Shown here: positions 1-64,000 of the stretch, piece by piece
Numbering within the stretch: position 1 is the stretch's first letter
Layout of the letters: every line of letters starts with the position of its first letter
Translations under genes and position numbers: made by a program
NCBI RefSeq assembly: GCF_030811115.1
Contig: NZ_JAUSQK010000001.1
Coordinates: 496,001-560,000, forward strand
Direction of reading: 5' to 3'
Length of the DNA: 64,000 bases
Origin: Olsenella profusa DSM 13989
GTDB taxonomy: Bacteria; Actinomycetota; Coriobacteriia; Coriobacteriales; Atopobiaceae
The notes under the pieces: model-generated
Databases searched by the model: none
What the model was told of the DNA's origin: nothing
Seen by the model: the letters and a program-made list of their open reading frames with translations, nothing else

Positions 1-48
1 CAGCCCTTATGTGCGAGTTATGTAGGGTTAAGTGTCAAAGACGGGAGT
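1..48. mobile_element. Right end of an IS1634-type element, truncated by the window edge
   Basis: Bases 1-51 are identical to 14627-14677, the region just after the transposase stop codon and through the right terminal repeat of the intact IS in this window. Identity stops abruptly after the terminal GGGAGTATA. A second copy of the same IS therefore ends here, with its body to the left of the window. Only the terminal non-coding part is visible. Confidence 0.85.
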
Positions 49-144
49 ATAGCCGAGGGCCGTTAGCCCCCACAATCTATAATAGGAATTTCGACAGTAT
101 CTAGACAATGGGTGCCACACCCAACGGCCCCACACGAGGAACGC

Positions 145-1032
145 ATGGCCCAGACTTCGCGCATCATCATCGTCATCTGCATCCTGATGGCCCTTGACGC
201 GGCCGCCTACCTCGCCGGCGCGCTCATCCTCCACAGGCGCGGGGTCAAGCTGCGGCGCAGCAGGTTTGGCCTGGCGCTCGTCTTTGACGGCGAGGATGCC
301 GACGGCGACGAGCTGCGCATGCTCAACGTGAACGGCACCTACCAGAGCATCTGCTACACCCAGGAGGGCCGCCACTTCGACCTCGTGTGCCTCTACCACC
401 AGTACTTTGCCGAGGTCATCGCCATCGCACGGGAGACGCTGGGCGCCTGCTACCCGGCGGACGCGCTCGTGCTGGGCGGCGGCGGGTTCTCGTTTCCCAC
501 GTGGCTCGTGGCACACCAGCCCCAGGCCACCGTCGATGTCGTGGAGATAGATCCCAGGGTCATCAGGCTGGCACGCCAGTACTTCTATCTCGACGAGCTG
601 GAGGCGCGCACGCATGCCGAGCGCGACGGGCGCCTACGCGTCATCTGCGACGACGGCTGGGAGGTGCTGCGCCGCGGCGCGAGCCGCTGGGACCTCATCG
701 TGAACGACGCGTTCGGGGCCAAGCGGCCGCTGGGGGCGCTCACCGGGGCACAGGGCGCGCGCGTCGTGCGCGACCACCTCTCAGACCAGGGCATCTACCT
801 GGCAAACGTGATGGGTGCACTCGAGGGCGGGAAGGCGCGGGCGCTTCGCGAGACGGTGGACGCCTACACGCGGGCCTTCTCGCACGTCTACCTCCTTCCC
901 GAGAAGCCCGAGGGGCCGCGGCGCCCCGGCGTCAACGCCCTGGTGGCAACCGATCTGGAGCTGCCCATATCCCACCGCTACCGGCTGCGCGCCTCGAGCG
1001 ACCTCCCCAGGCTCAGCGCGGCAAACAGCTGA
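145..1032 (+). CDS. Spermidine-synthase-like (SpeE-fold) methyltransferase family protein
   Basis: A protein of 295 residues. After a hydrophobic N-terminal segment (about residues 5-28, a probable membrane anchor) it has a Rossmann-type SAM-binding fold. The glycine-rich loop VLGGGGFSFP lies near residue 113, followed by the acidic VEIDPRV strand end and a VICDDGWEVL segment that resembles the spermidine synthase catalytic region. These features place it in the SpeE-like superfamily. True polyamine synthases usually lack the N-terminal anchor, so the substrate is unknown. An upstream GTG at 112 is possible, but ATG 145 has a GAGGA ribosome site at the right distance. The 3' end overlaps the convergent glycerate kinase gene by 55 bp. 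Confidence 0.7.
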   Translation: MAQTSRIIIVICILMALDAAAYLAGALILHRRGVKLRRSRFGLALVFDGEDADGDELRMLNVNGTYQSICYTQEGRHFDLVCLYHQYFAEVIAIARETLGACYPADALVLGGGGFSFPTWLVAHQPQATVDVVEIDPRVIRLARQYFYLDELEARTHAERDGRLRVICDDGWEVLRRGASRWDLIVNDAFGAKRPLGALTGAQGARVVRDHLSDQGIYLANVMGALEGGKARALRETVDAYTRAFSHVYLLPEKPEGPRRPGVNALVATDLELPISHRYRLRASSDLPRLSAANS

Positions 1033-2159
1033 TTGGCACGATGGGCGTAGAGCCTGCGCGCATGGGCGAGGCGCGCCTGCATGCTGGCCGCATCAAGCAG
1101 CTCCGGCGCCTCCGTGACGGCAATCACCGCCGAGACCCCCGCAATCGACACGTTCGGCTCGGCCACGCCCACGAGCGCCACGCAGGGGACCCCTCGGCGC
1201 TGGCACGCCGCAGCCACGCCCGAGACCACCTTGCCATGGCTCGTCTGCGCATCCAGCCTGCCCTCGCCCGTTATGCAGAGGCTCGCCCCCCGCAGGCGGC
1301 GACCAAACGCCACCAGATCGAGCACGCGGTCTATGCCGCCCTGTGCGCGGGCGCCCAGAAACGTCACACAGGCGAGACCCAGGCCGCCGGCGGCCCCGGA
1401 CCCCGGGGCACCGGCATCCACGCCCATGCGGAACGTGGAGCGGAGCACCTCGGCATAGCGCGCCATCCCCCGTTCGAGCTCCTCGACCTGCTGCGGCGTC
1501 GCCCCCTTCTGCGGGGCGAAGACGCGTGTGGCACCAAGCTCGCCTACCAGGGGGTTATCGACATCGCACATCACGGTGAAGTGGGCGCCCGCGACGTAGC
1601 GGCGCAACAGGCCGACATCGATGGCCCGCACATGGGCAAGGTCGGCGCCGCTGCCCATGAGCTCGCTGCCGTGCTCGTCCAAAAAGCGTGCGCCCAGCGC
1701 GCGCATGCAGCCCATGCCGCCGTCGTTGGTGGCCGAGCCGCCCACCGCAAGGGAGACGTCCGTGCATCCCTGCATCAGGGCGTCCGAGATGAGCTCGCCC
1801 GTCCCGTAGGTCGACGCGCGCAGGGGATTGCGCTCGTCCGGGCCAAGCAGCGTCAGGCCCGATGCCGCGGCCATCTCGATGATGGCACGACCGGATCCCA
1901 GAAGGCCGTAGCGCGCCTCCACGGGACGCCCCAGAGGGTCATGCACGCGCACCGAGCGCATCTCGCCGCCCATGGCCGCCACGACGGCGTCCACCGTCCC
2001 CTCGCCGCCATCGGCCATGGGCACGCACGCGCACGTGGCGTTGGGGAAGTGGGCATGCGCCGCCGCTTCGAGGAGTCCTTCCGCCTCAGCGGAGGACAGC
2101 GTCCCCTTGAAGGAGTCGGAGGCAAGGACAAAGTGGAACTGCGGGGACAGGTCATCCAT
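978..2159 (-). CDS. glxK: Glycerate kinase (GlxK/GarK family)
   Basis: A protein of 393 residues with the glycerate kinase type 1 pattern: N-terminal ASDSFKGTLSS, PMADGGEGTVDA near residue 48, YGTGELI near 117, and the AVGGSATNDGGMG loop near 137. The family phosphorylates glycerate to 2- or 3-phosphoglycerate and feeds lower glycolysis. Length is normal for the family (about 380). It stands alone, converging on the SpeE-like gene and with the RsmJ-like gene upstream on the same strand 77 bp away. Whether it makes the 2- or the 3-phosphate cannot be read from sequence. Confidence 0.9.
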   Translation of the reverse strand: MDDLSPQFHFVLASDSFKGTLSSAEAEGLLEAAAHAHFPNATCACVPMADGGEGTVDAVVAAMGGEMRSVRVHDPLGRPVEARYGLLGSGRAIIEMAAASGLTLLGPDERNPLRASTYGTGELISDALMQGCTDVSLAVGGSATNDGGMGCMRALGARFLDEHGSELMGSGADLAHVRAIDVGLLRRYVAGAHFTVMCDVDNPLVGELGATRVFAPQKGATPQQVEELERGMARYAEVLRSTFRMGVDAGAPGSGAAGGLGLACVTFLGARAQGGIDRVLDLVAFGRRLRGASLCITGEGRLDAQTSHGKVVSGVAAACQRRGVPCVALVGVAEPNVSIAGVSAVIAVTEAPELLDAASMQARLAHARRLYAHRANQLFAALSLGRSLEARSR

Positions 2160-2236
2160 GGCGCTTCCCTTTCACGCGGCTGCTTCCCTCCCATGATAGG
2201 ACGGTCGCACGGGCAGGACCGGCCACGGCGCTGCGC

Positions 2237-2902
2237 CTAGCGGGGCAGCACGATGCAGTCGTAGCGCACGACCTTGCCCGAGAGCGAGTGGCTCGGCGTC
2301 CTTCCCGCAAGCGGAGGGCCCTTGAGCGGTCGCTTGACGACCACCTTGCGTGGGTGGGCGGCAAGCGCGGCGTCGAGCAACGCTCCCTCGTCCACGGCAG
2401 GGCGCTCCAGCAGCCGGAGCATCTGCAGCTTCTTCCTGGTTGAGGCATCCTTGCGGCGGGCAGGGAACATGGGGTCGAGAAAGACCACGTCGAGCGACGG
2501 CCCAGCGGCCATCTCGCGCAGGCCGCGGGCGCCGTCGCCAACGACCAACCGCATGCGCCCCACCACCTCGGCAAGCCCCGGCCGTCTCCGGGCGCGGGCG
2601 AGCCCGTCCGCCAGCAGCGCGGCGATCACGGCATCGTGCTCGAAGAGCGTGACCTCAAAGCCCGCGGCGGCAAGGAGCAGCGCGTCCTCCCCCAACCCAG
2701 CGGTGGCATCCACGGCGCGCGGTGTGGCTGCGCCCCCGCGCACGCGGGCGGCACGCACCAACAGCTCGCGCGAGAGCCGGTGGGGCTGCAGGCGTGGGAG
2801 CATCCGCGAGAAGTCCGCCCGCAGCTCCATGGCTTTGCCCGACAGCGTCAGCCCCTCCGGCCGCTCCACAAGCTTCAACCCCTCTGGCAGTGTGCCGCAC
2901 AT
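2237..2902 (-). CDS. rsmJ: RsmJ-like class I SAM-dependent methyltransferase
   Basis: A protein of 221 residues. It carries DATAGLGEDALLLA (SAM-binding motif I, about residue 64) and FLDPMFPAR (about 140) followed by KKLQMLRLLE, the signature of the RsmJ family, which methylates G1516 of 16S rRNA. The C-terminal KRPLKGPPL segment also fits. It lies upstream of glycerate kinase on the same strand. The family assignment is good; the exact rRNA target is assumed from homologues. Confidence 0.8.
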   Translation of the reverse strand: MCGTLPEGLKLVERPEGLTLSGKAMELRADFSRMLPRLQPHRLSRELLVRAARVRGGAATPRAVDATAGLGEDALLLAAAGFEVTLFEHDAVIAALLADGLARARRRPGLAEVVGRMRLVVGDGARGLREMAAGPSLDVVFLDPMFPARRKDASTRKKLQMLRLLERPAVDEGALLDAALAAHPRKVVVKRPLKGPPLAGRTPSHSLSGKVVRYDCIVLPR

Positions 2903-2924
2903 GCCTCACCTCGCGTCTCGCGCA

Positions 2925-3090
2925 TCTCGTTTATGCTGGGTTTTCTCCGCTTCTCCCCTGGTTGTGCTGGGTTTCTTCCTGGCTGTGCTAGGTTTTTCAG
3001 CCGTTTTTGTCTCCTGTGCTGACTCTAGTCATCACGGGAGACATTTTGGGCGAGAAAACTCAGCACAGCCGAGGGACAAGGAAGGGACGG
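2925..3090. repeat. Intergenic imperfect repeats (GCTGGGTTTTCTCC-like) with an inverted copy
   Basis: Between rsmJ and glnK the plus strand shows three imperfect copies of a TGTGCTGGGTTT-like unit (about 2934, 2963 and 2984). A roughly complementary GAGAAAACTCAGCA lies near 3052. The copies could form a stem around the end of the glnK transcript, which runs toward this region. No clean terminator with a T-tract was recognised. Confidence 0.3.
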
Positions 3091-3118
3091 GAGCAAGGAC
3101 GGAGAGGGGGCAGGACGG

Positions 3119-3490
3119 CTAGTCGCGCTCCTCCACGGCCGGACCAGGCTGGATGGCAGCAATGCCCTCCTCGCCCGTACGGATGCGCACGGCACGATCC
3201 ACTCGATAGGCGAAGATCTTGCCATCGCCGACCTCTCCGGTACGCGCCGCCTCGCAAATGGCCCGGACGGCCCTGTCTGCCCACTCCTCGTCGCTCACCA
3301 CGATCTCGAGCTTGACCTTGGGCAGCATGTTCATGCTCACGCTCGTGCCACGCACCCTGCGCTTGTAGCCCATCTGGGTGCCACAGCCCATCACCTGGCT
3401 CACCGTGAGGCCACGCACCCCGATTCCCATGAGGGCATCCTTGGCATCTTCCAGGCATTCCTCGCGAACGATCGCCTCTACCTTGACCAT
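3119..3490 (-). CDS. glnK: P-II family nitrogen regulatory protein
   Basis: A small PII signal protein of 123 residues. It has the family core: N-terminal KVEAIVR, GxGxQxG-type T-loop start (GCGTQMG), LPKVKLEIVV after the T-loop, and a C-terminal GDGKIFAY motif for ATP and 2-oxoglutarate sensing. PII proteins next to Amt normally gate the ammonium channel in response to nitrogen and energy state. The T-loop reads RGTSVSMN where many proteobacterial GlnB proteins have RGAEYVVD, so the uridylylated Tyr51 is absent. ATG 3490 is preferred over GTG 3499 because AGGGGTG lies 6 bp before it. It follows amt by 11 bp. Confidence 0.93.
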   Translation of the reverse strand: MVKVEAIVREECLEDAKDALMGIGVRGLTVSQVMGCGTQMGYKRRVRGTSVSMNMLPKVKLEIVVSDEEWADRAVRAICEAARTGEVGDGKIFAYRVDRAVRIRTGEEGIAAIQPGPAVEERD

Positions 3491-3501
3491 CAAGATCACC
3501 C

Positions 3502-4746
3502 CTAGTCGTCAAGCCCGTTGAAGGAAGGATACGCACGCTCTCCCTGCTGCGAAAGGTCCAGGCCAACGCGCTCCTCGCGGGCGCTCACGCGCAAGCCACC
3601 GCAGACGAGCCTCGTGAGTCCAACGCAGACGAGCGTGCCCATGATGGCAAGGGCGATGGTGACCAGCATGGCCACGAGCTGTGCGCCAAGCAGGTGCGCG
3701 TCACCAAAGACCGAGCCATCAACATGCAGCGCAGGATTGACGTCCCGGCTGGCGAAGAGGCCGGTGGCGATGCCACCCCACATACCACCGACGCCATGGC
3801 ACCCAAAGGCGTCGAGAGCATCATCATAGCCAAGCGTGGGCTTGATGGCCGAGACGGCAAGGTAGCAGATGGGGCTCGCTAGGCCACCGATGAGAAACGC
3901 CGCCCACACCGGAACGAAGCCGCACCCCGGCGTGATGGCCACCAGACCGATCACGAGGCCCGTGCAGGCACCCACGAGCGTGGGCCTGCCGTCCGTTGCC
4001 ACATCCATGAGCATCCAGGTGAGCTCTGCGGACGCCGCGCTGATGGCCATGGTCGCAAAGGCATGCACCGCCAGGCCGCTCGCGGAGAGCGCGCTGCCCG
4101 CATTGAAGCCAAACCAGCCAAAGAGCAGGAGCGCCGCACCGACGGCAACGAGTGGGATATTATGCACGCGGTAGTTGACCTGCTCGTACCCCTGGCGCCT
4201 GCCCAAGATGACGCAGAGGACGAGGGCGCTCACGCCCGAACTGATGTGCACCACGTTGCCACCGGCAAAGTCGATCGAGCCCAGCGCGGCAAGGATGCCA
4301 CCGGCGCCCCACACCATGTGGGCTATGGGGTAGTAGACCACGATGGTCCACAGGACGATGAAGGCGAGCAGCGCCTTGAGCCGCATGCGCCCCGCAATGG
4401 CGCCCGTGATGAGGGCGGGCGTGATGATGGCGAACATCATCTGGAAGAGGGCGTACGCCAAGAAGGGAATCGTCGGCGCGTAGCTCGAGGCGTCCACCCC
4501 CACCCCCGAGAGGCCCAGAAAGTCAAGGCCTCCGATGACGCCGCTATGGTCTGCCCCAAAGGCAAGCGAGAAGCCAAACAACGCCCACATCACCACCTCC
4601 ACGCCGATGATGCAGAACGAGGCCATGATATTGTTCGATACGTTCTTGCGTCGACCGAGGCCACCGTAGAAGAGGGCGAGCCCTGGGGTCATGAGGAGCA
4701 CGAGCGCTGCACAGACCAGCACGAATCCCGTGTCGCTTGCAACCAT
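3502..4746 (-). CDS. amt: Ammonium transporter Amt
   Basis: A protein of 414 residues with about eleven membrane segments and standard Amt features: FYGGLGRRKN near residue 26, SFCIIGVEVVMW near 43, DFAGGNVVHISSG near 158 containing the first pore histidine, and FGCHGVGGMWGG near 313 containing the second. It conducts ammonia or ammonium across the cytoplasmic membrane. It is transcribed first in a two-gene unit with glnK, the usual partner that plugs the channel when nitrogen is plentiful. No LysR- or GlnR-type operator was recognised in the 4747-4994 gap. Confidence 0.95.
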   Translation of the reverse strand: MVASDTGFVLVCAALVLLMTPGLALFYGGLGRRKNVSNNIMASFCIIGVEVVMWALFGFSLAFGADHSGVIGGLDFLGLSGVGVDASSYAPTIPFLAYALFQMMFAIITPALITGAIAGRMRLKALLAFIVLWTIVVYYPIAHMVWGAGGILAALGSIDFAGGNVVHISSGVSALVLCVILGRRQGYEQVNYRVHNIPLVAVGAALLLFGWFGFNAGSALSASGLAVHAFATMAISAASAELTWMLMDVATDGRPTLVGACTGLVIGLVAITPGCGFVPVWAAFLIGGLASPICYLAVSAIKPTLGYDDALDAFGCHGVGGMWGGIATGLFASRDVNPALHVDGSVFGDAHLLGAQLVAMLVTIALAIMGTLVCVGLTRLVCGGLRVSAREERVGLDLSQQGERAYPSFNGLDD

Positions 4747-4994
4747 GATCGCTCCTTTCGCCTGGGCATGCCCTCACGTGACATGCGGGTTGCGCCAGAG
4801 AGCGTCGATGCTCGTTGCCACGCGGAGGCCATGCCAGCCGTCAATGGACGAGTATCAGCATGGGACGCGGGCATTGCCTGGGAGTGACCGTTCGGTTGCG
4901 CCAACGTGGCACAGGCGTTACCCAAGGGCTTCCGGGTGGTATTGGGAACGCTACGAGAGCGTAACGCGGTCGTTTCGACCGCTGGCGCACAGGC

Positions 4995-5660
4995 CTAGCG
5001 AATGATCCCCGACGTCAGCAGCCTGCGCACCTCGAGGAGGTCGCGACACACGAAGGAGGCGGCCGAGAGCATCTCGTCGTCAGGGGCGACCAGGTCGGGC
5101 ACGAGCACGGTCACAAAGCCACCGGCAGCCCCTGCGAGCACGCCGTTCTTGCTGTCCTCAAGCACGAGGGACGAAGCGGGAGCCACACCCAACCTACGGG
5201 CCGCCTCGAGGAACACGTCGGGCGCAGACTTGCCGCGCACGACCTCCTCGCCCGAGAGCACCACGTCAAAACAGGCATCCATGCCAGCCGCGGCAAGCTG
5301 CCGCTCGATCATGGGCCTCGCGCTCGACGAGGCGACGGCGCGAGGCACGCCCCGCTCGCGCAGATGGTCAAGGAGCTCGATGAGGCCCGCCTTCTTGGGG
5401 GCGCCGTCCCTGCACACCTCGAGCATGTGGGCGCAGACGCGCTCCCAGAGCGCGGCCTGGTCAATCGTCCTCGCGCCAAAGTGACGGTCGAGCACCTCCT
5501 GGCGGGCGGCAGGGCCAGCACCACGCATCTCATCGGGCAGCCCTGGGGGCATGTTGGCCCTGCCAAGGGCACAAAGGGCAGGCTCCCAGCTGCATGTCCA
5601 CAAGGGCTCCGTGTCCAGCATAAGGCCGTCCATGTCAAAGAGTGCCGCCTGCGGCATGAT
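4995..5660 (-). CDS. HAD-superfamily phosphatase, beta-phosphoglucomutase-like
   Basis: A protein of 221 residues with all HAD motifs: DMDGLMLDTE at residue 7 (nucleophile and acid aspartates), ASSSARPMI as motif II, GKSAPDVF with the conserved lysine, and VLEDSKNG as motif III. An alpha-helical C1 cap between motifs I and II places it with the phosphoglycolate phosphatase, beta-phosphoglucomutase and YcjU-like group; the substrate is not predictable. The open frame extends to 5816, but ATG 5660 has a strong GGAGGGG site and begins the HAD fold immediately. Confidence 0.85.
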   Translation of the reverse strand: MMPQAALFDMDGLMLDTEPLWTCSWEPALCALGRANMPPGLPDEMRGAGPAARQEVLDRHFGARTIDQAALWERVCAHMLEVCRDGAPKKAGLIELLDHLRERGVPRAVASSSARPMIERQLAAAGMDACFDVVLSGEEVVRGKSAPDVFLEAARRLGVAPASSLVLEDSKNGVLAGAAGGFVTVLVPDLVAPDDEMLSAASFVCRDLLEVRRLLTSGIIR

Positions 5661-5904
5661 CCACCCCTCCGTCCTACGGCGTACCCTCATTCTATCCGGT
5701 GGCGCACCACATCCGTGGAAGGCCGTCGGGGCACGGTCGGCTATCGATCTATCCCATAGCCAGATAGCTGATTTCCCTAGGGGCGCTGGACTTGACGCCA
5801 CCGCTGCCTCGCCCATACGCTACAGGGACTACGGACATCATGCTGGCACTGCTATACTCTGCACTTCCACATGACGCACATCGCACAACAGTCAGGAGCA
5901 CTCC

Positions 5905-6643
<739 letters not shown>

Positions 6644-6651
<8 letters not shown>

Positions 6652-7318
6652 CACGACCGCTTCGTTCCTGTCGCAGTACGGGACGCTCCTGGGGCAGGGC
6701 ACGCTCGACACGCTCGCCATGCTCCTCCTCTCCACGGCGCTCGCGTACGTGATCGGCCTTGCGCTCGGCGTCGTCCTCTACGTGACGGCGCCCGGTGGCC
6801 TGCGCCCCCGACGCATGCTCAACGCCGTGCTGGGGTGGGTCATCAACATGGCACGCTCCATCCCGTTCATCATCCTCATCGTCTCCGTCATCCCAGTGAC
6901 CAAGGCGATTGCCGGCACCACCGTGGGCGTGCGGGGCGTCATCTTCCCCCTCGTGCTCTCCTCTGCCCCGTTCGTGGCGCGCATGGTGGAGCAGTCCCTG
7001 GCCGAGGTCCCACACGACTCCATCGAGGCCGCCGAGGCCTGTGGGGCATCGCTGCCGCGCATCGTGCTCTCGGCGCTGCTGCCCGAGGCCATGCCCTCCA
7101 TCGTGCGTGGCGTGGCCGTCACGCTCATCTCGGTGCTGGGCTACACCGCCATCGCCGGGGCCGTGGGTGCCGGCGGCCTGGGCGACATCGCCATCCGCTA
7201 TGGCTACTACCGCTACCAGGACCAGATGATGGTCGTCACCATCGTGCTCCTCATCGTGCTCGTGCAGCTCATCCAGAGCACCTGCAACCTCATCGCCAAG
7301 CGAATCGACCATCGCTGA
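6644..7318 (+). CDS. metI: Methionine ABC transporter permease MetI
   Basis: A protein of 224 residues with about five membrane helices and the coupling loop [14 protein letters not shown] near residue 127, the EAA motif that docks on the ATPase. The sequence [11 protein letters not shown] is characteristic of MetI. It is the second gene of the metN-metI-metQ operon, overlapping metN and 33 bp before metQ. Confidence 0.92.
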
Positions 7319-7351
7319 CAAGCCACCCGAAGAGAAGGAAAGGAACCGACC

Positions 7352-8209
7352 ATGTCCCAGATCACCAGGAGAGACTTCGTCACCACCGTCGCCGGCAGCG
7401 CGGGGGCCCTGCTCTTTGGCAGCGTGCTCACGGGCTGCGGCAGCTCTGGCGGCACCAGTCCCTCGTCCTCCGGCGACACCAAGACCCTCACCGTTGCCGC
7501 GTCGCCCACGCCGCACGCCGAGATCCTCAACGGCTTCGCGGCCCCCAAGCTGAAAGATCAGGGCATCGACCTCACGGTCAAGGAGTACACCGACTACATC
7601 ATCCCCAACCAGGTGACCAGCTCCGGCGAGGTGGACGCCAACTACTTCCAGCACATCAACTATCTCAACAACTACAATGCCGAGAACGGCACCGACCTCG
7701 TGGGCGTCGCCGCCATCCACTACGAACCGTTCGGCATCTATGCCGGCACGGCCAGGGACCTTACCGCCATCGCCGACGGTGCCCAGATCGCCGTTCCCAA
7801 CGATGCCACCAACGAGGGTCGCGCACTGCTGCTGCTCCAGCAAGAGGGCATCATCACGCTGAGTGACCCCGACAGCTACGAGGCCACGGCCAACGACATC
7901 GCCGGGAACCCCCACGGCATCAAGCTCGTGGAGGTGGAGGCGGCCGCCGTCCCACGCCAGCTGCAGGATGTTGACTTCGCCGTCATCAACGGCAACTATG
8001 CCATCGAGGCGGGCATGCACGTGGCCGACGCCCTCGCCGTGGAGTCCGCGGAGGGCGTGGCCGTGCAGCAGTACGCCAACTACATCGTGACGACACCTGC
8101 CAACCAGAACGACGAGCGCGTGAAGGCCCTCGTGGACGTGCTGAGGTCCGACGACTTCAGGCAGTACCTCTCCGACACCTATGGCAAGGACGTCCTCCCC
8201 GCCGACTAA
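7352..8209 (+). CDS. metQ: MetQ/NlpA family substrate-binding lipoprotein
   Basis: A protein of 285 residues. The N-terminus has a twin-arginine-like RRDFVTTV followed by a hydrophobic stretch and a lipobox LTGC at about residue 27, so it should be a lipid-anchored surface protein. The body has the NLPA fold with ASPTPHAEIL, VDANYFQH and PNDATNEGRALLLL, all typical of MetQ, which binds methionine. It closes the metNIQ unit and is followed by a strong terminator. A combined Tat-like motif and lipobox is seen in some actinobacterial lipoproteins; which export route is used is uncertain. Confidence 0.9.
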   Translation: MSQITRRDFVTTVAGSAGALLFGSVLTGCGSSGGTSPSSSGDTKTLTVAASPTPHAEILNGFAAPKLKDQGIDLTVKEYTDYIIPNQVTSSGEVDANYFQHINYLNNYNAENGTDLVGVAAIHYEPFGIYAGTARDLTAIADGAQIAVPNDATNEGRALLLLQQEGIITLSDPDSYEATANDIAGNPHGIKLVEVEAAAVPRQLQDVDFAVINGNYAIEAGMHVADALAVESAEGVAVQQYANYIVTTPANQNDERVKALVDVLRSDDFRQYLSDTYGKDVLPAD

Positions 8210-8253
8210 CAGATCCGATGGGTGAGTCGTTCGCAGTCCTGCCGCTTCCCCTT

Positions 8254-8292
8254 GCGAGTCGTTCGCACATGCGAGCGACTCGCTTGTTCTTT
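8254..8292 (+). terminator. Rho-independent terminator of metNIQ
   Basis: A 13-bp stem (GCGAGTCGTTCGC paired with GCGAGCGACTCGC, one G-T wobble) around an ACAT loop is followed by TTGTTCTTTC. It lies 45 bp after the metQ stop codon. A partial copy of the left arm (GAGTCGTTCGCA) occurs about 30 bp upstream. Confidence 0.85.
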
Positions 8293-8344
8293 CTGCGCAG
8301 GTAGATGAGTTAATGTCTTCTCAACTTCTGCTGGGGGGCCTGAT

Positions 8345-8392
8345 AATTTGCATATGACTCACATGGAGGCGCCGCGAAATTGCATACGACTC
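8345..8392. repeat. Two 16-bp direct repeats spaced 32 bp
   Basis: AATTTGCATATGACTC at 8345 and AAATTGCATACGACTC at 8377 match at 14 of 16 positions. Spacing is close to three helical turns, which would suit a DNA-binding protein. They lie between the metQ terminator and the degV stop codon, with no gene start nearby, so the role is unclear. Confidence 0.35.
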
Positions 8393-8424
8393 GAACGGAG
8401 CGCTCGAGCGGGACGGGCGCGCTG

Positions 8425-9378
8425 CTAGTGGTGGCGGACGCTCTGGGCGATCTGGTCCGAGACGGATGCGCCGGTTCGTCGGTCCTCGCCCCAGAAGCAG
8501 CAGGACACCATGCCTGCCCCCACATGGCAGCCGATGGTGGGCCCAATAGTCGAGATCATGGTGATGGCCGTGTCATCCGACCTGTGGATGATGTCGGCCA
8601 TACGCTCGGCATCCTTGGGGCAGTCCGCATTGCCGATGGCGACCACCGACGAGAACAGATCGGTGTTGTGGTTCTTCTCATAGAACGAGGCCATCTTCTT
8701 GAGGCCCTTCTTGCGTCCACGTGCAATGCCGATCACGCTGAGGGCACCATCCAGGTCGAACGTGAGCAACGGTTTGACGTCGAGCGCACCGCCCACCACG
8801 GCCACGCTCTTGGGGACACGCCCGCCACGGTGCAGCGCATCGAGGTCATCCACCATGAAGATGGTCTGCACGAAGTAGCGCGCCTCCTTGGCCCAGGCCA
8901 CCATCTCCTCGGCCGTCAGCCCCTTGTCGCGCTGGCGCAGGGCCTCTACCACCAGCAGGTACTGGGACGTCGAGCCGATCTTGGTGTCGACGATATGGAT
9001 GGGAAGGTCGGGCCTGCCCAGCTCCTCCCTCACGCGGGCGAGCGCCGTGCAGGCACCCTCATAGCACCCGGATATCCCACTGGAGAGCGTGAGGTACACG
9101 GTGGGCATGTCCAGCTTGGCGCACTCCCGAAACGCGCTCTCGAACTCAAGTTGCGAGGGTTGCGACGTCATGAGCGATGCGCCATGTCGGATGGCCTCGT
9201 AGAACTCGTGGGGGGTGCGCGAGACGAAGAGGTCATCCACGCCGCTCATCCCCTCGTCCGCAGCTCCCTCGCGGGCGGCATACGTGAAGTGCAGCATGCC
9301 CAGGTCGGCATCGTCCACCATCTGTTGGCTGAAGTCGCAGGGTGAGTCGGTCATGAGGTGAAACTGGGGTGTCTGCAT
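8425..9378 (-). CDS. DegV family fatty-acid-binding protein
   Basis: A protein of 317 residues. It begins with the DegV strand (FHLMTDSPCDFS), has TSQPSQLEF near residue 96, TLSSGISGCYEG near 120 (serine loop contacting the fatty acid carboxylate) and VDTKIGSTSQ near 155. DegV and FakB proteins bind fatty acids and, with FakA kinase, feed them into phospholipids. No FakA partner is nearby. Binding specificity is not predictable from sequence. Confidence 0.85.
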   Translation of the reverse strand: MQTPQFHLMTDSPCDFSQQMVDDADLGMLHFTYAAREGAADEGMSGVDDLFVSRTPHEFYEAIRHGASLMTSQPSQLEFESAFRECAKLDMPTVYLTLSSGISGCYEGACTALARVREELGRPDLPIHIVDTKIGSTSQYLLVVEALRQRDKGLTAEEMVAWAKEARYFVQTIFMVDDLDALHRGGRVPKSVAVVGGALDVKPLLTFDLDGALSVIGIARGRKKGLKKMASFYEKNHNTDLFSSVVAIGNADCPKDAERMADIIHRSDDTAITMISTIGPTIGCHVGAGMVSCCFWGEDRRTGASVSDQIAQSVRHH

Positions 9379-9391
9379 GGGTCTGCTCCTT

Positions 9392-9718
9392 TCAGGCTGT
9401 ACCTCCCATTGTACGGGAGGAGCGGCCGTGCACCCGCGATGTCACGACACCCGAGCCACGTTTCGTATAGGGGTGTACGGGCACACCACGTTCCCCAGCC
9501 GGCTCCCGAAGGATGGGCGGTGCCTCGTCGACGCGCGCGCCGCCTCCGCCACGTCGACGGAGGGCAGCCGGTAGCTTGACGCAGGGAAAGGCACTCCCCC
9601 AGAGCAGGCAGTGCGCCACGTTGAGCGCAAGCACACCCCAGGCGGCCGTAAAGACGCGGGGAACCCCCGGCTTGCTCGTCGTCTCGCTGACCACTGACGC
9701 CCTCGCCCCTCTGGCCAC
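9392..9718 (-). pseudogene. Remnant of an EamA/DMT-family transporter
   Basis: The minus strand encodes one recognisable stretch, VLALNVAHCLLWGSAFPCVKL, typical of the first helix of drug/metabolite exporters of the EamA family. After the lysine-leucine pair the reading frame no longer looks like a membrane protein and turns into Arg, Pro and Gly-rich shadow sequence. An intact relative would be about 300 residues. I read this as a short decayed fragment filling the 9379-9855 gap; nothing else was seen there. Confidence 0.4.
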
Positions 9719-9855
9719 CTTCCCGCTCGTGCGAGAGCGACCCTAGCACAGGAGGGGGCTCTCACCCACCTCTACGGGCGCCTCACCGAAAGCTGGGAGG
9801 TCCGGACCCATCGGCACATGTCAGAGGTGCATACTGCCAGCAGAGGGTTCGTGCG

Positions 9856-10911
9856 ATGGGAGAGGTCATGGCTGTCCTTACCAGACCGTTCGGTGCCACA
9901 GAAAGCGGAAGGGCCGTGTGCCTGCATATGCTTTCCATCGCCTCAGGCATGAGCGTGAGCATCTGCGAGGTCGGCGCGGCCATCCAATCGGTCGTCGTTC
10001 CCGATGGCAGGGGCAACTTCGTGGACGTGGCCCTGGGCTACGACGGTGCGCCGGGCTACCTGCACAACGGCGCCTGCATCGGGGCCATCCTGGGCCGCAA
10101 CGCCAACCGCATCGCGGGGGCACGCTTCGAGCTTGGGGGGACCACCCATCGCCTTGCCGCAAACGATGGCCCCAACAACCTGCACTCGGGACCGCACCCC
10201 TGGCACGAGCGCCTCTGGCAGGTGGGGGAGGTCCCCCACGACACGCCGGATGGCGCGAGCGTGACGCTCGAGCTCGTGAGCCGGGCGGGCGACCAGGGCT
10301 TCCCCGGCGCGGCGGACGTCCGCGCAACCTACACGCTCCACGACGACCAGCGCCTTGAGCTCACCATCGAGGCCAGCGCCACGGAGGCCACCATCATCAA
10401 CAGCACGAGCCACGCCTACTGGAACCTCAACGGCCACGCCTCCGGTACCGCCATGGCCCACACCCTCCAGCTGGAGAGCGCGGCCTACACGCCCGTGGAC
10501 GCCGCCCTCATCCCCACGGGGGAGGTCGCGCCCGTGGCGGGCACGCCCTACGACTTCAGGAGCGGCCATGCGCTGGGGGACATCCTCCAGAGGCTGCCCC
10601 AGGGGCTGGACACCAACTTCGTGCTCAGCAACGCGGAATGCGTGGAGCGTGCCGCCACGCTGGTGGGCAACGAGACGGGCGTCCGCATGACGCTCTCCTG
10701 CGACGCGCCCGGCCTACAAGTGTACACGGCGGGCGGCCTCGACGCGCGCGGCAAGGCCGGCGCGCACTACGGCAACGGGGCAGGCATCGCCCTCGAGGCG
10801 CAGTTCTACCCCGACGCCATCCACCACGCCGCCTTCCCCCAGCCCATCTATGCACCGGGCCACCCCTTCCTCAGGCGCGTGACGTTCGCCTTCGATGCGC
10901 CCGGTCGGTAG
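9856..10911 (+). CDS. galM: Aldose 1-epimerase (galactose mutarotase)
   Basis: A protein of 351 residues with the galactose mutarotase pattern: GRNANRIAGARF near residue 79, NNLHSGPHPWH near 102, STSHAYWNLNGH near 180 with the catalytic histidine, and IALEAQFYPDA near 310 with the catalytic glutamate. It interconverts alpha and beta aldose anomers and so links sugar uptake to metabolism. It stands alone; no galK or galT is present. ATG 9868 is an alternative start, but its GGAGAGG is too close, so 9856 is kept. Confidence 0.92.
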   Translation: MGEVMAVLTRPFGATESGRAVCLHMLSIASGMSVSICEVGAAIQSVVVPDGRGNFVDVALGYDGAPGYLHNGACIGAILGRNANRIAGARFELGGTTHRLAANDGPNNLHSGPHPWHERLWQVGEVPHDTPDGASVTLELVSRAGDQGFPGAADVRATYTLHDDQRLELTIEASATEATIINSTSHAYWNLNGHASGTAMAHTLQLESAAYTPVDAALIPTGEVAPVAGTPYDFRSGHALGDILQRLPQGLDTNFVLSNAECVERAATLVGNETGVRMTLSCDAPGLQVYTAGGLDARGKAGAHYGNGAGIALEAQFYPDAIHHAAFPQPIYAPGHPFLRRVTFAFDAPGR

Positions 10912-10915
10912 CCCC

Positions 10916-11167
10916 TCACCAACGATATCCGGGCGTTTCCAGGGAGCGGTGGTACGCCTCCCGCGCATGGTCGTGCTGGCGCTCGAGGGCCCTCCGCTCA
11001 TGTACTAGTTCATCGCGCCGTTCGTCGCAACGCAGTGCTGCCTCATGCTGTGCGGCATTCAACTCGTCCAAGACATAGGCAGCCTGACGAACCATGCAAG
11101 GCATAGCCTCACGCACCTCATCCACGAGCTGCCCACCCTGGCCCAGGCGGTACAGGAGCTCATCCAC
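10916..11167 (-). CDS. Small coiled-coil protein, possible DUF3958-like T7SS partner
   Basis: A charged, helical protein of 83 residues (from GTG 11167) with repeated Glu/Arg/Leu patterns such as DELVHERRALERQ and a central FGEAVDELLYR just upstream of the start. Open frame without an ATG continues upstream to a stop near 11283, so the N-terminus may be decayed. The composition resembles DUF3958-type helper proteins of LXG toxins secreted by type VII systems. This is pattern-based inference, supported only by the neighbouring 11410 and 15618 genes. It could equally be an unrelated coiled coil or a remnant. Confidence 0.35.
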   Translation of the reverse strand: MDELLYRLGQGGQLVDEVREAMPCMVRQAAYVLDELNAAQHEAALRCDERRDELVHERRALERQHDHAREAYHRSLETPGYRW

Positions 11168-11409
11168 CGCCTCCCCAAAGCGACATTCCTGGATACGCAG
11201 TGCGTCTTCGCGCTCCTCTATCTCTATACAACGCGAACGATAGGCGCGAGCAGCGGCATCCTCCGCCTCTCGCCCCTCCTACAAGCCCACGTCATTTGCC
11301 TGTCATCGCCTCCCCAACGTCATCCTTTGATGAGGCGACACTCTCTCTTGAGTGGACCGTAATACCTTGTACCATGCACCTTAGGCTACCATCAGTGCAG
11401 GAGAGGGAT

Positions 11410-11661
11410 ATGACCCTGTCCCAGGCCGAGATCCGTTCCAGCATCGAGGCGGCTGACGCCCGGGCAACCGCGCTTGAAGGCTCCGTCGGTTCACTTGGTA
11501 GCGTTTCCTTGCAGAGCATCTCGGATGTGAGCGCGGGAATTCCTGGGAGCTCCCTGCACGACAGCGCTGCCACTACCCTGGAGACAGGCCTACGTACCTG
11601 GACGGATCTCATCAACTCCGACTATCCCGATGCAGACCAGCAGTACATCGACTGGTTGTGA
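11410..11661 (+). CDS. Small helical protein, possible WXG100/DUF3130-like LXG partner
   Basis: A protein of 83 residues with an AGGAGAGGG ribosome site just before ATG 11410. It has low-complexity Ser/Ala/Leu spacing (ALEGSVGSLGSVSLQSI) and no Cys. This resembles the small WXG100-like proteins (DUF3130 class) that precede LXG toxins in type VII secretion loci. No function is certain. The next open frame starts 10 bp downstream, so the two were probably co-transcribed. Confidence 0.45.
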   Translation: MTLSQAEIRSSIEAADARATALEGSVGSLGSVSLQSISDVSAGIPGSSLHDSAATTLETGLRTWTDLINSDYPDADQQYIDWL

Positions 11662-11670
11662 CTCAGGATC

Positions 11671-11904
11671 ATGTCACAGACGGACTACAGTGGTGCTAAG
11701 TGGGAGATTACTGCCGATAGAGTATCGGGCATCGGAGATGATGGACAACTCGTCAGTGGCGATGCCTTTGTCACGCAAGTGCTGGGCATCGATCCCGACG
11801 AGTGGGCAAGGCTGAAGCTCGCGATTGCCATGCAACACGCCTCTTGTGATGGCAATACTAAAGAGCGAGTCCCCGTTTTGGAACGGTGTCGTTCTGACTG
11901 GTAA
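11671..11904 (+). CDS. Hypothetical protein, 3' end replaced by a CRISPR-like repeat
   Basis: An open frame of 77 codons starting at an ATG with AGGATC before it, 10 bp after the previous gene. The first 65 or so residues look like a real soluble protein (AKWEITADRVSGI, FVTQVLGIDPDEWARL). The last residues (VLERCRSDW) are encoded by the 36-bp repeat at 11875, so the original 3' end has probably been lost. I do not recognise the family. It may be part of the same decayed locus as its upstream neighbour. Confidence 0.4.
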   Translation: MSQTDYSGAKWEITADRVSGIGDDGQLVSGDAFVTQVLGIDPDEWARLKLAIAMQHASCDGNTKERVPVLERCRSDW

Positions 11905-11910
11905 TCAAAC
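11875..11910 (+). repeat. 36-bp type II-A-like CRISPR repeat, degenerate copy A
   Basis: The element starts GTTTTGGAAC and ends GTAATCAAAC, exactly 36 bp. This matches the length and end pattern of type II-A CRISPR repeats (GTTTTxGAGC...AAAC). It differs at three positions from the copy at 12606. No second repeat follows at a 30-bp spacer distance and no cas gene is present, so it is at most an orphan or relic unit. Confidence 0.55.
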
Positions 11911-12002
11911 TCATTTCGCGCAAGAGGCCCGCCGTGTGGCCACAAACCGGCCCCTAGCGGGCGCATGCACGCCTGGAGGCCAAGGGACAAAGGGCCAGAG
12001 CG

Positions 12003-12290
12003 TCACTCGACCCCCAGCAGCCTGTCGGCCAGCGCGGCACGGGCGTAGGCGCTCGTGCTCATGCCGGCGCTCTTGGCCCTCTGCTCGACCGCGCGCTTCA
12101 TGCCGACCGGTACCTTGACCGAGATCGTGGCCGTGCCCTCGGACGAGAGCGGTGGGCGGCCGTACACGACCCTCCCGACGCTGCGCTCGCCCTCCGGGAA
12201 CTCGCCCTTCTCGTAGGCGTCGCACCAGCGGCCAATCATCCCCTCGGTTATCTCCTGACCGTTCGCCGCGACCCACTTCCTCTCGCTCAT
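12003..12290 (-). CDS. Ribbon-helix-helix antitoxin (CopG/BrnA-like)
   Basis: A protein of 95 residues. The C-terminal part (TATISVKVPVGMKRAVEQ then SAGMSTSAYARAALADRLL) is a ribbon-helix-helix DNA-binding domain. The N-terminal half (TEGMIGRWCDAYEKGEF) would contact the toxin. It overlaps the upstream toxin gene by 4 bp (ATGA), so the order is toxin first and antitoxin second, as in brnTA. The antitoxin is expected to repress the shared promoter upstream of 12553. Confidence 0.7.
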   Translation of the reverse strand: MSERKWVAANGQEITEGMIGRWCDAYEKGEFPEGERSVGRVVYGRPPLSSEGTATISVKVPVGMKRAVEQRAKSAGMSTSAYARAALADRLLGVE

Positions 12291-12553
12291 CGTGACCTCC
12301 TCTCAGCGGCCTCAATCTCCCTCGCGAACTTCCCCTGCACTGGCGCCATGGCGTGTATCACGAGCCAACCAGAGACCGTCTCGACCGCTATCAGCTCCAC
12401 GTCCCTCCCATCATCCAGCCATCCGACCAGAAGCCATCTGGGGGGCTCCTGCGGGCTCTCGCGCATGATGCACTTCGCCACTGACCCCCACGCCTGGAGA
12501 ACCTCCCCCCGGCTGAGGTGCTTCAGGGCGTTCGGGTGAATCTCCGGCTCCAT
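12287..12553 (-). CDS. Putative toxin of a type II toxin-antitoxin pair
   Basis: A protein of 88 residues encoded directly before an RHH antitoxin with overlapping ends. It begins MEPEIHPNALKHL and has a strand-rich centre (RDVELIAVETVSGWLVIHAM), compatible with a small RelE- or BrnT-like RNase fold, although I do not recognise a specific family. The frame is open to 12586, but ATG 12553 has AAAGGGG before it and starts the conserved part. The toxin role is inferred from size, gene order and partner. Confidence 0.55.
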   Translation of the reverse strand: MEPEIHPNALKHLSRGEVLQAWGSVAKCIMRESPQEPPRWLLVGWLDDGRDVELIAVETVSGWLVIHAMAPVQGKFAREIEAAERRSR

Positions 12554-12605
12554 CGCACCCCTTTCGTCATACCGAAAGTATACCACTTTAGACAGATTAA
12601 AATCG
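12554..12605 (-). promoter_or_regulatory. Promoter and possible operator of the toxin-antitoxin operon
   Basis: On the minus strand TATACT (12576-12581) is a good -10 box about 25 bp before the toxin start, with TTTTTA-rich sequence near 12600 as a weak -35. ATACCGAAAGTAT (12569-12580) is an interrupted palindrome suitable for an RHH repressor. The 36-bp repeat at 12606 directly abuts the promoter, and the IS target duplication cuts through it. Confidence 0.5.
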
Positions 12606-12639
12606 GTTTTGGAGCGATGTCATTCTGACTGGTAATCAA
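12579..12639. repeat. Left copy of a 60-bp target site duplication
   Basis: This 61-bp stretch recurs as 14675-14734 with one A fewer in an A-run. The two copies directly flank the IS in the same orientation. The length is exceptional for most IS families but known for the IS1634 and IS1549 group. Confidence 0.85.
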
Positions 12640-12641
12640 AC
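12606..12641 (+). repeat. 36-bp type II-A-like CRISPR repeat, copy B
   Basis: The element starts GTTTTGGAGC and ends GTAATCAAAC, 36 bp, and lies upstream of the toxin-antitoxin promoter in the opposite direction. With copy A at 11875 it brackets the toxin-antitoxin operon as direct repeats 695 bp apart. Its last two bases coincide with the IS left end. Confidence 0.55.
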
Positions 12642-14674
12642 TCGGGACTTTAACACTTAGCCACTAGATTCAGAGCTCACATATGCCGGGAATTTCCAGT
12701 TCTGCCTGGGGATTCCCGGCTTTCCTATGCTCAGGTTGTGGTACTATATATTGTGGTATCTGGTAGCAGTTGCATGTAGATAGGTGATGGTCATGAAAGT
12801 CCAGGTGACGAGGACCAAGACAGCCGAGACCTTCTACATAGCCAAGACCTACCGTGACAGGGAGACGGGCAAGCCCACCTCCAAGATCGCGAGAAGGCTG
12901 GGGACCAGGTCCGAGCTCGAGGAGATGCTTCCTCCAGGCACAGATGTGATGAGCTGGGCCAAAGAAGAGGCCAAGAGGATGACCCTCGAGGAGCGCGAGC
13001 TCACCCGCAAGGTCACGGTGTCGTATGACCCCACAAGGCAGATAGGGGCAGGCGCGCGGCATACGTTCAACTGCGGCTACCTCTTCCTGCAGGACATCTA
13101 CTCCGCACTCGGCCTGCCCGAGATCTGCCGAGACATCGCCTCACGCAGCAAGGCGGACTACGACCTCGACTCGGTCCTGTCCAGGCTCGTGTACGGACGC
13201 ATCCTCGAGCCCTCGTCCAAGCGGGCGACCCATGAGTTCTCCCAGGAGCTGATGGAGGGGCCCGCCTTCGATAGCCACCACATCTACCGGGCGCTCTCCG
13301 TACTCGCCGAGAACTCTGGGCTCATACAGAGGAGAGCCTTCGAGCGGAGCAAGGCCCTGGCGAGAAGGCGCTGCCAGACGCTCTTCTACGACTGCACGAA
13401 CTACTACTTCGAGATCACAGAGGAAGACGGCTTCAGAAGGTACGGCCCCTCCAAGGAGCACCGGCCCAACCCGATCGTGGGCATGGGGCTCATGATGGAC
13501 AAAGACGGGCTTCCCGTGGCCTTCGACCTCTACCCAGGCAACGAGTCCGAGCAGCCCACCCTCATCCCTCTGGAAGAGAGGCTCGAAGGCGAGTTCGGCC
13601 TCTCGAAGCTCGTCGTCTGCACGGACGCCGGTCTCTCGAGCGCCGCCAACCGCGCCCACAACAGCAGGGGCAGCCTCCAGTTCGTCACCACGGTCTCCCT
13701 CAGGGGCCAGAGGAAGGAGGTCAGGGACTGGGTGCGCGGCCCCAAGGGCTGGTCGTGCGCAGGCGAGGCGGGCACGTTCGACCTCGACCAGGTCCGGAAG
13801 GCGGCAGACGACCCCCTCACGCCCGAGAAGACGCGCCGGGCCCTCTTCGCCAGGACCTTCTACAAGACGATGTGGACGTCCCTGAAGGACCCTGCGACCG
13901 GCGAGGAGCTGGGGCAGAACCTGATCGTCACCTTCTCCCTCAGGTACCGCGCCTACCAGAGCTCCATCAGGAAGGCGCAGGTGGAGCGGGCGCGCAGGGC
14001 CTGCGAGGACGGGACGGCCAAGAGGCACCGCAAGGGGCCCAAGGACCCCATGCGCTTCGTCTCCTCCACCCCCGTGACCGAGGAGGGCGAGGTCGCCGAG
14101 GAGCGCATCCTCTCCGTCGACGACGGGAAGGTCGAGGAGGAAGCCTCCTGGGACGGCCTCTACGGCCTGGCTACCTCGCTCGACGACGAGGATGTCCTGG
14201 GCATCGTAAAGGTTGCCGCCGGACGCTGGCAGGTCGAGGAGTGCTTTCGCATCATGAAGGGCGAGTTCAGGGCCCGTCCCGTCTTCCTCTCGCGCAGGGA
14301 CCGCATCGAGGCCCACTTCCTCACCTGCTTCCTGGCGCTTCTCATCTACCGGATCCTCGAGAAGAGGCTCGGGTGCCTCTGGACCTGTCCTGAGATCGCA
14401 GACACCCTGAGGAACATGCGCATGGAAGAGGTCAAGGGCGAGGGATACCGCCCCCTCTACGTGCGCACAGAGATAACCGATGCCCTGCATGAGGCCTTCG
14501 GATTCCGCACCGACTTCGAGATCGTGCCGCAGAGCCAGATGAGGAGGATCTTGAAGAAGACCCACCAGAAGGCGTCCATTACCACAAGGAAGAGGGCCGG
14601 CAGAGACAGCAGATAGCTATCTCTACCAGCCCTTATGTGCGAGTTATGTAGGGTTAAGTGTCAAAGACGGGAGT
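12640..14674 (+). mobile_element. Complete IS1634/IS1549-family insertion sequence, about 2035 bp
   Basis: The left end ACTCGGGACTTTAACACTTA and the right end, read in reverse complement as ACTCCCGTCTTTGACACTTA, form an imperfect terminal inverted repeat. The element carries one intact transposase and is flanked by direct repeats of about 60 bp. Part of its right end is found again at bases 1-48, showing at least two copies in the genome. The 12642-12792 part before the transposase holds the IS promoter. Confidence 0.9.
12793..14616 (+). CDS. IS1634-family DDE transposase
   Basis: A protein of 607 residues. The DDE triad is visible as TLFYDCTNYYFE near residue 200, LVVCTDAGLSS near 275, and VEECFRIMKGEF near 480. 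The last is followed by RDRIEAHF, the YREK-like region of IS4-superfamily enzymes. It catalyses cut-and-paste movement of the element. ATG 12793 is chosen because AGGTG lies 8 bp upstream; ATG 12787 and GTG 12784 are alternatives. The frame is intact, so the element may still be active. Confidence 0.92.
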   Translation: MKVQVTRTKTAETFYIAKTYRDRETGKPTSKIARRLGTRSELEEMLPPGTDVMSWAKEEAKRMTLEERELTRKVTVSYDPTRQIGAGARHTFNCGYLFLQDIYSALGLPEICRDIASRSKADYDLDSVLSRLVYGRILEPSSKRATHEFSQELMEGPAFDSHHIYRALSVLAENSGLIQRRAFERSKALARRRCQTLFYDCTNYYFEITEEDGFRRYGPSKEHRPNPIVGMGLMMDKDGLPVAFDLYPGNESEQPTLIPLEERLEGEFGLSKLVVCTDAGLSSAANRAHNSRGSLQFVTTVSLRGQRKEVRDWVRGPKGWSCAGEAGTFDLDQVRKAADDPLTPEKTRRALFARTFYKTMWTSLKDPATGEELGQNLIVTFSLRYRAYQSSIRKAQVERARRACEDGTAKRHRKGPKDPMRFVSSTPVTEEGEVAEERILSVDDGKVEEEASWDGLYGLATSLDDEDVLGIVKVAAGRWQVEECFRIMKGEFRARPVFLSRRDRIEAHFLTCFLALLIYRILEKRLGCLWTCPEIADTLRNMRMEEVKGEGYRPLYVRTEITDALHEAFGFRTDFEIVPQSQMRRILKKTHQKASITTRKRAGRDSR

Positions 14675-14734
14675 ATACCACTTTAGACAGATTAAAATCG
14701 GTTTTGGAGCGATGTCATTCTGACTGGTAATCAA
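14675..14734. repeat. Right copy of the 60-bp target site duplication
   Basis: This stretch repeats 12579-12639 immediately after the IS right end. It contains a second copy of the toxin-antitoxin promoter, now pointing into the 3' end of the IS, and most of a third 36-bp CRISPR-like repeat. Confidence 0.85.
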
Positions 14735-14736
14735 AC
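14701..14736 (+). repeat. 36-bp type II-A-like CRISPR repeat, copy B' made by the duplication
   Basis: It is identical to 12606-12641 and exists only because the IS duplicated its target. It is followed directly by TAAGGGCTATGTTTCAG, the probable end of the broken IS1249-like element, not by a spacer and repeat. Confidence 0.55.
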
Positions 14737-14737
14737 T

Positions 14738-15315
14738 AAGGGCTATGTTTCAGAAAGTGTGTAATGGGCGATTATCCACTGCCTGTGATTCGTGGGCACG
14801 TGGACCTCGCTCCGGGCTATCCCGGCGCCGCATTCCTCGGGCGCTCCGTCATCCCGATCGTTGCCTCCTGGCGCGGCCGTGGACAACCCGTCCGCGTCGT
14901 CGGCGGGCATGGCGCGGATGATTTCGGCGGCGGGCAGCAGGTTTTCGGCGTACACGTAGCGCCACCAGAAGATGGCCTTGACGCGGCGCATGAGTGGCAG
15001 CCCCCGATGCAGCCGCGGCATGTCACTGAGCCTGGCGTCGACGCCCCCGACGGCGTTGTTGGTGGAGAGCCGTTCGCCGCCGTGCTCTGCTGCATCTCGC
15101 CGAACGTGGACGGCCCCCCCGCACACCAGCTTGCTGGGCCCCGCCTCGCCTTGCGCAGGCGCTCGTGTACCCAGGCTTTCTTGCCGTCCCTTACCGTGAG
15201 CTCCTTCAGGAGACTATCCCATTCGACGCGCCATGCGTTGCACCCCAAAAGCCGTGTCGCGGCCGGCCCGGCGCCCTTGGCGTCCTTGAGCCTGTCGGCG
15301 ACGCCGGGAAGCCTG
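14738..15315 (-). pseudogene. Broken IS1249-like (IS256-superfamily) transposase, 3' part
   Basis: Two minus-strand frames together give the C-terminal third of an IS1249-type transposase. One has EWDSLLKELTVRDGKKAW and HERLRKARRG. After a frameshift near 15120 the other continues with STNNAVGGVDARL, HRGLPLMRRVKAIFWW and LPAAEIIRAMPAD. The N-terminal DDE part is missing beyond about 15315. A frame disruption and a truncation make it non-functional. The left boundary, AAGGGCTATGTTTCAGAAAG, is probably the IS terminus. Confidence 0.75.
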
Positions 15316-15328
15316 CAACGAAATCGCT

Positions 15329-15628
15329 GTGGGTACCACCAACCGTGCCGACGAGTTCCTCAGCAACCCTAATGGCTATGACAACATTGTGAACTCCATC
15401 TATGAGAACCTCCAGCATGAGGACATTCCGCTGTCATGCACAGACACAGAGGTCGAGATCACTCACGACGACTTCTTTCATGAAGAGCGTATCCTGTTCT
15501 TCAAGCACTTGGTACCCAACACACCGAACAGCATCGAGGAAAGGGAGGATACCATTGGCAGGCAGGAGCACCTCCAGGATACGAAGGGGTTCCGTGACGC
15601 GTTGAAAGAGCACAGAAATGACCTCTGA
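15329..15628 (+). pseudogene. C-terminal remnant of an unknown protein, possibly an LXG toxin
   Basis: About 100 codons in frame, with no convincing start: the frame runs back into the broken transposase. The sequence (GYDNIVNSIYENL, EVEITHDDFFHEERILFF) looks like the end of a larger acidic protein. It overlaps the start of the next gene by 11 bp, the arrangement expected for a toxin followed by its immunity gene. Identification as an LXG-type toxin end is inference from that neighbour only. Confidence 0.35.
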
Positions 15629-16451
15629 CACAAAAGGTCCAACTCGCCCGCAAAGGGAGGAGGAAGCACCCTCCACCTCGAGACTCGGCACGTTCCTCCG
15701 CCGCCTCCCCTACTGGGCCATGGTGCTCGCGGTGGCCCTCTTCGTCTACGCCACCCTCGGGGTGCGCGCCACGATCGAGCGCGAGACCTCCGTCCGCAAC
15801 GTGTTCGACGAGATGATCCTCGAGGGGCCCAGGACCCACCGCGGCCTGCCCTTCCCCTGGCTGCCGGGCGGCAAGCGGCTGCCCGCGTACCTCCGCCCCG
15901 AGGACAAGCCGGGCACCGAGCCCGACCACGGGGGCAGCGGCTACCGCTGCGACGGCGACATAGGCCGACCCTGGGACGGCTCCGGGGACGTCTCCACCTC
16001 CCCGGACAGGGAAGGGAGCTGCGTCACGGCCGGAGTGACCGATGACGGCATGGCAGGCCTCATATGCTACTCCGGCTACGGCGTGACGCCCGACGGCACC
16101 GAGTGCTACCTATCCGTTGACTTGTATTACCAGGAGGCCACCGCCACGCTCTCGTGGGAAGAGAACTATCGCCTGCGGGACCCGGGCGCCGAAACATCCC
16201 GCCAGGTCACCAGACAGGAATGGCTCGGCGCCACGGGGGTGGACGGCGCGGCCCTCGACGCGTGGGTTGACCGGGCCTTCGGGCTCGCCCTCGGGGGCTG
16301 GATCGATACGAACGCCGGCCGGGGCGGACGGTTCTCGCGTACCTCCCTCGGGGAGTTCGGGCTCTCCAAGAAGGACGTCTCCGACGTCGAGGAGGGAAAC
16401 GGGCGCGCCAGCATGGAGCGCTTCCTGGCGTCGCTCGCAGAGCCGCGCTGA
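15618..16451 (+). CDS. Membrane-anchored protein, possible TipC-type immunity protein
   Basis: A protein of 277 residues: a short cytoplasmic head, one membrane segment (about 29-47, YWAMVLAVALFVYATLGV), and a large extracytoplasmic domain beginning RNVFDEMILEG with several paired cysteines (RCDGD, SCVTAG, LICYSGYG, ECYLSV). A single N-terminal anchor followed by NVFDE resembles TipC, the immunity protein of the type VII secreted toxin TelC. I could not verify this by search. It overlaps the upstream remnant. Otherwise it is a hypothetical surface protein. Confidence 0.45.
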   Translation: MTSDTKGPTRPQREEEAPSTSRLGTFLRRLPYWAMVLAVALFVYATLGVRATIERETSVRNVFDEMILEGPRTHRGLPFPWLPGGKRLPAYLRPEDKPGTEPDHGGSGYRCDGDIGRPWDGSGDVSTSPDREGSCVTAGVTDDGMAGLICYSGYGVTPDGTECYLSVDLYYQEATATLSWEENYRLRDPGAETSRQVTRQEWLGATGVDGAALDAWVDRAFGLALGGWIDTNAGRGGRFSRTSLGEFGLSKKDVSDVEEGNGRASMERFLASLAEPR

Positions 16452-16481
16452 CGCGTCGCCCCCATCCTTCGACAGCCATGC

Positions 16482-17318
16482 TCACCGGACTCGAGGCGAG
16501 AAGATCTCCTCGAGCGTGCGCGCGACGCCATCCTCCACGTTCGTCCAGCGGGTCACGTGAGTGGCGGCCCGCCTCACCTCGTCGATGCCGTTGCGCATGG
16601 CGTAGCTCTGCCCCACGGCCTCAAGCATGTCAAGGTCGTTGGCGCCGTCCCCAAACGCCAGGGCGTCCTTGGGATCGACGCCGACATGGGAGCACAGCAG
16701 CCGCACAGCATCCGACTTGCTCACGTCGCCCCGCATGATCTCGCACAGCTCGGGACGCGAGAGCACGGCGTTGAGTTTTGGAAAGCGCGCATGGACGATG
16801 TCCTGCGCCTCGGCGATGTCCGCAGGCTCCCCCATGAGCAGGAACTTGTGCACGCCCCGCTCGTCGAATGCCTCACGCAGGCTGCGGCACTCGCGCGCCT
16901 GGGCCAGCACGTAGTACTCCTCCTCGGCAACCCGCGGGTCGCTGCGGTCGTTGACGATCCAGGTGTGGAAGCCATACGTGAACACGCACACCTTGGGCAG
17001 CCGCTCGTCGAGATAGTCCTTGATGCGCAGGGCCTCGTCCAGGGCAATGGGCTTGCTCAGCAGCTCGGTACCATCCCCATCCAGCACGTAGGCACCCGAG
17101 TAGCTCACCGTGGGGCCCGAGAACCCCAGGGCCTCCTGGATGGGGTACAGCCCCTCCGGAGAGCGGGCGGACACCAGGCAGAAGGGCACGCCCCGCTCGG
17201 CGAGCAGCCTGAACGCCGGGGCGCTCGATGCCATGGGGTGGTGGTCGGCGTCCACCAGGGTGCCGTCGACGTCGCTGAAGACGATCTTGGGAAGCCCCCT
17301 CTCACGCATCATGCCCAT
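16482..17318 (-). CDS. Cof-type HAD-IIB family hydrolase
   Basis: A protein of 278 residues with SDVDGTLVDADH at residue 15 (HAD motif I), LVSARSPEG (motif II), GDVSKSDAV with the conserved lysine, and AFGDGANDLDML (motif III), typical of Cof/YidA sugar-phosphate phosphatases with a C2 cap. ATG 17318 has AAGGAGGGG upstream. It overlaps the small membrane protein gene before it by 17 bp and lies downstream of the PTS operon, so it may act on a sugar phosphate, but this is not shown. Confidence 0.85.
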   Translation of the reverse strand: MGMMRERGLPKIVFSDVDGTLVDADHHPMASSAPAFRLLAERGVPFCLVSARSPEGLYPIQEALGFSGPTVSYSGAYVLDGDGTELLSKPIALDEALRIKDYLDERLPKVCVFTYGFHTWIVNDRSDPRVAEEEYYVLAQARECRSLREAFDERGVHKFLLMGEPADIAEAQDIVHARFPKLNAVLSRPELCEIMRGDVSKSDAVRLLCSHVGVDPKDALAFGDGANDLDMLEAVGQSYAMRNGIDEVRRAATHVTRWTNVEDGVARTLEEIFSPRVR

Positions 17319-17697
17319 GACCGCCCCTCCTTTGCCTCGACGTGTCCGGCGTGGGGGCCTTGCCTGGCCTCCTGACGGGAGCCGTGATGTCCACGCCGAT
17401 GGACCTCATCATGGCCCTCACGTTTGCCTTGGCACGCTCCACCACCAGATACAGCATGAGTCCCGTGAGCACCGAGACCACCATGACGATGATGCCCACC
17501 ACGAGCGACCAGGAGGGTCCGCCCTGGTAGGTGTTCCAGTAGGCCAACAGGGCCCCCACCGCTATGAGGGAGTAGGCGATGCGCTTCCACACCTCCATGC
17601 GCATGATGGCGCGCGTCTGCAGGTCCGCCTCGGCGATGAGCTCGCTGCGCTTCGCGGACGTGACCTCCCTGTCCGTCGTGTCCGTCTTGTCTGTCAT
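17302..17697 (-). CDS. Small two-helix membrane protein of unknown function
   Basis: A protein of 131 residues with a charged N-terminus (about 35 residues), two membrane helices (about 39-54 and 64-85), and a basic C-terminal tail ending in Arg, Gly and His-rich sequence. I do not recognise the family. GAGGAACGC precedes ATG 17697. It lies between the PTS IID gene and the HAD gene, and is separated from the PTS by a strong hairpin. Confidence 0.6.
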   Translation of the reverse strand: MTDKTDTTDREVTSAKRSELIAEADLQTRAIMRMEVWKRIAYSLIAVGALLAYWNTYQGGPSWSLVVGIIVMVVSVLTGLMLYLVVERAKANVRAMMRSIGVDITAPVRRPGKAPTPDTSRQRRGGHGHDA

Positions 17698-17722
17698 GCG
17701 TTCCTCACCCGTCTCGAACGGA

Positions 17723-17753
17723 GGGGCGGGACCGGATGGTCCGGCCCCGCCCC
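17723..17753. terminator. Strong GC-rich hairpin after the PTS operon
   Basis: A 14-bp stem (GGGGCGGG, A mismatch, CCGGA) around a TGG loop lies between the IID stop and the next gene. No T-tract follows on either strand, so it may act as a Rho-assisted terminator or as an mRNA 3' stabiliser. Confidence 0.5.
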
Positions 17754-17797
17754 AACGGTACCACGCGTCCCTCCCAACCTTGCGAGAGGAACCGCGG

Positions 17798-18697
17798 CTA
17801 GTACTGCAGGCCAGGATTGAAGAAGCCGATCAGCACGCCCACGAAGGCGATGACCACCAGGATGAGCATCACGGGGATGACGCCGATCTTCTTCTTGGTC
17901 ATAAGCCACCAGCAGAGGTACACGAACAGGAAGTTGAGCAGCTTGGGGTAGATGCCCGAGCCGAACACGTTGAGCGAGACGCCCGCCTCGCCCGCGGCAT
18001 CGAGCGCCGACTGGGTGACGGTGTTGGAGCTGCTCCACAGCACGCTGTCGAGCGAGCCGAGACCAGGGAGCTGCAGGGCCGTGCTGATGGAGATCCAGGT
18101 GGCGGCCACGGCACCGATGACCATGGTGCCCACCTCGACGATGGCGCTACGCAGCGCCTGCGACTCGGGACCGACGAGCGCCTGCACGGCGTTGCCGCCC
18201 ATCTCGTAGCCGCGGTTGTAGGCGAACTTCATGCCAAAGTACATGAGCAGGTTCCAGGCCACGATATAGAACAGCGGGCCAAGGACCGAGCCGCCCTGGG
18301 CGAGGCCGAGGGCGATGCCCAGCAGGATGGGGATGAAGGTGCCCACGACGATGGAGTCGCCCAGACCGGCGAGCGGGCCCATCAGGCCGGCACGGATGCC
18401 GTTGATGGTCTCGTCGTCCAGGGGCTCGCCATTGGCGCGCGCCTCCTCCAGGCCGGCGGTGAGGCCCACGACGATGGTGCCGATCTGCGGCTCGGTGTTG
18501 AAGAACGTGGTGTAGGTCTCGAGGGCCGTGACCTTGTCCTCCTCCTTCTCGTAGAGGTCGTCCACGATGGGCAGCATGGCGGCAAGATAGCCGAACGTCT
18601 GCATGTGGGCCTCGGAGAAGCAGGTGAGGTTGCCATACGACCAGTTGCGGAACGACTTGTTGCGCGCCTGGGCGGAAAGTTTCTTAGGCTCAGCCAT
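17798..18697 (-). CDS. manZ: PTS mannose/fructose/sorbose family IID component
   Basis: A protein of 299 residues with the IID pattern: SFRNWSYGNL and EAHMQTFGYLAAMLPI at the N-terminus, GPLAGLGDSIVVGTF near residue 130, and C-terminal membrane helices. With IIC it forms the sugar channel of a mannose-class phosphotransferase system. The stop and start of IIC and IID are adjacent. Within this family the sugar (mannose, fructose, sorbose, GalNAc, glucosaminate) cannot be told from sequence. Confidence 0.92.
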   Translation of the reverse strand: MAEPKKLSAQARNKSFRNWSYGNLTCFSEAHMQTFGYLAAMLPIVDDLYEKEEDKVTALETYTTFFNTEPQIGTIVVGLTAGLEEARANGEPLDDETINGIRAGLMGPLAGLGDSIVVGTFIPILLGIALGLAQGGSVLGPLFYIVAWNLLMYFGMKFAYNRGYEMGGNAVQALVGPESQALRSAIVEVGTMVIGAVAATWISISTALQLPGLGSLDSVLWSSSNTVTQSALDAAGEAGVSLNVFGSGIYPKLLNFLFVYLCWWLMTKKKIGVIPVMLILVVIAFVGVLIGFFNPGLQY

Positions 18698-18699
18698 GA

Positions 18700-19560
18700 T
18701 TAGATGTCCTCCTCTTCCTCGTCGTCACCGGCACTTGCCCCAGCGATGGCGGGACGGGCCGCCTTGGCCTCCTCGATCTGGTACTTGATGAGGGCGAAGA
18801 ACGCCGCGATGATGGCGCAGGCGATCAGGTTGAGGTGCAGGCACGCCGCGAGCGTGAAGCCAAAGGCAAAGGTCAGCCAATCGATGGGCTTGGTGATGAC
18901 CTGCTTGCACAGGATGGCGACACCGACGGCGGGCAGCAGCGAGCCCACGGTGAAGAGCGTCTTCATGGCGATGCCGTCCATGGGCATGTAGTCCTTCATG
19001 AGGCTCACCATGCCCTCACCTGCCAGGCAGATGGCGACGGTGGGAACGAAGGAGAACAGGATGTGGGAGATCCAGGGGAGCACGAAGTCGACGAGCGGAA
19101 TGGTACGCCTGATCCTGTGCCAGTCGCGCGTCTCCATGGCGCTCCAGCCGACGGACTGCCACACGAGGTTGAGCGTGGCGGTGCCGTAGAAGAGCACGGT
19201 GCCGAGGGTGCCCACGGCCGCACCGAGGGCGGCGGCGAGCGACGAGGCCTCGGCCGATGCCGGGTCAAGGTTTTGACCGTGGATGGCCAGGATGGAGAGC
19301 GGGATGCCGATGTAGGTGACGGCACGTACGTCAGCCGAGACGGTCCCGCCCGGGGTCACGAGGGCGATGTAGACCACCTGGATGGCCGCGCCGACGACGA
19401 TGCCCGTTTGGACGTCGCCCATGATGAGGCCGACGACCAGGCCACCGACGAGCGGACGACCGAGCGTGTAGTTACCAATGGTCGTGCCGCCCATGCCCGG
19501 AAGCGATGCCAGGCAGGCGAACAGGCCGAGCAGCACAGCTTGGAAGATACTGATGCCCAT
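18700..19560 (-). CDS. manY: PTS mannose/fructose/sorbose family IIC component
   Basis: A protein of 286 residues with many membrane helices, beginning with a typical IIC stretch and the GGTTIGNYTLGRPLVGG loop near residue 24, then DVQTGIVVGA. It forms the membrane channel together with IID. The C-terminus ends in an acidic run (DDEEEEDI). It lies between IIB and IID in the operon. Confidence 0.92.
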   Translation of the reverse strand: MGISIFQAVLLGLFACLASLPGMGGTTIGNYTLGRPLVGGLVVGLIMGDVQTGIVVGAAIQVVYIALVTPGGTVSADVRAVTYIGIPLSILAIHGQNLDPASAEASSLAAALGAAVGTLGTVLFYGTATLNLVWQSVGWSAMETRDWHRIRRTIPLVDFVLPWISHILFSFVPTVAICLAGEGMVSLMKDYMPMDGIAMKTLFTVGSLLPAVGVAILCKQVITKPIDWLTFAFGFTLAACLHLNLIACAIIAAFFALIKYQIEEAKAARPAIAGASAGDDEEEEDI

Positions 19561-19619
19561 ACCTACGAACCACCTTTCTCATTGTCACTCCCACACGGGA
19601 CGTGCGGGAACACGCCTGC

Positions 19620-20117
19620 TTAGCGAAGGTCGAAGCGATCGCGGAACTTGGGCCACTCGCCGATGGAGTTGTCGGTGAGCAGGGAGAAGTCCACCGTGTA
19701 GCCCGCCTTGGAGATGTCCTCGAGCGCCTGGGCCTCCTCGGGGGTTATGGACTGGTTGTTACCCAGCTTGACGGCGCCGGGACGGTCGTTGCACGGCCCG
19801 ATGACGACACGTTTGACGTCGGAGGGCACGAAGCCGAAATCGATGAGGATCTTCCTCATATCAAGCGGGTTCTTGGTGATCAGGAAGTAGCGGGTCTTGC
19901 TGGAGAGGACCTTCTCCATGCTCTCCTTGAAGTGCGCGAGCGTCCAGATGAAGGTCTTCTTGTCGGGAGCCGCACCCTTGTAGGCCGCCTTGAGCACCGG
20001 GTTGGTCGCCGCAGCGTCATTGACGGCGATGATGCCGTCGCAGGGGTACTCGAGAGCCCAGCGCGTCACCGTCTGGCCGTGGATCATGCGATCGTCCACG
20101 CGTACGAAAGAGATCAT
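19620..20117 (-). CDS. manX: PTS mannose/fructose/sorbose family IIB component
   Basis: A protein of 165 residues, soluble, with RVDDRMIHGQTVTRW at the N-terminus, where the histidine accepts phosphate from IIA and passes it to the sugar. IAVNDAAATNPVLK and IGPCNDRPGAVKLG are further family signatures. IIA is encoded separately upstream, unlike the fused IIAB of E. coli ManX. Confidence 0.92.
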   Translation of the reverse strand: MISFVRVDDRMIHGQTVTRWALEYPCDGIIAVNDAAATNPVLKAAYKGAAPDKKTFIWTLAHFKESMEKVLSSKTRYFLITKNPLDMRKILIDFGFVPSDVKRVVIGPCNDRPGAVKLGNNQSITPEEAQALEDISKAGYTVDFSLLTDNSIGEWPKFRDRFDLR

Positions 20118-20190
20118 GTCATTCCTTTCTCCTGTTGCCTATGATGTGCCTGATACGGTGAATGCACCAGACAGCCGTGCCAAGGTGCGC

Positions 20191-20613
20191 CTAGAGGTCG
20201 TCCTCGTCATCATCGAGGTCGAGCACGAACTCGCGGATGGCAGTCCGCCCCTCGTTGATGATGCTCTCCTTGAGGGTGGCGTCGTCCTCGTCCGACTCGA
20301 GGGCCGCCGTGATGAGCATGGGTACGTTGGCCCCGCCAAACACCGTGGTGTTGGCGATATGGCCCGTCTCGGTGAGGACGTTCATCGCATTGGTAAGCGG
20401 CGAGCCGCCAATGAGGTCGCCAAACAGGAAGATGGTGTCATCCGTATCGATCCTGGAGATGGTCTCCTTGAGCTTTGCCGTATAGGCATCCGCGCCCATC
20501 CCATCCTCCATGCCGCAGCCGAGGACGTCATCCCGACTGCCTACCAGCATGCTCACCACGCTCTGAAGGCCTGAGGCAAACGTACCATGACTCACGATCA
20601 GAAGATACCGCAT
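20191..20613 (-). CDS. PTS mannose family IIA component
   Basis: A protein of 140 residues with LIVSHGTFASG at the N-terminus, where the histidine is phosphorylated by HPr, and LFGDLIGGSPLTNA and FGGANVPMLI, typical of the EIIA-Man fold. The C-terminus is strongly acidic (DLDDDEDDL). The frame is open further upstream, but ATG 20613 has GGGAGG at the right distance and starts the conserved fold. It is the first gene of the operon IIA, IIB, IIC, IID. Confidence 0.92.
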   Translation of the reverse strand: MRYLLIVSHGTFASGLQSVVSMLVGSRDDVLGCGMEDGMGADAYTAKLKETISRIDTDDTIFLFGDLIGGSPLTNAMNVLTETGHIANTTVFGGANVPMLITAALESDEDDATLKESIINEGRTAIREFVLDLDDDEDDL

Positions 20614-20947
20614 GCAAAACCTCCCAAGACGATGTCTGCGGCGATACCGCACGCGCACACCTGCACCATGGGGCAAGCCGATGCTGCGACACGCCAACGC
20701 TCGCACAATATGGCTAAATTATGGACGATTTGCTAAGGTTGTGTGTGCACGCCGCTGAGTGAGCCGTGAACGGTCATCACTCGCACCTCAAGGGAACCCT
20801 CGGACAGAGACATGAGACGTATGATACCATTGCTTTTTCCACACATCGCTACACCTCTGTCACGGCTCGCACGATCCGTCCGCAGGCACGCCCTGCCACC
20901 ATACTAGAATCATAGGCAGCGAGCGGATTCGACAGCGGAGGACGAGC
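20614..20947. promoter_or_regulatory. Divergent intergenic region between the PTS operon and the DUF711 gene
   Basis: This 334-bp gap has no gene. On the minus strand an AT-rich stretch near 20705-20735 (with CATAATTTAG and CATATTGT) is the likely PTS promoter. On the plus strand ATACTAGAATCAT near 20902-20914 is a possible -10 region, and GCGGAGGACGAGC near 20935 is the ribosome site of the DUF711 gene. No CcpA-like cre site was recognised. Confidence 0.4.
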
Positions 20948-22312
20948 ATGGCCATCACCCCCGAAGAGATAGCCGAGACCCACTCGATGGTCTCCCAGCG
21001 CAACCTTGACCTGCGCACCATCACCATGGGTATCTCACTGTGTGGCTGTGCGGACGAGGATATGGGCCGCATGTGCACGAAGGTGTACGACCGCATCACG
21101 CACACGGCGGAGCATCTGGTGGAGGTGGCGGGTACCCTCGAGCGCGAGTACGGCATCCCCATCGCCAACAGGCGCGTTTCCGTGACGCCCATCGCCCAAA
21201 TTGCAGCCACCTGTTCCGACGAAGACCTCACGCCACTTGCCCATGCCATGGACCGTGCGGCCGAGACCCTGGGCGTCGACTTCATGGGTGGCTTCTCGGC
21301 CCTCGTGCAGAAGGGCATGGGCAGTGCCGACCGCCGGCTCATCGACGCCATCCCCGAGGCCGTGGCCTCAACCGACCGCGTGTGCGCCAGCGTCAACGTA
21401 GCCAGTCTGCGCGCTGGCATCAACATGGATGCCGTGCTGCTCATGGCCCAGAGGATGATCGATGCCGCCAGGCTCACCACCGACGTCGACTGCTATGGAG
21501 CCGCCAAGCTCGTGGTGTTCGCCAACATGGTCGAGGATTCCCCCTTCATGGCGGGTGCCACCCACGGCTCCGGCGAGGCGGATGCCGTCATCAATGTGGG
21601 CGTCTCAGGTCCCGGTGTCATGGCCGCAGCGCTCGAGCAGCTGCCGCGGACGGCCAGCCTCATGGAGGTCGCCGAGAGGATCAAGGAGACCGCCTTCAAG
21701 ATCACCCGCGCGGGCGAGCTCATGAGCCGCGAGGCGGCCCGCCGCCTGGGCGTGGAGAAGGGCATCGTGGACCTCTCGCTGGCACCCACCCCCGCTGCTG
21801 GTGACTCCGTGGCCAGGATCCTGGAGATCATCGGCGTGGGCGAGTGCGGCGGTCCCGGCACCACCTGCGCCCTCGCCCTGCTCAACGACTGCGTCAAGAA
21901 GGGCGGTGTCATGGCCAGCTCCAGCGTGGGAGGCCTCTCGGGCGCGTTCATCCCCGTCTCGGAGGATGCGGGCATGATCCACGCGGCCGAGGACGGTGCG
22001 CTCTCCCTGGAGAAGCTCGAGGCCATGACCTGCGTGTGCTCCGTGGGCCTGGACATGATCGCCGTCCCCGGCGACACCCCCGTAGAGGCCATCGCCGGCA
22101 TCATCGCCGACGAGATGGCCATCGGCGTCATCAACGCCAAGACCACGGCCGTGCGCCTCATTCCCGCCATCGGCAAGCAGGAGGGCGAAACCCTGGAGTT
22201 TGGTGGCCTCTTCGGCTCCGCCCCCGTGATGCCCGTCAACCGATTTGCCGGCAGCGTGCTCGCCCACCGCGGCGGGCACTTCCCCGCTCCGCTCAACTCG
22301 CTCAAAAACTAG
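20948..22312 (+). CDS. UPF0210 / DUF711 (PFL-like) family protein
   Basis: A protein of 454 residues matching the conserved DUF711 family: [12 protein letters not shown] near residue 27, [14 protein letters not shown] near 110, [10 protein letters not shown] near 215, [14 protein letters not shown] near 300, and [17 protein letters not shown] near 320. The family resembles pyruvate formate-lyase in fold, but its reaction is unknown. It is often preceded by an ACT-domain (UPF0237) gene; that partner is not here. Confidence 0.85.
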
Positions 22313-22577
22313 CGGACAGCTCTTGGGGAGGGCACCGTCACAGCAGCATCACGGGAACCGTCGCTCGGGGCGGAGGTTGGCCCAGAACGCGCAGCTGCGC
22401 CAGCGCGAGCGGCGTCGTCCCCCAGGGTGGCAACGCCCCCGCGGAAGCGCCTCTCGCGCACCGCGCCCGAACCGGCACCCCACGCGCCCGCAGCACGCTG
22501 GCCACACCCCGCGACAACGCGGCCGCGCCCCTCTGCCCCGGACCCTACGGTATGGCCAGCGCGTCCTGCGCCATGGC

Positions 22578-23567
22578 ATGCGCATGCCATGGCCGGAAAG
22601 GGCCCTGGTCTTCCTGGTTACCCTCGTCCTGGCGCTCGGCGTGGGCGCCGGCGTCAGGCGCTGCTTGGCACAACCTACGGACTATGGTCCGGATGTCATA
22701 ACTCCCACGGACAGCGTGACAGATGGCACGGCCCCAGACGATCAGGGCGCTGCGACCGATGCGGCATCAAACGCCCCCACCTCCCTCACCGCCGAGGCGG
22801 ATGGCGGCGCCCTCGTGCTCTCTGGGGATGTCGGCAGCCGCACGGTCGACGACCTCTCTGCCGTCGTGCAGGAACTGGACGCCCTGCAGGATGGGGGCAT
22901 CCAGGCAGGCGTGGCGGTGACGTCACTCGACGGCAGCATCACCCTCACCTACCAACAGGATCAGAGCTTCTATGCGGCCAGCACCATCAAGGCGCCCTAT
23001 GTCTGTGCCGTGCTCGAGGAGGACCTTCCCGCCGGAACGACAAGCATGGCATCGCTGCGCGATGCCATGAGCTCCATGCTCCTCTACTCGGACAACGACT
23101 CCTATAGGCAGCTGCGTGACAGCTATGGCGATGACGTGTTCCTCACCTGGCTGCAACGGCACGACGTCACAGCGGGAACCTATGGCTCGCTGTCGGACTA
23201 CGCCCGCGACCACTACCCCTTCAGCACGCCCGAACAGCTCACGCAGATGTGGCAGGCCGTCTGGGCCTTCGTGTCAGGCGACGCACAGGGCGCCTCGTAC
23301 CTGAAGGACCTCCTCGCACGCAGGGAGGAGAGTCCCATCGCCAACGCATTGGGACCCCAGACCGAGACCTACTCCAAGGCGGGCTGGTATCCCGAGACCG
23401 ACGGCAGCGACGCCGCCCCCGCCTCAAACGACGCGGGCGTCGTGATCCATGGCAGTGCCTCGACGTCCTACGTCATCTCCGTCATGTCCACCGCACCCTC
23501 CGAGCTCGATAGGCTCGAAGGGCTCATCTCGGCAATCGATCACCTCATGGACGCAGATGGCGCCTAG
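22578..23567 (+). CDS. Serine hydrolase of the class A beta-lactamase/PBP fold, first tandem copy
   Basis: A protein of 329 residues: an N-terminal membrane anchor (about 8-24), a Thr/Ala/Asp-rich linker to about residue 75, then a penicillin-recognising fold. The active motifs are ASTIKAP (SxxK), YSDNDSY (SDN-type) and SKAGWYP (KTG-like, here KAG). This suggests a surface D,D-peptidase-like or serine hydrolase activity, not proven. The start is uncertain: no clear ribosome site is seen for ATG 22578, and the 22313-22577 stretch is GC-rich without other evidence. The next gene is a paralogue. Confidence 0.75.
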   Translation: MRMPWPERALVFLVTLVLALGVGAGVRRCLAQPTDYGPDVITPTDSVTDGTAPDDQGAATDAASNAPTSLTAEADGGALVLSGDVGSRTVDDLSAVVQELDALQDGGIQAGVAVTSLDGSITLTYQQDQSFYAASTIKAPYVCAVLEEDLPAGTTSMASLRDAMSSMLLYSDNDSYRQLRDSYGDDVFLTWLQRHDVTAGTYGSLSDYARDHYPFSTPEQLTQMWQAVWAFVSGDAQGASYLKDLLARREESPIANALGPQTETYSKAGWYPETDGSDAAPASNDAGVVIHGSASTSYVISVMSTAPSELDRLEGLISAIDHLMDADGA

Positions 23568-23593
23568 ACACCGCCATCATCATCGAAGGGGGC

Positions 23594-24655
23594 ATGGGCA
23601 TGACGGATCAGGCTGACCGCGCGCACTACAAGGGCGGCAGGCGCACCGCTCCTGGACAGACCGGCCACGGGTGTCCCCGTGCCATCGCAGTGGCCCTGAT
23701 GGCGACCCTCGTCATTGCCTCCACCTGGTGGGGCGTCTCGCACATACCGAGCCAAGGGGGACCAGCCCAGCCTGCCGCACAGGAGACGCAGGTGGATGCC
23801 GGCGCCCCGGCTGCCACCGAGGAGGCACCCGAGGGGGAGACGTCCTCCGTACCGGCCGTACCAGAGGAGCCACCCGTGGAGGCCCGAGGCCTGAGGGACG
23901 CCATCCAGATGGAGGGAACACCCGACTCGCTGCCCTCGTCCCAGGGGTACGCCAAGCTCACACGGGCCATTGGCGCCCTGGAGGACCAGGGCCACGGCGT
24001 GGGCGTCTACCTCTGCGACCTCTCGAGTGGGGCCACCGTCACCTACCGCAAGGACGTGCGTTTCTATCCCGCGAGCTCCTTCAAGGGTCCCTTTGCCGTC
24101 GCCCTCTACGAGATGCTCGTGGACACGGGCCAGGTGAGCTCGGGCGACATCGACGACCTCGTAAGCTCCATGATCGTCAACTCCGACAACAACGCCTACA
24201 CGACCCTGCGCAAGCGTTACGGCATGCAGATGTTTGGCTCGTGGCTCAAGAGCTTTGGCTTTGACCCCTCAGACTACGGCGGGCAGCACACCTACCGCGT
24301 CTACAACTACCCCTACACCACGCCGGACGAGTTCGCACGCATGTGGGCGCACATGTATGCCTACCTCTCCTCGGAAAGCCCCTCGGCCAGCTACCTCTCA
24401 TCCCTCTTCGAGCAGCGCAGCGTCTCGGCCATTTCCAACGCCGTGGGCGACAACTACAGAAGCTGGGGCAAGGCCGGCTGGTATCCGCATGCCGAGAGGG
24501 ATGGGGCGACGGCCGCAACCGTCGATGCCGGCATCGTCTTCTCCGATACGGGTACCTACCTGGTGGTTGCCATGTGCGACGCCCCTGAGGACTTCGACGC
24601 CCTCACGCAGGTGTGCTCGGCGCTTGACGCAACGCACGACGCCATGGTGGCATAG
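23594..24655 (+). CDS. Serine hydrolase of the class A beta-lactamase/PBP fold, second tandem copy
   Basis: A protein of 353 residues with the same plan as its upstream neighbour: membrane anchor (about 31-52), Pro/Glu-rich linker, and hydrolase domain with ASSFKGP (SxxK), NSDNNAY (SDN) and GKAGWYP (KTG-like). The tandem arrangement and diverged linkers show an old duplication. A GAAGGGGG site precedes ATG 23594 and ATG 23600. It is likely extracytoplasmic and acts on cell wall or beta-lactam-like substrates; the target is unknown. Confidence 0.8.
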   Translation: MGMTDQADRAHYKGGRRTAPGQTGHGCPRAIAVALMATLVIASTWWGVSHIPSQGGPAQPAAQETQVDAGAPAATEEAPEGETSSVPAVPEEPPVEARGLRDAIQMEGTPDSLPSSQGYAKLTRAIGALEDQGHGVGVYLCDLSSGATVTYRKDVRFYPASSFKGPFAVALYEMLVDTGQVSSGDIDDLVSSMIVNSDNNAYTTLRKRYGMQMFGSWLKSFGFDPSDYGGQHTYRVYNYPYTTPDEFARMWAHMYAYLSSESPSASYLSSLFEQRSVSAISNAVGDNYRSWGKAGWYPHAERDGATAATVDAGIVFSDTGTYLVVAMCDAPEDFDALTQVCSALDATHDAMVA

Positions 24656-24747
24656 CGAGGCGCCCACCCAGGGGGGTCCCAGCACACGGATCCAGGACGC
24701 CTGCGGGGACTCGTGCCGAACCCGTTTTTGCCCAAGCGGTGGGCGCT

Positions 24748-24915
24748 GATGCGCGTTTGGGCCCCAAGTGCGCGATGGCATACGCCAAAGTCGGTCCTCT
24801 GAGAGGCCATATCCCAGGACAAATGACACATTGCAAGGATAAGGGGTGCCATATGGGGGCACGACGAGCCCAAACGGGCGTATGCCATCGCGCACTTGGG
24901 GCCCAAACGCGCATC
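24748..24915. repeat. 39-bp perfect inverted repeat with a 90-bp structured centre
   Basis: The arms 24748-24786 and 24877-24915 are exact reverse complements over 39 bp. The centre holds smaller hairpins (CCTCTGAGAGG and GTGCCATATGGGGGCAC). It lies between the convergent serine hydrolase and murB genes. It could be a bidirectional terminator, a MITE- or REP-like element, or a structured RNA. No T-tract follows the arms. Confidence 0.8.
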
Positions 24916-24949
24916 GGGCGCACGAAGTCAGCCTCGCCCACGCCGGGTG

Positions 24950-25882
24950 TCAGCCCAAAAAGCGCACCTCGGGCTCCAGACGCACGCCAAACTGGCGCTC
25001 GACCTCGTCCTGCACGTGCTCGATGACCGCATGGACATCGGCCGCCGTGGCGCCACCATTGTTGACCACGAAGCCCGCATGCTTGGTGGACACGCCCGCG
25101 CCGCCCACGGTGTAGCCCCTGAGCCCCGCATCGGTGACGAGCTTGCCGACAAAGTGCCCCTTGGGCCGCTTGAAGGTGGAGCCGGCACTGGGGAGCTCGA
25201 GCGGTTGCCTCTCCTCGCGACGCTGTGTGAGCTCATCCATCCGCGCACGAATCGCCCCACGCTCCCCCTCACGCAGCTTGAAGGTGGCCGAGAGCGTCAC
25301 CAGTCCATCCGTGCGGACGCGGCTCGTGCGGTAGCCCAGGGCAAGCTCGTCGGCCACAAGGGTCTGCTGGGTGCCGTCCGACATGAGGCAGCGCACCGAC
25401 TCCAGCACGTCGGCTATGCAGCCATCGTAGGCCCCCGCGTTCATGAAGCAGGCACCACCCACCGAGCCAGGAATACCGCAGGCAAACTCCAGTCCCGTGA
25501 GACCCAGCTCGCAGGCCATCTCGGAGGCCTCGCACAGCTGCACACCCGCCTGACAGGTAAGGCGATCACCGTCGGAGGTGACATTTACCAGCCCCTCCAC
25601 ACACGACACGATCACGCCATGGTACCCCTCATCCGCCACGAGCAGGTCGCTGCCACAGCCCAGCACGAAGTGGGGAACGTCCGCAGCGACGCAGGCAGCG
25701 ATGACATCCCTGACCTCGTCCGCGTCATCCGGCATCACGAAGAGGTCCGCGGGGCCACCGATCCTGAACGTGGTGTGCTCGCTCATGGGCTCCCGCTCGC
25801 GAACGTTCTCCTCGCCCACGATGCTCCGTAGCCTCCAGGTGAGATCCTGCATGACGCTTGACGCAAGCGTGCTCTCGAGCAT
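24950..25882 (-). CDS. murB: UDP-N-acetylenolpyruvoylglucosamine reductase
   Basis: A protein of 310 residues with the MurB FAD-binding pattern (TTFRIGGPADLF near residue 37, LGCGSDLLVAD near 77), GIPGSVGGACFMNAGAYDG near 131, YRTSR near 180, SAGSTFKRP with the catalytic serine near 225, and a C-terminal LEPEVRFLG. It makes UDP-MurNAc for peptidoglycan. The open frame reaches 25930, but ATG 25882 has GGGAG upstream. Confidence 0.95.
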   Translation of the reverse strand: MLESTLASSVMQDLTWRLRSIVGEENVREREPMSEHTTFRIGGPADLFVMPDDADEVRDVIAACVAADVPHFVLGCGSDLLVADEGYHGVIVSCVEGLVNVTSDGDRLTCQAGVQLCEASEMACELGLTGLEFACGIPGSVGGACFMNAGAYDGCIADVLESVRCLMSDGTQQTLVADELALGYRTSRVRTDGLVTLSATFKLREGERGAIRARMDELTQRREERQPLELPSAGSTFKRPKGHFVGKLVTDAGLRGYTVGGAGVSTKHAGFVVNNGGATAADVHAVIEHVQDEVERQFGVRLEPEVRFLG

Positions 25883-26176
25883 GCCCTGGTCACTCTCCCT
25901 TGTCCGACATAGGCGCAGCCACAGTGACAAGTCGCTACACGGCTGCCAAGTATACCAGCTAGGGTGCTGGGATTCTCAGAGGGACGCACGAGGCGACCAA
26001 GACCCCGTTGCCTGTGGCCCATGCCTATGATGCGAGCTCATGCGCGGGTTATATCCAACGGTTATGGCCACATATAGCATTTGGGTAACGCCCCGCGAGG
26101 GGAAGCACCCCTATACTCTTCAATCAGCAGCTGTGACACACGCGACTATGGCAGGACGAAGAGCGGGAGGTTTGGC

Positions 26177-27292
26177 ATGGCGGGTCTACACGCGCCCTTC
26201 AGGTTTGACTATGTGGGAAGCTTCCTGAGGCCGGAGGCCCTCAAGAGGGCCCGCGCCGACTTCACGGCAGGCTCCATCACGGCCGAGGAACTCACGGCTG
26301 TCGAGGACGATGCGATACGCGACCTTGTCGCCAAGCAGAAGGCAGCCGGCTATCACGTGATAACGGACGGCGAGTTCCGGCGCAGCTACTGGCACCTCGA
26401 CTTCATGTGGGGGCTCGAGGGCATCGAGCACATCGAACTCGACCATGGCTATCGGTTCCATGGCGAGGAGACGACACACGGATCCGCTCGCGTGACGGGC
26501 AGAATCGGTGGTGCGGACCATCCGTTCGTCAGGCACTACCAGTTCATGCGCCAGTTCGAGGAGGAGGGGGTCATAGCCAAGCAGACCCTGCCCGCACCGG
26601 CCCAGACGCTGGCGGAGCTGTTCCGCGAGGACAACGGGACGCAGACCACGCGAGTCTACCCCGACCTTGACGAGCTGATCCGTGACGTCGCCATCGCGTA
26701 CCGCATGGTCATCCGCGACCTCTATGACGCGGGATGCCGCACCGTCCAACTTGACGACTGCACCTGGGGCATGATTGTGGACGCCTCGTACTGGAAGCAT
26801 AGGGAGGGAGCCGGCCTCACCGTGGAGAACGAGGCCGAAAGGTATCTGCGCATCAACAACCTTGCCCTTGAGGGCCTGCCTGACGACCTGACCGTCACCA
26901 CCCACATCTGCCGCGGCAACTATCACTCCACCTACGCGTGCGAAGGCTCCTATGACGCCGTCGCCCCCTATGTGTTCGCCCGCGAGAACGTTGATGCGCT
27001 CTACCTCGAGTACGATGACGAGCGCTCCGGTGGCTTCGAACCCCTGGCCCAGGTGCCGCCTGACAAGAAGGTCGTGCTTGGCCTCATCACCACCAAGAGC
27101 CCCGTCCTCGAGGACAGGGACGCCGTCATCCGCCGCATCCACGAGGCAGAGCGCTACGTCCCCCTGGACCGGCTCTACCTGAGCCCGCAGTGTGGGTTTG
27201 CCTCCTGCGAGATCGGCAACAAGCTCACCGAGGAACAGCAGTGGGCAAAGCTCGCCCTCGTGAGACAGATCGCCCAGGAGGTCTGGGGATAG
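26177..27292 (+). CDS. MetE-like cobalamin-independent methionine synthase family protein (YxjG/YxjH type)
   Basis: A protein of 371 residues corresponding to the C-terminal catalytic half of MetE. FDYVGSFLRP opens the barrel, ITDGEFRRSYWHLDF is near residue 60, QLDDCTWG near 192, THICRGNYHS near 240 carries zinc-binding His and Cys, and SPQCGFASCE near 336 carries the final Cys. The family transfers methyl groups to homocysteine or related thiols without cobalamin; the methyl donor of the short form is unsettled. Start ATG 26177 has GGGAGG upstream. No SAM riboswitch was recognised in 25883-26176. Confidence 0.85.
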   Translation: MAGLHAPFRFDYVGSFLRPEALKRARADFTAGSITAEELTAVEDDAIRDLVAKQKAAGYHVITDGEFRRSYWHLDFMWGLEGIEHIELDHGYRFHGEETTHGSARVTGRIGGADHPFVRHYQFMRQFEEEGVIAKQTLPAPAQTLAELFREDNGTQTTRVYPDLDELIRDVAIAYRMVIRDLYDAGCRTVQLDDCTWGMIVDASYWKHREGAGLTVENEAERYLRINNLALEGLPDDLTVTTHICRGNYHSTYACEGSYDAVAPYVFARENVDALYLEYDDERSGGFEPLAQVPPDKKVVLGLITTKSPVLEDRDAVIRRIHEAERYVPLDRLYLSPQCGFASCEIGNKLTEEQQWAKLALVRQIAQEVWG

Positions 27293-27730
27293 CCACCGAC
27301 ATGGAAGTGAGACATGGAAGTGAGACTCCAGTCACGCCATCGTGGTCGCCATGTGCCATCGTGTGATCATGATGGCGCGAGAGGATGACATGACCACGGG
27401 ATCGACTTCTGCTGTATGCGCGTGACCGAATGGTACGTACCCGTGATGGAGCTGGACAAGAACAGGATCGGCCTGTCCGGGACGGCAGCTGCGACGTCAT
27501 AAACCTGGGGTGCACTCCCGAGGATGTCACGGCCCTTCGCCTGAGCCTGCCTGTGAGCTGCCCGGCGCCAGCTTCCGATTGGCATCGTAGGCCCCATCCT
27601 CGGCACATGCGCTCCTGCGCCATCCCATGTCGACGGTCGATGACGTGGGCGGGCTCCACCAGGAACCCCCATTGGCGTATGCGGCGCTGACTTTTTTGCC
27701 GCGCACGTCAATGCATCCGACTAGCAGGGG
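27293..27730. other. Gene-poor stretch with decayed coding debris
   Basis: About 440 bp with no convincing gene. A 28-codon frame on the plus strand at about 27417-27503 (starting MRVTEWYVPVMELDKN) reads like the end of a protein and may be a fragment. The rest has no recognisable content before the FMN riboswitch promoter. Confidence 0.3.
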
Positions 27731-27736
27731 TATAGT
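27731..27736 (+). promoter_or_regulatory. -10 box of the riboflavin ECF operon
   Basis: TATAGT lies about 15 bp before the riboswitch aptamer. A matching -35 is weak (TCAATG near 27708 at 17-bp spacing). Confidence 0.4.
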
Positions 27737-27749
27737 GGGAGACATCAGT

Positions 27750-27887
27750 TTCAGGGCGGGGTGAGAGTCCCCACTGGCGGTAAGTGGCCGCACGCCGTGA
27801 GCCACGAGTCCGCGCACCGCGATGAAAAGAGCGGTTGACCTGGTGAGAGTCCAGGACCAACGGTCATAGTCCGGATGAGAGAAACGG
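27750..27887 (+). ncRNA. FMN riboswitch (RFN element)
   Basis: The conserved FMN aptamer segments are present in order: AGGGCGGGGTGAGAGTCCCC, ACTGGCGGT, a variable central arm, GACCTGGTGAGAGTCCAGGA, ACGGTCATAGTCCGGATGAG and AGAAACGGAGG. It ends at the ribosome site of ribU, so FMN binding is likely to block translation initiation. Termination is less likely because no T-tract hairpin lies between. Confidence 0.95.
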
Positions 27888-27895
27888 AGGCCATC

Positions 27896-28474
27896 ATGGC
27901 ACGACCCACCACGCGTCACGACACCCACTCCACCACGAGCCAGTCGCACGGCTGGTCGACCAAGCGCATCGCCGTCACGGCACTGTTCTGCGCGCTCATG
28001 GCCATCTCGACGCTCCTCATCGAGATCCCCCTCCTGCCAGCCGTGCCCTGGCTCAAGTACGACCCCTCGGGCGTCTTTGGCCTCGTCGGGGGCTTTGCCT
28101 TTGGGCCCGCCACGGGGGCGGTCATCTCCATCATCCCGTACCTCCTGCACATTGCCACCAGCTCAGGCGTCTACGGCACGATCATGGCCATCCTCGCGAC
28201 GTTCTCGCTCGTCGTGCCCGCATCCCTCATATACAAGCGCGTGCCCACCATGTGGGGAGCCCTGTTGGGCATGCTCGTCGGCGCCATCGTGTGCCTGGCC
28301 GCCTGCATCGCGGGCAACCTGATCATCACCCCCCTCTATGCGCACATGACCACCGAGCAGGTCGTGGCCCTCATCGTGCCGGCGCTGCTGCCGTTCAACC
28401 TCTTCAAGGTCATCATCAACTGCGCGCTGGCGCTGCTCATCTACAAGCCCGTCTCCAAGGCGTTGGGCAACTAG
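27896..28474 (+). CDS. ribU: Riboflavin ECF transporter S component
   Basis: A protein of 192 residues with about six membrane helices. After a hydrophilic head the first helix reads RIAVTALFCALMAIST, then WLKYDPSGVFGLVGGFAFGP, which is typical of RibU substrate-capture proteins. It binds riboflavin and docks on the energising module encoded by the next two genes. The FMN riboswitch directly upstream makes the substrate call strong. ATG 27896 has ACGGAGG within the riboswitch expression platform. Confidence 0.92.
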   Translation: MARPTTRHDTHSTTSQSHGWSTKRIAVTALFCALMAISTLLIEIPLLPAVPWLKYDPSGVFGLVGGFAFGPATGAVISIIPYLLHIATSSGVYGTIMAILATFSLVVPASLIYKRVPTMWGALLGMLVGAIVCLAACIAGNLIITPLYAHMTTEQVVALIVPALLPFNLFKVIINCALALLIYKPVSKALGN

Positions 28475-28504
28475 CCCGCCATCCGCCCCGTGCAAGGACA
28501 TGCC

Positions 28505-30265
28505 GTGCAACACCTTGGCCCCATCGCACACCTTGCGCACGTCACCCTCGCCTACGAGGGTGACGTGCGCGCCCTCGATGACGTCTCCCTGGAGGTGCGT
28601 GCCGGGGAGCGGCTCTGCGTCCTGGGGGCCAACGGATCGGGAAAGTCCACGCTTGCAGGCGTGCTGGCGGGGCTCATCGCACCCGACGGGGGCTCCGTCG
28701 ATCTGGTGGGCAGGCGCGTGCTCACGGACGGGGTCCCCGACTATGATGCCTATGTGCAGGCCCGCCGTATGCTGGGCCTGGTGTTCCAGAACCCCGACGA
28801 CCAGATCGTGACGTCCGTCGTCGACGAGGACGTCGCCTTTGGCCCCGAGAACCTGGGGGTTCCCCCTACCGAGATCGACGTCCGCGTGCGGCGGGAGCTC
28901 CATCGCACTGCGATGGAGGCCTATGCCAAGGCTGACCCCACGCGTCTCTCGGGCGGACAGAAGCAACGCGTCGCCATCGCCGGCGCGCTGGCGATGGAGC
29001 CGGCCCTGCTCGTGCTGGACGAGCCGGGCGCCCTGCTGGACGTGCGTGGACGCACCTCCATCATGAGGGTCATGGGCAAGCTCAAGGCCCTGGGGACGAC
29101 CGTGGTACATATCACGCACTTCATGGAGGAGGCCCTCGAGGCGGATCGCGTGATCGTGATGGGCCAGGGACGCATCGTGCTCTCCGGCTCCCCCTCCGAG
29201 GTGTTCTCGCACGACGAGGCCATCCGCGCCCTGGGCCTCGAGGAGCCCTGGACCGCACGACTGGCCACGCGCCTCCAGGAGTATGGCACCCGGGTGCGTT
29301 GGACGTGCGACGCTCCCTCACTTGAGCGTGACATCGTGGCCACCTGCACGGATGTCAGCGAACCCGCCCCCATGACCCCGCCGGGCCCCGTCGCCCCGCA
29401 CGGCCCCATCGCCCTTGAGGCGTCTCACGTCTCCTACTCCTACGAGGACGGCGATGCCCGCGCCGACAGGCACGCGGCCCTGGATGACGTCAGCCTCGCC
29501 GTCCGCCAGGGCGAGCGCTGCGCCATCATCGGGCAGACGGGTTCGGGCAAGTCGACCCTGCTGCGCCTCCTGTGCGGACTCGAGGTGCCCGACGGTGGCA
29601 CCGTCAGCGTGGGGGGCGTGGGCACCGCCACCAAGGAGGGGCGTCGCCAGGTGCACCAGCTCGTGGGGTACGTAATGCAGCATCCCGAGCGACAGCTCTT
29701 TGCCGAGACCGTTCGCGAGGACGTCTCGTTCGGCCCACGCAACAGGGGTCTTGCGGAGGACGAGGTCGCACGGCGCTGCGAGGGGGCACTGAGGCTCGTG
29801 GGACTCGCGGGGCTTGAGGATGCCTCCCCCTTCGAGCTGTCCGGAGGCCAGCGGCGCCTGTGCGCCATCGCCGGCATCCTCGCCATGCGCCCGCGCATCC
29901 TGGTGATGGACGAGCCCACGGCCGGCCTCGACCCACGGGGGCGCACGGAGCTCGGTCGCATCCTCGGGAGCCTACACGAGCGGGGCGTGACCATCATCGA
30001 GGTCACGCACTCGCGCTTCATTGCCGTGCGCGTGCAGCGCGTCTTCGTGCTCGACCAATCGCATCTGACCATGAGCGGCACGCCACGCCAGGTGTTCTCC
30101 TACCCCAACGAGGGGCGGCTCCACGAGGCGGGGCTGGGCCTTCCCACGGCGCTCGAGTGGGCGCGCCGACTGCGAGCCGATGGCGTGCCCTGCACCGAGG
30201 CGCCGCTCACGCTCGAGGAGCTCGCGCGGTCCCTTGCGCCCCAGGCACGGAAGGGTGACGCCTGA
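28505..30265 (+). CDS. ECF transporter ATPase with two fused ABC domains (EcfA-EcfA')
   Basis: A protein of 586 residues holding two complete ABC ATPases. Domain 1 has GANGSGKST, FQNPDDQIV, LSGGQKQR and LVLDEPGALLD. Domain 2 has GQTGSGKST, MQHPERQLF, LSGGQRRL and VMDEPTAGLD. Most ECF systems use two separate subunits; here one chain forms the ATPase pair. It powers the RibU/EcfT transporter. GTG 28505 has AGGA 6 bp upstream; GTG 28490 is an alternative. It is followed directly by ecfT. A Gly replaces the usual Thr after DEP in domain 1. Confidence 0.92.
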   Translation: MQHLGPIAHLAHVTLAYEGDVRALDDVSLEVRAGERLCVLGANGSGKSTLAGVLAGLIAPDGGSVDLVGRRVLTDGVPDYDAYVQARRMLGLVFQNPDDQIVTSVVDEDVAFGPENLGVPPTEIDVRVRRELHRTAMEAYAKADPTRLSGGQKQRVAIAGALAMEPALLVLDEPGALLDVRGRTSIMRVMGKLKALGTTVVHITHFMEEALEADRVIVMGQGRIVLSGSPSEVFSHDEAIRALGLEEPWTARLATRLQEYGTRVRWTCDAPSLERDIVATCTDVSEPAPMTPPGPVAPHGPIALEASHVSYSYEDGDARADRHAALDDVSLAVRQGERCAIIGQTGSGKSTLLRLLCGLEVPDGGTVSVGGVGTATKEGRRQVHQLVGYVMQHPERQLFAETVREDVSFGPRNRGLAEDEVARRCEGALRLVGLAGLEDASPFELSGGQRRLCAIAGILAMRPRILVMDEPTAGLDPRGRTELGRILGSLHERGVTIIEVTHSRFIAVRVQRVFVLDQSHLTMSGTPRQVFSYPNEGRLHEAGLGLPTALEWARRLRADGVPCTEAPLTLEELARSLAPQARKGDA

Positions 30266-31077
30266 TGGCACTGCGCATCTCCATGGGACAGTACCTGCCA
30301 GGAGACTCCCCCCTGCATCGCCTGGACCCACGCGTCAAGCTTGGCGGAACCCTTATCCTCGTCCTCAGCGCGTTTGGCATAGACACGCCCACTCAGCTGC
30401 TGCTGGGTCTGGCGGGCATCGTCGCGCTGTTCGCATGCGCGCGCGTGCCGCTGGCAAAGGTGGCCGCCTCCATCAGGCCCGTCGTGGCGATACTGGCATT
30501 CCTTGCCGTTTTCAACCTCTTCTTCGTGCAGGAGGGGGAGCCGCTCTGGCGTTGGGGCGTGCTGGGCATCACCACCGGCAGCGTGCGCGTGGCCGTCATC
30601 TACAGCCTGAGGCTCGTCATTGCCACGCTCGCCGCGGCGCTCATGCTGCTCACCACCACGCCCACGCAGATCACGGACGCCTGCGACGCCGCGCTCTCGC
30701 CCTTGGCCAAGTTGGGGCTCCCCGGCCATGAGCTTGCCATGGTCTTCTCGCTCATGCTGCGCTTCATCCCCACGCTGGCCGACGAGACCCAGGCCATCCT
30801 CGATGCGCAGACCATGCGGGGCGCGCCCATCGGGGAGGGTTCCCCCCTTCGGCGCGCACAATCCCTGATCCCGGTGCTCATCGCCCTGCTTGCGAGCTCC
30901 GCGCATCACGCCGACGGCCTTGCGTGCGCCCTGGATGCACGCAGCTATGTGGGCGGGGCCACCAGAAGCCACTGGCACCCCATGCGCATGCGCCCCAGGG
31001 ACTGGCTGGCGCTGGCGCTGCTCGCGGCCTATGTCGTGGCGCTCGTGGCAGCGGGGCTACTCGCCGTCACCTTTTAA
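30265..31077 (+). CDS. ecfT: ECF transporter transmembrane component EcfT
   Basis: A protein of 270 residues with about five membrane helices. It starts with MGQYLPGDSPLHRLDPRVKL, the usual EcfT opening, and contains coupling helices with QTMRGAP and LDARSYVG (Ala-Arg-Ser type motif) that grip the ATPases. The start codon meets the stop codon of the fused ATPase. It completes a three-gene unit S, A-A, T that appears dedicated to riboflavin. Confidence 0.92.
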   Translation: MALRISMGQYLPGDSPLHRLDPRVKLGGTLILVLSAFGIDTPTQLLLGLAGIVALFACARVPLAKVAASIRPVVAILAFLAVFNLFFVQEGEPLWRWGVLGITTGSVRVAVIYSLRLVIATLAAALMLLTTTPTQITDACDAALSPLAKLGLPGHELAMVFSLMLRFIPTLADETQAILDAQTMRGAPIGEGSPLRRAQSLIPVLIALLASSAHHADGLACALDARSYVGGATRSHWHPMRMRPRDWLALALLAAYVVALVAAGLLAVTF

Positions 31078-31151
31078 CGTGTGCGTTTCCGTCATCCTTG
31101 CTGACGTTTCCGCAGATGGCGACTGGCTCACCCAACGGAAACGTACACGTT
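31076..31151 (+). promoter_or_regulatory. Leader with competing stems before purL
   Basis: AACGTGTGCGTTTCCGT (31076) can pair over 17 bp, with one G-U, with ACGGAAACGTACACGTT (31135). An internal ACGTTTCCG (31104) can pair with the same right arm, so two mutually exclusive stems exist. The element begins at the ecfT stop and lies about 120 bp before purL. It may be an attenuator or the 3' end of the ecf transcript. No T-tract follows. Confidence 0.45.
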
Positions 31152-31271
31152 GGCGACACCCTCACCGTAGCTTCCGGTGGCTGATTAATTATGGGTACAC
31201 GCGGCACAGGTAACCTGGGCGGTCGTATCATGGGCGTGTACGCGCAATCGCCGCTCACCGGAGGGCACGCC

Positions 31272-34200
31272 ATGGTCTCACGCGTCTACGTAGAGAAGAA
31301 GCCGGGTTTTGACGTCGAGTCGCAACAGCTGGCACACGAGCTGCGTCACACCCTTGGCATCAGGGGGCTCGAGGGACTGCGCATCATCAATCGCTATGAC
31401 GTCGAGGGCATCACCAGGGAGCTGTTCGAGCGGTGCGTGCCAACCGTCTTCAGCGAACCACAGTCCGACGTGGCCACCACGCGTCGCCCCGCCGCGGGCG
31501 CGGGCGCCAGGGTCTTTGCCGTCGAGTTCCTTCCCGGCCAGTTTGACCAGCGCGCGGACTCCGCCAGCGAGTGCATCCAGCTCATCAGCCAAGGCGAGCG
31601 CCCCGCCGTCGCCTCCGCAAGGCTCTACTACCTCACGGGCGACCTCTCCACACAGGACGTCGAGGCCATCAAGCGCTACGTCATCAATCCCGTGGAGGCG
31701 CGCGAGGCATCGCTCGCCACGCGCAGGACGCTCAGGGTGGCCTACCCCACGCCCGAGGCGGTGGAGACCATCACGGGCTTCCGCACGCTCACCAAGAGGC
31801 AGCTCAAGGCCTTCATCGGCGAGCACGGGCTGGCCATGGACCTCGCGGACGTCACCTTCTGCCAGCGCTACTTCAAGGATGAGCGACGCGACCCGACGAT
31901 CACCGAGATCAGGATGATTGACACCTACTGGTCGGACCATTGCCGCCACACCACCTTCGGTACCCAGCTTGAGCACGTGCGCATCGACGATTCCCTGGTC
32001 GGAGGGGCCTTCGAGCGCTACCTCGCCGTACGCCATGAGCTGGGGCGCGATCAGAGGCCCGTCTGCCTCATGGACATGGGAACCATAGGCGCCAAATACC
32101 TCAAGAGGAAGGGCACTCTCAGGAGACTGGACGAGTCCGAGGAGATCAACGCCTGCACCGTCAAGTGCAGGGTGGACGTCAACGGACACGACGAGGACTG
32201 GCTCTTCCTCTTCAAGAACGAGACGCACAACCACCCCACCGAGATCGAGCCCTTCGGTGGTGCGGCCACCTGCATCGGCGGCGCCATCCGCGACCCGCTC
32301 AGTGGCCGCAGCTATGTGTACCAGGCCATGCGCGTGACCGGCGCGGCAGACCCCACGGTGCCCGTCTCCCAGACGCTCCCCGGCAAGCTCCCCCAGCGCA
32401 AGCTCGTGCGCACGGCCGCGATGGGCTACTCAAGCTACGGCAACCAGGTCGGCCTGGCCACGGGTCAGGTGAGCGAGCTCTATCACCCCGGCTACGTGGC
32501 CAAGCGCATGGAGATCGGCGCCGTCGTGGGCGCCACGCCCGCCCGCCACGTGCGCCGCGAGCGTCCCGCTCCCGGCGACAGGATCATCCTTTTGGGTGGC
32601 CGCACCGGCCGCGACGGCATCGGCGGGGCCACCGGCTCCTCCAAGGCCCACAACGTGGAGTCCCTCGCGAAGGACGGGGCCGAGGTGCAGAAGGGCAACG
32701 CCCCCACCGAGCGCAAGCTCCAGCGGCTGTTCCGTCGCGAGGATGCCTGCAGGCTCATCAAGCGCTGCAACGACTTCGGCGCCGGCGGCGTGAGCGTGGC
32801 CATCGGCGAGCTGGCCGACGGCCTTTCCATCGACCTCGACAGGGTCCCCAAGAAGTACGAGGGGCTGGATGGCACCGAGCTGGCCATCAGCGAGTCGCAG
32901 GAGCGCATGGCCGTGGCGCTCGACCCCACAGACGTGGACGAGTTCATGCGCTATGCGCATGAGGAGAACCTCGAGGCCACCGTGGTCGCCGAGGTCACCG
33001 CAGAGCCGCGCCTGCGCATGTCGTGGGGCGGAGCCACCATCTGCGACGTGAGCCGTGAGTTCCTCTCCTCCAACGGAGCGTCCAAGCACCAGGACGTCCA
33101 TGTGCTCGCGCAGGGCACCTACGAGCCCACATGGCGGGGTGACACCATCGCCCAGAGGATGCGCTCCGTCGTGAGCGACCTCAACGTGGCCTCCAACAAG
33201 GGCCTCGCCGAACGCTTCGACTCCACCATCGGCGCGGCGACCGTGCTCATGCCCTTCGGTGGGAGGTACCAGCTCACGCCTCCCATGGCCATGGTCGCCA
33301 AGCTCCCCGTCCCCGGCGAGACCACCACGGTCTCCGGCATGGCCTGGGGCTTCAACCCCTACCTCATGAGCGAGAACCAATTCACGGGCGCCTACCTCTC
33401 CGTCGTGGAGTCCGTGGCCAAGCTGGCCGCTGCCGGCATCGACCGCAGGTCCATGTACCTCACGTTCCAAGAGTACTTCGAGCGGCTGCGTGACGTCCCC
33501 GAACGCTGGGGCAAGCCCACGGCCGCCGTCCTGGGTGCACTCATGGCCCAGCTCGACCTGGGCATCGGTTCCATCGGTGGCAAGGATTCCATGTCCGGCT
33601 CCTTCGAGGACCTCGACGTCCCACCCACGCTCGTCTCCATCGCCACGGGCCTGGGCGCACTCGACCGCATCGCCTCGCCCGAGTTCAAGTGCACGGACAG
33701 CAAGCTCTGGCTCATCCGGCCCGCATACCAGGCGGATGGCATCACGCCCGAGCCTGCGAGCTTCCTCAAGGTGCTCGACTTCATCCAAGAGCACCTTGGC
33801 TATGGCGTGCTGCGCGCCATCTCCACGCCGGGCTATGGCTGCCTCGCCGAGCAGCTCTTCAAGAGTGCCGTGGGCAACCGCATCGGCTTTGGCCTGGCAA
33901 ACGACGTCGATTCCTCCATCCTCTTCAGGCTCGCCTATGGCAGCTTCGTCATCGAGGTGGACGAGGGGACCTTCATCCCCGTCGACCGCCCTGGCGTCAT
34001 CGCCACCTTCCTGGGTGGGACCTCCGCCGAGTACCGGATGTGGGCTGGACGCGAGGTCATCGACCTCGCCGAGCTCCAGGAGGCGTGGGAGTCCGGCATC
34101 GAGTCGGTCTTCCCCTACCGTGGGCGGGGCGAGGACGTCGAGCCCGTGAGCTTCGATGCCCTGGGACGGGGCGTCGCGCGCAGGGCGCCCGCCGTCAGGA

Positions 34201-35003
34201 CGGCCAGGCCGCGCGTGGTCATTCCCGTGTTCCCCGGCAACAACTGCGAGTACGATTCCGCGGCGGCCTTCGAGCGTGTGGGAGCCGAGGTCACGACCTT
34301 CATCGTCAACAACCTCACGCCCGCTGCGGTGGTCGAGAGCACCAAGGCCTTCGTGGGGGAGGTTCAGAAGAGCCAGATCATCATGATTCCCGGCGGCTTC
34401 TCCGGTGGTGACGAGCCTGATGGCTCCGCCAAGTTCATCACGGCCTTCTTCCGCGCGCCCGCCGTCACCGAGGCCGTGCGCGACCTGCTCCAGGCACGTG
34501 ATGGCCTCATGCTGGGCATCTGCAATGGCTTTCAGGCTCTGGTCAAGCTGGGCCTCGTGCCCTATGGCGACATCGTGGACATGACGGACGAGTGCGCCAC
34601 GCTCACGTTCAACACCATCGGCCGGCACCAGAGCCGACTCGTGAGCACGCGCATCGCCTCCACCCTCTCGCCCTGGCTCTCACGGTGCGAGGTGGGCGAC
34701 GTGCACTCCATCGCCATCAGCCACGGCGAGGGACGCCTCATGGCGCCCCGGACGCTGCTCGACGAGCTCGTGGCCAATGGCCAGGTTGCCACGCAGTACG
34801 TGGACGACGCCGGTCGACCCTCCCAGGACCTCGCCGTCAACCCCAATGGGTCGCTGCGTGCCATCGAGGGCATCACCAGCCCCGACGGACGCGTGCTGGG
34901 CAAGATGGGCCACACCGAGCGCTCAACTGCAGGAACCTTCAAGAACGTGTCGGGCAACCACTTCCAGCCCCTCTTCGAGGGCGGCGTGGCCTATTTCGCA
35001 TAG
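31272..35003 (+). CDS. purL: Phosphoribosylformylglycinamidine synthase, single-chain PurL-PurQ
   Basis: A protein of 1243 residues catalysing the ATP- and glutamine-dependent step of de novo purine synthesis from FGAR to FGAM. It opens SRVYVEKKPGFD, as in the long clade found in Clostridia, Bacteroides and Coriobacteria. TYWSDHCRHTTF near residue 216 and KNETHNHPTEIEPFGGAATC near 315 are the catalytic PurL motifs. The C-terminal glutaminase has FPGNNCEYD, LGICNGFQAL with the nucleophilic cysteine near 1080, and HGEGR. ATG 31272 has GGAGGGC upstream; the frame is open from 31191, but homologues start here. Confidence 0.95.
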   Translation: MVSRVYVEKKPGFDVESQQLAHELRHTLGIRGLEGLRIINRYDVEGITRELFERCVPTVFSEPQSDVATTRRPAAGAGARVFAVEFLPGQFDQRADSASECIQLISQGERPAVASARLYYLTGDLSTQDVEAIKRYVINPVEAREASLATRRTLRVAYPTPEAVETITGFRTLTKRQLKAFIGEHGLAMDLADVTFCQRYFKDERRDPTITEIRMIDTYWSDHCRHTTFGTQLEHVRIDDSLVGGAFERYLAVRHELGRDQRPVCLMDMGTIGAKYLKRKGTLRRLDESEEINACTVKCRVDVNGHDEDWLFLFKNETHNHPTEIEPFGGAATCIGGAIRDPLSGRSYVYQAMRVTGAADPTVPVSQTLPGKLPQRKLVRTAAMGYSSYGNQVGLATGQVSELYHPGYVAKRMEIGAVVGATPARHVRRERPAPGDRIILLGGRTGRDGIGGATGSSKAHNVESLAKDGAEVQKGNAPTERKLQRLFRREDACRLIKRCNDFGAGGVSVAIGELADGLSIDLDRVPKKYEGLDGTELAISESQERMAVALDPTDVDEFMRYAHEENLEATVVAEVTAEPRLRMSWGGATICDVSREFLSSNGASKHQDVHVLAQGTYEPTWRGDTIAQRMRSVVSDLNVASNKGLAERFDSTIGAATVLMPFGGRYQLTPPMAMVAKLPVPGETTTVSGMAWGFNPYLMSENQFTGAYLSVVESVAKLAAAGIDRRSMYLTFQEYFERLRDVPERWGKPTAAVLGALMAQLDLGIGSIGGKDSMSGSFEDLDVPPTLVSIATGLGALDRIASPEFKCTDSKLWLIRPAYQADGITPEPASFLKVLDFIQEHLGYGVLRAISTPGYGCLAEQLFKSAVGNRIGFGLANDVDSSILFRLAYGSFVIEVDEGTFIPVDRPGVIATFLGGTSAEYRMWAGREVIDLAELQEAWESGIESVFPYRGRGEDVEPVSFDALGRGVARRAPAVRTARPRVVIPVFPGNNCEYDSAAAFERVGAEVTTFIVNNLTPAAVVESTKAFVGEVQKSQIIMIPGGFSGGDEPDGSAKFITAFFRAPAVTEAVRDLLQARDGLMLGICNGFQALVKLGLVPYGDIVDMTDECATLTFNTIGRHQSRLVSTRIASTLSPWLSRCEVGDVHSIAISHGEGRLMAPRTLLDELVANGQVATQYVDDAGRPSQDLAVNPNGSLRAIEGITSPDGRVLGKMGHTERSTAGTFKNVSGNHFQPLFEGGVAYFA

Positions 35004-35070
35004 GGCCTGCACCTCGCTCGAGGAGGGCATATGCTACGCTCGTTCGGTACCACGCGAGCAGGGAGGCATC

Positions 35071-35580
35071 GTGGCAAAGAAAACGACGGCGAGCACGCCA
35101 CGCGAGAAGGTCGACTTCAAGGGACAGCTCTTCCTCACCCTCCTCATGTTCCTCGGCATCTTTGGCATCGCCTTCATCCTGCGCTCGCTCCTGCACATGA
35201 ACGACGTCTACACCGGCATCTTCACGGCCATCATCCTGGCCATCATCGTGTTCTACCTCTTCCGCAAGGCACAGGAGGATCGCTGGCGGCGCGAGAACAA
35301 TGACGCCGAGAGGACGGTGAACCCCATCATCGAGCGCTATGCCGCGTCGCATGATGCACGCGAGCTGGTACGGTCCTACACCACGTGGAACAGGGGCGCC
35401 CACGACCCCGACCTGCGCCTCCAGTTCTCTCAGCTCGTAGTGGAGGCACTCATCCGGGACGGCCACACGAAGGATGCCCGTATGGTCCTTGCCACCATGG
35501 AGGAGATTGCCACCACCACGGGCAACGCCAAGAACTTCGCCGGCTACAAGGCGGACGTCCTGTCACGCATCGGTGCGTAG
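35071..35580 (+). CDS. Membrane protein of unknown function with a soluble helical C-terminus
   Basis: A protein of 169 residues starting at a GTG with GGGAGG upstream. It has two membrane helices (about 18-34 and 43-60), a basic linker (RKAQEDRWRREN) and a helical tail (RYAASHDARELVRSY) that may resemble a short repeat domain. I do not recognise the family. It lies 67 bp after purL on the same strand and could be co-transcribed. Confidence 0.65.
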   Translation: MAKKTTASTPREKVDFKGQLFLTLLMFLGIFGIAFILRSLLHMNDVYTGIFTAIILAIIVFYLFRKAQEDRWRRENNDAERTVNPIIERYAASHDARELVRSYTTWNRGAHDPDLRLQFSQLVVEALIRDGHTKDARMVLATMEEIATTTGNAKNFAGYKADVLSRIGA

Positions 35581-35661
35581 GGCGGCGGCATGCGTTCCGG
35601 TGCCGGATGGCCCAATGGGTACACTCACCTCAAGGGAACAAGCCGAGGGGACGGCGGACCT

Positions 35662-35880
35662 ATGCAGAGCACGCTCATCAAGGACACCACGCGCGAGGAG
35701 CGCAGGCAGATCGTGCGGCAGGGACTCTCGTGCGGGGATGACACCGGCTGCGACCAGTGCAGCGGCTGCAGTATGGGCATCGGCTCCCTCGAAGCCATGT
35801 ACCAGCCCTACATCGACGGCAAGCTCGAGCTCGCAGAGGTCAACATGCTGCATGCGGCGCACAGCTACACGCACGGCTGA
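35662..35880 (+). CDS. Small cysteine-rich protein
   Basis: A protein of 72 residues with four cysteines in a tight cluster (CGDDTGCDQCSGC, about residues 24-36), suited to zinc or an iron-sulphur cluster. It is flanked by an N-terminal TREERRQIVRQG and a C-terminal helix. Short proteins of this plan occur in Clostridia and are sometimes annotated as PurH-related without evidence. The closeness to purL is suggestive only. A GGGGACGG site precedes ATG 35662. Confidence 0.6.
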   Translation: MQSTLIKDTTREERRQIVRQGLSCGDDTGCDQCSGCSMGIGSLEAMYQPYIDGKLELAEVNMLHAAHSYTHG

Positions 35881-36681
35881 CCGTCGCGACCCGAGCGCAC
35901 CGCACAATCCACCGGACCACCCCGCAGCATGCGCAGGCCGCAGCCGATGGCACCGAGCACGACCCGGGTGTCCTCGCAGGCAGCCTTGGAACTGCCCAGC
36001 AGGTTTATCACAAGCGTGCGGCCCGCGAGGTCAGCCGTTCCACGCGAGAGGCAGCCGTGCGCGTGATGGCCATCGATGCGGCACGCATGGCCTCTGGTAT
36101 GCCAGGGGCCAGACGCTCGCACACAGCCAGCGTCGCCTCGGGTGTCACATCAGGGGGAGAGAACCCCGTACCGCCCGTCAATCAGCACGAGGACCACATC
36201 ATCCGTGACCTCAACACGCAGGACGTCCTCGATCGGCGCGGGCCCGTCAGGCACCATGCGGAAGTCGATGACCACATATCCTGCACCCTCAAGCACCTGA
36301 CACGACGCGGGGCAGATGACACGACCGCACATCTCCTCGGTGGCCTCGTCCACCACGGTCAGCTGGGAGGAGACGGCATCGGTCCGATAGATGATGCCAC
36401 GGTCCGCCAGACCCTCGGACACCTGGGTGGCACCCTCCTTGACATTGGAGCCGTAGGCGATGCGGCCCCCGCGCAAGGACCGTCTCATCGAGGCCGAGGT
36501 GCGCGAGGATCCTCTGCGTGTACTGGCCTACGGGCACATCGGCGTCGCCCATGGCAAGCACGAGCCCCCCGCCTGCAACCGGGCGGCCATGCCCGCGAAC
36601 CCCCCTATGTCTCTGGGGTTCCCCGCGCCCACGCCCAGGGCAACGCAGTCGCGCCTATCCACACTGAAAGCGTGTGTCATC
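35881..36681 (-). pseudogene. Decayed modA joined to decayed mogA
   Basis: Read on the minus strand, 36681 to about 36315 aligns with the C-terminal half of ModA in this window (63260): AGNPRDIGG, MAARLQAGG, MGDADVPVGQYTQRIL, DAVSSQLTVVDEATEEMCGRVICPA. Then, without a gap, the sequence becomes MogA (57927): MVPDGPAPIE, FSPPDVTPEAT, APGIPEAMRAASMAIT, GRTLVINLLGSSKAA, GLRMLRGGPVDCA. Several frameshifts break it, for example near 36580 and 36040. It is the scar of a deletion inside a second modA-to-mogA operon. The remaining 36682-36784 stretch has no recognised gene. Confidence 0.8.
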
Positions 36682-36784
36682 ATGAATGCCCCTCACCCAG
36701 TCGTGTCCATCCCTCGAACTCCACTCAAAACGCGCTTACGACATGGCGTCTCGCGCACTTGAGACGCACAGGGCCTCCCTTCCG

Positions 36785-37813
36785 CTACGCAGTGGCCGTT
36801 GGGGCCTGGGAGCTGTGGGAGCGCCCGTCCCCAGGCCTGAGCCCCGCGCGACAGCGAATCATCTGCGCGGCAATCGACACGGCGATCTCCCCTGGCGTGA
36901 CGGCAAGAATGTCCTCTCCGATGGGCAGCCTCACATCGTCCGCCCATGCGCGCTCCACGCCACGCCGCACCAGGGTGTCCCGGACAAGGGCCGCCTTGCG
37001 ACGGCTCCCAATGCAGCCCACGTAGGCGGGTCGCGCATGCGCCAACTGTTCCAAGACGTCTATGTCCGCGACATGCCCGTGGGTCATCACCACGGCATAG
37101 TCGTTGCGGGCAATGTCCACCTTCTCTGCGATGTGGTGGAAGTCGCCGCACACGACGCCCCGCGCTTGGGGGAAGAGCTCGGGGACGGCCATGTCAGCGC
37201 GGTCATCAAAGATGACGACACTGAAGCCGACGCTCGCCAGCACCGGACAGAGCTTCTGGCCAATGTGCCCGCCGCCGAAGACATAGGCGGTGGGATCGAC
37301 GGTCAACGGCTCACGATAGGCCCGAGTCGCCTCGTCCCATGTGGGCGTCGTCGGGAGCGCCACACCGCCCATGGCCCCCTGCCCGCCGTACGTCCCCAGC
37401 GTCATGCGCGGTGCCGTGGCGTCTCCCCACTCCTCGCTCAGAAGCAGGGATCTTCCCCGGGACAGGCCGTCATGCATGCGCGACAGCACGTCGCCGTCCA
37501 CGGATGGGTCAAGCATGCGCATGCCCACCAACGCATCGCCCCCACAGGCCGTGCCCGTCTTGGCGTGCGTGAACCACTCGAGCGAGCCGTGCTCCCTGCC
37601 TGCCAGTATGCCGACGCAGCGTTCCTGGACGACCCGCTCGACAGGGCCGCCACCTATCGTGCCCAGCCACACGCCATCGGGGAGCAGTGCCATTCGGGCG
37701 CCAGCGGGGCGCGGGCTTGACCCCCTCGTTGCCAGCACGCTCGCAAGCACGACCGGACGTCCCTGCCCGAGCTCATCCACCAGCCGCCCCACAAAGTACG
37801 TGTCGCGCATCGT
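36785..37813 (-). CDS. xdhC: XdhC/CoxI family molybdenum-enzyme maturation factor
   Basis: A protein of 342 residues. The N-terminal XdhC/CoxI domain has VVLASVLATRGSSPRPAGARM and GTIGGGPVE. The C-terminal Rossmann domain has YVFGGGHIGQ near residue 180 and THGHVADIDVLEQL. Such proteins carry or sulphurate the molybdenum cofactor and insert it into xanthine-dehydrogenase-type enzymes. The start is uncertain: ATG 37813 begins the conserved part, with GGGAGG somewhat far upstream; ATG 37852 is an alternative. It is the last gene of the cluster on this side, next to the decayed modA-mogA. Confidence 0.85.
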   Translation of the reverse strand, partial: TMRDTYFVGRLVDELGQGRPVVLASVLATRGSSPRPAGARMALLPDGVWLGTIGGGPVERVVQERCVGILAGREHGSLEWFTHAKTGTACGGDALVGMRMLDPSVDGDVLSRMHDGLSRGRSLLLSEEWGDATAPRMTLGTYGGQGAMGGVALPTTPTWDEATRAYREPLTVDPTAYVFGGGHIGQKLCPVLASVGFSVVIFDDRADMAVPELFPQARGVVCGDFHHIAEKVDIARNDYAVVMTHGHVADIDVLEQLAHARPAYVGCIGSRRKAALVRDTLVRRGVERAWADDVRLPIGEDILAVTPGEIAVSIAAQMIRCRAGLRPGDGRSHSSQAPTATA

Positions 37814-37981
37814 CCCATGTGAATCCTCCCTCACAAAGCCCACTCCCTCCATGTCATAGGCACCCATGCCTGCCGCCGCGCCATACGTTCCTCCCATGGC
37901 CCTGCACGACATCGGTACCCGATCCCAAACCTCGATGGAGGGACCGCCCGTCCGCAAGGCCATCCGCCCTCCCGTGCCACA

Positions 37982-38788
37982 CTACCCCCTGAGCCGTCCC
38001 GAGAAGTGCAGAAGCGCCTCCAGCACGCCACCGCCGATGGCACGCGCCTTGTCGGAACAGGAGTGACAGTGATCCGGCCTGCAACGCGGGTCGATGTCAC
38101 CCACCTTCATGCCACAGGTGACGGGCACGCCCTCCTGCAGGAGCCCCCGCAGCACCCCACCAATCGTCGCGGGCAGCGGCGCTCCCGCCACCGAGGCAAT
38201 GACATCCCCCCTGCGCACGACATCGCCAATGTGGGCGACGGGCTTGAGGGTGCCATCCACGGGAGCCCGGAGCACACGCTCGACCGTATACCCGCCTATG
38301 TCGCCTGGCACACCCGAGTTGGGGATGGGCGACCCGTCGTAGATGACGCGACCAAGGTGATGGCCACGTTTGGTCTCGACGGCGGCATGGCAGTCCGCAT
38401 CGGGGCCCTCACCCGCAAGGAAGCCGGGACCCACCCCAATGACAATGGGCGCCATCTCCTTGCTGGTCCCCAGGTTGCGCTTGGCAATGATGGCATCCAC
38501 CACGACGTCGGGCGCAAGGCGGGCGATGCTCTCCCCCTCGGGGTCGACGAGCACGGCGACGATGCCCTGGGCGGCAATCGTGCGCGCCTCCTCGACGCAT
38601 ATGCAGAGCCTGCCGCAAACGTCCTCCACATGCGTCTCGCCCAGTCGGATGGCCTCGCAGAAGCTCACCGTGCGACGCACGGCCGTGGGAAGGGCCATAT
38701 CGAGCATGATGACGTCACATTCCGCCCTCTGCAGCCGTAGTGCTATGCCCGAGGCAAGGTCCCCCGCTCCCCTGATGACAGCCAGCAT
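37982..38788 (-). CDS. yqeB: YqeB/EF2563 family selenium-dependent molybdenum hydroxylase system protein
   Basis: A protein of 268 residues beginning AVIRGAGDLASGIALRL, a Rossmann-like opening, with GVGPGFLAGEGPDADCHA near residue 140, VERVLRAPVDG near 190, and a Cys/His-rich DPRCRPDHCHSCSDKARAIGG near the end. The family is found only with selenium-dependent molybdenum hydroxylases; its reaction is not established. ATG 38788 has GGGGAGGG upstream. It is divergent from yqeC across a 141-bp region. Confidence 0.88.
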   Translation of the reverse strand: MLAVIRGAGDLASGIALRLQRAECDVIMLDMALPTAVRRTVSFCEAIRLGETHVEDVCGRLCICVEEARTIAAQGIVAVLVDPEGESIARLAPDVVVDAIIAKRNLGTSKEMAPIVIGVGPGFLAGEGPDADCHAAVETKRGHHLGRVIYDGSPIPNSGVPGDIGGYTVERVLRAPVDGTLKPVAHIGDVVRRGDVIASVAGAPLPATIGGVLRGLLQEGVPVTCGMKVGDIDPRCRPDHCHSCSDKARAIGGGVLEALLHFSGRLRG

Positions 38789-38901
38789 GTCGAATCCCTC
38801 CCCACCAATCGAACGCATTCTTGCTACAGTCTTCATGCAGTCTCGTATGGCGCCGTACCGGCGTCATATTTTCTGAAACATAACGACGGACACGCGTGCA
38901 C

Positions 38902-38929
38902 TATACAAGACTTTTAGTAAGGCTACCTA
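38902..38929 (+). promoter_or_regulatory. Possible yqeC promoter with ACTTTTAGTA motif
   Basis: TATACA at 38902 is a possible -10 box. It is followed by ACTTTTAGTA at 38910, which also occurs on the minus strand before ygeY (near 45685). The sharing may be regulatory or chance. Confidence 0.3.
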
Positions 38930-39655
38930 ATGAAATTACATGAAATGCTGCAAGTGGTGCCTGGCATTACGTCTGTGGTCGGTAGCGGTGGCAAGACTGC
39001 GCTCTTGGACGCCCTCGCACGCGAGCTGCCGGGGACGGTCATCCTTGCCACATCAACTCACATCCTGCCCTTTGCGGGCATGCCGCTTCTTACGCACCCC
39101 TCCGAGCGCGACGTCCGCGACGCCCTCAAGCGCTCCCGGTGCGCCTGTGTGGGGACGCCCACGGAGTCCGGCAGGCTCACCGCACCATGTCTGGACTTTG
39201 GCACGCTTGCGCGCTGTGCAACCTACGTGCTCGTGGAGGCGGACGGGTCGCACAGGCTGCCCCTCAAGGCGCATGCGGACTGGGAGCCCGTCTGCCCACC
39301 CGATACGGGACGCACGGTTCTCGTCGTCGGCATCTCGGGGCTCGGACGTCCCCTTGACGAGGTCGTGCATCGCCACGAGCTGCTGTGCGGACGCCTCGCG
39401 GTTCCGCAGGATGCCATCGCCACCCCGGCGCTCGTCGCCCAAGGCATCGCCTGGGAGCTGGAGCATGGCATCATGCGGCCAGACGTCCTGTTGCTCAACC
39501 AGTGCGACACGCCGCGGGACCACGCGCTGGCGTCCCAGCTTGCACGCGAGCTCACAGCGCTCCTGAAAGACAGGAGCATGCCCGTATGTACGACCTGCCT
39601 CCCTGCCAGAGGCGCCAGACGTGACAGGGGACGCCAAACGCCCCCTATCTCTTGA
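38930..39655 (+). CDS. yqeC: YqeC-type selenium-dependent hydroxylase accessory protein
   Basis: A protein of 241 residues. VVGSGGKTALLDALA near residue 17 is a P-loop-like motif and LVEADGSHRLPLKAH near 100 is typical of YqeC. In known systems yqeC accompanies yqeB and is thought to help put selenium into the labile Mo cofactor. It is the only cluster gene on the plus strand and converges on the hydantoinase gene with an 11-bp overlap. AAGG lies 8 bp before the ATG. Confidence 0.85.
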   Translation: MKLHEMLQVVPGITSVVGSGGKTALLDALARELPGTVILATSTHILPFAGMPLLTHPSERDVRDALKRSRCACVGTPTESGRLTAPCLDFGTLARCATYVLVEADGSHRLPLKAHADWEPVCPPDTGRTVLVVGISGLGRPLDEVVHRHELLCGRLAVPQDAIATPALVAQGIAWELEHGIMRPDVLLLNQCDTPRDHALASQLARELTALLKDRSMPVCTTCLPARGARRDRGRQTPPIS

Positions 39656-41036
39656 CGTAGGTACCGGGCACGGAGCCCGTGGGCTCGCCATCCCGGGCAA
39701 CGAGTACGCCGTTCACATACACTAGGTGAGCCCTACCCCTGCACCTGACGCCCTCATAGGGCGTGTGGTCCACGTTCTGGTGTTGGGTCTTCGCACCGAT
39801 GACCCACTCCTGACACGGATCCCATACGCAGACATCGGCATCGGAGCCCACGGCAAGGATGCCCTTCCGCGGAAACATGCCGAACACGCGCGCCTGGTTC
39901 TCGGACAGGAGCCTCAGGAGCTCGCGAGGGCCAAGCTCGTCCGCAAAGCTCGTGGCGATAAGCCCAGGGCGATGCTCCACGCCAGGGATGCCGTTGGGGA
40001 TCCTGCGAAAGTCATCCCTGCCACGATCCTTCTGCCCGCACAGGTTAAAGGAGCAGTGGTCGGTGGATATGGTGTCAATCTCGCCCGCAGCTATGGCTGC
40101 GCGCAGCGTCGCACGATCCGCTGGCTTGCGCAGTGGGGGACTCATGACGTACTTGGCCCCACCAAAGTCCGGCTCCAGATAGCGCGTCTCATCCAGCAGC
40201 AGGTACTGCGGACAGGTCTCCACGTAGATGTTCCTTTGGCCCCGCCGCCTTGCTGACCGGATGACCTCAAGCCCCAGCCTCGTGGAGAGGTGCACCACGT
40301 TCACACGGGCATCTCCCGCAAGGTGGGCCAGCATGAGCAGGCGTCCGATGGCCTCGGCCTCACAGACATCCGGCCTGCTCATGGGATGTCCTTCGGGGCC
40401 ATGGACGCCCGCATCGAACACGCGTCTCTGCAGGGCATCCACCAGCGTCCCGTTCTCGCAATGCACGCAGAGCGTAGCGCCCAGAGGGGCGAGTCCCTCA
40501 AGCACCTCGAGCGTCTGGGCGTCATCCAGGCGCAGGTGATCGTAGGCAAGGTACGTCTTGAAGGAGCTCACGCCCGCCTCGCGGATGCCGGGAAGGTCGT
40601 CTTTGGTCCGTTCGTTCCAGTCTGCAACGGCCATGTGGAAGGCATAGTTGGTCGTACAGGTGCCATCGGCGCGCCTGTGCCACTCCTCCAGCGCCTGGGG
40701 CATGGTCATGCCCTTGTCCTGCGTGGCATAGTCCACGATGGTGGTAGTGCCACCGCAGGCGGCGGCGCGCGTACCCGTCTCAAAGCTGTCGGCCGTCCAG
40801 TCCATGCCCGTCCAGGCCTGCATGTGGGTGTGCGCATCGATGAGGCCGGGGAACACCCAGCAGCCGCTCACATCCTGGCAGCTCATGCCCGCGAGCGCCC
40901 CCTCGGGCACACCACCGGGAGCGACGGCGGCAATCCTGTCACCCTCCAGGATGAGGTCACCCATGGCCAGCCCATCCGGCAGCACAAGGGTGCCTCCGCG
41001 TATCACGGTCCGTGCACCTGTCCCCATGTCACTCAT
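39645..41036 (-). CDS. hydA: Dihydropyrimidinase/hydantoinase family amidohydrolase
   Basis: A protein of 463 residues with the D-hydantoinase metal site: GLIDAHTHMQ near residue 66, SSFKTYLAYD near 155 with the carbamylated lysine, CVHCEN near 188, VVHLST near 245 and ISTDHCSF near 315. It opens hydantoin or dihydropyrimidine rings to carbamoyl amino acids. In purinolytic clusters the homologue is YgeZ/HyuA and is thought to open an intermediate of purine breakdown. It overlaps the upstream MocA-like gene by 8 bp (coupled translation). Confidence 0.9.
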   Translation of the reverse strand: MSDMGTGARTVIRGGTLVLPDGLAMGDLILEGDRIAAVAPGGVPEGALAGMSCQDVSGCWVFPGLIDAHTHMQAWTGMDWTADSFETGTRAAACGGTTTIVDYATQDKGMTMPQALEEWHRRADGTCTTNYAFHMAVADWNERTKDDLPGIREAGVSSFKTYLAYDHLRLDDAQTLEVLEGLAPLGATLCVHCENGTLVDALQRRVFDAGVHGPEGHPMSRPDVCEAEAIGRLLMLAHLAGDARVNVVHLSTRLGLEVIRSARRRGQRNIYVETCPQYLLLDETRYLEPDFGGAKYVMSPPLRKPADRATLRAAIAAGEIDTISTDHCSFNLCGQKDRGRDDFRRIPNGIPGVEHRPGLIATSFADELGPRELLRLLSENQARVFGMFPRKGILAVGSDADVCVWDPCQEWVIGAKTQHQNVDHTPYEGVRCRGRAHLVYVNGVLVARDGEPTGSVPGTYVKR

Positions 41037-42006
41037 CCCCTTGAAGTCGACTGCCCGTGCCCGAGCCACAAGCTGCATCCCCTCCGCACACGGCATCAAC
41101 GCGCGCAAGGCCCTCTGGTGTGTCTATGTCCCATAGCTCCTCGGGGCTCGCCGCCTCAACGGTGCGCACCAGATGGCAGAGGACGGGGTTCTCTCTCAGG
41201 AGCGCAAGGCCCCCGCAGTCCCCCGAAAGTGCGGAGAGGGCGGGAGACAGCCACCCAGGAAAGAGCACGGGACTTCCCGCCTCCCCCTGCCAGGACAGGC
41301 GGATGATGGCATCGGGATGGTGGGCATGCTCGTCAAGCATGCGGGCAACGCTCTGGCGCGCAAGCAGTGGTTGGTCGCCCACCACAAAGAGGTAGCCCGT
41401 CCGCCTCCCCAGTGCCCGCATGCCCTCGCGCACCGTGTCGCTCTGGAACGCGCCCCCGTGTATGACGCACCACGCGCCGCGGCCTCCGCACAGAGCGACG
41501 ACCGCTCGCGAACGCGTGACCACGACCGTCTCGAGACGCGCATCGGCAAGGGCATCGAGCGTATGCTCGAGCATGGGCTTGCCTCCGAGCGGTTCCAGGA
41601 GCTTCTGCCTGCCAAAGCGTCGGGCCTGTCCCGAGGCCATGACCACGCAGCCCAGGCGTGGCGTCTCGTCCAAGCCCGCAAAGGCGATGCCCTTAAGACG
41701 TGCCCCCTCGGCAGCGACGGCATCGCTCCACAGATGGTAACGGGCAAGAAGGGCCTCCCCCGCCTCCGTGAGCGTCGAGCTGCCCCCCGCCTCGCCTCCC
41801 GTTCGGCGCACGAGCAGGGGCGTGGCCGCGCCCGCCTCCGCACGCCTGAGGATGTGCAGTGCCTTGGTATAGCTCATACCCAGGAACCGGGCTGCGGCGG
41901 CAAGGCTGCCCTCAGTGTGCACGGCAGCAAGAAGCCGGTAGGGGCCGGGCCCAAAGGCACGGTTCCCTTGCGAATCCATGAGGTATGCGACCGTTCGCGG
42001 CGTCAC
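41029..42006 (-). CDS. mocA: Fusion of a ModE-like HTH domain with a MocA-type nucleotidyltransferase
   Basis: A protein of 325 residues. Residues 1-105 are a LysR/ModE-like winged helix (GSLAAAARFLGMSYTKALHIL, then LTEAGEALLARY). From about 118 a MobA/MocA nucleotidyltransferase begins, with CVVMASGQARRFG, KLLEPLGGKPMLEHTL, FVVGDQPLL and GSPVLFP. MocA adds CMP to molybdopterin to make the cytosine dinucleotide used by xanthine-dehydrogenase-type enzymes. The HTH half could sense cofactor or control the cluster. Joining a DNA-binding half to a cofactor enzyme is unusual. It sits between carbamate kinase and hydantoinase. Confidence 0.85.
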   Translation of the reverse strand: MTPRTVAYLMDSQGNRAFGPGPYRLLAAVHTEGSLAAAARFLGMSYTKALHILRRAEAGAATPLLVRRTGGEAGGSSTLTEAGEALLARYHLWSDAVAAEGARLKGIAFAGLDETPRLGCVVMASGQARRFGRQKLLEPLGGKPMLEHTLDALADARLETVVVTRSRAVVALCGGRGAWCVIHGGAFQSDTVREGMRALGRRTGYLFVVGDQPLLARQSVARMLDEHAHHPDAIIRLSWQGEAGSPVLFPGWLSPALSALSGDCGGLALLRENPVLCHLVRTVEAASPEELWDIDTPEGLARVDAVCGGDAACGSGTGSRLQGDE

Positions 42007-42052
42007 GGCACCTCTCTCTCCCGCGGAGCCTCAGACCACGGCCCCGCACGGC

Positions 42053-42991
42053 CTATCCGTGCACCCTCGTCCCGGTCTTTCCCGCCATGCCGTCTGCGGC
42101 ACGGCTCAACTCGGTTATGAGGGCAGACCTCCCGGCGCCGGAGCACGCGAACTCGAGTGCCGCCTGCACCTTGGGGAGCATGGAGCCGGGAGCAAACTCC
42201 CCGTCATCAATATAGCGCCGAGCCTCCTCGGGTCCCAGCTCGTCAAGCCACTGCTCATCGGGCATGCCAAAGTGAATCGCAACCTTCTCCACCGCCGTGA
42301 GGATGACGAGCGCCTGGGCATCCATCTGCTCGGCAAGGCGCGCCGCCACAAAATCCTTGTCGATGACCGCGGCGGCACCCTTGAGGTGATGTCCCTCCGT
42401 GCGATACACGGGAACGCCTCCTCCACCACAGGCAATGGCCACATGATCGGCCGCAACCAACGAGCGGATGGTATCAAGCTCCACGATGGAGCGTGGAAGG
42501 GGTGATGCCACCACACGGCGATATCCACGCCCCGCATCCTCCGTCACGTGGTAGCCACGCTCCTCCACCATACGCTCGGCCTCCTCCTCTGTCATGAAGG
42601 GGCCAATGGGCTTTGTGGGGTTTTGGAAGGCGGGGTCATCGCGATCGACCTCAACCTGACTCAGCACCGTCGTCACGCCATGGTCGATGCCACGGTCCTC
42701 GAACTCCTCGCGGATGGCATTCTGCAGATCATAGCCTATGTATCCTTGGCTCATGGCAACGCACACAGAGAGCGGGCACGGAATGTAGCGCTTGGGGTCA
42801 AAACGCGTGAGCTGCGTCATGGCCTCCTGGATCATGCCCACCTGCGGACCGTTGCCATGCACGACGACGACCTCATTGCCCGCCTGCACAAGGTCGGCGA
42901 TGGCCTTGGCGGTGCCCCGCACCGCCTCCATCTGCTCGGGAAGATTGTCGCCCAGGGCGTTGCCGCCCAAGGCGACCACGACTCTTCGTCC
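42053..42991 (-). CDS. arcC: Carbamate kinase
   Basis: A protein of 312 residues with the carbamate kinase pattern: VVALGGNAL at the start, VHGNGPQVG near residue 48, MSQGYIGYDLQNAI near 80, ACGGGGVPVY near 205, and IDKDFVAARLA near 226. It converts carbamoyl phosphate and ADP to ATP, bicarbonate and ammonia. With ygeW directly upstream (8 bp apart) it provides substrate-level ATP from carbamoyl groups released in purine breakdown. E. coli has the equivalent yqeA in its own cluster. Confidence 0.93.
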   Translation of the reverse strand, partial: GRRVVVALGGNALGDNLPEQMEAVRGTAKAIADLVQAGNEVVVVHGNGPQVGMIQEAMTQLTRFDPKRYIPCPLSVCVAMSQGYIGYDLQNAIREEFEDRGIDHGVTTVLSQVEVDRDDPAFQNPTKPIGPFMTEEEAERMVEERGYHVTEDAGRGYRRVVASPLPRSIVELDTIRSLVAADHVAIACGGGGVPVYRTEGHHLKGAAAVIDKDFVAARLAEQMDAQALVILTAVEKVAIHFGMPDEQWLDELGPEEARRYIDDGEFAPGSMLPKVQAALEFACSGAGRSALITELSRAADGMAGKTGTRVHG

Positions 42992-42999
42992 CATGATGC

Positions 43000-44202
43000 C
43001 TACGCCCTCGCCCAACGGCTGCGGCCGCGCTGCTCGAGCTCCTTGAGCATGGCAACGGGGTCCTTTGCCTTCTGCAGGAAGATCATTGCTGCCACGGCGT
43101 ACGGCTTGTAGCTGGCCTCCTTGTACAGGCCATCGCGGTGGACGTCAAAGACCTCGCTCACAACCTCGCCATGCTCGCAGGAGACGCCCTCGATGTCGGC
43201 CGGCAGCGGGTGCATGTAGATGGTGTCCATGCCCTTTGCGGTCTTGGACATGAGCTCGGACGTGCAGTGCCAATCCATGTGCGTGGCGTTCTGGGCGAGA
43301 AGCTCCTTCTCCAGGACGTCGATGCCCTCGGAGTCACCGGCAGCATAGAGCTTGGTGCGCTTCTCCATGGCCGCGTAGGGAGCCCAGCTCTTGGGAACCA
43401 CGATGTCGGCGCCCTCGAAGGCCTCCTCCATGGAGTGGGCCTGGGTGAACGTGGCACCAGACTCCTTGGCGTAGGCGCCAGCCTGCTTGACCAGCTCGGG
43501 CATGAGGTCGTAGCCCTCGGGGTGTGCCAGGGTGACGTTCATGCCAAAGCGGGTGAGCAGCATGATGAGCGACTGCGGGCAGGAGAGGGGCTTGCCGTAT
43601 GAGGGGCTATAGGCCCAGGTGACGGCAACCTTCTTGTCCTTGAGGTTGTCGAGCCCACCAAACTCGTTGATGAGATAGAGCAGGTCGGCCGAGGACTGCG
43701 TGGGGTGGTCGGAGTCGGACTGCAGCGAGACGAGCGTGGGACGGTGATCGAGGATGCCGTCGGCGTAGGACTGCGCCACGGACTCGGAGACCTCCTTCAT
43801 GTACGCGTCGCCCTCGCCGATGAACTTGTCGTCGCGGATGCCGATGACATCGGCCATGAAGCTGATCATCGTGGCGGTCTCGCGCACGGTCTCACCGTGA
43901 GCGATCTGCGACTTGGACTCGTCGAGGTCCTGGAGCTGAAGGCCCAGCATGTTGGTGCCCGAGGCAAACGAGAAGCGCGTGCGCGTGGAGTTGTCGCGGA
44001 AGTTGGAGACCGCAAGGCCCGAGTCGAAGATGCGCGTGGAGACGTTGCGCTCGCGCAGGTTGCGCAGGGCATCGGCGACCAGGTAGAGCGCACGAAGCTC
44101 GTTGGTGGTCTTGTCCCAGGTGTGCAGGAAGTCATTGTTGTACATCTTGGAATGGTCGAGCTCCTCGAGCTGGCCGAGGTAGTTCCGGAACGTGGAGTCC
44201 AT
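43000..44202 (-). CDS. ygeW: YgeW-type carbamoyltransferase
   Basis: A protein of 400 residues in the aspartate/ornithine carbamoyltransferase family. NFRDNSTRTRFSFASG near residue 73 is the carbamoyl-phosphate loop (STRTR), SDHPTQSSADLL near 172 is the HPTQ motif, and MHPLPADIEG near 345 is the HPLP-like motif. YgeW is the diverged group found in purinolytic clusters. It probably transfers carbamoyl from an intermediate (2,3-diaminopropionate-linked in current models) to phosphate. AAGGGG precedes ATG 44202. Confidence 0.92.
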   Translation of the reverse strand: MDSTFRNYLGQLEELDHSKMYNNDFLHTWDKTTNELRALYLVADALRNLRERNVSTRIFDSGLAVSNFRDNSTRTRFSFASGTNMLGLQLQDLDESKSQIAHGETVRETATMISFMADVIGIRDDKFIGEGDAYMKEVSESVAQSYADGILDHRPTLVSLQSDSDHPTQSSADLLYLINEFGGLDNLKDKKVAVTWAYSPSYGKPLSCPQSLIMLLTRFGMNVTLAHPEGYDLMPELVKQAGAYAKESGATFTQAHSMEEAFEGADIVVPKSWAPYAAMEKRTKLYAAGDSEGIDVLEKELLAQNATHMDWHCTSELMSKTAKGMDTIYMHPLPADIEGVSCEHGEVVSEVFDVHRDGLYKEASYKPYAVAAMIFLQKAKDPVAMLKELEQRGRSRWARA

Positions 44203-44277
44203 TCGTTTCCCCTTCTTTGGATGCGAGCGAGGTGGCCTTCCCAGTGACCGCACGGTCTGTGTTTCTGAGGTGCCTGC

Positions 44278-45660
44278 TTACTTGATGTCGTTGCCCGTCA
44301 GGGTGCCGCGATACTCGGTGGCGTCATCGGTGGCCTGGCTGGGGTCGTAGAGGTTCACGGCCGCAACGTAGAGGGCTGCGCAGGTGGAGAGGTCCTGCCT
44401 GTAGGTGACCTCGTTGGGGGCGTGGGCCTGGGACTCGGCGCCGGGGCCAAAGCCCACGCACGGGATGCCATAGCGGCCCTGGATGGACACGCAGTTCGTG
44501 GAGAAGGTCCACTTGTCGCACAGGGGCCTGCCCTCGCGCTTGTCCATGGACTTGGGGCAGCCGATGCGCTTGTCGCCAAAGAGGGCCTCGTGCGCGTCGA
44601 CGAGCGCCTTGACGTGGGGCGCACTCTCCTTGTTGATCCACGTGGGGAAGTAGGCCTCGGTCTCGTAGACCTCGCCGGTCCAGCTGGGACGGTCGTACAT
44701 GTACATGGAGACCTTCACGTCCTCGCCGTACTTCTTGACGGCAGGCAGGTTGCGAACCTCCTCGAGGCAGGACTCGTAGGTCTCGCCAGCGGTCATGCGA
44801 CGGTCGATGGAGATGGCACAGGAGTCGGCCACGGCGCAGCGCGAGGGGCTGGTGTAGAAGATCTGGGAGACGGTGCAGGTGCCGCGGCCCAGGAAGCGCG
44901 CGTCCTCGTAGTGGTCGGGGTTGTACTTGGGGCCGAGCATCTTGGCGAGGCCCCTGATGGAGGTGGACTCGTCTGCGCCGTTGTTGTTGAGGGCGCGGAC
45001 GTCGTTCACGATGTCGGCCATCTTGTAGATGGCGTTGTCGCCGCGCTCGGGGGCAGACCCATGGCAGGAGACGCCCTTCACGTCCACGCGAATCTCCATG
45101 CGGCCACGGTGACCACGGTAGATGCCACCGTCGGTGGGCTCGGTGGAGATGACGAACTCGGGCTTGATGCCGTCCTTGTTGTAGATGTACTGCCAGCACA
45201 TGCCGTCGCAGTCCTCCTCCTGGACGGTGCCCACGACCATGATCTTGTAGCCCTCGGGGATGAGGTCCATGTCCTTCATCATCTTTGCCGCGTACGTGGC
45301 AGCTGCGACGCCGCCCTCCTGGTCGGAGCCGCCACGGCCACCGATGAGCTGGTCGTCCTCGAAGCCCTCATAGGGGTCGAAGTCCCAGTTGTCACGGTTG
45401 CCGATGCCCACGGTGTCGATGTGGCCGTCGATGGCGATGATCTTGTCGCCCGTGCCCATGAAGCCCATCACGTTGCCAAGGCCATCGACCTTGACCTCAT
45501 CGAAGCCGAGCTTCTCCATCTCGGCCTTGATGCAGGCCACGACGTCGCCCTCCTCGCAGGACTCGCTGGGGTGGGAGATCATGGTGCGCAGGAACGCGGT
45601 CATGTCCGCGTTGTAGGCACGAGCCGCTTCCTTGATCTTGTCGTAGTCGAGTTCCTTCAT
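44278..45660 (-). CDS. ygeY: YgeY-type M20 metallopeptidase-family hydrolase
   Basis: A protein of 460 residues with the M20 metal site: [11 protein letters not shown] near residue 77, [10 protein letters not shown] near 105, VQEEDCDG near 145 and a late HAPNE histidine near 427. The YgeY group is named a selenium metabolism hydrolase after its genomic company; chemically it should hydrolyse an N-acyl or N-carbamoyl amino acid. It starts a sub-operon with ygeW and arcC downstream. GGAGGACCC precedes ATG 45660. Confidence 0.92.
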
Positions 45661-45899
45661 TGGGTCCTCCTCAAGACGTCCCATACTAAAAGTATTAATA
45701 CAAACTTTTTGTTTGGTATATGCATCATGCGCCTTACGCAGGGCAGATTCAAGCGTTACAGGAGAACTCCCTGGCATTGCCCTGAGCGGCTCGCCTTGCG
45801 CCCCGAACGGCAGGTCCCTAACGGCAGGGCGGCATGTAGGGTCCGGCAGCGCCCGCCTTGGGCCTTGCAAGGGGCACGCCACACAGACCGCATGGGGAT
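45661..45899 (-). promoter_or_regulatory. ygeY promoter region with two palindromes
   Basis: An unusually AT-rich patch (45683-45720) lies just upstream of ygeY in a GC-rich cluster. It contains ATACT-AAA-AGTAT (45683-45695) and CAAAC-TTTTT-GTTTG (45701-45715). These are candidate operators overlapping a promoter. The remaining 45721-45899 stretch, downstream of the permease gene, shows no gene. Confidence 0.5.
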
Positions 45900-47282
45900 C
45901 TACTTCGCACCCAGCTCCTCCTCTTCCCTGACATCTGCACCACGCTCACCGTTGGGGTCTGGCAGTACGAGGTTGAGAGTGATGGCCACGAGCGTGGTGA
46001 CGACGATGGCAGATCCGCCAAAGATGCTCGTGACCCAAGGGGGCATGTCGGCACCTCCTAGCGACCCCTTGACCATGGAGATGCCCATGCCCAGAGCGAC
46101 GGACAGGCCAGCAATGCTCGCACGACGGTCGGTAAGCCCACCCTTCGTGAGAATCCTGATGCCCGTCATGGTGATGGTGCCAAAGACGGAGATCGTTGCG
46201 CCGCCAATGACGCACATGGGGATAGTGTCCAGCAGGGCGGCGAACTTGGGAATGAGGCCACATGCGATGAGGATGCCCGCCGCGCAGGCGAAGACGCGCC
46301 TGTTGACGACCTTGGTCACCGTGGCGATGCCGACGTTCTGGGCGAACGTGGCCGTGGGCAGACCACCAAACAGGGCGCCTATCGTTGAGGCAATGCCCTC
46401 ACAGAGGATGCCGCCGCGAATCTCCCCCAGCCTTGCCTCGCGACCAAGCGCACCGTTGGCAACGGCAGAGAAGTCGCCGATCATCTCGACGGCGGCAATG
46501 ATGAACACTGCGCCGAGGGAGACCAGGGCATCCGGCTGAAACTCGATGCCAAAGGGAAGGACCTTGGGCAGCGCTACCCAGGAGGCGTCTCCTAGGCCAC
46601 CAAAGTTCACCATGCCGAGGGCAAACGACAGCGCATAGCCTACGAGCATGCCAAACAGCAGGGAGCCAAGCCTGAGCACACCCTTGCCAAAATTGCCGAA
46701 GATGATGCAGCACACCAGCGTGACCAGGGCGACAACCCAGTTTTGGGCGCTACCGAAGTCGGGGCTGCCCGTTCCTCCTGCCATGTAGCCAACAGCCACG
46801 GAGTAGAGCGACAGCCCGATGCAAAAGACCACCGTGCCCGTGACCACGGGTGGGAAGAGACGCTTGATCTGTCTGAGGAACACGCCAAACAGTATGGCCA
46901 CAAAGCCACCCATAAACTGGGCCCCAATGATGGCGGCAATGCCATACGTGCCACCAATGGTGTTAAGCACAGGAACGAACGCGAAGGAGGCTCCCGTAAT
47001 GACAGGCAGTCCCGAGCCAATGCGGCCAAAGACGGGATGCGCCTGCAGCAGCGTCACGATGCCCGAAAACAGCATGGCGGACTGAATGAGCAGCGTACGT
47101 TCATCCGCCGGCAGGCTGCACGCGGAGCCAACGATGATGGCCGGTGTAATGATGCCCACAATGGCGGCGATAACATGCTGCAACGCGAGGGGGACGAAGA
47201 GCCTCGCCGGTGGCTTGCCATCTTGCCAAAACAGCTGACCGGTAGCATCGTCGGCCACCTTCCGCATCTTCTTTTCACTCAT
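45900..47282 (-). CDS. NCS2 family xanthine/urate permease
   Basis: A protein of 460 residues with about fourteen membrane helices. [20 protein letters not shown] near residue 32 and the NCS2 signature [12 protein letters not shown] near 315 place it with XanQ, UacT and UraA symporters. Position between ygeX and ygeY suggests that it imports the purine (urate or xanthine) degraded by the cluster. Charged ends are cytoplasmic. Substrate choice among xanthine, urate and uracil is inferred from context. Confidence 0.9.
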
Positions 47283-47407
47283 GCCGATCCTCTCTCGTGT
47301 GTTGGGGGCAGTTGCCAGGCGCAGCCACCAGTAAGTGGCTCGCGTCCTCGGAGGGAGCGGGCTGTAAAGGCTCCCTGCAGCCCAGCCCGTCGTGCCCCCT
47401 CCCAGAC

Positions 47408-48622
47408 CTACTCACTTGCGTAGGCCCCGTCCCACACAACCTCGCGGTAGCGGACAGGGTCGGTGTCGCCCTCCGTGGAGAACAGCAGCACCTGGGACCT
47501 GAGGCCCAACCCGAGCTCCTCACGCAGCTCGACGTAGGCATCATCCTGCATGATGGTGGCGATCATACCCATGCCCACGGCACCAGACTCGCCCGACGTG
47601 ATGGCAGGATCCCCTTTGACGGGCGCGGCAAGCATGCGCATACCCTTGGCAGACGACCAGTCTGGGCAGGAGAGAAACGCGGAGACGTGGTTACGCAGAA
47701 TGTCCCAACTGATCGTGTTGGGCTCGCCGCAGGCAAGGCCGGCCATGATGGTGCTGAGGTCTCCTCCCACGGTGCGTGGCTTGCCATCGGCGGCCCGTGC
47801 ACCCTGATAGAGGCAGTCTGCCGCACTTGCCTCCATGGTCACGAATGTGGGAGGGTCATCCGGGAAGAGGTTCGTGAAGTAGCCGACGACGGAGCCCGCG
47901 AGCGACCCCACGCCCGCCTGCACGAACACGTGGGTGGGACGATTGACCCCAAGCTGCCTCAGCTGTTCGGCCGCCTCACTGGACATGGTGCCATACCCCT
48001 GCATGATCCAAGACGGAATCCTCTCGTATCCGTCCCAGGCGGTGTCCTGCACGACGACACCATGCTCCGTCTCGCCCGCCTCCTGTGCGACGAGGCGCAC
48101 GCAGTCGTCGTAGTTGAGCTCCTCGATTGTAACCTCGGCGCCCTCCTTGGCGATGTTGTCGAAACGTGCCCTTGTCGATCCTCTGGGCATGCGCACCACT
48201 GCCCTCTGACCCAGCCTATGCGCCGCCCATGCCACCCCACGGCCATGGTTGCCATCCGTTGCCGTAAAGAAGGTGGCACGACCAAAGTCCTGTGCCAGCT
48301 GGCCGGACGTCAGGTAGCCGAAGTCACATTCGCCTATGTCCCTGCCCGTCTCGTCAGCGATGTAGCGTGCCATAGCAAACGAGCCACCCAGCACCTTAAA
48401 GGCATTGAGGCCAAAGCGGTAGCTCTCGTCCTTCACATAGAGCCCACCCAATCCCAGGTGCTCCGCCATGCCCGTCAATCTCGCCAGAGGCGTCTCTGAG
48501 TACTGCGGGAAGCTCCTGTGGAAGCGCTGAGCCTCTCTTACGCTGCCCAAGTCCATGATGGCAAGTCTCGTGTCCCCACTGCCGGGCATCCTGTTCATGG
48601 CCCATTCCATGCGTGGTCTCAT
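47408..48622 (-). CDS. ygeX: Diaminopropionate ammonia-lyase YgeX
   Basis: A PLP enzyme of 404 residues of the fold type II group: LNAFKVLGGSFAM near residue 67 has the Schiff-base lysine, TATDGNHGRGVAW near 112 is the phosphate or substrate loop, and QAGVGSLAGSVVGYF near 215 the glycine-rich loop. It cleaves 2,3-diaminopropionate to pyruvate and two ammonia, the carbon exit of the pathway. AAAGGATG precedes ATG 48622; the frame further upstream (to 49063) lies inside the previous gene. Confidence 0.93.
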   Translation of the reverse strand: MRPRMEWAMNRMPGSGDTRLAIMDLGSVREAQRFHRSFPQYSETPLARLTGMAEHLGLGGLYVKDESYRFGLNAFKVLGGSFAMARYIADETGRDIGECDFGYLTSGQLAQDFGRATFFTATDGNHGRGVAWAAHRLGQRAVVRMPRGSTRARFDNIAKEGAEVTIEELNYDDCVRLVAQEAGETEHGVVVQDTAWDGYERIPSWIMQGYGTMSSEAAEQLRQLGVNRPTHVFVQAGVGSLAGSVVGYFTNLFPDDPPTFVTMEASAADCLYQGARAADGKPRTVGGDLSTIMAGLACGEPNTISWDILRNHVSAFLSCPDWSSAKGMRMLAAPVKGDPAITSGESGAVGMGMIATIMQDDAYVELREELGLGLRSQVLLFSTEGDTDPVRYREVVWDGAYASE

Positions 48623-48776
48623 GTCTACATCCTTTCCTGCCAGGCACTTGTGGCCTTGCGATTGGTGCCTACAGAGCACTCTGCCTTGCATCCCCTGAAG
48701 CGGGGCATAATCCGTTCGTACAGGCACACGCATGAGACGGTCGCACGTTGCCTGCATATGCCTGCCACCACGCCAT

Positions 48777-51560
48777 CTATGACACCGCCCTGCGGGACCT
48801 CTTTGCGTAGGGCGTATCGCGCAGGGGCAGCTCGGTGCGCAGCCGGCCATCAAGGCGCCTGTAGGCGTTCTGTAGTGCGCCGGCAGTGGGAATCGAGGAG
48901 ATCTCTCCAATGCCCTTGCCACCGTATGCCACAGGCAGCAGGTGCTCCCCCTCCACATAGATGGCATGGATGTTGGGGATCTGCGTGGCCCGAAGCAGTC
49001 CCAACGTGCCAAAGCGCACCTTGGGGACACAGTCCTTGAGCACGAAGTCCTCCGTGAGCGCATAGCCCATGCTCATGAGCACGCCGCCCTCGATCTGGCC
49101 TTGGATGGCGGTGGGGTTTACCACCTTGCCGGAGTCATGCGCCGCATACACGTCGCTCACCTTGCCATCCTCATCGAGCACGGCAACCGTGGTGGCATAG
49201 GCATAGCAGATGTGGCTCTTGGGATTGGGCTTGTCGGCCCCCAGCCTATCCGTGGGCTCAAAGTACTCGTAGAAGAACTCACGGCCCTCGAGGGCGGCAA
49301 GGTCCTCCACGGGACGCATGGGATGGTGCCCCCTGCCGGCAATGAGCTCATCGGGGTCGGCCGACACGGGTGTACCATCCTCAAGCGTCGCCCTGATGCC
49401 ATTCCCCTTCGCACGCAGGGGCGTCACGGGAAGTGTCCCGTCCCGCTCGTAGGCAAGCATGGCGTCACGCAGCAGGAAGGCTGCCCCACGCACGGACTCC
49501 CCCGTAATGACGGTCTGTCGCGAGCCCGAGGTCGTCCCCGAGTCTGGAGCATACTCCGTGGAGCACTCGCCATTCTCAATGAGGGATCTGGGCAGTCCCA
49601 CGGCCTCCGCGACGTCCTGCAGGAAGATGGTGTTGCAGCCTTGTCCGACGTCGGACGTGGCCGAATAGATCACCACATGGCCGTGTTCGACCCGAAGCGT
49701 ACAGCGTCCGGCGTCGGGCAGGCCAACGCCCACGCCCGCGTTCTTCATGGCGCAGGAGATACCGCACCTGTCAGCGTTCCGCTCATAGGCGTCCTTCACC
49801 GCCATGAGGGTCTCCTTGAGGGCCGTCGACTCATCGGCAAGCTGACCGTTGGGCAGGGCGTCACCCGGCTCGATCGCATTGCGATAACGCATCTCCCAGG
49901 TGCTGATGCCCACCTCGTCCGCAAGCAGGTCCATGAGGCACTCGAGGGCAAACTCGCTCTGACATACGCCAAAGCCCCTGAACGCACCGGCAGGCGGGTT
50001 GTTGGTATAGTAGCCAAAGCCCCTGATGTCCGTGTTCTGATACTTGTAGGGGCCTACGGCATGGGTGCAGGCGCGCTCCAACACGGGGCCGCACAGCGAG
50101 GCATAGGCACCGGTATCAAAGTTGATTTCGCAATCTAGGCCAGTGAGAATGCCATCCTCGTCGCAGCCAAGCGTAAATGTGGCCTCCATGGCATGGCGCT
50201 TGGGGTGGAAGTTGATGGATTCCTGACGGCTCAGCTTACACTTGATGGTGCAGCCAAAGCGCAGGGCCGCTAGGGCGGCCACGTGCTGCACCGTGACGTC
50301 CTCCTTACCTCCGAAGCCGCCGCCCACCAGCGCGGTCTCGACCACCACACGCTCTGGGGTGTCATCCCAGCCCAACATGTGGGCAACCTCCTTGCGCGTG
50401 TCGTAGGCCCCCTGGTCGGAGCTGATGATTTTGACGCCGTCCTCGTAGGGGAAGGCTATGGCGCACTCGGGCTCCAGGAAGGCGTGCTCCGTGAAGGGCG
50501 TCTTGAACGATTTGGTCACGACGTGAGCGGAGTGTGCCAGCGCCACCTTCGCATCCCCGCGTGTCACATGACGACTCTGACACACGTTATCGTGCAATTG
50601 CACGATCTTGCCAAAGGCAAGGAAGCTGTCGTGGATGAGCGGTGCCCCCTGAGCCTTGGCCTCTGCGATGCCTCGCACGGGCTCGAGGGGCTCATACGCT
50701 ACCTTCACAAGCCTCTTAGCCCGCTCAAGCGTCCCCTCATCCTTGGCGACCACGAGACAGATGGCGTCGCCCACACAGCGCGTGATGTCTCCCTCGGCAA
50801 TGAAGACGTCCCAGTCCTGGATAAGGTGCCCCACCTGGTTGACGGGAACGTCCTTGGCCGTGAGCACGCCCACGACGCCGGGAAGCTCCTCGGCCTCACT
50901 CACATCGACGGACAGGACACGAGCGCGAGGATATGTGGATCGAACGGCCGAGGCGTGACACATGTCCGGAAAGTCGAGCTCGTTGTAATCATCAGGATAC
51001 TTGCCCGTGCCCAACACCTTGCAGCGCACATCCGCCCGAAAGGCCCGCTTGCCCACACCATAGTCGTCACCACGCTCGAGGGACCCGTCAATGGCCTCCT
51101 CGCCACGCAGGATCCTAGCGGCCAGCAAGATGCCCTCGATGATCTTCTTGTAACCGGTGCAGCGACAGATGTTTCCCTTGATGGCCTGCTTGACCTCGTC
51201 CTCGGTGGGGCTGGGGTTCCTGCGCAAGAGGGCCGACCCGCTCATGACCATTCCCGGGGTGCAGAACCCGCACTGTACGGCACCCACCGTGCCGAAGGCA
51301 TAGACAAAGGCCTCCCGCTCGTCGTGCGTGAGCCCCTCGACGGTAAGGACTTCGCATCCCTGAAGCTGCTTGGTGGAGATGACGCAGCCCCTCTTGGCGA
51401 CGCCATCTATGGCAACGGTACAGGTTCCACACGCCCCCTCGCTGCACCCGTCCTTCACGGATGTCAGGTGCAGGTCATCACGCAGGAAGCGCAGGAGTCG
51501 CTTGTTCTTTTGAGTCGACACCTTCGTGCCGTTGACGGTGAACGTGTAAGTCTCTGCCAT
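48777..51560 (-). CDS. xdhD: Xanthine-dehydrogenase-like molybdenum hydroxylase (XdhD type)
   Basis: A protein of 927 residues joining two 2Fe-2S domains to a molybdenum domain. Residues 1-160 have CSEGACGTCTVAIDG, CGFCTPGMVMSG and ICRCTGYKKI. From about 170 the Mo-binding part has LVGGGFGGKED near 415, AGAFRGFGVCQSE near 535 and YGGKGIGEISS near 890 with the base glutamate. No FAD domain is fused, and no separate FAD subunit gene (ygfM) lies nearby. It probably hydroxylates or reduces purines such as xanthine or urate. No in-frame TGA is seen, so selenium, if used, is in the cofactor. Confidence 0.92.
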   Translation of the reverse strand: MAETYTFTVNGTKVSTQKNKRLLRFLRDDLHLTSVKDGCSEGACGTCTVAIDGVAKRGCVISTKQLQGCEVLTVEGLTHDEREAFVYAFGTVGAVQCGFCTPGMVMSGSALLRRNPSPTEDEVKQAIKGNICRCTGYKKIIEGILLAARILRGEEAIDGSLERGDDYGVGKRAFRADVRCKVLGTGKYPDDYNELDFPDMCHASAVRSTYPRARVLSVDVSEAEELPGVVGVLTAKDVPVNQVGHLIQDWDVFIAEGDITRCVGDAICLVVAKDEGTLERAKRLVKVAYEPLEPVRGIAEAKAQGAPLIHDSFLAFGKIVQLHDNVCQSRHVTRGDAKVALAHSAHVVTKSFKTPFTEHAFLEPECAIAFPYEDGVKIISSDQGAYDTRKEVAHMLGWDDTPERVVVETALVGGGFGGKEDVTVQHVAALAALRFGCTIKCKLSRQESINFHPKRHAMEATFTLGCDEDGILTGLDCEINFDTGAYASLCGPVLERACTHAVGPYKYQNTDIRGFGYYTNNPPAGAFRGFGVCQSEFALECLMDLLADEVGISTWEMRYRNAIEPGDALPNGQLADESTALKETLMAVKDAYERNADRCGISCAMKNAGVGVGLPDAGRCTLRVEHGHVVIYSATSDVGQGCNTIFLQDVAEAVGLPRSLIENGECSTEYAPDSGTTSGSRQTVITGESVRGAAFLLRDAMLAYERDGTLPVTPLRAKGNGIRATLEDGTPVSADPDELIAGRGHHPMRPVEDLAALEGREFFYEYFEPTDRLGADKPNPKSHICYAYATTVAVLDEDGKVSDVYAAHDSGKVVNPTAIQGQIEGGVLMSMGYALTEDFVLKDCVPKVRFGTLGLLRATQIPNIHAIYVEGEHLLPVAYGGKGIGEISSIPTAGALQNAYRRLDGRLRTELPLRDTPYAKRSRRAVS

Positions 51561-51640
51561 GTTCCCATCCTCTTCTCTCGGTGTCACAGCCACCATGCGG
51601 CCGCCCTTCCCATGTCTGCGGGAGGCTCGCACGGCATGCA

Positions 51641-54631
51641 TCAGCTAAGTAGGTACGAATAGGTGTTCCGCACTGCGACGATGGTCTTACGGACCGACTC
51701 GGGCAGGCCGCATGAGAGGTCGTCCACATCGAAGGTGCCCTCATCGGCATCCACTCGCACGAGCATACCGCCCTCGGCAGGCAGGAAGCCCTCATTGGTG
51801 GAGTCGTCGAAGTCCTCGCGGCTCCAGAAGAGCGTGAGCTTGTCCTTGTACGGGCGACCCTCGGAGTACGGGCAGAACACGGCACAGTTGCCGCACTCGT
51901 TGCACATGCCATCCACGTGGACAATCTGGCGCTCGCGCATGCCGGGTACGCGGACGGCCACGTTGGCACGGTTGGGGCAGACCTCGCAGCAGGTCTCGCA
52001 CACGGTTACGCAGCCAAGGCAGCGCGTGTGGGCAAGCGACTGGACGTCGGCCTCGAGGCTGCCACGCGACACAAGCGACGACTCGTAGCTGAGGTCAACG
52101 TTGGACTCCCCCATGCCATCAAAGGAGGCGCCGGAGATGGCACGCGTGACGGTCATGGCATCGGCGATGGCCTTGACCACGGTAGCGGGGCCGCGGCGCG
52201 CATCGCCTACGGCAAAGACGTGCGGCACGCTGGTCTCGAGGGAGTCGCTCACCACGGGGCGGCCCTTCCCGTCAAGATCGCAGCCCGTTGCCAGGTAAAG
52301 CCCCTGCTCGATACGCTCGCCAACGGCGGTGATGACCGCGGTGGCGGGCACGCTCACGGTCTCGCCCGTAGGCTCGGGGGCGCGACGACCAGAGGCGTCC
52401 GGCGCGCCAAGGCGCATGACCTCGCAGGTCAGCACGCCGTTGGCAAGGTCGCCGGGCGAGAGGAGCTCCATGAGCTCCACGCCGTCCTCGAGTGCCATGA
52501 CGAGCTCTTCCTCGTCGGCGGGCATGTAGCGGCGGGTACGGCGATAGACCAGGCGCAGGTGCTCGACGCCGGGCACGCGCTTGGCGGCACGCGCCACGTC
52601 CATGGCCGTGTTGCCACCGCCAATGACCACGACGTCGGTGCCAAGCCGGCATTGCGCAGGATCGTCCCTGAAGTCACGGAGGAAGTCGATGGCGTCGAGC
52701 GCCTCGCCGCTGCGGAGCGCCGGACGGCCTGACGCCCAAGCTCCAATGGCCACCACGACATCGCTAAACCCCTGGTCGAGAAGGTCGCGCGCGTTGGTGA
52801 CCTCGACACCCGTCTTGAACGTGGCGCCATAGGCCGAGCAGAGCTCCACGTCGTGGTCGATGGCCTCGTCAGAGATGCGGAAGCCCGGGATCGCATGGCG
52901 CACAATGCCACCGAGCTCACCGGTGCGCTCGAACACGATGACGTCGGCGCCCGCGCGCGAGAGGAACGATGCCGCGGCAAGGCCGGCGGGACCAGCGCCC
53001 ACAACGGCAACCTTGCGGTCGGTCACGGTGCCACGCGGGGAGAGGGTGGGAAGCACCTCGGCCAGGCCCTTCTCGGCAGCCAGGAGCTTGAACTCGCGGA
53101 TGTGCACGTGCTCCTCGTAGTAGTTGCGCATGCAGGAGTCGCCGCAGGTATGCGGGCAGATGGTGCCCGTCGTGAAGGGCAGGGCGTTGCGCTCGAGGAT
53201 GATGCGGAGGGCGTCGGCATAGCGGCCCTCCCCACAGGCGCGCAGGTAGCCCGGGATGTCCTGCTCGATGGGGCAATCCTCGCGGCAGGGTGCCGTGAAG
53301 CAGTCGATGAGCGGCAGGTCGTGGCCCACGTGGCGCTCGGGCATGGGCTTGACGGGCTTACGGTAGCGGGGATTGGTGAGGGCGTCGTCCACGATGGCGG
53401 AAACCTTGGCGAGGTCAACGCGCGAGAACGGGGCGTCATCGATGCCGGAGAGAGACTCGTCAACCTGGACCAGGCGCTGGTAGCCACCCGGCTTGAGCAG
53501 CGTTGTCGCCATGGTGACCGGCCAGATGCCGGCGTCGACGAGCGCGCGGACGTTCAGCGCGTCCGCGCCGCCGGAGAAGGAGATGCGCAGGTGGCCCTCG
53601 AACTCGTCGGCGATGCGCTTGGCAAGCGAGATGGTGAGCGGGTAGAGCGAGCGGCCGGACATGTACATCTCGTCGCTGGGAAGCTCAAAGCGGGTGACGT
53701 CAACGGGGAAGGTGTTGGTGAGCTTGACGCCAAACTCCACGCCGCACTCGGCTGCCAGGGCGATAAGGCGCCGGAGCATGGGTACGGCATCTGCCCATTG
53801 CAGATCCTCGTTGAAGTGGTGCTCGTCGAAGACGATGTAATCGAAGCCCAGCGAGTCCAGGGTCTTGCGGGCATACTCGTAGCCCAGAAGCGTGGGGTTG
53901 CACTTGATGTAGGTGTTCAGGCCCTTCTCGGCGATGAGGTGCGTCGCGATGCGCTCGATCTCTGCGGGCGGGCAACCGTGAAGCGTGGACTCGGTAACCG
54001 AGCGGGACACATGCGGCGAGATGGAGTCGACAAAGGCGGCGTCAACGTTCTGGAAGCGATCGAGGTTGGCCTTGGCCCAGGCAATGGCCTCCTGGAAGAC
54101 GGGGGTGTCTGAGGCATTCTTCATGCTGTCGATGTAGGTGTCGACCTTCTCGCCCTTGATGCCCTCAAGGTCGTAGCCAACCGACATGTTGAAGACAAAG
54201 CCATCCGGGCCGCCCAAGTCGAACTCGCGCGCGAGGAGCTTGCAGGCAACCCAGGCCTTGACGTACTCATCAAAGGCATCGGGTACGGTGAGCTCGGTGG
54301 ACCACTCGCAGTTGTAGCCCTCATCGGCTGCGAGGATGCAGGGCTTGTTCACGCAGGCGGAAAGTTCGGCACCATCCATCTTCTGGATGGTCTTGAGCTC
54401 GAAGAAGCGGGCACCGGTAACGTAGGAGGCGATGATGTTCTGGGCAAGCTGGGTGTTGGGGCCCGCCGCCGGCCCAACGGGCGACTCGACCCTCTCGCCA
54501 AAGATGGGACGGGCATGACCGCCGAGCTTGGCAAGGCGAGACTCGCCAAAGACGGTTCCCTGGGCCTTCTTCTCGGTTAGGATCCAGTCCATGAGCTGGT
54601 CGAACGGAATGGGGCGCATGATGTCGCTCAT
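51641..54631 (-). CDS. ygfK: YgfK flavoprotein oxidoreductase (annotated as putative selenate reductase)
   Basis: A protein of 996 residues. The N-terminal part (about 1-420) is a dihydroorotate-dehydrogenase-like barrel (SPVGPAAGPNTQLAQN, IKCNPTLLGYEYA). A Fe-S helical domain follows (CREDCPIEQDIPGYL, CPHTCGDSC), then GltD-like FAD (VVGAGPAGLAAA) and NADPH (VIGGGNTAMDVA) domains, and two ferredoxin clusters (CETCCEVCPN, CNECGNCAVFCPYSEG). These are the parts of dihydropyrimidine dehydrogenase in another order. It may exchange electrons between NAD(P)H and the Mo hydroxylase, or reduce a purine ring itself. ATG 54631 has GAGAGG upstream. Confidence 0.92.
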   Translation of the reverse strand: MSDIMRPIPFDQLMDWILTEKKAQGTVFGESRLAKLGGHARPIFGERVESPVGPAAGPNTQLAQNIIASYVTGARFFELKTIQKMDGAELSACVNKPCILAADEGYNCEWSTELTVPDAFDEYVKAWVACKLLAREFDLGGPDGFVFNMSVGYDLEGIKGEKVDTYIDSMKNASDTPVFQEAIAWAKANLDRFQNVDAAFVDSISPHVSRSVTESTLHGCPPAEIERIATHLIAEKGLNTYIKCNPTLLGYEYARKTLDSLGFDYIVFDEHHFNEDLQWADAVPMLRRLIALAAECGVEFGVKLTNTFPVDVTRFELPSDEMYMSGRSLYPLTISLAKRIADEFEGHLRISFSGGADALNVRALVDAGIWPVTMATTLLKPGGYQRLVQVDESLSGIDDAPFSRVDLAKVSAIVDDALTNPRYRKPVKPMPERHVGHDLPLIDCFTAPCREDCPIEQDIPGYLRACGEGRYADALRIILERNALPFTTGTICPHTCGDSCMRNYYEEHVHIREFKLLAAEKGLAEVLPTLSPRGTVTDRKVAVVGAGPAGLAAASFLSRAGADVIVFERTGELGGIVRHAIPGFRISDEAIDHDVELCSAYGATFKTGVEVTNARDLLDQGFSDVVVAIGAWASGRPALRSGEALDAIDFLRDFRDDPAQCRLGTDVVVIGGGNTAMDVARAAKRVPGVEHLRLVYRRTRRYMPADEEELVMALEDGVELMELLSPGDLANGVLTCEVMRLGAPDASGRRAPEPTGETVSVPATAVITAVGERIEQGLYLATGCDLDGKGRPVVSDSLETSVPHVFAVGDARRGPATVVKAIADAMTVTRAISGASFDGMGESNVDLSYESSLVSRGSLEADVQSLAHTRCLGCVTVCETCCEVCPNRANVAVRVPGMRERQIVHVDGMCNECGNCAVFCPYSEGRPYKDKLTLFWSREDFDDSTNEGFLPAEGGMLVRVDADEGTFDVDDLSCGLPESVRKTIVAVRNTYSYLLS

Positions 54632-54745
54632 TGCGATTCCTCTCCAGAAACGCATTTCCGTGGGGACGTGAGGCGCGCGCGGCGCCACGGGATCCGCGCA
54701 CGTCATGGCAGTGGCGCCCGAAGGATGCCACTGCCGGAAAGACAC

Positions 54746-56101
54746 CTAGTACTCGCAGCCGTTAAGCTCTCCCCAGAGCCTCTTTGCCTGGTCGAGCACG
54801 AAGGCGTCGATCCTTTCCTTGTCAATGTCTGTGAACGTATGGTCGCGGTAGACCACGCGGCCATTCGCGATGGTAGTACGGCAGTCGTGTCCCTCGACGC
54901 CAAAGAGGATGTGGCCATCGATGTTCTCCGCACCGATGGGCGTAGGCGCGGGGTAGTCGAACACGGCAACGTCCGCCGCGGCACCGGGCGCAAGCACGCC
55001 TAGGGGCTTGCCCTGCGGCTTGGTTGCAAAGTACACGTTCGCGGCCTCGGCATTGTTCTTGAAGAGCATGGTCATGGCCTCACCCCAGGCCACGTTGGGC
55101 AGCGCGGAGTTGAGGCGCTGCAGCGGCACGAAGGCCTTGAGGGACTGAAGCATGTCGTGGGTGTAGGCATCGGTTCCCATGGTCACGGTGATGCCGCGCT
55201 TGAAGAACTCGAGCACCGGCGCGGTGCCCACGGCGTTGTTGGCATTGGACTGCGGGTTGTTGACGATCTTGGTATGGGTCTCGGCACATACGTCCATGTC
55301 GGCCGGGGTGATGTGGATGCAGTGGCCGAGCATGGTCCTCTCGCCCAGGATGCCATGGTCAAGGAGACGGTGGATCGAGGTGCAGCCGTGCCTCTGGGCG
55401 GAGTCATAGACGTCATCCATGCCCTCGCACACGTGGATGTGGAAGCCGGTGAGGCCGTTGTTGGCCTCTGCCATACGGTCGAGCGTCTCGTCCGACAGTG
55501 TGAAGAGGGCGTGCCCGCCGAACATGGCGGCAATCATGTCAGAGTCCTGGTTGGCAGCCCAGCGGGCAAAGTCGGCGTTCTCTTGGATGGACTCGGCGAG
55601 CTTCTCCTTGCCATCACGGTCTGAGACCTCGTAGCACAGGCAGGCACGCATGCCCATCTCCTGCGCGACGTCCTTGATGGCAAAGAGGGACCCGGGGATC
55701 TGGCAGAAGCTCGCGTGGTGGTCAAAGATGGTGGTCACGCCATTGCGGAACGACTCCATCATGGTCACGTATGCGCAGGCGCGCGTGCCCTCAAGTGTGA
55801 GGTGGCGATCGATGTTCCACCACTGCTGCTCGAGGTTCTCGAGGAAGTTGGTGGGATTGCACCCCCTGATGGCGAGGCCGCGCGCCAGTCCGGAATAGAT
55901 ATGGGTGTGGCAGTTGATGAGACCGGGCATGATGAGGCCGCCATGGGCGTCAATGAACGCGGCCGTGGGATAGGCGGCGTCCATCTCCGCACGCGTGCCA
56001 ACGGCCACGATCTTGTCGCGGTCGATGACAACGGCACCGTCCTCGACGAAGGGCTTCTCGGGATCCCTGGTTACGACCCGACCGTTTCCAACAAGTAGCA
56101 T
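54746..56101 (-). CDS. ssnA: SsnA-type aminohydrolase
   Basis: An amidohydrolase of 451 residues: GLINCHTHIYSG near residue 60, HHASFCQIPGS near 120, HIHVCEG near 213, GHCIHIT near 252 and MGTDAYTHDM near 300 form the metal site of the guanine deaminase/chlorohydrolase (AtzA/TrzN) group. SsnA is always found with ygfK and Mo hydroxylases, and probably deaminates or opens a purine-derived ring. GGAGGAGAGG precedes ATG 56101. It is the first gene of the long minus-strand operon, divergent from the regulator. Confidence 0.92.
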   Translation of the reverse strand: MLLVGNGRVVTRDPEKPFVEDGAVVIDRDKIVAVGTRAEMDAAYPTAAFIDAHGGLIMPGLINCHTHIYSGLARGLAIRGCNPTNFLENLEQQWWNIDRHLTLEGTRACAYVTMMESFRNGVTTIFDHHASFCQIPGSLFAIKDVAQEMGMRACLCYEVSDRDGKEKLAESIQENADFARWAANQDSDMIAAMFGGHALFTLSDETLDRMAEANNGLTGFHIHVCEGMDDVYDSAQRHGCTSIHRLLDHGILGERTMLGHCIHITPADMDVCAETHTKIVNNPQSNANNAVGTAPVLEFFKRGITVTMGTDAYTHDMLQSLKAFVPLQRLNSALPNVAWGEAMTMLFKNNAEAANVYFATKPQGKPLGVLAPGAAADVAVFDYPAPTPIGAENIDGHILFGVEGHDCRTTIANGRVVYRDHTFTDIDKERIDAFVLDQAKRLWGELNGCEY

Positions 56102-56754
56102 AGGGCCTCTCCTCCTTGCCACATGCCGCAGATCAGCTACGGCCCAACCTGTGTTCGCCGCGGCCCTCTCATGCCGTGACGGCCGGGCGTTACGCGAACG
56201 CGACTGCACCACATGGGCACCCGACTACCCAGTTGCAAATGAAGCGCAGGTACAGGGCATTCCCCCCATGACCTCTCCCTGTGAATCACCCATCTGGCGA
56301 TTCCTCGCACATCTTGTAATAGAACCTGACAAACATTTTGCTTCAAAATTGCGTCTACCGCATCGCGGTCTGTAAAACATCGGCGTACGGTCGATTGCCG
56401 GTGTGGGCGGTAACGTTATATTTTTCGATGTACAACGTTGGCTCAAAGCGTCCATCGCAAGACACGTTGCTTGGCTGAATCCAATTTCTAACTGGATTTG
56501 TTCTCGGCAATACGAAGACGGCATTGGCACCGTCAAGCGGCGGTGCCAATGCCGCCCATCCTATCACGTGCGTCTTCCTCTTAGGTCTTTGTCAGATAAT
56601 GACTCGCCCTTACATTTCGTTAGGATTTAGGTGCTAGTATGTGCTAGATGCTGACCTCCCCGTCCGTGCGTGACCGTACCTCACGGCTTGATTCGACACG
56701 CCGAAAGGGTGTGCGGCCGATGGACGAGACTCGTCATGGAGGGATCAAGGACAT
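56102..56754. promoter_or_regulatory. Divergent regulatory region between ssnA and the YheO-like regulator
   Basis: This 653-bp gap is AT-richer than its surroundings at 56310-56480 and has no gene. It contains two AACGTT palindromes (56412 and 56434) whose centres are 22 bp apart, the short inverted repeat AATCCA...TGGATT (about 56479-56500), and a direct GTGCTAG repeat near 56630. A candidate regulator -10 box TAGTAT is near 56635. A large hairpin is listed separately. No known riboswitch class was recognised. Confidence 0.45.
56520..56555. other. 14-bp perfect hairpin in the ssnA-regulator gap
   Basis: CGGCATTGGCACCG (56520) and CGGTGCCAATGCCG (56542) are exact reverse complements around an 8-base loop. 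No T-tract follows. It may separate the two divergent promoters, be an operator, or structure the regulator leader. Confidence 0.7.
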
Positions 56755-57405
56755 ATGAAGAAGTCAGAGGTCGAGTTCCTCTCTCGCCTTGCAAGGGGCA
56801 TCGCTGCGCAGTTTGGAAGCAACTGCGAGGTTGTCGTCCACGACCTTGAGGCCAAAGACCCTGACAGCACCATCGTGGCAATAGAGAATGGCCAGGTCTC
56901 GGGCAGAAAGCTCGGCGACGGCCCATCGAACGTGGTCCTCAAGGCCCTGAGCTCCGACCCCGATAGGCTCCAGGATCGCTTTGCCTACCACACACGTACC
57001 GAGGACGGACGCGAACTGCGGTCGAGCACGGTGTTCTTTCGCGATGAGACCGGCAAGCCGGTGGCCATCTTCGCCATCAACTATGACTCCACGCCCATCA
57101 TGGCGCTCCAGAACATGCTCAAGGACTTCACCTCGCTTGCCAGTACTGCCTCGGACGAGCCAGACGTAATCCCCCACAACGTGAACGACCTTCTCGATGA
57201 GCTCATCGACCAGAGCGTGCGCGTGGTGGGCAAGCCCGTGGCACTCATGACCAGAGATGACAAGGTCAAGGCAATAGGCTTTCTCAACGATTCCGGCGCT
57301 TTTCTCATTACCAAGGCCGGGCAGAAGGTCTGCAACTGCTTTGGCATCTCAAAGTACACGCTGTACAGCTACATGGACGAGGCCAAGTCACACGAGAAGG
57401 AGTAG
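56755..57405 (+). CDS. YheO/DauR-like PAS and HTH transcriptional regulator
   Basis: A protein of 216 residues. The N-terminal YheO-like PAS domain has NCEVVVHDLE near residue 23, PVAIFAINYDSTPI near 100, and the C-terminal HTH_22 domain has VKAIGFLNDSGAFLITKAGQ then FGISKYTLYSYM. Relatives such as DauR regulate amino acid catabolism by sensing small molecules. Being divergent from ssnA across a palindrome-rich region, it is the best candidate for control of the purine cluster. Confidence 0.88.
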   Translation: MKKSEVEFLSRLARGIAAQFGSNCEVVVHDLEAKDPDSTIVAIENGQVSGRKLGDGPSNVVLKALSSDPDRLQDRFAYHTRTEDGRELRSSTVFFRDETGKPVAIFAINYDSTPIMALQNMLKDFTSLASTASDEPDVIPHNVNDLLDELIDQSVRVVGKPVALMTRDDKVKAIGFLNDSGAFLITKAGQKVCNCFGISKYTLYSYMDEAKSHEKE

Positions 57406-57409
57406 ACGC

Positions 57410-57865
57410 ATGCGTGCGCAGCGCCGCACCGATGACGAGGCGACGGAGCTCACAGCACGGCTCATGGGTATGGAGAGCACGGATCCCGGAGCCCTTGAGG
57501 GCACCGTCGAGCAGTTTGTTCGCTCATGACTGAAGGGGCGTCGCAAGCAGGCGGTCAGCCTTGCCGGTACCATACGCATCGAGGAGCTCGAGGCGCCACC
57601 TGATCGCCGTCGCGTTCGAGCGGTGGTCCCCGCCGCCGGGCCTAGCGATGTCGCATCTGCGCCAGCGGACCTCACGCTTCTCTGTCACATGGACACCGTC
57701 CGCGTTGGTGCAGGCTGGCGCGATGGCACGCCGGCCCTCTCGCCCACCCTGCGCGACGGCGAGCTCGTTGGCCGTGGCTCGTGCGACATGAAGGGTGGCC
57801 TGGCCTGCGCACTGTTAGCGTTCACGGACGCGCTTGCCGAGGTGGACACGCAACCAACGCTGTAA
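57410..57865 (+). pseudogene. Truncated M20-family peptidase/deacylase
   Basis: An opening frame (to about 57529) ends at a stop and resumes in another frame with recognisable M20 motifs: LLCHMDTVRVG and GELVGRGSCDMKGGLACALLAF. Only the N-terminal metal-binding half survives; the rest is missing at 57865. It lies directly after the regulator and may once have been a hydrolase of the same pathway. An intact member would be about 400 residues. Confidence 0.7.
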
Positions 57866-57926
57866 GGGGATGCCGGGCAAAAGATGCGCAGGCGGCGCAG
57901 CCAAGAAAAGCCAGGCCGCCTGCGTC

Positions 57927-58466
57927 CTAGTGCCCTTCTGCCGCGCAGTCCGCCTGCCCGCCACGCAGCATCTTGATCCCGTGCGCGATGGGCCCGATGA
58001 CTGCGGAGACGTTCTCAATTGCGGCCTTGGGGCTCCCCGGCAGGTTCACCACAAGCGTGCGGTCCAGGATGCCAGCCACCTCGCGCGAGAGGCAAGCATG
58101 CGGCGTGATGGCCATCGAGGCGGCACGCATGGCCTCGGGGATCCCTGGTGCCATGCGCGTGCACACGGCCGCAGTTGCCTCGGGCGTCACGTCGCGTGGC
58201 GAGAAGCCCGTGCCACCCGTGGTGAGGACGAGCGCCGCGTCCCGCTCTGCCGCCGCCCTGATGGCCGCCTCTATCTGTGGCTGCTCATCGGGCACCACGC
58301 GCGTTGCCACCACGCGGTAGCCCCTCTCGCCGAGAAGCGCTACGAGCGCCGGTCCAGAGGCGTCCTCGCGCTCTTTGCGCGAGCAGCGGTCGCTCACGGT
58401 AATCACAACTGCCGTGTAGGCCTCACTTGCTGTAGCCTGCTGCTTGTCTGTCTCGCTATGGCTCAT
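57927..58466 (-). CDS. mogA: MogA/MoaB family molybdopterin adenylyltransferase
   Basis: A protein of 179 residues with the MogA pattern: VVITVSDRCSRKEREDASGP near residue 20, LVLTTGGTGFSPRDVTPEA near 81, APGIPEAMR, and VNLPGSPKAAIENVSAV. It activates molybdopterin with AMP for molybdenum insertion. It is the last gene of the molybdenum operon and overlaps nothing downstream. TAGGAGCC precedes ATG 58466. A decayed relative lies at 35881-36300. Confidence 0.92.
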   Translation of the reverse strand: MSHSETDKQQATASEAYTAVVITVSDRCSRKEREDASGPALVALLGERGYRVVATRVVPDEQPQIEAAIRAAAERDAALVLTTGGTGFSPRDVTPEATAAVCTRMAPGIPEAMRAASMAITPHACLSREVAGILDRTLVVNLPGSPKAAIENVSAVIGPIAHGIKMLRGGQADCAAEGH

Positions 58467-58471
58467 GGCTC

Positions 58472-59545
58472 CTACTTTCCAAACGGGCACACGGGGAAGG
58501 TGCAGGGCTCGCAATGCAGGCACAGGCCGCCCTCGCCCAGTTGCACAACGTCGCGTCGGCGCACTTCCACGCCGGCCGCAATGCGAGGCAGCACCAGGTC
58601 AAAGACCGTGGCAGCACTGTACATGACGCAGCCCGGCAGACCCACCACGGGAACCGCGCGCGGCTCGCCAGCAGCATCGCTCTCGTCAAAGTAGCCCACG
58701 AGAAGCATCGCGCCCGGCAGGACCGGCGCGCCATAGGTCACGATGCGCGCACCCGCACGCTTGATGGCGCCGGGGGTGTTGTCATCTGGGTCAACGCTCA
58801 TGCCACCCGTGCACACAACCATGTCGACCCCGGTCTCGCGCGCCTCGCCTATGGCCGCCACCAGCGCGTCCATATCGTCGCCGGGCGTGGCGTGCCAGGT
58901 CGTCTTGATGCCAAAGCGTGCGAGCTTGGCCTCCACCACAGGGGTGAAGCGGTCCTCGATAAGGCCCTTGGCCACCTCGGATCCCGTGGCGATAATGGCC
59001 GCCGTCCCCAGGCGCCACGGCTCCACGCACATGAGCGGGCCCATCCTCCCGATGTCTGCCGCACGCTCTGCCGCCTCGACCACAGACTCCCTCACGACCA
59101 GCGGGACCACGCGTGTGCCAGCAAGGTCGTCGCCTGCGGATACGGCAAAGCCGCCCTTGCGCGTGGCGATCATGACCTCCTCGCAGCCGTTTACCGCCAC
59201 AAGGCGCTCCGAGTCGACAAGATAGACGCCGTCATGCGCGGCCTTGATGCCGATCTTGCCCTCGCGGGGCTCGCCCGACGCCACGCAGCCCGGACCTAGG
59301 CAGAGCGCGGCCATACGCCGGGCGGCATCGTCCTCGTGGAGCATGCCGGGTCCGGCCTCCCACACGTAGAGGTGCTCCTTGCCCATGGAGAGCAGCACCG
59401 GCACATCCTCGGCCGTGACCACGTGGCCCTTCTTGAAGCGAGGTCCCTTGTAGCGCGGCGAGCCCCTGCCGTCACCGGGCAGAATCTGGGTCATGTCGTG
59501 GCACAGCACGTGCCCGATGGCGTCCTCGGTCTTAACAAGCCTCAT
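58472..59545 (-). CDS. MoeA-like molybdopterin-binding protein with Cys-rich tail
   Basis: A protein of 357 residues. The MoeA-type molybdopterin-binding domain is seen as [19 protein letters not shown] near residue 188 and [19 protein letters not shown] near 245, with [13 protein letters not shown] near 300. The N-terminal [13 protein letters not shown] resembles the start of MoeA domain 3. The tail ends [16 protein letters not shown] with four cysteines, absent from E. coli MoeA and suited to a metal. It probably inserts molybdate into the cofactor. It overlaps moaC by 4 bp. Confidence 0.82.
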
Positions 59546-60504
59546 GCCAGCTCGCCCTCTCCCATCACGCGAACCTCGTCACCGGCGCGCACGGCTCCAC
59601 CGCGCGTCACCACGCAGAAGACGCCGTCGGTGGGCATCACGCACATGCCCGTAAGGCGCCGTATCTCGCAATCGTTGTGGCAGGCCTTGCCGATCTGCGT
59701 CACCACCATGCGGGCGGGGCCCACGGCAAGCGTGGTGCCCACGGGCAGGCTCTTGACGTCGATCCCCTGCGTGAGCACGTTCTCGGCAAAATCCCCCGGC
59801 GCAAGCTCGATGCCCTTGGCGCGCATGAGGTCCACGGACTCGTTGGCGAGAAGGCTCACCTGGCGGTGCCAGCCGCCAGCGTGAGCGTCGCCCTCGATAC
59901 CCTTGCCCACCTTGAGCTCGATAGCGTCAACGGCCTGCTTGCGCGTGCCCTTCTTCTCGGATATGCAGGTGGCAACCACGGTGCCGTGCGGCAGAGACGC
60001 CGTGTCAGCCTCCGTTGCTGCCGCGGGATCGTCGCCCGCGGCCCGCACGAAGTGCCCGGATTTGCCGCCGTCCTTCTCAAGCAGGCGCACCCCGGTGATG
60101 ACCATGTCGCGCTGGTGCGCCTTACACATGTCGTAGATCGTGAGACCCGTGACCGAGGCGGCCGTGAGCGCCTCCATCTCGACGCCCGTCTCGCCACAGC
60201 AGCGCGTGGTTGCCGTGAAGGCGATGCCGCCCTTCTCGTATGAGAACGACACGTCGACGCCCGTGAGCTGGATGGGGTGGCACATGGGCACCAGCTCCCA
60301 GCAGCGCTTTGCGGCCATGATGCCCGCCACCTGTGCCACGGCGAGCACGTCACCCTTGCTGATGCCGCCTGTGCGCACCAGCTCCAGCGTATCGGGCCGC
60401 ATGAGGACCCTGCCCGCTGCGCAGGCGACCCTCTGCGTCTTTGGCTTGGCGGACACGTCCACCATGCGGGCGCGCCCCTCCCCGTCGAAGTGCGTGAGCC
60501 CCAT
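59542..60504 (-). CDS. moaC: MoaC-MOSC fusion protein
   Basis: A protein of 320 residues with two domains. Residues 1-160 are cyclic pyranopterin synthase Moa[46 protein letters not shown] and [10 protein letters not shown]. From about 175 a MOSC domain follows ([46 protein letters not shown]), which handles sulphurated or molybdenum cofactor. The fusion couples early pterin synthesis with late sulphur transfer. It sits between moaA and the MoeA-like gene. Confidence 0.92.
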
Positions 60505-60507
60505 GGC

Positions 60508-61455
60508 TCAGCCCCCTATCTCGTTCATGGGTCGTGCGGAGTCGCTCGCACGACCGTCGTCCATCCTGTGTCCCCGCGGCTTTGACGCGATGCCGCCTCG
60601 CATGGCCTCCACCAGCTCCTGGCCGGTAAGCCCGCGAAGGTCGACCTCGACCGAGGAGTGAAGGCACGGCTTCAGGCGACCGTCCGCCGTCACGCGGATG
60701 CGGTCGCAGCTCGAGCAGAACCTGTGCGTCACGGATCGTATGAGCCCAACGTTACCACGCCAGCCGGGGGCATGGTACAGCTCCGAGACGCCCTCCTTGC
60801 CAACGGAGGCAAGCTCGGGCACGGCATCTAGTACCGCATCGGCAGAGACGAAGCATCCCTTGGACCACCGGGCGCACGCTCCCATGCGCATGAGCTCGAT
60901 GAAGCGCACTGTAAGGTCGTGGTCGCACGCGAGAAGCGCCATGGTACGAAGCTCGTCGTCGTTCACGCCGCCCACGAGCACGCAGTTGACTTTGGTGTTC
61001 GAGAAGCCCGCTTCATGCGCAGCCTCGAGCCCCGCAAGCGCGTCCACAAGCGAGTCCCGCCGCGTGATGCGCGCGTAGCGCTCGGCATTGAGCGTGTCGA
61101 GGCTCACGTTGAGACGGGTGAGCCTCGCAGCTCGCAGGTCTTTCGCCACGGGTGCAAGCAGCGTGGCGTTGGTGGTCATGTCCACCTCTTCGATGCCAGG
61201 AACAGCGGCGACCATGCCCACGAGGTCCACGATGCCGCGCCTCACCAGGGGCTCGCCGCCCGTGAGACGCACCTTTTGCACACCCAGGGACGCCGCTGCG
61301 GCAACAATGCCGCGCATCTCCTCGAACGAGAGGATGTCGGCGCGCGACAGCATGGGCACGCCATGCTCGGGCATGCAGTAGATGCAGCGGCAGTTGCAGC
61401 GGTCCGTTACGGAGAGGCGCAGGTAGCGTATGTCACGGCCAAAGTCGTCATGCAT
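60508..61455 (-). CDS. moaA: GTP 3',8-cyclase MoaA
   Basis: A radical SAM enzyme of 315 residues. DRCNCRCIYCMPEHG near residue 18 is the SAM cluster, TGGEPLVR near 66, TTNATLL near 95, and FCSSCDRIRVTADG with a further KPCL at the end is the second cluster. It starts molybdopterin synthesis from GTP. The start overlaps modC by 8 bp. No moaD or moaE gene for molybdopterin synthase is present in the window. Confidence 0.95.
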   Translation of the reverse strand: MHDDFGRDIRYLRLSVTDRCNCRCIYCMPEHGVPMLSRADILSFEEMRGIVAAAASLGVQKVRLTGGEPLVRRGIVDLVGMVAAVPGIEEVDMTTNATLLAPVAKDLRAARLTRLNVSLDTLNAERYARITRRDSLVDALAGLEAAHEAGFSNTKVNCVLVGGVNDDELRTMALLACDHDLTVRFIELMRMGACARWSKGCFVSADAVLDAVPELASVGKEGVSELYHAPGWRGNVGLIRSVTHRFCSSCDRIRVTADGRLKPCLHSSVEVDLRGLTGQELVEAMRGGIASKPRGHRMDDGRASDSARPMNEIGG

Positions 61456-62569
61456 GAGGCGCGTCCTCCGTGGCGACCTTGGCGTTGCCAGCCTCCTGCG
61501 AAGCGGCTCCAAAGACGAGCGGCATGACCTTCTCGGGAGCAATGCCAAGCGTGACCTGGGTCGGGTTTCCCAGACTGGCCCACATGTCCTTGTCGCACTC
61601 ATAGCGCAGCAGCGCGCCCGCAGGGGTCCTTGCCATCACGATGGTTGAGAACGTGGAGTCAATCACACGATCCACCTCGCAAGGGATTGCGTTTGGTCCG
61701 GGGTGCAGGCCCGACATGGTGGTGAAGTAGTGCGCACGGATTCCCACGTGGGAGACGCCTCTGGAACAGGGTAGTGACGTGGCAAGCGTGACGCCCCAGT
61801 CATCGCAGGCAAGCGCGCCGGCCTCGCCCGCCACGTGCGCACGGCTCACGTTCTTGCAGCCGCTGATCAGGGCCGCCGCCACGCTGGCGGGGGCACCGAA
61901 GAGCGAGTGCACGCTCACCTTGGCGTCAGAGCGGCCGTGGTCAAGCACGCAGACCGTATCGCACATGCGATAGACCTCGTCGCGGTTGTGCGAGACGTAC
62001 ACCGCACCGCCCGGGAACCCGCGTAGGACGTCTGCCAGCTCAAGCTCAAGCTGCCAGCGCAGATAGCCGTCAAGCGCCGAGAAGGGCTCGTCCAAGAGGA
62101 CGAGCTCTGGGTCGCTCGCAAGGATGCGTGCCATGGCGCAGCGCTGCTGCTGCCCGCCAGAGAGCTCGCGCGGGCGATGGCGCTCGAGGCCATCCAGGCG
62201 CATGGCCGCCATCTCGCGCCTCGCGCGAGCAAGGCGCTCCTCCCTCGTGGCGCCAAAGGCACCGGAGAGCACGTTCTGCTCGACCGTCATGGTTGGGAAG
62301 AGGGCATAGCTCTGGAAGAGGTAGCCCACGTGGCGCCTCTGCGGTGGGAGGTCTACCTTTGCCTCGCTGTCAAAGAGCGTGCGTCCACCCAGCACGATGC
62401 GGCCGGCGTCTGGCCGCTCGATGCCCGCAATGCACCTGAGCGTCATGGACTTGCCACAGCCCGATGGCCCCAGAAGGGCCATGATCTCTTCCGGCCGCTC
62501 CAGGGAGAACGAGACGCCCAGCGTAAAGCCACGCAGGCGCTTCTCGATGTCGACTTCCAAGACCGTCAT
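61448..62569 (-). CDS. modC: Molybdate ABC transporter ATP-binding protein
   Basis: A protein of 373 residues with GPSGCGKS near residue 34, LFQSYALFP Q-loop, LSGGQQQR signature and LVLLDEPFSALDGYLR Walker B. The C-terminal 130 residues form a TOBE-like extension (GIRAHYFTTM, VTLGIAPEKVM). It energises molybdate or tungstate uptake. It is preceded by modB with a 4-bp overlap. Confidence 0.93.
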   Translation of the reverse strand: MTVLEVDIEKRLRGFTLGVSFSLERPEEIMALLGPSGCGKSMTLRCIAGIERPDAGRIVLGGRTLFDSEAKVDLPPQRRHVGYLFQSYALFPTMTVEQNVLSGAFGATREERLARARREMAAMRLDGLERHRPRELSGGQQQRCAMARILASDPELVLLDEPFSALDGYLRWQLELELADVLRGFPGGAVYVSHNRDEVYRMCDTVCVLDHGRSDAKVSVHSLFGAPASVAAALISGCKNVSRAHVAGEAGALACDDWGVTLATSLPCSRGVSHVGIRAHYFTTMSGLHPGPNAIPCEVDRVIDSTFSTIVMARTPAGALLRYECDKDMWASLGNPTQVTLGIAPEKVMPLVFGAASQEAGNAKVATEDAPHA

Positions 62570-63252
62570 GATGCCGCCTCCGCTCGCGCCGCGACCGAGC
62601 GCTGATGACCCTCAAAGAGGTTGAGGGCGAGCAGCACCACAGCGCTTATCGCAAGGTTCACAAGGACCCACTGGAAGGCCTGCGCGTCATCTCCCGTGCG
62701 CCACAGCTGGTAGACCGTCGTGGAGATGGTGGCCGTGGACCCCGGCGTGTAGCCGGCAATCATGGAGGTGGCGCCATACTCGCCCAGCGCGCGGGCGAAG
62801 GCCAGAACGGAGCCAGCGATGATCCCCTGCCTGCAGCAGGGCATCTTCACGCGCCAGAACACCCAGGCATTCGACTTGCCCAGCGTGCGCGCAGCGTTGG
62901 CGAGGCTCTGGTCAAAGCTCTCGAAGGCGCCACGCGCCGTGCGGTACATGAGCGGGAAGCTCACGACCACAGTGGCGAAGATGGCCGAGTACCACGTCAT
63001 GGTGAGCTTGATGCCAAGGGTGGAGAGCACCCAGGCGCCCACGGGACGCCTGGGACCGAGAAGCATCAGCAGCATGTATCCCACGACGGTGGGCGGCAGC
63101 ACCAGGGGAAGGGTGAGGACGACGTCGAGCACGCCCTTCACCACGCGGTGAGCATGGGCCACCACATCTGCGAGCCACACGCCGAGGAGAAACACCACCA
63201 CCGTCGAGGTGGCGGCAATCCTCAGCGAGTTAAGGAGTGGGTACCAGTCCAT
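62566..63252 (-). CDS. modB: Molybdate ABC transporter permease
   Basis: A protein of 228 residues with about five helices, beginning SLRIAATSTVVVFLLGVWLA and carrying PLVLPPTVVGYMLLMLLG and the EAA-like FARALGEYGATSMIAG loop, all standard for ModB. Start ATG 63252 lies 7 bp after the modA stop codon. Confidence 0.94.
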   Translation of the reverse strand: MDWYPLLNSLRIAATSTVVVFLLGVWLADVVAHAHRVVKGVLDVVLTLPLVLPPTVVGYMLLMLLGPRRPVGAWVLSTLGIKLTMTWYSAIFATVVVSFPLMYRTARGAFESFDQSLANAARTLGKSNAWVFWRVKMPCCRQGIIAGSVLAFARALGEYGATSMIAGYTPGSTATISTTVYQLWRTGDDAQAFQWVLVNLAISAVVLLALNLFEGHQRSVAARAEAAS

Positions 63253-63259
63253 GGCAAGG

Positions 63260-64000
63260 CTATGCCTCGGCAAGCGTTGTGAAGCCGACCTTCTCGAAGC
63301 AATCGCTTGCGTCCTTCGTCTTGAGGAAGTCGAGGAAGGACTTGGCAAGGTCGGGCTCGGGCGCTGCCTTCGTGGCTGCTGCGGGATAGACCACGCGGCC
63401 GCACATCTCCTCGGTGGCCTCGTCGACCATCGTGAGGCTGGCGGAGGTGGCATCGGTCTTGTAGATGACGCCACAGTCGACGGTGGCCTCAAAGATCTGC
63501 GAGCTGACCTCCTTCACATTGCTGCCGTAGGTGATGCAGCCGGCGTTGGCAAGCTCCGTCTCGTCGAGGTTGTAGTATGCAAGGATCCTCTGGGTGTACT
63601 GGCCCACGGGGACGTCTGAGTTGCCCATGCAGAGAAGGACATCGTGTGCCTGGAGCTTGGATGCCATGTCATCGAAGTTCTGGACGGCCTTGGGGTTGCC
63701 GTCGGGCACGCAGAGCGTGACCTTGTTCTCGAGGATGTCGAAGCGGGTGGCGTGGTCGATGCAGTCGAGGCCCTCGTCGTTGCCGGATGCGGCCTGGGCA
63801 TCGAGCTGGTTCATCTGCTTCTGGCCCGCAGAGATGAAGGCGTCGCAGTCTGCACCCTCCTGGATCTGCTTCTTGAGGGTGCCCGAGGAATCAAAGTCGA
63901 AGCTGATGTCCACGCCATCGTTGGCGGTCTTGAAGAGGCCGCCGGCCTCGGTGAGCGACTCGGTGAGCGATGCGGCCGCAAAGACGGTGAGCGTCCTTGC
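63260..64000 (-). CDS. modA: Molybdate-binding protein ModA, 5' end beyond the window
   Basis: About 246 residues of the mature protein are visible. LTVFAAASLTESL near the window edge is the N-terminal strand of ModA. FDSSGTLKKQIQEGADCDAF, VGQYTQRILAYYNL, TYGSNVKEV and DEATEEMCGRVVYP follow. It binds molybdate outside the membrane for ModBC. The signal peptide and the operon promoter lie right of 64000. The decayed copy at 36315-36681 matches this gene. Confidence 0.93.
   Translation of the reverse strand, partial: ARTLTVFAAASLTESLTEAGGLFKTANDGVDISFDFDSSGTLKKQIQEGADCDAFISAGQKQMNQLDAQAASGNDEGLDCIDHATRFDILENKVTLCVPDGNPKAVQNFDDMASKLQAHDVLLCMGNSDVPVGQYTQRILAYYNLDETELANAGCITYGSNVKEVSSQIFEATVDCGVIYKTDATSASLTMVDEATEEMCGRVVYPAAATKAAPEPDLAKSFLDFLKTKDASDCFEKVGFTTLAEA

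Follow-up and report, generated by a model that had tools for sequence, protein, structure and literature searches.

A ModE-type DNA-binding domain fused to a MocA-like nucleotidyltransferase in a selenium-dependent hydroxylase gene cluster of Olsenella profusa, with a predicted regulon

A selenium-dependent hydroxylase cluster with a fused gene

The window, by which we mean the whole analysed stretch of 64,000 nucleotides from Olsenella profusa DSM 13989, contains a minus-strand run of genes that reads, in order, ssnA, ygfK, selenium-dependent xanthine dehydrogenase, diaminopropionate ammonia-lyase, xanthine-type permease, ygeY, ygeW, arcC, a gene encoding a fused protein, and hyuA. The gene yqeB and its divergent neighbor yqeC adjoin this run.

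37985..38836 (-): yqeB, predicted target, possibly starting at the ATG at 38788 (TIGR03309, 338.5 bits, above cut-off)
38930..39652 (+): yqeC, predicted target (TIGR03172, 148.2 bits, above cut-off)
39648..41108 (-): hyuA-like dihydropyrimidinase, following the fused gene in the run (TIGR02033, above cut-off)
41029..42006 (-): fused ModE-HTH/MocA protein, 325 aa, GTG start
42056..43015 (-): arcC carbamate kinase (TIGR00746, above cut-off)
43003..44253 (-): ygeW carbamoyltransferase (TIGR03316)
44281..45882 (-): ygeY hydrolase, probably starting downstream of the listed GTG (TIGR03526 from aa 81)
45903..47282 (-): NCS2 transporter, xanthine-permease-like (TIGR00801, above cut-off)
47411..49063 (-): diaminopropionate ammonia-lyase, ygeX (TIGR03528 from aa 154)
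48780..51641 (-): selenium-dependent xanthine dehydrogenase (TIGR03311, 1127 bits)
51644..54745 (-): ygfK (TIGR03315)
54749..56212 (-): ssnA, first gene behind the predicted operator at 56414 (TIGR03314)
56755-57402: YheO-like PAS/HTH_22 gene, divergent from ssnA

The region beyond the YheO-like gene encodes a MoCF-domain protein, MoaC-MOSC, MoaA, an ABC ATPase, a permease and then, across the window edge, a solute-binding protein (SBP_bac_11 family); on the basis of their families and place we read the last three as putative modC, modB and modA. The genes of an SDMH accessory cluster are all present, with yqeB, yqeC and ygfJ/mocA alongside the selenium-dependent xanthine dehydrogenase at the locus and selD elsewhere in the genome. 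Selenium-dependent molybdenum hydroxylase clusters of this type are described in passages of Haft and Self 2008 (PMC2276186) and of Zhang and colleagues (PMC2432076).

The fused protein joins a ModE-type winged helix to a MocA-like nucleotidyltransferase

The fused gene at 41029-42006(-) is a single open reading frame of 325 aa that runs without interruption, and its stop codon overlaps the likely ATG of hyuA. The initial annotation had read a ModE-like winged helix in the first third of the protein and a MocA enzyme in the rest, and profile searches place both domains where it had put them:

41713..41949 (-): ModE-type winged helix, aa 20-98 (TIGR00637, E 2.6e-16; PDB 1b9m, 1o7l, 2ijl)
41110..41652 (-): MocA/YgfJ nucleotidyltransferase domain, aa 119-299 (TIGR03310, E 8.2e-33; PDB 3d5n, 2we9)

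Pfam and NCBIfam scans additionally matched the N-terminal part to HTH_1 and the C-terminal part to NTP_transf_3. Because the fusion scores below both curated NCBI cut-offs (59.5 bits against 98.5 for TIGR00637, ModE_repress; 114 bits against an equivalog cut-off of 186.45 for TIGR03310), these domain labels are homology calls and not formal family names; all four unfused coriobacterial MocA proteins tested likewise fall below the TIGR03310 equivalog cut-off (95-123 bits). Among related enzyme models the C-terminal domain is nearest to MocA, with 114 bits for TIGR03310 versus 57.6 for PucB and 37.7 and 29.1 for the MobA models. Both domain models were matched in 17/17 aligned rows, our own protein among them, and a start codon stands at the aligned first residue in 29 of the 30 fetched loci (two of the 30 from the same species). 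The residues of RFG..KL, GDQ, GDxGG and DxDT, labelled from the alignment as the conserved MocA/YgfJ motifs, are invariant across the 17 rows. The nucleotide attached by this domain would most likely be CMP, with a presumed specificity for CTP.

Structure prediction gave the same arrangement. An AlphaFold2 model built from the 17 rows, with a mean pLDDT of 89.8 and good confidence in each domain, shows a winged helix, a long helix at residues 80-107 and a nucleotidyltransferase fold. The best 50 of 335 Foldseek matches at E <= 0.001 were nucleotidyltransferase folds (for example 3d5n, CMP-KDO synthetase, Rv0371c and MobA), and the HTH half was matched by sequence profile in E. coli ModE (1b9m/1o7l) and in 2ijl. 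The fusion of a ModE-type HTH to a MocA enzyme in one chain is thus confirmed.

No Mop or di-Mop molybdate-binding domain was found in the fusion by Pfam and NCBIfam scans at E 0.001, and the Mop domain had no match in the rest of the genome either, while 5/14 control genomes do match. This agrees with the initial annotation, in which the cofactor enzyme takes the place of the molybdate-binding part. The only other ModE-HTH match in the genome was a LysR-type protein with a weak score (24.5 bits), and the second-best MocA match reached 41.8 bits, leaving no other clear MocA.

The fusion is widespread in its family and conserved in both halves

A match running from residue <=14 to >=291 was found in 60/140 family genomes, and because so many match end to end we reject an assembly or frameshift artefact. 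Eight of the 60 matches carry one internal stop, and the three that were inspected (L013, L016, L018) hold both domains in one open frame. An identical protein is encoded on contig NZ_AWEZ01000037.1 of Olsenella profusa strain F0195; a contig scan with the one protein returned this conspecific record and 16 further loci with partial matches only. Outside the family, none of the matches listed spans both domains in one open frame (396 class genomes, 265 with a match; 296 phylum genomes, 175 with a match). Three candidates, G331 (37-309, one stop) and G025/G026 (46-312, four stops), were rejected as MocA frames without an HTH. In two further genomes, G662 and G690, the match extends over part of each domain and contains internal stops.

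A sister family (f3) has this gene cluster with MocA alone, and separate ModE-type HTHs are encoded elsewhere in the genomes of sister families, where 18/20 stretches around such stand-alone HTHs lacked any of the window genes searched for. An unrooted maximum-likelihood tree of 44 MocA domains (23 fused, 21 unfused) needs two changes, which we read as a single gain of the HTH followed by one loss in G054/G055. Mean pairwise identity over the 17 rows was 0.59 for the HTH, 0.53 for MocA and 0.34 for the linker, the least conserved part. A degenerate HTH is rejected, as its residues are conserved across these rows at or above the level of the enzyme; loss of recognition-helix residues among homologues, which the initial annotation had named as one observation that would speak against its own reading, was not seen.

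We found no description of an HTH-MocA fusion among the papers listed by searches of the open-licence full-text literature, and passages of the domain-fusion survey PMC6147048 make no mention of one. Each half is of a known kind, and it is their combination, with a predicted regulon, that appears to be new.

Operator-like sites resembling the E. coli ModE consensus accompany the fusion

The E. coli ModE consensus is given in a passage of PMC545781 as ATCGNTATATA-N6-TATATANCGAT, and was searched here as CGNTATAT-N8-ATATANCG (CGnTATAT-N8-ATATAnCG), with 14 scored positions. The 2.6-Mb genome holds five sites at <=2/14 mismatches versus one for the reversed pattern, and two of the five sit in the two divergent intergenic stretches of the cluster, where dinucleotide shuffles of those same stretches served as control:

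38862..38885 (no strand): predicted ModE-type operator between divergent yqeB and yqeC (2/14 mismatches; 5/5000 shuffles as good)
56414..56437 (no strand): predicted ModE-type operator between divergent ssnA and the YheO-like gene (2/14 mismatches; 11/5000 shuffles as good)

These sites fall in two of the three target regions that the initial annotation had proposed, 38789-38929 and 56102-56754. The third, 45661-45899, drops out, for it holds no site and its best match (7/14 mismatched) was equalled or bettered by 998/1000 shuffles. A promoter scan of 56100-56800 returned two sigma-70-like patterns where 0.5 were expected.

Evaluating the spacing between half-sites over 1.14 Mb in 58 stretches of 30 fused genomes (L072, L073 and L088 left out as near-identical) revealed 18 sites at <=2 mismatches for spacing 8 versus 0-2 at each of 14 other spacings. 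At exactly three mismatches the same stretches gave 27 sites for spacing 8, including three duplicates from overlapping stretches (L083/L140, L084/L141, L081/L138), versus 3-14 at other spacings. Twenty unfused stretches (384 kb) held two sites at spacing 8 and <=3 mismatches (L056, L058), not above other spacings.

The same association was seen directly upstream of yqeB and yqeC, where gene starts were estimated by aligning each locus with the genes of the window, and 25 of the 32 fetched fused genomes were usable. At <=3 mismatches and spacing 8, a site was present in 21/49 windows and 16/25 genomes with the fusion (the divergent pairs of G000, G041 and G043 each counting one site twice) versus 0/22 windows from 11 unfused genomes, and other spacings gave 0-6 of the 49 fused windows. 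Nine of the 25 fused genomes lack a yqeB/yqeC site at this threshold (G046, G051, G053, G057, G077, G079, G114, G118, G120), and in three of these (G114, G118, G120) yqeC does have a site with four mismatches. Over whole genomes the unrefined two-mismatch pattern is in modest excess with the fusion (101 sites vs 67 reversed in 60 genomes), and the other 79 genomes gave 179 vs 163.

A refined motif, CGTTATattTt..aAaatATAACG, was derived from 28 sites hand-picked from the 45 of the spacing scan, the 17 dropped being three duplicates and 14 judged not near cluster promoters, and it was searched as CGTTATANTTNNNNAANTATAACG at <=3 mismatches. In our genome it found three sites, all in this island (yqeB/yqeC, ssnA/yheO and upstream of modA), versus none for the control; the first two helped to build the motif and the modA site did not. 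The latter, at genome position 560314, is just past the window, with the likely start of modA ~167 bp downstream of it, and against the unrefined consensus this stretch has four mismatches, with 21/2000 shuffles as good.

Family-wide, with G101 left out as ambiguous (contig edge), refined sites were present in 54/60 fused genomes (112 sites; reversed control, 7 sites in 6 genomes) and in 8/79 others (9 sites; reversed control, 12 sites in 10 genomes), and in 0/7 family genomes with an unfused MocA. Six fused genomes have none (G053, G029, G018, G050, G058, G059), of which G029, G018 and G050 do carry a three-mismatch site to the E. coli-type consensus at yqeC. All 30 fused genomes outside the spacing scan have a refined site, though they are not independent, as one is conspecific and many are congeneric with genomes in that scan. 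Among 68 refined sites listed for fused genomes, 47 are on the contig of the fusion and 44 of these are within 40 kb of it.

The operator-like sites, their link to the fusion, the fusion itself and its conservation are established as far as sequence can establish them, and DNA binding by the HTH at the predicted yqeB/yqeC, ssnA and modA promoters is well supported on the same footing. To that extent the proposal of the initial annotation that the fusion controls transcription of the cluster stands.

A probable bifunctional enzyme and transcription factor

We consider the fusion as a whole to be best explained as a bifunctional cofactor enzyme and transcription factor in which the MocA active site does the sensing, with a probability of roughly 0.6. 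The MocA domain would serve the cluster's selenium-dependent hydroxylases by joining a nucleotide (most likely CMP) to Mo-molybdopterin, and the ModE-type HTH, presumably as a dimer, would bind palindromes of the form CGTTATAT-N8-ATATAACG at the yqeB/yqeC and ssnA promoters and, more weakly, at modA. Its action there would be repression. A repressor is most likely since the yqeB/yqeC operator is so near both start codons (yqeC, ~45 bp; yqeB, ~26 or 74 bp depending on the ATG used); no sigma-70 pattern was recognised in a scan of 38780-39000, so it is from this distance that the sign of regulation is read. The fused gene probably belongs to the ssnA-led run, which ends with it and hyuA, so that the regulatory loop would include the fused gene itself. 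With Mop domains not found, the simplest signal would be Mo-MPT, CTP or product bound in the MocA active site, standing in for Mop-bound molybdate, and this ligand state would be coupled to DNA binding. It is plausible that the MocA domain would sense cofactor state in this way, which would make the protein the equivalent of BirA or NadR for the molybdenum cofactor.

A more specific version, which we offer tentatively and rate at slightly under even odds, casts the protein as a 'trigger enzyme'. Here the last enzyme of cofactor synthesis would read the supply of Mo-MPT/MCD and, via its ModE domain, set transcription of yqeB and yqeC, of the genes for molybdate uptake and of the selenium-xanthine dehydrogenase purine operon (its own gene among them), such that sensing of the finished cofactor replaces sensing of molybdate.

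The strongest alternative, though a less likely one, is that the HTH regulates the cluster while MocA is a passenger or a dimer scaffold, the fusion ensuring an equal dose of both activities and DNA binding being independent of cofactor state. HTH-only ModE-type proteins do exist, in sister-family genomes and, according to a passage of PMC545781, in Desulfovibrio, and such independence may hold for them; in Enterococcus faecalis, passages of PMC2432076 place a separate ModE gene in the same cluster type as a MobA-related gene, and the linker of the fusion is weakly conserved. Against this, the two domains have stayed joined in 60/140 family genomes with but one loss on the tree of 23 fused and 21 unfused rows, and no Mop domain was found in the genome as an alternative molybdate sensor.

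It is improbable that a different regulator uses these operators, for instance the YheO-like PAS/HTH_22 protein, whose gene adjoins the ssnA operator, with the HTH of the fusion doing something else or nothing. Both the sequence and the spacing of the motif are those of the E. coli ModE consensus, and seven unfused loci that do have a YheO-like gene (L049, L054, L055, L060-L062, L064) are without a site at <=3 mismatches. Least credible of all is that the protein acts as a MocA only, its HTH being a non-functional remnant; family members with MocA alone indicate that the HTH is dispensable, but its conservation matches or exceeds that of the enzyme and operator-like sites track the fusion.

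If the bifunctional reading is true, the protein would be a regulator that senses the molybdenum cofactor via the enzyme that completes it, in a bacterium in whose genome no Mop domain was found, and one protein may both make a cofactor and control the genes that need it. Two sets of genes in these Coriobacteriia also gain a predicted operator and regulon from the analysis: yqeB/yqeC, which act on the selenium cofactor and are poorly understood, and the cluster for the purine-degrading hydroxylase.

Comparison with known systems

E. coli ModE acts on genes for molybdate transport and the molybdenum cofactor and binds its palindromes as a dimer. The fusion resembles E. coli-type ModE (PDB 1b9m, 1o7l) in its winged-helix family and in its predicted operator, CGnTATAT-N8-ATATAnCG, but differs in having the MocA enzyme in place of Mop domains. 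A ModE HTH without Mop is also found in the HTH-only ModE proteins (Desulfovibrio; E. faecalis EF2572; 2ijl, 135 aa). EF2572 shares the selenium/molybdenum cluster type with the MobA-related EF2569 in passages of PMC2432076, and the Desulfovibrio proteins are assigned a motif other than that of E. coli in passages of PMC545781. In these systems HTH and MocA are separate proteins, whereas here they form one chain. MocA/YgfJ proteins share the fold and motifs of the enzyme half and the setting, adjoining selenium-dependent xanthine dehydrogenase, yqeB and yqeC; the fusion differs by its N-terminal DNA-binding domain, and its score below the NCBI equivalog cut-off is a feature of the unfused coriobacterial copies as well.

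BirA and NadR are enzymes that double as repressors under known ligand control, and NadR pairs an HTH with a nucleotidyltransferase. The cofactor, the HTH family and the enzyme are different in the fusion, and the ligand control known for BirA and NadR is here a proposal. The likeness is one of design: in each case an enzyme of a cofactor pathway and an HTH share one chain, with operators, here predicted ones, at the genes of the pathway.

Neighboring genes and selenium supply

Adjoining the selenium-dependent molybdenum hydroxylase (SDMH) cluster is a run of genes that probably forms an operon for molybdate uptake and cofactor synthesis, and this side of the cluster also carries a regulator gene.

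58475-63492, continuing to genome position 560147, minus strand: putative molybdate uptake/cofactor operon
56755-57402, plus strand: YheO-like regulator with PAS_6 and HTH_22 domains

The probable operon comprises moaA, a moaC-MOSC fusion gene, a gene for a MoCF-domain protein, and three genes named modA, modB and modC on the strength of their families and position, with a weaker predicted ModE-type palindrome lying ~167 bp upstream of modA. The YheO-like gene is oriented divergently from ssnA, and its homologues accompany the SDMH cluster in some relatives, both fusion-bearing and fusion-less.

Elsewhere in the genome, SelD is probably itself a selenoprotein, because the selD frame reads through one TGA at AAGUAAK; what looks like a cysteine desulfurase frame lies upstream.

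L203 1471-2535 (genome ~2,024,000), plus strand: selD, with one read-through TGA

Related domains in other genomes

A MobA/MocA-type domain also ends a longer frame, in which the first 340 residues matched no Pfam family and may represent a long upstream frame.

L068 8568-10181, plus strand: 538-aa open frame, C-terminal MobA/MocA-type domain

In distant phylum members with a stand-alone ModE HTH, CGCTATGT-N8-ACATAGCG palindromes (L190, 3454; L192, 4257) lie immediately 3' of the HTH gene, with either a MobA-like gene or genes resembling modBC downstream of them. The stand-alone ModE-type HTHs of sister families (L193, L195-L197, L199-L202) differ in subtype from the fused one: they lack the GGxGGGS wing loop, which is replaced by RDGARGSTLT or similar.
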